Below are positions 1 through 20,420 of a DNA stretch of 20,420 nucleotides, piece after piece. A program made the position numbers and the translations under genes. The notes beneath the pieces were generated by a model that saw nothing but the letters and a program-made list of their open reading frames with translations, was not told the DNA's origin and made no database searches. Origin of the DNA: a virus; the IMG/VR virus record IMGVR_UViG_3300035698_027011, positions 1-20,420 of that record; one strand, written 5' to 3'. Position 1 is the first letter of the stretch, and every line of letters begins with the position of its first letter.

Positions 1-18
1 CATTTGTGCCTCCTCCTG
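1..18 (-). promoter_or_regulatory. Ribosome binding site and start codon of the next gene
   Basis: Read on the minus strand, a strong GGAGGAGG Shine-Dalgarno stretch lies about 6 bases before an ATG at bases 3-1, just after the tail sheath stop. Only the start codon of this gene is inside the window. In T4-like phages the gene after the sheath is often the tail tube (gp19), but nothing here can test that. Confidence 0.6.
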
Positions 19-21
19 TCA

Positions 22-1542
22 TTACTCGATTAATGTAGCTCCATGTGAATGTATAATGTATCTATTCACAATGATAGCTATAGCAGTAGTGGGTATGATA
101 TGTAACTCTGCCACCATTTGCCCCAAGTTTTTGTAGTAATCCGTGTTTGTGTCCGAATCACACTTAACCACGAATTCAGTTATGCCTCGATTTGCAACTA
201 TATCTGCAAGAAACGGATTAACAATACTTTCATACATCCTCCAAGTTCTCTCATCATGAGGATCCCATTGAAGGTACCTAACACCCGTAGCAATACACTT
301 CTCTGCATACATAAGCATTCGTATTATATGAATATTCTGAAGCAGGGATGGTTTTCTCTGTAGGTTCTTATTTCCATCCACCAAAATACCATCAACAGTT
401 GCTCTAATAGGATTGATATTATTCTGGGACCCATAAGTGGCTGCAACATCACCTCTCGACATCTTAAATCTAACATCTAAAGTATCATACAGAATACCTC
501 TGTTAGGACCAGCAGCAGCCCACCACGGAAAAGCATGAGAATCATTAAAAGAAAACACTCCTAAGACTCTCACTGAGGGAGGTGCCCAAAGCTTCTCTTC
601 ATTAGTATTATCATAAATTTGAATCCAAGGACCATAAATTGCTGCTCGATTGGCACTAGGTATTACTGTTGTGTAAACCCCCGTTCCCCTTACATATGTT
701 ATCATGGCAGCAGCAGTTGTCAAATCAGGTGTGTCTAATACAGCAAGACAATCAGATCTTGCAACGGTAGTTGCTATCATATAGACAGCTACAATAGGAT
801 CATGATTCCAACCAGGAGCAGACAATAAATTAATATCCACAACATCTGCTTCAGCTAATAAATCAATACCCCCATTAATATCCGCAGCATCTAAAGCAGC
901 AGTACCATCATCCCCACTTGCTAATGTCCACGTGGCAGTAGCATCAGGAATATCTTCTACTGCCAAATCAAATTCAATGTATAATGAAGTGTCACTCGTA
1001 ATTATTTTCTCTACATACCTATCATCTGTAGCATCGTCAAAATTTACATCAACCCACTCTTCAATAGGATTAGCTGTAAGAACATTGTCCCCGGATGCAA
1101 ACACTTTAACAATATAAATTGTCTCTGTTGCACTTCCGTCTTCATTGGGAACCGTATCTGTCTCCATGGTTACTTGTATACCGTCTGCCCAGTCCCCTTC
1201 TGAAATAGCTTGAACAGATCCCATAGCTATAGGAACAGTGTCCCCTGAAGAAACACTAGCACTTGCTTTCACCTCAGATCCATCACCTACCCGAACTACC
1301 TGAGCTTGTGTCCCCCACCTCAAAAAATAATCTAAAGCATGGTACGCAAATCCATCAACACCTCGGATGGGATCCCCTAAAACTTGCTTAGCCATAGCCC
1401 TACTTGTGATTAAAGTCCTCTCCCCCACAAGTCCCTTCTGAAAAGGCCCCACTAATCCTAAAATTGAAGAAGTCAATCTAGGTATGTATAAACTAAGATC
1501 TATTTCCTCAGAGTATACACCTGGTGCAATATAAATTGCCAT
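22..1542 (-). CDS. Tail sheath protein (gp18-like)
   Basis: The 506-residue protein is a contractile tail sheath subunit, which polymerises around the tail tube and shortens during injection. The N-terminus has the typical sheath start (APGVYSEEID followed by a Gly-rich LVGPFQKG stretch at about residues 28-38). The middle, about residues 90-230, is acidic and rich in Ala, Thr and Asp, as expected for the variable surface domain. The C-terminal third holds the conserved core (RVLGVFSFND, an NPIRATVDGI segment, WDPHDERTWR, and a final beta-strand arm). The length is in the usual 450-700 range. A clear GGAGG site sits just before the ATG. It is the last complete gene in the window and belongs to the tail module. 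The family call is firm; it rests on sequence pattern recognition only. Confidence 0.94.
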   Translation of the reverse strand: MAIYIAPGVYSEEIDLSLYIPRLTSSILGLVGPFQKGLVGERTLITSRAMAKQVLGDPIRGVDGFAYHALDYFLRWGTQAQVVRVGDGSEVKASASVSSGDTVPIAMGSVQAISEGDWADGIQVTMETDTVPNEDGSATETIYIVKVFASGDNVLTANPIEEWVDVNFDDATDDRYVEKIITSDTSLYIEFDLAVEDIPDATATWTLASGDDGTAALDAADINGGIDLLAEADVVDINLLSAPGWNHDPIVAVYMIATTVARSDCLAVLDTPDLTTAAAMITYVRGTGVYTTVIPSANRAAIYGPWIQIYDNTNEEKLWAPPSVRVLGVFSFNDSHAFPWWAAAGPNRGILYDTLDVRFKMSRGDVAATYGSQNNINPIRATVDGILVDGNKNLQRKPSLLQNIHIIRMLMYAEKCIATGVRYLQWDPHDERTWRMYESIVNPFLADIVANRGITEFVVKCDSDTNTDYYKNLGQMVAELHIIPTTAIAIIVNRYIIHSHGATLIE

Positions 1543-1670
1543 TTCAAACCTCCTATCATCCAGACTACTCTACACTATTCAATTTATCAACGTATTCTAA
1601 TAGTCCTACTTTAATTAAATGTAATAAACATAAAAGTGTTATGTTCATAAACCCCACCTTAACCAAAAAC
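1543..1670. other. Intergenic region with a small AT-rich hairpin
   Basis: This 128-base gap between the sheath gene and the 63-codon gene is the second largest in the tail half. It holds a perfect 7-base inverted repeat, AACATAA / TTATGTT, at 1627-1645 with a 5-base loop. There is no clear T tract, so I do not call it a terminator. No convincing promoter boxes are seen. The sheath ribosome site lies at its low-coordinate end. Confidence 0.35.
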
Positions 1671-1862
1671 TTACCACAGACTCACTATGATACTCGGATC
1701 AGATAATAACAATTGATACACTGTTTGACTCACTTTTATCTGACCTGTGGATGTCTTTCCTGCTAACTTTCGGTAAGTATATCTACCCTCTTCAGTTACC
1801 TCTATCACAATTCTAACTGTATAGGTCATCTTATTTAGAACATCAACTTTTTTCAACGCCAT
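1671..1862 (-). CDS. Small hypothetical tail-module protein
   Basis: The 63-residue protein is of unknown function. A strong TAAGGAGGGG site precedes its ATG, and it lies 11 bases after the tube-like gene. The sequence is basic near the start and looks mostly beta: VRIVIEVTEEGRYTYRKLAG, then a short IKVSQTVYQLLL segment. No signal peptide, membrane segment or metal site is visible and it lacks the N-terminal tag seen on other small genes here. Its place between tube-like and sheath genes suggests a tail part, but that is inference from position. Confidence 0.75.
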   Translation of the reverse strand: MALKKVDVLNKMTYTVRIVIEVTEEGRYTYRKLAGKTSTGQIKVSQTVYQLLLSDPSIIVSLW

Positions 1863-1873
1863 AGTACCCCTCC

Positions 1874-2338
1874 TTAGATATCAAAATCGTGTTCAATATC
1901 TCGAATAAAAAGTGTTAAAGAAATTTTCTGTCTTCCTGGGTCTCTTGACTTATCTCCAAAAGAAAGTCCCCCAAGCCAGACTCCCTTCAATTGAGCCTTG
2001 TACGTAATATTACCATCATCGTCTTTTCCTATTACCCACCCATTTCTCACGTAATCTAAATGGTCTGTTAAACAATTTTCATACCATTCTATTAAAAACT
2101 GAACAATTTCATCACTATAAAAATTAGTTAACTCAACTGACATATCCTCAATCGTTGGAGGGCCAGGAAAAGATATTGCTGGGTGTCCTGGTCCCCACAC
2201 TACTTGAAACTCACTTGTGCCCAAATTAGGTAAAGGAAAGGAGTCAGTAGCAAGAACTAACTTTTCCAAGGCCTCGTAGTCTCCTAAATCTAATTCTATC
2301 TCAAAACTACTAGATAATTGAAATCCTGGAACATCCAT
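1874..2338 (-). CDS. Tail tube-like protein (gp19 family, tentative)
   Basis: The 154-residue protein has the length and beta-rich pattern of a contractile tail tube subunit: an N-terminal FEIELDLGDYEAL segment, LPNLGTSEFQVVWGPG, a middle SVELTNFYSDEIVQFLIEWYENCL stretch resembling the W-containing helix of tube proteins, and C-terminal strands ending in SLTLFIRDIEHDFDI. T4 gp54, a baseplate-tube junction protein, has the same fold and is an alternative. It stands before the sheath in transcription, while in T4 the tube follows the sheath, so a second tube-type gene may lie beyond base 1. A GGGAGGA ribosome site precedes the ATG. The fold class is likely; the exact role is less sure. Confidence 0.55.
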   Translation of the reverse strand: MDVPGFQLSSSFEIELDLGDYEALEKLVLATDSFPLPNLGTSEFQVVWGPGHPAISFPGPPTIEDMSVELTNFYSDEIVQFLIEWYENCLTDHLDYVRNGWVIGKDDDGNITYKAQLKGVWLGGLSFGDKSRDPGRQKISLTLFIRDIEHDFDI

Positions 2339-2358
2339 ACTATACTATCCTCCCTCTC

Positions 2359-3045
2359 CTAAGCATCCTCAGGAGTTACAAAACTACTAAATAAATGACC
2401 TGGATAATTATCAAGATCCTCTAAATCATCGTCAGTGTCATGTGCGTACATATTCGTCAAAATAGATTTAACAAGTTTCCCGGTGGTAGAATCAACCAAA
2501 ATAGGAACGAAAAACTTTACCATCCAATCAATCTTGTATAAAGTTCCTACCTCCTTCATACCCTGTAGCTCAAAACTTCCCAGATTTTCATGTACCAATC
2601 TTGACTTGATAGACTGATCTTCATATGTGTAGGAAACATTTTTTATCTTATACAAATGATAATAGTATAAAAGTTCACAAGTTTCTATTGTAGCTCCATT
2701 GTTTGCCCATAGATTAAATGTAAAGTCACATAGTCCAAATCCAAATTGCTTCACAGAATGAGATATATTTTCCTGATCTTTAGTTCTTACAATCCTTGAT
2801 CTAAAATCATCCTCAGAGTCTACTGTTAAAGGACCTCGACTGCACTGAAGACAACACCAATTATCAGTAAAATTATTTGCTTCTTTCTGCCTTGTCAGAA
2901 AGTTCCTAAGTCTTTCTTCATCAGGCGCTGTGGTGAGATACTGAACACCATCAAGCTTCTTAGGGCTTGTTATCGACGAAAGAAGATAATCAGCATAAGC
3001 CGCTTCAATAAGAATTTTATAAGCTTCATAAGACTCTGAAATCAT
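2359..3045 (-). CDS. Putative virion protein of the neck/tail module
   Basis: The 228-residue protein is not one I recognise. It begins with a helical segment (about residues 1-30), then has a charged region and a cysteine cluster WCCLQCSRG at about residues 63-71 that is too compact for a standard zinc finger. The second half alternates strands (KQFGFGLCDFTFNLW, GTLYKIDWMVKFFVPILV) and ends in an acidic tail. It sits between the 135-codon gene and the tube-like gene. That is where tail terminator or tail completion genes (T4 gp3/gp15) lie in many contractile phages; this role is inferred from position only. Its ribosome site (AGGTCAG) is weak and close to the upstream stop, which suggests translational coupling. 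Confidence 0.8.
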   Translation of the reverse strand: MISESYEAYKILIEAAYADYLLSSITSPKKLDGVQYLTTAPDEERLRNFLTRQKEANNFTDNWCCLQCSRGPLTVDSEDDFRSRIVRTKDQENISHSVKQFGFGLCDFTFNLWANNGATIETCELLYYYHLYKIKNVSYTYEDQSIKSRLVHENLGSFELQGMKEVGTLYKIDWMVKFFVPILVDSTTGKLVKSILTNMYAHDTDDDLEDLDNYPGHLFSSFVTPEDA

Positions 3046-3053
3046 TTTCTGAC

Positions 3054-3461
3054 CTAGTTAAAAGGTATAAGGTTAAATACATTCATCATATTTATATGCT
3101 GTCCTGACAATTCTTTATCATACATAACTCTAAAACTTACCTTAACATCGTCATTGTCAACAACAATCTTTGCGTTTTCTTTTGGGGAATAACCATAGTC
3201 CTCATTGACAGGAGTATACAAAAAGACCTCATCAGAAGACCACTCATCTTGTGTGCCGAATGTGAGTAAATTAGGACCTGCAATTAATAACTTACCTTCG
3301 AAGTCAGGAGAATCATTATATTCAAAACTTTGGTCTTCCTCATCATACATAGATGTTTCATCTTGGGGTTCATAGACTGCACAAACTACCCCAAACATCT
3401 TGAGCCAAGCTGCAAACATCTTGTCATTAGTAAGTTTTGCTGCAGTTTCAAAGTTTTTCAT
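3054..3461 (-). CDS. Hypothetical protein, possible neck/head-closure part
   Basis: The 135-residue protein is acidic and has no family signature I know. It opens with a short helix (FETAAKLTNDKMFAAWLKMFG), then has an acid-rich loop (about residues 32-55) and several predicted strands (KLLIAGPNLLTFG, DEVFLYTP, AKIVVDNDDVKVSFRVMYD). It carries no N-terminal tag, although it follows directly after seven tagged genes, so it marks the switch from cargo to structural genes. Size and place fit a head-closure or tail-completion protein; this is inference. The ribosome site is weak (AAGGGC, about 8 bases upstream). Confidence 0.78.
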   Translation of the reverse strand: MKNFETAAKLTNDKMFAAWLKMFGVVCAVYEPQDETSMYDEEDQSFEYNDSPDFEGKLLIAGPNLLTFGTQDEWSSDEVFLYTPVNEDYGYSPKENAKIVVDNDDVKVSFRVMYDKELSGQHINMMNVFNLIPFN

Positions 3462-3473
3462 ATTTACTTGCCC

Positions 3474-3683
3474 TTACGCCTTAGACCCTACTGTACCCTT
3501 GCCTGTTAAAGGAACATTACACTCTGGACACATTAAATCATTACAAGGTACTCCTCTCTCATGAGTCTCTTCATGTCCACATTTCGGACAAACACAAACA
3601 TCTGTACCACCTGTGCCTTCTTTACCGGTCCCTTGTCCCTGTGCCTCATTCAATAATTCGATAACTTTACTTGCTTTGCTCAT
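3474..3683 (-). CDS. Tagged zinc-ribbon protein (putative capsid cargo)
   Basis: The 69-residue protein has the shared N-terminal tag MSKASKVIELLNE with Glu at residue 13 and Leu at 11, followed by a Gly/Thr-rich linker (residues 15-27) and a zinc ribbon. The ribbon knuckles are CPKCG (Cys32, Cys35) and CPEC (Cys52, Cys55), with two extra cysteines at 30 and 47. Cutting after Glu13 would release a free zinc ribbon. The first 22 bases at its 5' end (3663-3684) are identical to those of the next gene upstream (3871-3892). The ribosome site AGGAGG is strong. The ribbon could bind nucleic acid or protein; its target is unknown. Presence of tag and ribbon is seen directly; cargo status is inferred. 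Confidence 0.88.
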   Translation of the reverse strand: MSKASKVIELLNEAQGQGTGKEGTGGTDVCVCPKCGHEETHERGVPCNDLMCPECNVPLTGKGTVGSKA

Positions 3684-3696
3684 TTTAAATTCCTCC

Positions 3697-3891
3697 TCAC
3701 ACTGCCGCTGACTTCATTAACTTCGATAGTTCCTTAATCTCTTTCTGAAATGCATCTACTTCTTTTTTAGGCATTTGCCCTGCTAAAGTTTGTAACTTAT
3801 CCTTAAGAGATCCGAGCATACTTTTCATTTCATCATGCTCAGATTTCGTAACTTTCTCTAGTATTAACAAAACTTTACTTGCTTTGCTCAT
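3697..3891 (-). CDS. Tagged small helical protein (putative capsid cargo)
   Basis: I place the start at the ATG ending at 3891 (64 residues), because AAGGAG lies 7 bases before it. An upstream start six codons earlier would put that site inside the gene. The protein starts MSKASKVLLILEK, where Glu is at residue 12 rather than 13. The rest is almost wholly helical and charged, with a heptad-like run through KSMLGSLKDKLQTLAG and AFQKEIKELSKLMKS, so a small coiled coil or helical hairpin is likely. No enzyme motif is seen. It is the neighbour and near-repeat partner, at the DNA level, of the zinc-ribbon gene. Confidence 0.85.
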   Translation of the reverse strand: MSKASKVLLILEKVTKSEHDEMKSMLGSLKDKLQTLAGQMPKKEVDAFQKEIKELSKLMKSAAV

Positions 3892-3901
3892 TGTTGTCTC
3901 C

Positions 3902-4477
3902 TTAGACATTAATTACATACCCTCTTTTCTGTAACTCTAACGCTCCCATGTAAATATGCTTGCACACACCCGGAATTTTTAACGGATTTACAGATTTTCT
4001 CGTCTTTGTTTTTCGAGTATACGAAATAGGTTTTCTTCCCGCAGCTAAGCACCCTTCTTTTTTTAAGTACCAACTCCAACGGAACCGAAAGTCCATACAT
4101 GTACACCAGACTGCTACCGGGTGCTTAGTAATCTTTATCTGTTCCATATATTTCGTTTCAGTTGGCTTTCCCCTCCCTTTTACTTGTATAGCAATAGGAC
4201 ACTCAACAGTCTTTTCATCCGAGAAACCAACCTTATAAAAAATCATTGCCTGCTCGTATTTTTTATTATCTGCACCTGTAGATGCTAAATCAAATCTAAC
4301 CCAGTTGACTCCAGCATAAGGTTCAACTTTCCTCACTTTTACATCCCTATCCTGTTTATGCGCCCTCCCAAATAACTTAACTGAGTTGTCAAGAAGCTGT
4401 CTCAAAGTCAGTTTCGCCTTCGTCTTTGAAGGTCTCTGCTCTTCTAAAGCCATAATAATCTCCTTTGCAGTTATCAT
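3902..4477 (-). CDS. Tagged SWIM zinc-finger protein (putative capsid cargo)
   Basis: The 191-residue protein is the clearest domain among the tagged set. Residues 1-13 are MITAKEIIMALEE, a variant of the shared tag with Glu at 13 and Leu at 11. Residues 120-180 form a SWIM-type zinc finger: Cys125-x-Cys127 in VWCTCMDFRFRW, then Cys172-x-His174 in PGVCKHIYMGALEL, the CxC...CxH pattern known to bind zinc and often nucleic acid or protein. A basic insert (GRKPISYTRKTKTRKS, residues 147-162) separates the two halves. Residues 50-110 look beta-rich and hold a basic GRGKPTETK loop. SWIM proteins of this general form occur in other large phages; their function is not established. The ribosome site is AAGGGA. 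Confidence 0.88.
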   Translation of the reverse strand: MITAKEIIMALEEQRPSKTKAKLTLRQLLDNSVKLFGRAHKQDRDVKVRKVEPYAGVNWVRFDLASTGADNKKYEQAMIFYKVGFSDEKTVECPIAIQVKGRGKPTETKYMEQIKITKHPVAVWCTCMDFRFRWSWYLKKEGCLAAGRKPISYTRKTKTRKSVNPLKIPGVCKHIYMGALELQKRGYVINV

Positions 4478-4486
4478 AAGTTTCCC

Positions 4487-4729
4487 TTACTTAATATCTG
4501 TAATTACAGAACCCTTTATCTTAAACTTGAACCCCTGATTTTTCAATTCCTTTGCTATATCTTTAGCAATATCTGGAGCGATTGCAGTTAGAGATTTATC
4601 CCCATCCCACTCAAAATCATTCTCAGTAGGATGATCATCTGAACTAGTAAACTTACCTTTTAGGTATTCCTTAGGTGTTGACATACGTACTTCCGTAAAT
4701 AACCTTAAGATTTCATTTGCTCTCGACAT
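4487..4729 (-). CDS. Tagged small protein (putative capsid cargo)
   Basis: The 80-residue protein has the most typical tag of the set, MSRANEILRLFTE, with Phe11-Thr12-Glu13 giving an ideal h-x-E site. The remainder is a short polar linker (residues 14-45) and a compact domain with the pattern SLTAIAPDIAKDIAKELKNQGFKFKIKGSV, helix followed by a hairpin. I do not recognise a family. A very good AAAGGAGG site precedes the ATG. Confidence 0.87.
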   Translation of the reverse strand: MSRANEILRLFTEVRMSTPKEYLKGKFTSSDDHPTENDFEWDGDKSLTAIAPDIAKDIAKELKNQGFKFKIKGSVITDIK

Positions 4730-4787
4730 TGCAAACCTCCTTTGTAGTTATCATCAGTTTTACAACCTCTAACTTTTCAATGTATTA

Positions 4788-5012
4788 TCAAGATATCACT
4801 GTTTTCTTTAAAAGGGATAGTAACAAGAGCATATCACGTTTATATTCTTTGTTAAACATAGGCCATTTCAATAAAGTCCCAATAGCTTCCTTACGCTCTT
4901 TCTTTTCTTGATCGGACATCTGATCAATTTCCTTTTCCCAATCTTTTATAGAAGCCTCTTTAAGCGCTTTTGAACTACTGACTCGGTTTAAAATACCTTG
5001 AGCGCGTGTCAT
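4788..5012 (-). CDS. Tagged small helical protein (putative capsid cargo)
   Basis: The start is set at the ATG ending at 5012 (74 residues); the possible GTG start five codons earlier lies over the GAGGTGG ribosome site. The tag is MTRAQGIL, but the region after it diverges; the first h-x-E is Leu-Lys-Glu at about residues 17-19 (KALKE/A). The remainder is charged and helical (DQEKKERKEAIGTLLKW) and ends in a hydrophobic helix, DMLLLLSLLKK. That last stretch is short for a membrane span but could be amphipathic. Function unknown. Confidence 0.82.
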   Translation of the reverse strand: MTRAQGILNRVSSSKALKEASIKDWEKEIDQMSDQEKKERKEAIGTLLKWPMFNKEYKRDMLLLLSLLKKTVIS

Positions 5013-5023
5013 TATAGGCCACC

Positions 5024-5239
5024 TCACTTCAATTTTTTTGCCATAGCTTGCATTGTATCTACAGCATCTTTTTTGTCATCTGTATAGTAGCTCTTATCAT
5101 CATTATATTTACTTCCGTCAAACCAACGAACTACCCATTCCCCTGTACTTGCTTTCTTTTTGACAACTAAACGAACATTCCCTTTAACAATTTCATCTTT
5201 CTTTTCAAACATGTCTAGCATATCACTTGCTTTGCTCAT
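5024..5239 (-). CDS. Tagged small protein (putative capsid cargo)
   Basis: The ATG ending at 5239 is taken as the start (71 residues) over an adjacent GTG. The tag is MSKASDMLDMFEK, with Glu at 12. After it come two or three predicted strands (NVRLVVKKKA, EWVVRWFDG) and a conserved-looking YNDDKSYYTDDKKDAVDTMQAMAKKL segment that would form a strand and a C-terminal helix, a small alpha/beta domain. I know no assigned function. A 23-base stretch across its start (5223-5245) is identical to that at the next gene's start (5417-5439). Confidence 0.86.
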   Translation of the reverse strand: MSKASDMLDMFEKKDEIVKGNVRLVVKKKASTGEWVVRWFDGSKYNDDKSYYTDDKKDAVDTMQAMAKKLK

Positions 5240-5250
5240 CACAGACCCCT

Positions 5251-5433
5251 TTACATTTTCTTTATCTCGGCTATCGCCGAATCTTTCATAAGGTCCAGAA
5301 TATCATCCGGTATAGTTGTATTGTTTTTCCGGATGCTTACATATGCCTTCTTGACCTCTTTAATCATTTCTTGTTTAGAAATCTCCTTGCTCCCAGAAGC
5401 TGCCTTTTCAAGAATCTCACTTGCTTTGCTCAT
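5251..5433 (-). CDS. Tagged small helical protein (putative capsid cargo)
   Basis: The start is the ATG ending at 5433, giving 60 residues. It overlaps the stop of the upstream neck-like gene by one base (TGATG), and AGGAG lies about 8 bases before. A longer frame running 22 codons further would read inside the neighbour and is rejected. The tag is MSKASEILEKAAS; Glu is at 9 (I-L-E) but not at 13, so the putative cut site is less clear here. The rest is helical and charged, with KKAYVSIRKNN and a C-terminal helix. Function unknown. Confidence 0.84.
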   Translation of the reverse strand: MSKASEILEKAASGSKEISKQEMIKEVKKAYVSIRKNNTTIPDDILDLMKDSAIAEIKKM

Positions 5434-6125
5434 CACAGATCTCCTATTCCTTCCCACCATTTGTCTTGTTCCTGTAACTTCTCCATAGTGTTTGTCCATA
5501 ATTCATTCCCTTCTGAAACTAACTGGTCTCCATCCATTGTTATTGGTAAATCATTCAATGTAAATGCTCTCCTGCTCCTACCAAGGGCAGTCATAAACTT
5601 AGCCACAAGTAAGTCTACAAAATACCTGTCTTCAACAATACCTAAAGTTGAAAAATTAACTTCCGTTACCACCCCTGCACTATCTTCCTCTTCTGCATAG
5701 ATATGGTTGTATTGTTCTGTAACATCCATTGTGCCATCTTCGGTTACATATAAAATAGGCTTTTCATATCTCCAGGTGAAAGGTCTAGGCACCTCCAGTA
5801 TGCTATATTCATCAATTTTCTGTTTCGTCCTTTGTGATGAATAGTAATGTAAAGCAGCTACACTGGAAGTGACTACAGGAACCACACTAGAAATCCAATC
5901 TGGGATACCATAAGTCAAAGAAGCACTATAAGTATAGACACCTCCAGTGACTACTATATTCTGCTTATTAGTAAAAAATCTATACTTATTGTAAACAGAA
6001 AGTACCCTCTTAATGAGTAACCAAAATCTAGGAAGGTCTAGATTAATAGTATCCAGATCTCCCATAATAAACTCCCCTGACTCAAGAAGAGTGACTTCAA
6101 CTAACTCTGTTAAAGTAGTAGTCAT
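5433..6125 (-). CDS. Putative neck/connector virion protein
   Basis: The 230-residue untagged protein is not one I can name with certainty. It opens with a helical segment (ELVEVTLLESGEFI; NLDLPRFWLLIKRVLSVYNKY) and has a central beta part with a VTGGVYTYSASLTYGIPDWISSV stretch. Its C-terminal helical part (DRYFVDLLVAKFMTALGRSRRAF, then WTNTMEKLQEQDKWW) resembles in style the C-termini of phage head-tail connector or neck proteins. The position, after capsid genes and before tail genes, supports a neck role (T4 gp13/gp14 position). Its start has little Shine-Dalgarno signal and lies 3 bases after the stop of a micro-ORF, so it may be translated by coupling. Confidence 0.82.
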   Translation of the reverse strand: MTTTLTELVEVTLLESGEFIMGDLDTINLDLPRFWLLIKRVLSVYNKYRFFTNKQNIVVTGGVYTYSASLTYGIPDWISSVVPVVTSSVAALHYYSSQRTKQKIDEYSILEVPRPFTWRYEKPILYVTEDGTMDVTEQYNHIYAEEEDSAGVVTEVNFSTLGIVEDRYFVDLLVAKFMTALGRSRRAFTLNDLPITMDGDQLVSEGNELWTNTMEKLQEQDKWWEGIGDL

Positions 6126-6128
6126 AAT

Positions 6129-6197
6129 TTAGCCTTTTTTCATCTGGGTGAAACTTAATGTTTCGATCAAAGTGGGTATTTCATTTTCTTTACTCAT
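6129..6197 (-). CDS. Micro-ORF of 22 codons with strong ribosome site
   Basis: A short frame begins MSKENEIPTLIETLSF and ends after a basic QMKKG tail. It has a GAGGAG site with 7-base spacing, overlaps the end of the SAP-like gene by 8 bases, and stops 3 bases before the next gene's ATG. The next gene has almost no ribosome site of its own, so this frame may serve as a coupling leader. It starts with MSK but does not match the tag. Whether the peptide itself is used is unknown. Confidence 0.45.
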   Translation of the reverse strand: MSKENEIPTLIETLSFTQMKKG

Positions 6198-6606
6198 TTT
6201 GTTTCTCCTCAATAAAGCCAAATCGTTTGTACAATCTATTCAAAAGTAGTTGACGGTTTCCCCCTATTAAAAGATTCTCCCCTGAACAGACCTCTTTAAG
6301 TTGAGCGGGTGTCATTTCCAGTAACTTCTCTTTCGTATACTTTGATGAAGCTACTGTAATAATATGTTCTGCTTCCTCTTTTTTCTCTTCTTTCCCTTGA
6401 ACAATTTCTTCAATAGGTACAGGAGAGTTTACTACTCTTCTACGAAAGGTTTCATCAGTTACTTTCAATCCAAACTCCTTAATGTACACTGAAATTCTGT
6501 TGACTTGGTCTGATGTAATTGGAACTGAGGCTCCTGGCATTAATGAAATAATTGGAGCTGCTTTCTTAATAGTAACTTTACCCTTTGTGGGGTTAGTGAG
6601 TTTCAT
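6190..6606 (-). CDS. SAP/HeH-like domain protein of the head module
   Basis: The 138-residue protein has an N-terminal beta-rich part (residues 1-50: VTIKKAAPIISLMPGASVPIT), a lysine/glutamate-rich linker (about 72-82) and a C-terminal helix-extension-helix resembling a SAP motif: YTKEKLLEMTPAQLKEVC, then GNRQLLLNRLYKRFG (about 92-132). SAP-type motifs in phage proteins commonly mediate nucleic acid or protein contact. It has a strong TAGGAGG ribosome site and no tag. Its position two genes after the major capsid gene suggests a head accessory or connector part; that is inference. Confidence 0.82.
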   Translation of the reverse strand: MKLTNPTKGKVTIKKAAPIISLMPGASVPITSDQVNRISVYIKEFGLKVTDETFRRRVVNSPVPIEEIVQGKEEKKEEAEHIITVASSKYTKEKLLEMTPAQLKEVCSGENLLIGGNRQLLLNRLYKRFGFIEEKQNE

Positions 6607-6678
6607 AACTACCTCCTATTCAAGTGTTGTGATTATTGTTATGTTCCATGGATTTATTCTATCTTCACTATTGTTCTC

Positions 6679-6885
6679 TCAAAATCCCTTTAGTTGAAGA
6701 CTATCTACCATTTTCTTAGCCTTATCAAGAACACGTATACCTTCTTTGAACCCCCGTTCGTTAAAGAGTACTTCTAATCTTTTCATTGAATCAAAAACCT
6801 TTTGTTTAGCTTCTTTCTCTTTGCTACTCTTCACCTGAGGGGCTTTCTCGTCTACTATTTTTATAATATTGCTTGCCCTGCTCAT
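6679..6885 (-). CDS. Tagged small helical protein (putative capsid cargo)
   Basis: Start chosen at the ATG ending at 6885 (68 residues), since GAGGGA lies about 6 bases upstream; a TTG four codons earlier would overlap that site. The tag is MSRASNIIKIVDE, with Val11-Asp12-Glu13. The remainder is a lysine-rich helical domain (KEKEAKQKVFDSMKRLEVLF, then VLDKAKKMVDSLQLKGF), likely a helical hairpin that could bind DNA through its basic face. It is the first gene after the major capsid gene and follows the long inverted repeat at 6917-6974. Confidence 0.86.
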   Translation of the reverse strand: MSRASNIIKIVDEKAPQVKSSKEKEAKQKVFDSMKRLEVLFNERGFKEGIRVLDKAKKMVDSLQLKGF

Positions 6886-6916
6886 TTTGTCCCTCAATCT
6901 TTACCCAGATAAAATA

Positions 6917-6974
6917 ATCAAGATGAGGTTAGAAACAAATGTTTCAAAGATTACCCTCTGTCCCTCATCTTGAT
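6917..6974 (-). terminator. Long inverted repeat after the capsid gene, possible terminator
   Basis: A perfect 12-base inverted repeat (ATCAAGATGAGG at 6917-6928, CCTCATCTTGAT at 6963-6974) encloses a 34-base loop. That loop holds its own small stem, GAAAC-AAAT-GTTTC at 6932-6945. On the transcribed (minus) strand the second arm is followed by TATTTTAT, which is weakly T-rich. It lies just after the major capsid gene, where a terminator or an RNA-stability hairpin would uncouple capsid expression from the downstream genes. The large loop makes a classical intrinsic terminator uncertain. Confidence 0.5.
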
Positions 6975-6997
6975 GATTAAGGTTTACTTAAAAATCT

Positions 6998-7027
6998 AGA
7001 ATATTTAGTTAAAAATTAAAAAGTCAA
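6998..7027 (-). promoter_or_regulatory. Possible sigma70-type promoter after the capsid gene
   Basis: Directly after the capsid stop the minus strand reads TTGACT, 18 bases, then TATTCT, which is 5/6 and 4/6 matches to the housekeeping -35 and -10 boxes. It would drive the tagged gene at 6885 and beyond, but the inverted repeat lies between. The region is very AT-rich, so a chance match is quite possible. Confidence 0.25.
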
Positions 7028-7031
7028 CAGT

Positions 7032-8166
7032 CTAGGACCAGTTGGTAATTTCAATCCTAGTAATGAAATTAGGAACTAACGCTTCAATTGCCGCCCAAAC
7101 TGCAGCCGCTTTTTGATTCAATAGCGGATTAGTTCCGGTAGGCAGGGCTGTAGTCACCACCAAAGGCATGTAAGGTGCATAACACATTGCTGCCTCAAAA
7201 GGACTTGACCCTTTGTACAAGCACAGCACATAATTAGCACTCAACACACTAGACGCCGGAATTCTAACTACAGTAATACCATCAAGAATCCCATAGATAT
7301 GTGGGCCAAGAAGAGTACCATCAGAGATCTTCTCAAACCCAGGTAGTGTTCCGATGATAGAACAAGCATTACGCCCAGCAATCATGACGCTGATCGTACC
7401 ACGGCCGGCATTACCCAGCATGTTCCCTTCTGCTTTCTGAATGGCATCCTTGAAGCTTTGCTTATGTTCAAAATAGGACACCCCAGTGGGACTAGCGTTA
7501 CTCCACTGATAGTTACTAACATAGTTCTGACTGGCAATGTAAACCAGAGTGTTCATAAGCTCAGCATTAATAGCAGAGATAAGATCTGATGCCACTTCAT
7601 CTTCTGCAATCATACCAAATCTACGCCTCAAAGCATACGAACTTTCAAGACCTATCGTATCCTTGAGTGCATAAACATGCGCGAAAACACTCTTAGTGTC
7701 CAAAGACATAATCATCTTCGGAATGTCATCCGCCCCTTCAAGATCCTGATGGTAAGAGCAATAGATAACTAACCCAATACCAGGATCCGGAGCACCATCA
7801 AGTTCAATTACGATGGCCCCAGTGGTGTAGTTAATAGTTCCCCACATCCGATAGCCATGAATTTCTCCACTCCCATTATCTGAACCTGTTCTAACATCAG
7901 AAACACCTACAGTCAACTTCACAGAAACTGTATTAGGCCGAATAGGCAGATAAGTTAGGGTCGAAGAATAAGTCAAGAGCGTTGCTCCAGTGGAATCAGC
8001 AACGGTTGTATCCACAGTTTCATCAGTGATATACCCACTTGCAAAATTTCTCGGTTGCACATCCGCTGCAGCCCGTGGGTCAGCAATGGCCTGACCAGAG
8101 GTAACATTTCCACGAGTTGTCTGTGCTATTAGTTGTTTGTAATAAATGGTCCCATTTTCTTCCTCA
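7032..8166 (-). CDS. Major capsid protein, exon 2 (gp23-like)
   Basis: This is the second exon of the major capsid gene; joined to exon 1 (9624-9928) it gives a 479-residue protein. It does not start at the GTG at 8060: the frame stays open back to 8166 and its first residues EEENGTIYYKQL continue the gp23 motif begun in exon 1. Later landmarks match T4 gp23 in order: SYALRRRFGMIAEDEVASDL with a following ELMNTLVYIAS helix, an ISVMIAGRNACSIIGTLPGF segment (T4 has a similar IIASRNVVNVLASV), and LYKGSSPFEAAMCYAPYMPL (T4 YKGP...IYYAPYVAL). These are characteristic of the HK97-fold shell subunit of T4-type phages. Without splicing this part would lack a start and the shell would not form. Confidence 0.92.
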
Positions 8167-9623
8167 CATTACGTTCAATAAGGTTCGTTACTCCTTACCC
8201 GCGACTTTACTCGCAGCTCATGCTTTCACATGAGATCAGACTATATCATCAACCTTTATAGGTTATCCTCCGCTTCCACCCACTTGGGTGTACTCTACTC
8301 ACACGAAATTTCCACTCTCTTATCTCGTGCTTTCGATAGTCGTTGAACTTTCCTGTTGTATAAGTCTATTACTAACAAACTCAAACCCACAACCAATAAA
8401 GTCGGCTATCTCTCTAATTTGCATCTTAAATTCTGTATACATAATTTGTATCCACTCAATAGCTTGCTCATTGTCACAGAATCCATACTTTCTAGCAAAA
8501 GTATTCCTATGAGATACAACTCTTTTTTCATTTATAGATGGGTCTAACTGCCAAGGTAATCTTCCTTCCTTCGCAGCAATCTGAACAGGATGCCTACCCT
8601 GTCTTCCCAACTCCCTCATAGCTCGACTTTTATTCTTATTCGCCTTAGATGAACTTAACTGCTTCCCATTACGAGTGATATCACCTACGACTTCTGCACT
8701 ACCTATCAATTTTTTATACAACAGGCTTAGCTGCTGATTGTCCATTGTTATATCTTTGGGATTATTACTTACTTCTTCAGGGATTACTATAGCAGACCAT
8801 TCTAAACTCACTGAGCCTCTGCAAACTCGATATATTACACCCCTTTGAGCAAAAGCTTTAGCAGAATCTCGAAGTCCTCCCTCGCTAATCTGCCTCTCTT
8901 CACAGAACCTACCTAATTCGCCTCTAGAAACATAAAATATATCTTCTGAAGGGGAAACAACCAAAAAACTATACTTAGAATTAGGGTTAGCTCCACCAAC
9001 CCTTCTACTACCATACATACTGTTATTAACTCCACTACGGTCCCCAAAGTTTAAATGAATTTTTCTTTCTTTAGAAAACTTACTACGTTTAATTTTAGAC
9101 ACAACTGAATGAGGTCTCGAAGCAGCAATTCTCCATTTCTCTTTAGTCTCCTCCGAAGGGTTCAATTGTCCTGTACCCCCATCATTATAGTTAATTAATG
9201 GTCCCAAGTTATTAGGATCATTAAATCTTCCTATAGATGTGATAACTTCTACTTCTAAATCATATGCTTGCTGCTCACCCAAATGATCAAAAACCTTTTT
9301 TATTATCGGATCTCCTCCTGACTTTACAATCTTACAAATCTTATTTGATTTAAAATCATTAGAAGAGGGATTCTTAACACAATTTAAATGTTCATACATC
9401 CGAGAATACTTACCCTTACCAACATAAAAAGGCTCAAAAGCAAACTCATATATTAGTGTAAACTTCTTACTGACATATAAATAACAACCGGGCTTTCTAG
9501 GATCCAGGTATATGTAAACATAGTAAATTTTTCTTTCATTCGTAAGTACCCAAAGTTTTAGAACTTTCCAGCAATTCAAAGGATTTTCACTGCAACGTTA
9601 CCGCCACAGGCCACTGATTTCCA
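8167..9623 (-). mobile_element. Group IA intron in the major capsid gene
   Basis: The 1457-base intron interrupts the capsid gene in an Ile codon. I can trace its core on the minus strand: P1 pairs exon CCAT with intron GTGG around a U.G wobble (about 9611-9629); P3 is ATCCTTTG (9577-9584) with CGGAGGAT (8265-8272); P5 is a 6-base hairpin at 9552-9567; P7 is GACTAT (8336-8341) with ATAGTC (8239-8244); P8 is a hairpin at 8251-8264; P7.2 is at 8277-8290; P9 is CTCATG/CATGAG at 8217-8234. P7.2 and a likely P7.1 between P7 and P3 are hallmarks of subgroup IA. The intron ends in G (omega-G), and the exon before it ends in U, as required. Removal restores VQPI-EEEN-GTIY, equal in length to T4 gp23 VQPM-NSPT-GQVF. 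Confidence 0.9.
8320..9579 (-). CDS. GIY-YIG homing endonuclease in the capsid intron
   Basis: The frame codes up to 419 residues of a site-specific endonuclease that would spread the intron. The GIY-YIG domain is at about residues 18-135: YYVYIY (GIY equivalent), FYVGKGKYSRMYEH (YIG equivalent with the catalytic Arg60), an acidic LEVEVITSIGR strand holding the likely catalytic Glu, and LINYNDGGTG. NUMOD3-like DNA-binding repeats follow (GVNNSMYG at about 183-190, then GGANPNSK), and a C-terminal helix-turn-helix-like part (QIREIADFIGCGFEFVSNRL). The start is uncertain: the only upstream option, TTG at 9579, lies inside intron pairing P3 and lacks a ribosome site, and the next ATG (residue 61) would remove the catalytic motif. 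The 3' end overlaps the P7 strand, so the gene and ribozyme core share bases. Confidence 0.88.
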   Translation of the reverse strand: MNCWKVLKLWVLTNERKIYYVYIYLDPRKPGCYLYVSKKFTLIYEFAFEPFYVGKGKYSRMYEHLNCVKNPSSNDFKSNKICKIVKSGGDPIIKKVFDHLGEQQAYDLEVEVITSIGRFNDPNNLGPLINYNDGGTGQLNPSEETKEKWRIAASRPHSVVSKIKRSKFSKERKIHLNFGDRSGVNNSMYGSRRVGGANPNSKYSFLVVSPSEDIFYVSRGELGRFCEERQISEGGLRDSAKAFAQRGVIYRVCRGSVSLEWSAIVIPEEVSNNPKDITMDNQQLSLLYKKLIGSAEVVGDITRNGKQLSSSKANKNKSRAMRELGRQGRHPVQIAAKEGRLPWQLDPSINEKRVVSHRNTFARKYGFCDNEQAIEWIQIMYTEFKMQIREIADFIGCGFEFVSNRLIQQESSTTIESTR

Positions 9624-9928
9624 ATGGGTTGCACCGAGGCACAAGCAGCAATCGGGGAGGCACCGAAGGCGACGCTGATTACATCAAAAGCCACATTCGG
9701 AATTTTCCCTAATTGAGCCAAGGTTCCATCATCTTCACAGATAGCCTTATAAATTTCAAAGGCCTCAAGTTGTTTCCCCAGTACATAATAATCGTATGGC
9801 TGTATGGGTCGCAACTTCGCTAAAGGACTCTTCTCCAGGATTTCCATCTGAGGTTTATATTTCTTCATATAACCTTCTGCATCCCGATCAACTCTCGCTC
9901 CTAGTTTTTGTTCATTTATGCTAATCAT
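9624..9928 (-). CDS. Major capsid protein, exon 1 (gp23-like)
   Basis: The first exon codes 101 residues plus two bases of an Ile codon. It starts at an ATG with a strong TAGGAGG site. The exon ends with GTLAQLGKIP...IAACASVQPI, which parallels T4 gp23 TQIGPAVM...LIAFDICGVQPM. If not spliced, translation runs 12 further codons into the intron (GNQWPVAVTLQ) and stops at 9587, giving a useless 113-residue fragment. The first 60 or so residues are helical and polar and may be the delta segment removed by the prohead protease in T4-type heads. Several h-x-E sites are present and I cannot choose among them. Confidence 0.9.
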
Positions 9929-9992
9929 GATAACCTCCTACCCGTTTGTTGTTTACAGAAAGCCTGGAGTGCAGACTGAATTTCCACCAAAA

Positions 9993-10925
9993 CTACTTAG
10001 ACAAATTCTCCATCAATCTCTGACCTCTTCCAGAGAGAGACTTTGTTTCTTCCGGAGTTTCTTCTTTCTCTTCTGACTCATCAACAACCTTTGTATACCT
10101 CTCTGATACATCAAGACCATACTCAGTCCTAATACCATTAACAAGAGCCAAAGCTTCAGACTTGTTCATACGGACAAGTAGAGACTTAGCAATATCCTCA
10201 GACACCTTTAACACATCCATAACCTCTTTGGTGTCCTCTTTGAGTCTGGTTTCCTTAATGTTATCAACCATACCCTCTATCATGTCAAAGGCCTCAGAGA
10301 TTTTTTCTACTGAACCGAGTCCTGCATATCCGTCCAAAAGATCCAAAGCTTCAGTAAGATCGTCAAAAGAACCAAGCTCTTGCATCTTCTCTACATAGAC
10401 CTTAGTCTTTTCAAATGCTTCGGCAATATCTTCAACAGTGCCAACCTCTATATACTGGTCAATAGATTCCTTAAGTTCAGAAACAACTTTCGGAGAACCA
10501 AATACTGTGTACTTCTCCAAAAGATCCAGGGCCTCAGAGATTTGATCAACAGTACCAATCTCCTTCATCTTCTCACCTAACTGTTCGGCCCTGTCCAATA
10601 CCTTACTGATTTCATCAGAAGAACCTAAACCCTCAAACCCCTCTAAAGCAGTTTTTGCTTGAGTCAATTCTTCCTTCAACGCAGTCAGGGTATCATTTGC
10701 TTCTTTGTACTTACCCGCCACTTCCGTAAACTCGGAAATAGAGCCCACTTTCTTAAATTCTGCAAGAGTAGACGAAATCTCTTCTACCCTCGCATTCGCT
10801 ACAGCAAGCTGCCCTCTCAAATCCTCATTGTCCACAAGGGCCTTATCCAAAGAATCCTTGATTTGATTCTTATCCTTAGCCATATCCTCTACAACTCGTT
10901 TTAGATCACTATTCTCACCGGGCAT
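9993..10925 (-). CDS. Nested scaffold protein from an internal start
   Basis: An in-frame ATG at codon 230 of the protease-scaffold gene (MPGENSDLKR) is preceded by AAGGAGGA at 10933-10940 with normal spacing. It would give a 310-residue scaffold lacking the protease domain. The Shine-Dalgarno match is as strong as that of any gene in the window, which is unlikely to be chance in coding sequence at the exact domain border. This mirrors lambda, where scaffold Nu3 is made from an internal start in the protease gene C. The core scaffold would be in excess over protease, as assembly needs. Translation from this site is inferred. Confidence 0.75.
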   Translation of the reverse strand: MPGENSDLKRVVEDMAKDKNQIKDSLDKALVDNEDLRGQLAVANARVEEISSTLAEFKKVGSISEFTEVAGKYKEANDTLTALKEELTQAKTALEGFEGLGSSDEISKVLDRAEQLGEKMKEIGTVDQISEALDLLEKYTVFGSPKVVSELKESIDQYIEVGTVEDIAEAFEKTKVYVEKMQELGSFDDLTEALDLLDGYAGLGSVEKISEAFDMIEGMVDNIKETRLKEDTKEVMDVLKVSEDIAKSLLVRMNKSEALALVNGIRTEYGLDVSERYTKVVDESEEKEETPEETKSLSGRGQRLMENLSK

Positions 10926-11612
10926 ATCTTTGTCCTCCTTAATTATTTTCTCAGACTCCTCAAGCTTATGTTTCCTTTCTTCTTCAAGAATCTGATTAAT
11001 GTTTTTGCCAGACTCAGCAACAAGAGAAGGGGTTGCTCCTTTTACTCCTCCACGCCGAGTAACATCAAAGCCTTCGTACCTGAAAGTGTCAGGATCAACT
11101 ATATCGGCTTCGTGTTTCTTACCCTTAAACTTACCAAACGCTCTAGATGAAACATCTAACGTAACACCACCATTAAGATATCCAAATAATTCCCTACCAA
11201 CAGTGGTGTCAAGAATAGCCATCTCACCTTTACCTAAAAAAGATTCCTTCTTCGACTCATTCTCAGGAAACCATAGTTTAGTAATCCTATGAGAAACCTT
11301 TCCTTCTCTTAAAGCTTTATCATCTAACTCCTGATCATGTCCAATGGTACCAATAACCCTACCTTGTGTATGAGCCTCAGCGTTTTCATTTATCACCTTT
11401 TCCCATAATTGTCTACTGTACCAACGACCATTATCACTCTTACCCTCAACAACAAAGAAAGGGCCTCGAAAATATCCTAAGACTCCAACCCCATCAGACG
11501 TTACTGTTCCTTTTGCAGCTTCTACAATCTCCCATTCAGAACTCTCAGGTTCAAAAGGAACACTCTCCGTTAGGGGCACTAACCCTAACTCTTTTGCCTT
11601 TTCAATATTCAT
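9993..11612 (-). CDS. Prohead protease (gp21-like) fused to scaffold
   Basis: The 539-residue protein joins two functions that T4 keeps in separate genes 21 and 22. Residues 1-200 are a gp21-type serine protease: GTIGHD with His92, and GVTLDVSSRAFG with Ser155/156, the catalytic His and Ser regions of that family, plus a YSRQLWEKV start typical of it. Residues 230-539 are a charged, helical scaffold with Gly-centred repeats. Between them, SLVAES at 196-201 has the h-x-E cleavage pattern and could be a self-processing site. The start has a GGAGGAGG site and shares ATGA with the stop of the upstream gene. The protease acts inside the prohead on the scaffold, capsid protein and probably the tagged proteins. 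A strong internal start (see 9993-10925) suggests free scaffold is also made. Confidence 0.9.
   Translation of the reverse strand: MNIEKAKELGLVPLTESVPFEPESSEWEIVEAAKGTVTSDGVGVLGYFRGPFFVVEGKSDNGRWYSRQLWEKVINENAEAHTQGRVIGTIGHDQELDDKALREGKVSHRITKLWFPENESKKESFLGKGEMAILDTTVGRELFGYLNGGVTLDVSSRAFGKFKGKKHEADIVDPDTFRYEGFDVTRRGGVKGATPSLVAESGKNINQILEEERKHKLEESEKIIKEDKDMPGENSDLKRVVEDMAKDKNQIKDSLDKALVDNEDLRGQLAVANARVEEISSTLAEFKKVGSISEFTEVAGKYKEANDTLTALKEELTQAKTALEGFEGLGSSDEISKVLDRAEQLGEKMKEIGTVDQISEALDLLEKYTVFGSPKVVSELKESIDQYIEVGTVEDIAEAFEKTKVYVEKMQELGSFDDLTEALDLLDGYAGLGSVEKISEAFDMIEGMVDNIKETRLKEDTKEVMDVLKVSEDIAKSLLVRMNKSEALALVNGIRTEYGLDVSERYTKVVDESEEKEETPEETKSLSGRGQRLMENLSK
10263..10748 (-). repeat. Degenerate tandem repeats in the scaffold
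   Basis: Seven copies of an hG[ST]-x-(D/E)-x-I-x-E-A-h-D-h-h-E type unit start near residues 289, 329, 352, 371, 390, 413 and 432 of the fused protein. From residue 329 onward the spacing is 19 or 23 residues; the longer form has an extra four residues such as KMQE. The pattern is a short helix between Gly-Ser/Thr caps, so the scaffold is probably a rod of short repeated helices. Similarity is stronger in protein than in DNA. Confidence 0.75.
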
Positions 11613-12313
11613 TTCTCTCCTCCTCCTAAATCATTGAGTACTGACTTAAACACGGTACTCAAAAAATATGAATCATCTAAATTCTTACCCTGAGAATAAT
11701 TAGAGTAAAGGTTAGCAACCATTTTTAATGGTTTGGCTGAAACTTCTACTAATGACTTATGTATCTCTTTCACTTCTACTAATCTCAATAAAAGTTCCAA
11801 CTCATTATCATCTAAAGGATAAACTACATCTTCATACAATTTGGTTTCAAGACTATGTAATATCTCCAGAGCATAATCAGAAAATATTTCAAACTCCACT
11901 TGCTCTACCAAAGGCATATAATAACCCTGTTCAATATACACATGCGTTCTAATAGAAGAAACAGCTTTCAAAACTAAATCTTTAACAAGCTCGAGAGACT
12001 CTTGTGTAGGTCTTGACCTCGGAAAATATCTTAAAGCTAGAAACCTTCCCATAGAACGATGGAGACGTTTTCCAGCTACAGAACGATGGAAGCGTTTAAT
12101 TCCTAACATGTAGGTCCAACGATTTTTTCTCCAATTAGATTTAGTGATACTCGATCTTCTAAAATCTTTTAGCCTACGAACAGTTTTCTTCCTTCTTTTA
12201 ACAAAAAGTTCAAACAAGTCAGCAGGGATCTCGTCTGCACTCTTTTCAATGAGATCTAACTCCCCCATTTCAGAAAGAAAACTATACCGATCTATTTCTT
12301 CTTTGAATTTCAC
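11609..12313 (-). CDS. Basic protein of unknown role next to the protease
   Basis: The 234-residue protein starts at a GTG (12313) with AAGGGGA upstream and ends overlapping the protease start (ATGA). Its N-terminal half is strongly basic (VKRRKKTVRRLKDFRRSS, residues 38-55; then FHRSVAGKRLHRSMGRF), while residues 110-234 are helical and acidic. The N-terminus MKFKEEIDRYSFLSEMGE includes an L-S-E that could be a prohead cleavage site. A basic head-interior protein between portal and protease recalls the place of T4 gp67/gp68 prohead core proteins, but it is longer and I see no firm homology. It could bind packaged DNA or scaffold. A 27-base duplicated unit is present (see 12053-12106). Confidence 0.82.
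   Translation of the reverse strand: MKFKEEIDRYSFLSEMGELDLIEKSADEIPADLFELFVKRRKKTVRRLKDFRRSSITKSNWRKNRWTYMLGIKRFHRSVAGKRLHRSMGRFLALRYFPRSRPTQESLELVKDLVLKAVSSIRTHVYIEQGYYMPLVEQVEFEIFSDYALEILHSLETKLYEDVVYPLDDNELELLLRLVEVKEIHKSLVEVSAKPLKMVANLYSNYSQGKNLDDSYFLSTVFKSVLNDLGGGEK
12053..12106 (-). repeat. Short in-gene duplication, 27-base unit
   Basis: Two adjacent 27-base units starting with AGAACGATGGA (at 12053 and 12080 on the plus strand) share their first 17-18 bases with small differences. In protein this gives RFHRSVAGK followed by RLHRSMGRF, a ninefold-residue basic repeat within the unknown head-module gene. Confidence 0.5.
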
Positions 12314-12402
12314 TAAACTTCCCCTTTAAAACCTTAGATTACGAGTATGTTATAGGTGTGCTTAAGAGTTACTACCTAAGCCTATATAATGGTATACACT
12401 TT
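12314..12402. other. Intergenic spacer before the GTG-start gene
   Basis: This 89-base AT-rich gap contains an AAGGGGA ribosome site next to 12313 and patches such as CTATAAC and TATATA on the minus strand that could be -10 like. No matching -35 at proper spacing and no strong hairpin are seen, so no promoter is called. Confidence 0.3.
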
Positions 12403-12660
12403 TCAAGTGCTCTTGTTATTTTTAGTATTTAACTGATTAACCTCACCTTCTAATATCGGAATGTCTAAAATAAATTTTCTAATCTTAAAAAGATTATCAA
12501 GTATTACACCAGCATCTTTTTTTGACAAAGTTATTTCATCACCCGGGCTAGATTTAACCTTCTCTAATAACTTACCCGTTTCATGATTCATCAAGACATT
12601 CAAGATAAAATGAGTCAAGTCCTCTTTTTGTCCTCTTGTTAGTTTTTTCATATCATCCAT
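12403..12660 (-). CDS. Untagged small helical protein in the head module
   Basis: The 85-residue protein lacks the shared tag although it sits next to four tagged genes. It is mostly helical: GQKEDLTHFILNVLMNHETGKLLEKV (about 9-35) and KKDAGVILDNLFKIRKFILDIPILEGEVNQL (about 47-77), with a polar Lys/Asn tail. The second helix has regular hydrophobic spacing, consistent with a coiled coil. A CAGGAG site is about 11 bases upstream. Possible prohead core component by position; function unknown. Confidence 0.75.
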   Translation of the reverse strand: MDDMKKLTRGQKEDLTHFILNVLMNHETGKLLEKVKSSPGDEITLSKKDAGVILDNLFKIRKFILDIPILEGEVNQLNTKNNKST

Positions 12661-12685
12661 GACTTAAGAATCTCCTGTGCTCCAC

Positions 12686-13276
12686 TCATCCGTTTTTGAT
12701 TCTATCTGAAAACTTCTTATTAGTATCGACCTTTTTCCCCATGGCCTTTGCTCGATCAAGAACAGCCTTATCCACATCAGACATCTGATCTTTCTTCACA
12801 ACAACAGGAAGTTTTCTTTTCTTACCCCCAACGGTAACAACCATTTTATTCAACGCCTCTTGAAAGGACTCATCAACTTCCCCAGCCGCTAACAAAACAG
12901 TCAAAGTGCTCTTATTCATCCAAGACAGATCAGTCAAATCAATAAAATCCTGCCCATTAACATCAAAAGTAGGACAGTCTACTGTGCTCAAGTCAACTGA
13001 AATCTGTTCATCATCTTCACTTACAACAGAAGCAATCGGACCTTCCTCTGGATTCACATAGAACCAGATTGTTACTTCATCTCCTTCAATGTCCCAAAAA
13101 GTAACTAAAGGACCTTCTGCTAAGTCTATATACGCAGAAACCTGAATGCTTTCGTACCCAAAAGAATTAAGTTTTGCTCTAAAAGCATCCTCAATTGCTT
13201 TAGTAGTTAAACCCCCATAGCTTGTCAAAGGAACAAACTCTGTTAACTTCTTCACTAACTCGTCAGCTCGGCTCAT
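12686..13276 (-). CDS. Tagged protein, 196 residues (putative capsid cargo)
   Basis: Two ATGs lie in tandem; the second (13276) has better spacing to GGAGG. The tag is MSRADELVKKLTE with Leu11-Thr12-Glu13. The payload is one of the largest of the set: an acidic, beta-rich domain at about residues 20-130 (YESIQVSAYIDL, VTFWDIEGDEVTIWFYVNPEEGP, then a helical ALNKMVVTVGG), followed by a basic, lysine-rich C-terminal tail (KKRKLPVVVKKD; KAMGKKVDTNKKFSDRIKNG). The basic tail could contact DNA. I see no known enzyme motif. Confidence 0.86.
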   Translation of the reverse strand: MSRADELVKKLTEFVPLTSYGGLTTKAIEDAFRAKLNSFGYESIQVSAYIDLAEGPLVTFWDIEGDEVTIWFYVNPEEGPIASVVSEDDEQISVDLSTVDCPTFDVNGQDFIDLTDLSWMNKSTLTVLLAAGEVDESFQEALNKMVVTVGGKKRKLPVVVKKDQMSDVDKAVLDRAKAMGKKVDTNKKFSDRIKNG

Positions 13277-13320
13277 CATATGCCTCCAAAACCCCTGATT
13301 AAAATTTACTTAAGTTGCAC

Positions 13321-13557
13321 TCATCTGTCCCAAAATAACTCATCAAAAACTTTATCCGGATCTAAAAAACCAACAACCACGCCATTAATACTTATATCAA
13401 CATGAGCCCCCAGTAATTCATCCCTTGCGTAATCTTTACTCACCTGATTGAGATCTTTATAATCCTTCATCTTAGAACCTTTTGGAGAAATACGAAAAGA
13501 CACCCTAACTTTTCTACCTTCTCCTACCCTCTTCAAAAGCTCTGCTGCCTTGCCCAT
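13321..13557 (-). CDS. Tagged small protein (putative capsid cargo)
   Basis: The 78-residue protein starts MGKAAELLKRVGE, a tag variant with Val11-Gly12-Glu13. The payload has strands KVRVSFRISPKG and HVDISINGVVVGFLD with a helix DYKDLNQVSKDYARDEL between, a small alpha/beta domain. It begins 3 bases after the neighbouring stop with an AAGGGG site, so it is part of the same translational run. No family recognised. Confidence 0.84.
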   Translation of the reverse strand: MGKAAELLKRVGEGRKVRVSFRISPKGSKMKDYKDLNQVSKDYARDELLGAHVDISINGVVVGFLDPDKVFDELFWDR

Positions 13558-13560
13558 TTT

Positions 13561-13860
13561 TTACCCCTTTTTCTTTAGTTTTATAACTGGAAAGGACCAA
13601 CCCCTAGCAGGATTTTCATTCCAACCTACTGCATACCCATTCATTAACTCAACCCAATAAAAAACAAATTTCTCTTTTCCGGGCCAAGCCTTAGGAAAAT
13701 TATTTTCTAGACCCCCATGTTCTTTTTTAACAACTACATCCCTAAACTTATAGGCTCTAGTGTCATCATACTCCCCTGCCCAAAATTCCTTAGGCATGGC
13801 ATCTTTAAGAGTTTTCCTTTCTTCGGAAAACAAACTGATGACTTCTTCGGCTTTAATCAT
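13561..13860 (-). CDS. Tagged small protein (putative capsid cargo)
   Basis: The 99-residue protein starts MIKAEEVISLFSE, with Phe11-Ser12-Glu13. Its start overlaps the upstream stop by ATGA, so the pair is probably coupled. The payload is aromatic-rich and probably beta: FWAGEYDDTRAYKFRDVVV, then KFVFYWVELMNGYAVGWNENPARGWSFPVIKL. It has six tryptophans or more per hundred residues in that part, which is high for the window. No family recognised. Confidence 0.85.
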   Translation of the reverse strand: MIKAEEVISLFSEERKTLKDAMPKEFWAGEYDDTRAYKFRDVVVKKEHGGLENNFPKAWPGKEKFVFYWVELMNGYAVGWNENPARGWSFPVIKLKKKG

Positions 13861-14093
13861 TTCATATCACCTTTCTTCACAATGAACAAATCCTTTGTCT
13901 CCATACTCTTAACAACTATATGAGTCTCAGGCTTTTCTTCATCAGTATCAACAAGTATATACTCCCCTGGAGGAATATCAACCTTCTTTTGGTTTACAAA
14001 AGTTAAACCTTTGATTTTCTTACTCAGCTTAAGTTTCTTGGGTGCCTCAGATAAAGTGCCCAAAATTTCTAGTATACCACTTGCCCTGCTCAT
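13857..14093 (-). CDS. Tagged small protein (putative capsid cargo)
   Basis: The 78-residue protein starts MSRASGILEILGTLSEAPKK. Here the h-x-E is three residues later than usual (Leu14-Ser15-Glu16, followed by Ala, as at T4 sites). The payload looks like a small beta barrel: LTFVNQKKVDIPPGEYILVDTD, then THIVVKSMETKDLFIVKKG. The strands and spacing resemble SH3-like folds, but that is a guess. Ribosome site AGGAGGAG is strong. It is the first tagged gene after the portal and the 86-codon gene. Confidence 0.86.
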   Translation of the reverse strand: MSRASGILEILGTLSEAPKKLKLSKKIKGLTFVNQKKVDIPPGEYILVDTDEEKPETHIVVKSMETKDLFIVKKGDMK

Positions 14094-14104
14094 TTTCTCT
14101 CCTC

Positions 14105-14365
14105 CTAATCTAATTGTCTAACAAAACTAAGTGCATGTTCCCTTAAAGTATCATCAACTATCCCCGAAAGAGCTCCCAAAGCTGCAAGTTTACCAAGAGC
14201 CTTCCACTTATCATTATCAGAAGACTCAGCACTTCGTAAGACTCTATTGCCCTGAATAATAAGTCTGAGGACTCTTTGATCTATTCTACTTGATTGCCTC
14301 TTTGCAGCTTCTAAGATTTTTAGGTCTCCCTCTTTTTCTCGACCCTCCCTCTTTTTTCTAGCCAT
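14105..14365 (-). CDS. Basic helical protein after the portal
   Basis: The 86-residue untagged protein starts 3 bases after the portal stop with a GAGGAGG site. It is strongly basic at the N-terminus (MARKKREGREKEGDLK) and helical throughout (RVLRLIIQGNRVLRSA; LGKLAALGALSGIVDDTL). Its place right after the portal matches T4 gene 67, a small prohead core protein, but T4 gp67 is acidic at its end and I see no direct similarity. Prohead core part or portal-associated factor are the main options. Confidence 0.78.
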   Translation of the reverse strand: MARKKREGREKEGDLKILEAAKRQSSRIDQRVLRLIIQGNRVLRSAESSDNDKWKALGKLAALGALSGIVDDTLREHALSFVRQLD

Positions 14366-14367
14366 CT

Positions 14368-15885
14368 TTACAAAGCCTCCTCTTCTTCCTCGTCCCCTTC
14401 AGGTTCTTCTGGCTCTTTTCCACTATCGTCGCCTTTAACCTTAATAAAGTTGAACTCATTACCAAATATGCTCATCTGCTTATACATCCAAGCTCTGAAT
14501 TTCTCAACATCGACAACATCCTTCAACTTTTCATCCTCTAACAACTCACCAACTAACCTTTGAACATTCCCTATAATATTAATAGAAGCATCAAAGATTT
14601 CGACCTTGTCAAGTTCTCCAACCTCCACCAAAACATTCCTAAAGTCTACTAGTATATCTTTAGGTACAACCGTAAAAGACTTATTGATTAAATGAGACAA
14701 AGCTATCTGCTTTAATCCCATAGCAATAGAAGTCTGAATTGATTTTAATTGTCTAACATACCTACCATACCTTTTCAGTAAATCCCCTCTACTTTCGTTG
14801 CTCTCAAAAAGTAACTCATAAGGATAACCTATAGAAGTACATATTACTTTCCTCGTATCTTCTACTCTATCCCCTAAAGCTTCAATTGATCTATCTTCCT
14901 TCGCATCAGATAATGACTGCAAATCTCCTTTGTCTCCAAAAATAGGTAGGACCCTAATCGACCCAGCAACACTTGCAACATCAGATACTGCAAAATCATT
15001 TGTGTTTCTATCTAAACCTATTTTTTTATTCAAATACTTTTCATACTTCTTAGCTGCTGCAAACCCATCCTTCGCAGGGGTTCCTGGTGGCATTCTAACC
15101 CCCACAAGATTCCCTTTCAAAATATCATTTAATTTCTTTGTGGGAATCAACATCTCTATGAGCATTAATTCCTTTATTTTAGACAAAACGCCATAGAACA
15201 CTGACCTACCAATTCTTACATATGAAGGAAGTTGGCCCCCTCCAAAGTCTTCAGGCATAGTAGGTGGAGTCTTTTTCTTACCAAACTCCTCTTTTACATT
15301 TATTCTTAATCTATTCTTGTTAATTGAAAAATGAGCGTATTCATAGGGCCTTTTAGCCACAAGATCTCTCGATTCCTGAGCAAGAAAAAGCAGGGGTATT
15401 CCCCTTCTGTAATACGCAACTACTGCAGCTTGATCGACATCGTCAACAATATCAACTAGACCTATGCCTGGCTCAATCACATTCCTCAGAATATGCTCCC
15501 CTTGTCTTAAAAGGTCTAGTATAAAATCTCCTATGATCTGATCAAAATCGAACTTCTCTTGTAGAATTCTTAACTCAGCATCGATATCTTTTCTAGGTGA
15601 ACTTAACTCCACAATATCACCAGTAGTAATATCTGGAGTCAATGCATCATCTGCAATGCTTCTAGCAAGAGCATCAACAAGATAAAAACCTTTTATCTTA
15701 TCCATCTCTCGAAGAAACAATTTACGAGAATTAACAACCTCCGAGTAGACTGAAAACCAGGCTTGTGCAACACCTGTGTCATTCACTAAATCTCTAAGAC
15801 TCCAAGTACCCTCCTGATCCCCTTCTACTTTCTTTCCCCCTCCAAGTCCTGGGAACCTACTTAACTTTGAAAAAAGTCCAGACAT
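14368..15885 (-). CDS. Portal protein (gp20-like)
   Basis: The 505-residue protein forms the ring at the special vertex through which DNA enters and to which the tail attaches. Support: size typical of T4 gp20-type portals (about 500), position between large terminase and protease, and the internal pattern. Residues about 60-180 hold the clip/wing start (KIKGFYLVDALARSIADDAL, then a GDFILDLLRQGEHILRNV helix). The stretch YVRIGRSVFYGVLSKIKELMLIEMLI followed by IPTKKLNDI resembles the gp20 core, and a long helical part at about 350-400 (VICTSIGYPYELLF, then GRYVRQLKSIQTSIAMGLKQIALSHLI) fits the stem/crown. The C-terminus is very acidic. Ribosome site AAGGAG. Confident family call by context and pattern. 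Confidence 0.88.
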   Translation of the reverse strand: MSGLFSKLSRFPGLGGGKKVEGDQEGTWSLRDLVNDTGVAQAWFSVYSEVVNSRKLFLREMDKIKGFYLVDALARSIADDALTPDITTGDIVELSSPRKDIDAELRILQEKFDFDQIIGDFILDLLRQGEHILRNVIEPGIGLVDIVDDVDQAAVVAYYRRGIPLLFLAQESRDLVAKRPYEYAHFSINKNRLRINVKEEFGKKKTPPTMPEDFGGGQLPSYVRIGRSVFYGVLSKIKELMLIEMLIPTKKLNDILKGNLVGVRMPPGTPAKDGFAAAKKYEKYLNKKIGLDRNTNDFAVSDVASVAGSIRVLPIFGDKGDLQSLSDAKEDRSIEALGDRVEDTRKVICTSIGYPYELLFESNESRGDLLKRYGRYVRQLKSIQTSIAMGLKQIALSHLINKSFTVVPKDILVDFRNVLVEVGELDKVEIFDASINIIGNVQRLVGELLEDEKLKDVVDVEKFRAWMYKQMSIFGNEFNFIKVKGDDSGKEPEEPEGDEEEEEAL

Positions 15886-15907
15886 ATTTCTCCTTTTGAA
15901 TGACGAA

Positions 15908-17785
15908 CTAAACTACATGAACCTCATAAGCCCTGGCCCCAAAAATCTGTTCATATTCATTCAATGCTGACTCTTGTTCTATTATCCTAAAAAATTCATC
16001 GTGAGCATCCATTGCCCCATAATATTTTTCTATGTTTAGAAATGCTGAATACACTGAACCACAAACAGCATCTGAAGCGTCCTTGCTCCCATCCTCCTGC
16101 TTAAGTAAGTTCTCTTCATCGTCTACTTTCTGAGGGTGGTCAATCTTTTCCCCTAAGTCAAGTAAATTCTTTAACTCACTTCTTAGAATTGGATGCTGTA
16201 CCCCACTATACCTACCTTCCAAAACTACAGATTTGAAATAATCATAACGTGACCTAGGGTGGTCCACAGACATTATACTAGCATCAAAATGTAACAACCA
16301 AAGATCCTGCTTTAAATTCTCAGATTGATAACCGTCAGCAGTTATCTTAACTATTGGTACACCTCTATCAGATAAATCTTTAATCAAATGTTTGATCTTA
16401 TAAATCGGCACATCTTGTCCCGGTTTATTTTTAATTAACATAAGGAAATCTGTAGAAAATATAGGCTCCTTCGATTTTATTGTCTTCAAGGTGTTAGAGT
16501 CTCTTCTCTCAACAGTAACAAAACTTCTTATTCCTGACATAGCCAAACCTGCTCTGTCCCCTCTAAGTCCTAAATCAATATGAATAAACCTTGGGCATCT
16601 AATAGAAACAATATCTCGAAGATCAATATACTGAATCAAAGATTCCTCCTGATTGTAAAAATCTGTCACTACAACATGTTTACTAACAGGATTAGGCCTA
16701 ATCAATGCTTCCTCTATCTTTTCTACTGACGGAAAAAACTTATGTATAGATGAAGTACTTTCCCCAGCTACATCCTGAAGGGATTTGTATATGTCATCTG
16801 AGAAATCCTGATAGTGTTCAACTGGTATATCCAAAATTCGTGCGTCCTCTAATCCTATAATCTGTTTTGCGTGTTCAACTATAAAAGGGTCTCTTAAATT
16901 GTCTCCAATAAAAACCTTGAAAGTTTTCCCACCATATTCCCATGTTTTTATATCCCAGATGGCATGATCAAAAACTCGAACCTTTGTATCATTCCTAACT
17001 TTCTTTATATGAGACTCAAGAAAAGCAGTTTCTTTCGACTTAGAGGAATCGAGCCACATCCTACCAGGTATTCTATTCAAAAATCTAGATTTTGCTCTCC
17101 TTTTCACATTAGTATAATTATTGTAAGCTTGCTGATTCCAAGAGGTCTGAAAGTTTAGCTCACTAAGAACACCTGCAACTATAGCTTGACCTAAGGTGTG
17201 TGTAAACCTTGAGCCCTCCCTAAAATCTATATTTTTCTGTAAAAGTGTTTTCCCACTATACTTCTTATTACTATATGGGGTTAGTATACTCCTAAAGTAT
17301 GGAGAATCATTCATCCATTCATACAACTCATCAAACAGAATATTTTTAGCTGAAGCCAAAGTATTGGAGTATAAAGCAAAAAGTAACTTTGTAGCCTTGG
17401 TTAAGTTATAAAACAACTGAGGACTTTCTAAATAGCTAAGTCTAGCTGCATCGTAAAGTAACCCAATCTTAGATATGGTTGACTTACCTCCACCAATTGA
17501 TCCTGTGACCACTATCTCGTTATAAGGAGAATAAAAAGGATTAGGATATATTTCCTTTAGTGCTTCTCGCCAAATAGGATAAATTATAGACTTATCTGTA
17601 CGTGTGTTCCACAGAGCTTCCTTAAGATAGGTACTATTATCAATAAACTCCGTGATCGTTGGAGGTGTCTCATGATAACCAGACATTCGAGCTAAAGAAT
17701 CCATTGTGGCTTTGACTCCATGAGCCGAAACCATCTGATTCAATAATTGATCTGAAGGATCTATTGTTTGTTGAGTTTGTGCCAT
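15908..17785 (-). CDS. Large terminase subunit (gp17-like ATPase/nuclease)
   Basis: The 625-residue protein pumps DNA into the prohead and cuts it. Walker A is GSIGGGKS at residues 95-102, and the Walker B region is AIVAGVLSELNF with Glu209 at the expected acidic position. The C-terminal nuclease has IHIDLGLRGDRAGLAM with Asp404, a second acidic strand (VPIVKITADGYQS) and the late KDASDAVCGSVYSAF motif near residue 575, all typical of terminase RNase H-fold nucleases. The sequence is of the long type seen in large phages. It begins 3 bases after the stop of the preceding small gene, with only a weak GAGG site. No small terminase subunit is visible in the window. Confidence 0.93.
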   Translation of the reverse strand: MAQTQQTIDPSDQLLNQMVSAHGVKATMDSLARMSGYHETPPTITEFIDNSTYLKEALWNTRTDKSIIYPIWREALKEIYPNPFYSPYNEIVVTGSIGGGKSTISKIGLLYDAARLSYLESPQLFYNLTKATKLLFALYSNTLASAKNILFDELYEWMNDSPYFRSILTPYSNKKYSGKTLLQKNIDFREGSRFTHTLGQAIVAGVLSELNFQTSWNQQAYNNYTNVKRRAKSRFLNRIPGRMWLDSSKSKETAFLESHIKKVRNDTKVRVFDHAIWDIKTWEYGGKTFKVFIGDNLRDPFIVEHAKQIIGLEDARILDIPVEHYQDFSDDIYKSLQDVAGESTSSIHKFFPSVEKIEEALIRPNPVSKHVVVTDFYNQEESLIQYIDLRDIVSIRCPRFIHIDLGLRGDRAGLAMSGIRSFVTVERRDSNTLKTIKSKEPIFSTDFLMLIKNKPGQDVPIYKIKHLIKDLSDRGVPIVKITADGYQSENLKQDLWLLHFDASIMSVDHPRSRYDYFKSVVLEGRYSGVQHPILRSELKNLLDLGEKIDHPQKVDDEENLLKQEDGSKDASDAVCGSVYSAFLNIEKYYGAMDAHDEFFRIIEQESALNEYEQIFGARAYEVHVV

Positions 17786-17788
17786 CTA

Positions 17789-17959
17789 CTACTTAGCCTC
17801 AATCGTCACTTTAAACTTTGTTTTCATATCAACAAGTTCCGGAAATCTAACCAACTTAAACAAAATATTCAACCCAGAGGAATCAGTGTATCTTGGATCA
17901 AATCCCTTTAAGATAATCTCATTACCTTCCCCCTGAATATTTATTAGCTTTAACCTCAC
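17789..17959 (-). CDS. Small beta-rich ORF, possibly the shifted payload of a tagged gene
   Basis: A 56-codon frame from GTG (17959) reads VRLKLINIQGEGNEII, then KGFDPRYTDSSGLNILFKLVRFPELV and ends KFKVTIEAK just before the terminase. It looks like real protein and occupies a gap that otherwise has no gene. Its GTG has AGGAG only 3 bases away, which is too close. It lies in the +1 frame relative to the overlapping tagged mini-ORF (17922-17993), which has the good start. A single-base frame change would fuse tag and payload. Confidence 0.5.
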   Translation of the reverse strand: MRLKLINIQGEGNEIILKGFDPRYTDSSGLNILFKLVRFPELVDMKTKFKVTIEAK

Positions 17960-17993
17960 TAACTCCTACCAGTAATGCTTTTGCTCGGCTCAT
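17922..17993 (-). CDS. Tagged mini-ORF of 23 codons
   Basis: The frame begins MSRAKALLVGVSE with Val11-Ser12-Glu13, a perfect tag, after a strong AAGGAGG site, but stops after only 23 residues. Twelve codons in, the +1 frame opens into a 56-codon payload-like ORF. So this is either a free leader peptide, the first half of a gene joined by ribosomal frameshifting, or a gene broken by one base. I cannot tell sequencing error from real change. Confidence 0.6.
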   Translation of the reverse strand: MSRAKALLVGVSEVKANKYSGGR

Positions 17994-18004
17994 TTTTTAC
18001 CTCC

Positions 18005-18274
18005 TTACTTCTTATAGGCCTTATACGGTTTCCTGCCCTCGACGTAGTCAAAGTCAAACTTCTGCAAGAAGGAAACCTGGTCAGTAGCAACTTTTTCACC
18101 CGCTTTGTTTGTCAAGTTTATTTTCCCCCCAGAACCAAGAGGTACTATACTCCCAACAACCAGTTTAAAGTTGTCTGCCCATGCCTTGTCCTTAACTCCG
18201 GTAATCTTAATCTGTTTAGCTTGTTCATCCATTACACCTTTCATACTTGTTAAAATACTCTCTGCTCTTGTCAT
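18005..18274 (-). CDS. Tagged small protein (putative capsid cargo)
   Basis: The 89-residue protein starts MTRAESILTSMKGVMDE; the h-x-E is Met15-Asp16-Glu17 here. The payload is basic, with strands (KQIKITGVKDKAW; NFKLVVGSIVPLGSGGKINLTN) and a C-terminal YVEGRKPYKAYKK tail. A small beta domain is likely; no known family. An AGGGGG site precedes the ATG. Confidence 0.85.
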   Translation of the reverse strand: MTRAESILTSMKGVMDEQAKQIKITGVKDKAWADNFKLVVGSIVPLGSGGKINLTNKAGEKVATDQVSFLQKFDFDYVEGRKPYKAYKK

Positions 18275-18300
18275 TTTCTGATACCCCCTAAATAATTTGT

Positions 18301-18735
18301 TTACTTCAAAATAACCAAACCATATTCCAAATCCAACTCATATGATTTGAGTTTATCAATCTCAATATCAAAAGTCTTCCCTTTCGTCATAGTTTTGATA
18401 AACTTCCTAGAAGGTGAAACACTTGAGACATTGTACTCTTGTCCTTTGTATGCAACTTTACCTTGTTCCTTAGCCACTTTAATAAGTCTCTTGACATCTG
18501 CAGGACTTGTTAAGGCTCTTTCATTAACCAAAACCTCTTGAAGAGATTGAAGGATCTCTTGTGCTCTACTCATCTCCTCTACATCAGCAAAGCTCAAAGG
18601 AGTATCACATTCTGGGCAGGATTTTGGATATCTCCCTTGGTACGAAGGAACTTTCAACCCACAAGAGGGGCAAGTATACCCTGAACTAGGTAGCTTTGCC
18701 ATTACATTTTTCATCCCTGGAGTAACCTCTGACAT
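18301..18735 (-). CDS. Zinc ribbon fused in front of a tagged domain
   Basis: The 144-residue frame starts with TAAGGAGG support at 18735. Residues 20-47 form a zinc ribbon (Cys22-x2-Cys25, Cys40-x2-Cys43, in CPSCG and CPECDTPL). At residue 55 comes a full tag, MSRAQEILQSLQE, with Leu-Gln-Glu at the normal tag position 13 (Glu67 overall), then a payload rich in lysine (VKRLIKVAKEQGKVAYKG; KTFDIEIDKLKSYELDLEYGLVIL). This is the only case where the tag is internal. The ATG at 18573 has GAGGAG directly touching it, too close for efficient use, so the fused reading is preferred. Possible meanings: a ribbon placed on the outside of the tag and removed by cleavage, or a merged pair of genes. Confidence 0.83.
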   Translation of the reverse strand: MSEVTPGMKNVMAKLPSSGYTCPSCGLKVPSYQGRYPKSCPECDTPLSFADVEEMSRAQEILQSLQEVLVNERALTSPADVKRLIKVAKEQGKVAYKGQEYNVSSVSPSRKFIKTMTKGKTFDIEIDKLKSYELDLEYGLVILK

Positions 18736-18747
18736 TTTTAAACCTCC

Positions 18748-19335
18748 TTACTTAAAAAATGGTTCAAAAGAACCTATTTTACTTCCTTCTCTACCTGTAA
18801 ATTGAATACCAATGTTTCCAGAAGGAAAACTATCTTGTTTGAAAAGAACATACTCCTCAATATTCCAAATATCGGCTTCCGTAAAAGGTTTCCCATCCTT
18901 CCTCTTTATCTTCACAGGAAAAGACACAAAAATATCATAATCCCCTGCTAACAACTTTTCCGGTTCGTCCACTATCTTGTCTAGATCCTTTTCAATGACA
19001 TGATAAAACTTACGAAAGATTGCTTCATCTTCCCAATAGTTATCTACACCTCTTTTATAGGACATGGCAAGAAGCTCAAACAAGTCACCATCGGGCTTAC
19101 TCAAAATCCACTTTGCTTTCTTCTTCAGGAGTTTTCTTTTTGTCTGACCTGGTTCCATCCAGATTTCGCCGGTGTCAGGATCAAACAGAGAACTTATGAC
19201 TGTATCATCAAGTCCCAATCTATTAAGAAATTCAACAGCATCCTTTTTCTTAATAAAACTAGGGACCTTGACTTTTTTACCTCTCTTCTCAAGGAGAGAA
19301 TTAATGACTTCTAATATCTCCTGTGCTTTGCTCAT
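18748..19335 (-). CDS. Tagged protein, 195 residues (putative capsid cargo)
   Basis: The start is the ATG at 19335, with AAGGAG 7 bases before it; a frame running 19 codons further upstream would overlap the neighbour's end. The tag is MSKAQEILEVINSLLEK, in which the h-x-E is Leu14-Leu15-Glu16. The payload (about residues 20-195) has a basic segment (KRGKKVKVPSFIKKKDAVEFL), a LDDTVISSLFDPDTGEIWMEPGQTKRK stretch, a helical middle (FELLAMSYKRGVDNYW) and a C-terminal beta part (DIFVSFPVKIKRKDG; IGIQFTGREG). No family recognised. Confidence 0.85.
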   Translation of the reverse strand: MSKAQEILEVINSLLEKRGKKVKVPSFIKKKDAVEFLNRLGLDDTVISSLFDPDTGEIWMEPGQTKRKLLKKKAKWILSKPDGDLFELLAMSYKRGVDNYWEDEAIFRKFYHVIEKDLDKIVDEPEKLLAGDYDIFVSFPVKIKRKDGKPFTEADIWNIEEYVLFKQDSFPSGNIGIQFTGREGSKIGSFEPFFK

Positions 19336-19345
19336 CTCAAACTCC

Positions 19346-19666
19346 TTATGTGTATGGTCCCCAGTGTTTTTCCTTCTTAAAAACGTGATCAATTATTTCT
19401 TCTGGCGTATATTCCGCCTTTTTCTTAGCTTTCAACTTCTTATAGTATTCTTTTTTAGGTAGATCCAAACCTATCGTTGGGTCATAAACCTTCTCACCTT
19501 TTTCGCACCAGGCATGATCAATATTTTTCCCTAATTGAATTGAGAAAACTTTGCCATGAACTACTTTACTCCCCTTGATATCTTTTGCTTTATTCCAAGC
19601 ATTTTTAAAGCAGTCTGTCTTTCCCTCATTTCCGATCATACTTAGTATTTCTTTTGCTCGAATCAT
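19346..19666 (-). CDS. Tagged protease- or transglutaminase-like protein (putative cargo)
   Basis: The start is the ATG at 19666 (106 residues) with TTAGGA upstream; a TTG two codons earlier is less likely. The tag is MIRAKEILSMIGNE, with Glu at 14. Right after the tag comes Cys19 (TDCFKNAW), then HGKVFSIQLG, a DHAWCE segment with His51, and KVYDPT with Asp62. Cys, His-Ala-Trp and Asp-Pro-Thr in this order resemble the catalytic triad of papain-like or transglutaminase-like small enzymes. The triad reading is inference from motif spacing. The C-terminus is lysine-rich. If real, cleavage of the tag would leave the catalytic Cys five residues from the new N-terminus. Confidence 0.83.
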   Translation of the reverse strand: MIRAKEILSMIGNEGKTDCFKNAWNKAKDIKGSKVVHGKVFSIQLGKNIDHAWCEKGEKVYDPTIGLDLPKKEYYKKLKAKKKAEYTPEEIIDHVFKKEKHWGPYT

Positions 19667-19674
19667 AACCAATC

Positions 19675-20420
19675 CTAACTGTAAATTTCCTGCATCAGAT
19701 CCATTGCTCTCCCCGTCTCTCCAAACGCTTTTCGTAACTTAACATCTACAAGTTCGTCAGAGATTTCCAAACTCTCCTCAAGATGATTCTTAATCCTTTT
19801 GATTACAGTGTCTTCATTCTGCTTAAGGCAATAAACTCCAACCAAGAACTCTCTAAGTTGAGCAAAAGTAAAATCGTTAGTCTTGTCCACTAACTCATCT
19901 ATCCTACTCTCTTCCTCATACAAAGCTAACTTGTGCTTCAAATATTCTCTACGACCAGAAGCAGGAGGATTTTTAATCTCCATCTTTCTATCAAACCTTC
20001 CTGACCGTAAAATCCTTGGAGGTAGTCTATCAATATAATTAGTAGTGGCTAAGAATAAAACATTATCCATTTGAGAATCACCATCAAAAAGTTCTAAAAT
20101 GTCATGTTCACCGTATCGAATTATTTCATCCATGTCCTCAGTAATGACAAGAACTTTTCGTTCAGGCTCTACTTCACGAAACTGAGCCAGACCCTCAACA
20201 AGAGTACGAGCACTCTTGGCAATAAAAACAACATCCTTTCTCTTAACCATACTTTCCATAACTAACTTAAGTAAACAGCTCTTTCCTGCGCCTGGTGTTC
20301 CATGCAGAAGTACCCCCCTTTTATGTGTAAATCCCATCTTATTAAAACTGTCTTTAAGATCCCAAAACGTGTCGATCTCTTCTAGGATTTCATTGTAACG
20401 AGAGTCTTCGAATCGAAGGA
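19675..20420 (-). CDS. AAA+ ATPase, 5' part outside the window
   Basis: The frame stays open to the window edge, so the gene is partial; about 248 residues are seen. Motifs in order: Walker A GTPGAGKS in a MGFTHKRGVLLHGTPGAGKS setting, Walker B VLVITEDMDEI, sensor 1 LATTNYID, and arginine fingers ILRSGRFDRKMEI of the second region of homology. This is the CDC48/FtsH/proteasome-ATPase type of AAA domain. A C-terminal helical lid follows. No protease or membrane segment is present in the visible part. Its stop is 9 bases before the tagged gene at 19666. Role in phage biology is unknown; possible unfoldase or assembly factor. Confidence 0.9.
   Translation of the reverse strand, partial: LRFEDSRYNEILEEIDTFWDLKDSFNKMGFTHKRGVLLHGTPGAGKSCLLKLVMESMVKRKDVVFIAKSARTLVEGLAQFREVEPERKVLVITEDMDEIIRYGEHDILELFDGDSQMDNVLFLATTNYIDRLPPRILRSGRFDRKMEIKNPPASGRREYLKHKLALYEEESRIDELVDKTNDFTFAQLREFLVGVYCLKQNEDTVIKRIKNHLEESLEISDELVDVKLRKAFGETGRAMDLMQEIYS

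Follow-up and report, generated by a model that had tools for sequence, protein, structure and literature searches.

In bacteriophage lambda, the scaffold Nu3 is encoded in the 3' part of the protease gene C and begins at an internal in-frame start, and in herpesviruses the nested genes UL26 and UL26.5 give a protease-scaffold and an excess of scaffold as co-terminal products. Both C and Nu3 are essential in lambda, where C is an S49 peptidase (PMC10695390), and in Mu (I/Z) and the Mu-like phage PaMx73 (gene 27) a scaffold start lies in frame within the protease gene, behind a Shine-Dalgarno (SD) sequence (PMC4378225). In T4, proheads hold about 580 gp22 and about 55 gp21 (PMC9958956); gp21 cleaves after L/I-x-E, and an internal start at its Met45 yields a short protease, gp21s, with no scaffold (PMC9026906).

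Gene layout and identity of the two halves

The window, as the whole analysed stretch of 20,420 nucleotides from IMG/VR virus record IMGVR_UViG_3300035698_027011 is called here, carries on its minus strand a putative prohead protease gene with a second start inside it. The features relevant to this gene are as follows:

9993..11612 (-): full ORF, candidate prohead protease-scaffold fusion, 539 aa; PHROG_207 head maturation protease, E = 1.2e-19
10926..11612 (-): protease part, residues 1-229, comprising a predicted S77/gp21-type domain (about 40-205) and a linker; from profile, fold and alignment
10933..10940 (-): inner Shine-Dalgarno sequence AAGGAGGA, spacer 7 nt
9993..10925 (-): nested putative scaffold ORF, 310 aa, N-terminus MPGENSDLK; stand-alone homologues in Vibrio phages and YerA41
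11613..11626 (-): outer ribosome-binding site AGGAGGAGGA, equal in strength to the inner site (-12.1)
11609..12313 (-): upstream gene, 234 aa, overlapping the protease start by 4 nt

The ORF is flanked by the 234-aa gene and the major capsid gene, within a gene order of terminase, portal, protease/scaffold and capsid, the terminase and portal being named through the same order in relatives. The arrangement is that of a nested protease/scaffold pair: the scaffold ORF shares both the frame and the stop codon of the protease gene and has its own start and ribosome-binding site.

The first half was described at the outset as a gp21-type protease, and this assignment holds. PF03420 matches 10 of 13 relatives (best 4.2e-13), the match in the window itself being sub-threshold (E = 0.0013, 18.7 bits against a cut-off of 27 bits). 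T4 gp21 (5jbl) is the sole significant PDB match of an AlphaFold model, taking the top three Foldseek places (E = 8e-7, TMt 0.72); the model is of moderate confidence overall (pLDDT 61) and reaches 70-87 across residues 41-180. Additionally, the sequence profile matches 5jbl_A at E = 0.0036, and S49 is absent from the Pfam matches of the window protein, the predicted fold being that of gp21 instead. On profile and model, the first half is supported as a gp21-type (S77) prohead protease. The protease profile match stops near codon 201 of 539 (codon 207 when counted in the stop-to-stop frame). His92 and Ser155 are invariant across the protease alignment (A3). At the next position, which aligns with the motif serine of T4 gp21 (VASRG), half of the clade has Ser and the other half Thr (window residues 155-156); judging from this alignment, the nucleophile may be shifted relative to T4 gp21.

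The second half is helical, with repeats of the LG-x-x-E-E-I type and a basic, conserved C-terminal end. L/I-x-E motifs exceed the expectation from composition in all 13 scaffolds tested, by up to about twofold; the copy in the window holds 13 such sites, and IKE at residues 225-227 adjoins the junction. The scaffold domain of the preliminary description survives as a scaffold-type, all-helical second half; homology to T4 gp22-type proteins was sought and gave no match. Likewise, no scaffold PHROG was matched by this half, and in profile comparison neither were the core proteins of OLIVR5 and SCTP-2. Matches of the window protein to PHROG tape-measure proteins were rejected as coiled-coil similarity. 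In the fused relatives examined, no other scaffold candidate lies between the protease and capsid genes.

Several further observations concern the surroundings of the gene. An Arg/Lys-rich stretch of the 11609-12313 product resembles, by eye, the N-terminal extension fused to the protease of Vibrio phage 1.031, and this upstream product is possibly a core protein. The gp23-type capsid gene (7032-9928, minus strand) is interrupted, with an N-terminal exon from 9928 to about 9620 and a C-terminal exon from about 8165 to 7032; the interruption contains a group I intron core (Rfam RF00028, 8386-8217, E = 1e-5, under the gathering score) and a LEM-3-like GIY-YIG ORF (8320-9579).

Elsewhere in the window (3474-6897 and 12686-19672, minus strand), a common leader, M-[ST]-[KR]-A-x-x-[IL]-L, stands at the N-terminus of sixteen small proteins that are otherwise unlike one another, and in most of them an L/I/F-x-E-like site comes after it; in shuffled sequence no such protein would be expected. 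Their genes start, for example, at 3683, 4477, 4729, 5239, 6885, 13276 and 13557, and further at 13860, 14093, 18274, 18573, 19335 and 19666. The leaders resemble the capsid-targeting sequences of T4 that gp21 cuts, and by analogy the sixteen may represent an extensive repertoire of proteins that are packaged and then ejected. Five relatives (L007, L009, L010, L035 and L067) have similar leaders close to their head genes.

The junction start in the window and its relatives

In the window, AAGGAGGA at 10940-10933 precedes the ATG at 10925-10923, codon 230 of 539. The placement of this site between the protease and scaffold parts, as first described, is exact in its coordinates, and in the AlphaFold model M230 falls inside a low-confidence break (residues 225-235) lying between the protease part and the helices of the scaffold. 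Among nine in-frame ATGs the inner one has the strongest SD (dG -12.1, equal to the outer start; the next reaches -6.7), and it also tops all 30 ATGs in any frame of the gene. When the codons are shuffled synonymously with the protein held fixed, however, 21% of codon choices equal the strength of the inner site (p = 0.21); the window alone is only suggestive, because Lys, Glu and Asp codons easily spell a ribosome-binding site.

Relatives were drawn from annotated phages and IMG/VR; in the viral-contig searches a single-protein query gave no match and alignment queries succeeded. They are 26-47% identical to the window over the protease part. Among non-redundant genes with at least 150 codons past the protease domain, 36 had an ATG in frame within the junction interval, RHph_TM2_3B being a near-duplicate of TM30 among them. 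In 30 of these 36 the strongest SD belongs to the junction ATG, an outcome that choosing the best ATG within the interval slightly favours, and all 30 fall among the 33 genes whose second half matches the scaffold profile (30/33), where by our own arithmetic about 6 would be expected if all in-frame ATGs were equivalent. The median dG is -7.2 at junction sites versus -1.3 for the 204 other in-frame ATGs of the same genes (p = 2e-14, a value that overstates independence, the genes being related, though the clade is divergent). An initial round with 27 genes had given the same outcome.

Between the protease and the junction ATG the linker is about 9 to 75 codons long and cannot be aligned, yet the start and its SD persist; four close relatives differ by indels in the linker but have AAGGAGGAT and ATGGCT unchanged. 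One gene (L054) lacks a junction ATG and has instead a GTG behind a GAGGA SD, and in most genes the inner SD is stronger than the outer. RNA folding predicts an open inner start region for the majority of genes (median 6th percentile); composition-matched shuffles cut this signal to p = 0.02, and since A-rich composition explains most of it, openness serves only as supporting evidence.

Several genes depart from this pattern. In L034, neither the inner nor the outer start has an SD (locus median -0.6), and the junction ATG is kept in an open RNA region; since the head genes of this locus mostly lack an SD, it is read as a phage of an SD-poor host, which probably initiates without one. The junction SD is weak in L033 and L031, and the junction ATG of L052 ranks fourth. 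The long ORFs of SP-15, LIS04 and phiLo continue into different second halves, those of SP-15 and LIS04 not being recognisably homologous to the scaffold; in these two fused genes no inner start is convincing, and that of phiLo ranks second.

Current annotation records the fusion as a single product: the records of TM30, IME392 and Ab1-TPeters each carry one CDS. In the homologous fused gene of TM30 (L001) the inner ATG, which is unannotated, is codon 207 of the annotated CDS; in IME392 it is codon 204. In Rhizobium phage RHph_TM2_3B (L005, 1941-3396), a frameshift in the protease domain splits the annotated gene, leaving the scaffold start and the remaining frame intact; mutation and sequencing error are both possible. 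The search of genome contigs gave one truncated contig, QMWS01000041.1 (L035, labelled as a Thermoprotei archaeon MAG), which carries a protease gene closely related to that of L010 together with small genes resembling those with capsid-targeting sequences, stops just past the protease domain and is probably of phage origin and binned with the archaeon in error.

Three Vibrio phages (1.031, 150E35-1 and Va2) provide a natural comparison. In each, stops at the protease/scaffold junction make the scaffold a separate ORF, which matches the scaffold profile at E = 4e-52, 6e-42 and 2e-25, respectively, and in 1.031 starts at the aligned Met behind AGGAG. In the protease tree (midpoint rooting) the three lie inside the fused clade with support of 100/94; splitting is therefore derived, and the existence of a separate scaffold gene in these nested lineages indicates that the scaffold can function as a protein in its own right. 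A homologous scaffold is encoded separately in YerA41 as well (E = 2e-20). In the more distant T4-type phages OLIVR5, PA5oct, S-CRM01 and SCTP-2, protease and next product are separate genes, the latter with no homology to the scaffold detectable by the scaffold profile. The split Vibrio phages also have a long N-terminal protease extension (L003 4062-5480, L036 1580-3010, L037 1583-3037); given the likeness of the 1.031 extension to the upstream gene of the window, fission at one end of the gene goes together with fusion at its other end.

The putative nested start is shared by about 30 related phages, among them isolates on Rhizobium (such as RHph_TM30), on E. coli (such as IME392 and EP_H11) and on Acinetobacter. 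Its retention across the clade upholds the in-frame start first described, the comparison of relatives excluding chance, and disposes of the accompanying suggestion of a lineage hybrid peculiar to one phage.

Proposed expression of the gene and alternative readings

Gene anatomy, the predicted gp21-type fold, the clade-wide inner start and natural splitting at the same point are directly supported. The reading that best fits the sequences, with a probability of roughly 0.88, is that the junction start yields two unequal co-terminal products, a protease-scaffold and an excess of free scaffold. Start usage, stoichiometry, scaffold function and self-cleavage we infer as follows. A single mRNA would give two co-terminal proteins, initiation at 11612 producing the 539-aa protease-scaffold and independent initiation at 10925 the 310-aa scaffold without protease. 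A fusion made alone would be 1:1, placing a gp22:gp21 ratio like that of T4 out of reach, while an inner start at least as strong as the outer would permit scaffold excess. The excess free scaffold would form the prohead core, and the identical scaffold half would carry the fusion into it, so that the protease is both dosed and targeted; once the gp23-type shell encoded by the next gene has closed, the protease would cleave L/I-x-E sites, releasing itself near the junction, degrading the scaffold and trimming head proteins.

Were the full-length fusion alone translated, free scaffold could still arise by proteolysis in the linker, in the manner of P2 gpO, with the SD and ATG a by-product of Lys, Glu and Asp codons. 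The shuffling result in the window by itself, the processing of T4 gp21 at its C-terminus and the L/I-x-E-like motifs around the junction (IKE at residues 225-227 and the LVE-type motifs ending many protease domains) are all compatible with this. A by-product of codon usage, however, would not explain why the junction start and SD are kept across divergent linkers or why the scaffold of the split Vibrio phages starts at this very point, and a 1:1 fusion would deliver far more protease than T4 needs, which makes exclusive proteolysis quite improbable. That the inner start was once the start of a separate gene, the fusion being an artefact or a decaying split gene and the start its relic, draws on the two-gene state of OLIVR5, PA5oct, S-CRM01 and SCTP-2, but fusion is the rule across a clade of some 30 rows within which the split state is derived, the SD and start are held in place where the linker is not, and decay would be expected in most members; a relic is accordingly very improbable.

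The inner start might also be used to make another core protein, the scaffold coming from a different gene. Such a role would accord with the lack of any gp22-type sequence homology in the searches, which yielded only weak coiled-coil similarity to tail proteins. Against it, the position between the protease and a gp23-type capsid gene parallels T4 21-22-23, the second half is predicted to be all-helical, L/I-x-E motifs are enriched in the scaffolds, and the fused relatives have no other candidate between protease and capsid gene; a core protein other than the scaffold is judged unlikely. The two-product reading is preferred to each of these.

Comparison with known systems

A nested scaffold start in a gp21-type protease gene is strongly supported at the sequence level. 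No description of such nesting in a gp21-type (S77) gene was found in the open-access literature, where the Mu-like precedents and T4 gp21s were found; with nesting itself known from Mu, lambda and herpesviruses, the S77 version of a known arrangement appears to be new. A broad phage group, including cultivable members on Rhizobium, E. coli and Acinetobacter, would thereby gain an essential-looking, unannotated gene product, and the locus would offer a handle on how gp21-type proteases are targeted and dosed, with the split Vibrio phages as natural controls.

With less assurance, though on balance favoured, a wider reading holds that scaffold expression inside the gp21-type protease gene is clade-wide, that the shared tail doses and targets the protease, that the arrangement is convergent with those of lambda, Mu and herpesviruses, and that some members were re-split by stops before the inner start. 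This suggests that different capsid lineages converge on scaffold-in-protease nesting as a means of fixing the protease:scaffold ratio and of bringing in the protease.

The label lambda-like, applied in the preliminary description, is apt for the nested in-frame start and otherwise an analogy only, Mu I/Z and UL26/UL26.5 being alike in this respect. Lambda C/Nu3 shows the same nesting, but in an S49 rather than an S77/gp21-type protease and in another capsid lineage. Mu I/Z and PaMx73 gene 27 share a nested scaffold behind an SD, theirs belonging to siphophage/Mu heads; the Mu-type protease is not known to be of the gp21 type. Herpesvirus UL26/UL26.5 differs in that UL26.5 has its own transcript, the virus is eukaryotic and the protease is of the Ser-His-His type. 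T4 21-22-23 shares the gp21-type fold, the order protease-core-gp23 and the logic of L/I-x-E cleavage, and differs in keeping genes 21 and 22 separate; the earlier statement that T4 uses two genes is correct for the T4-type relatives and needs the qualification that gp21 itself has an internal start, at Met45.
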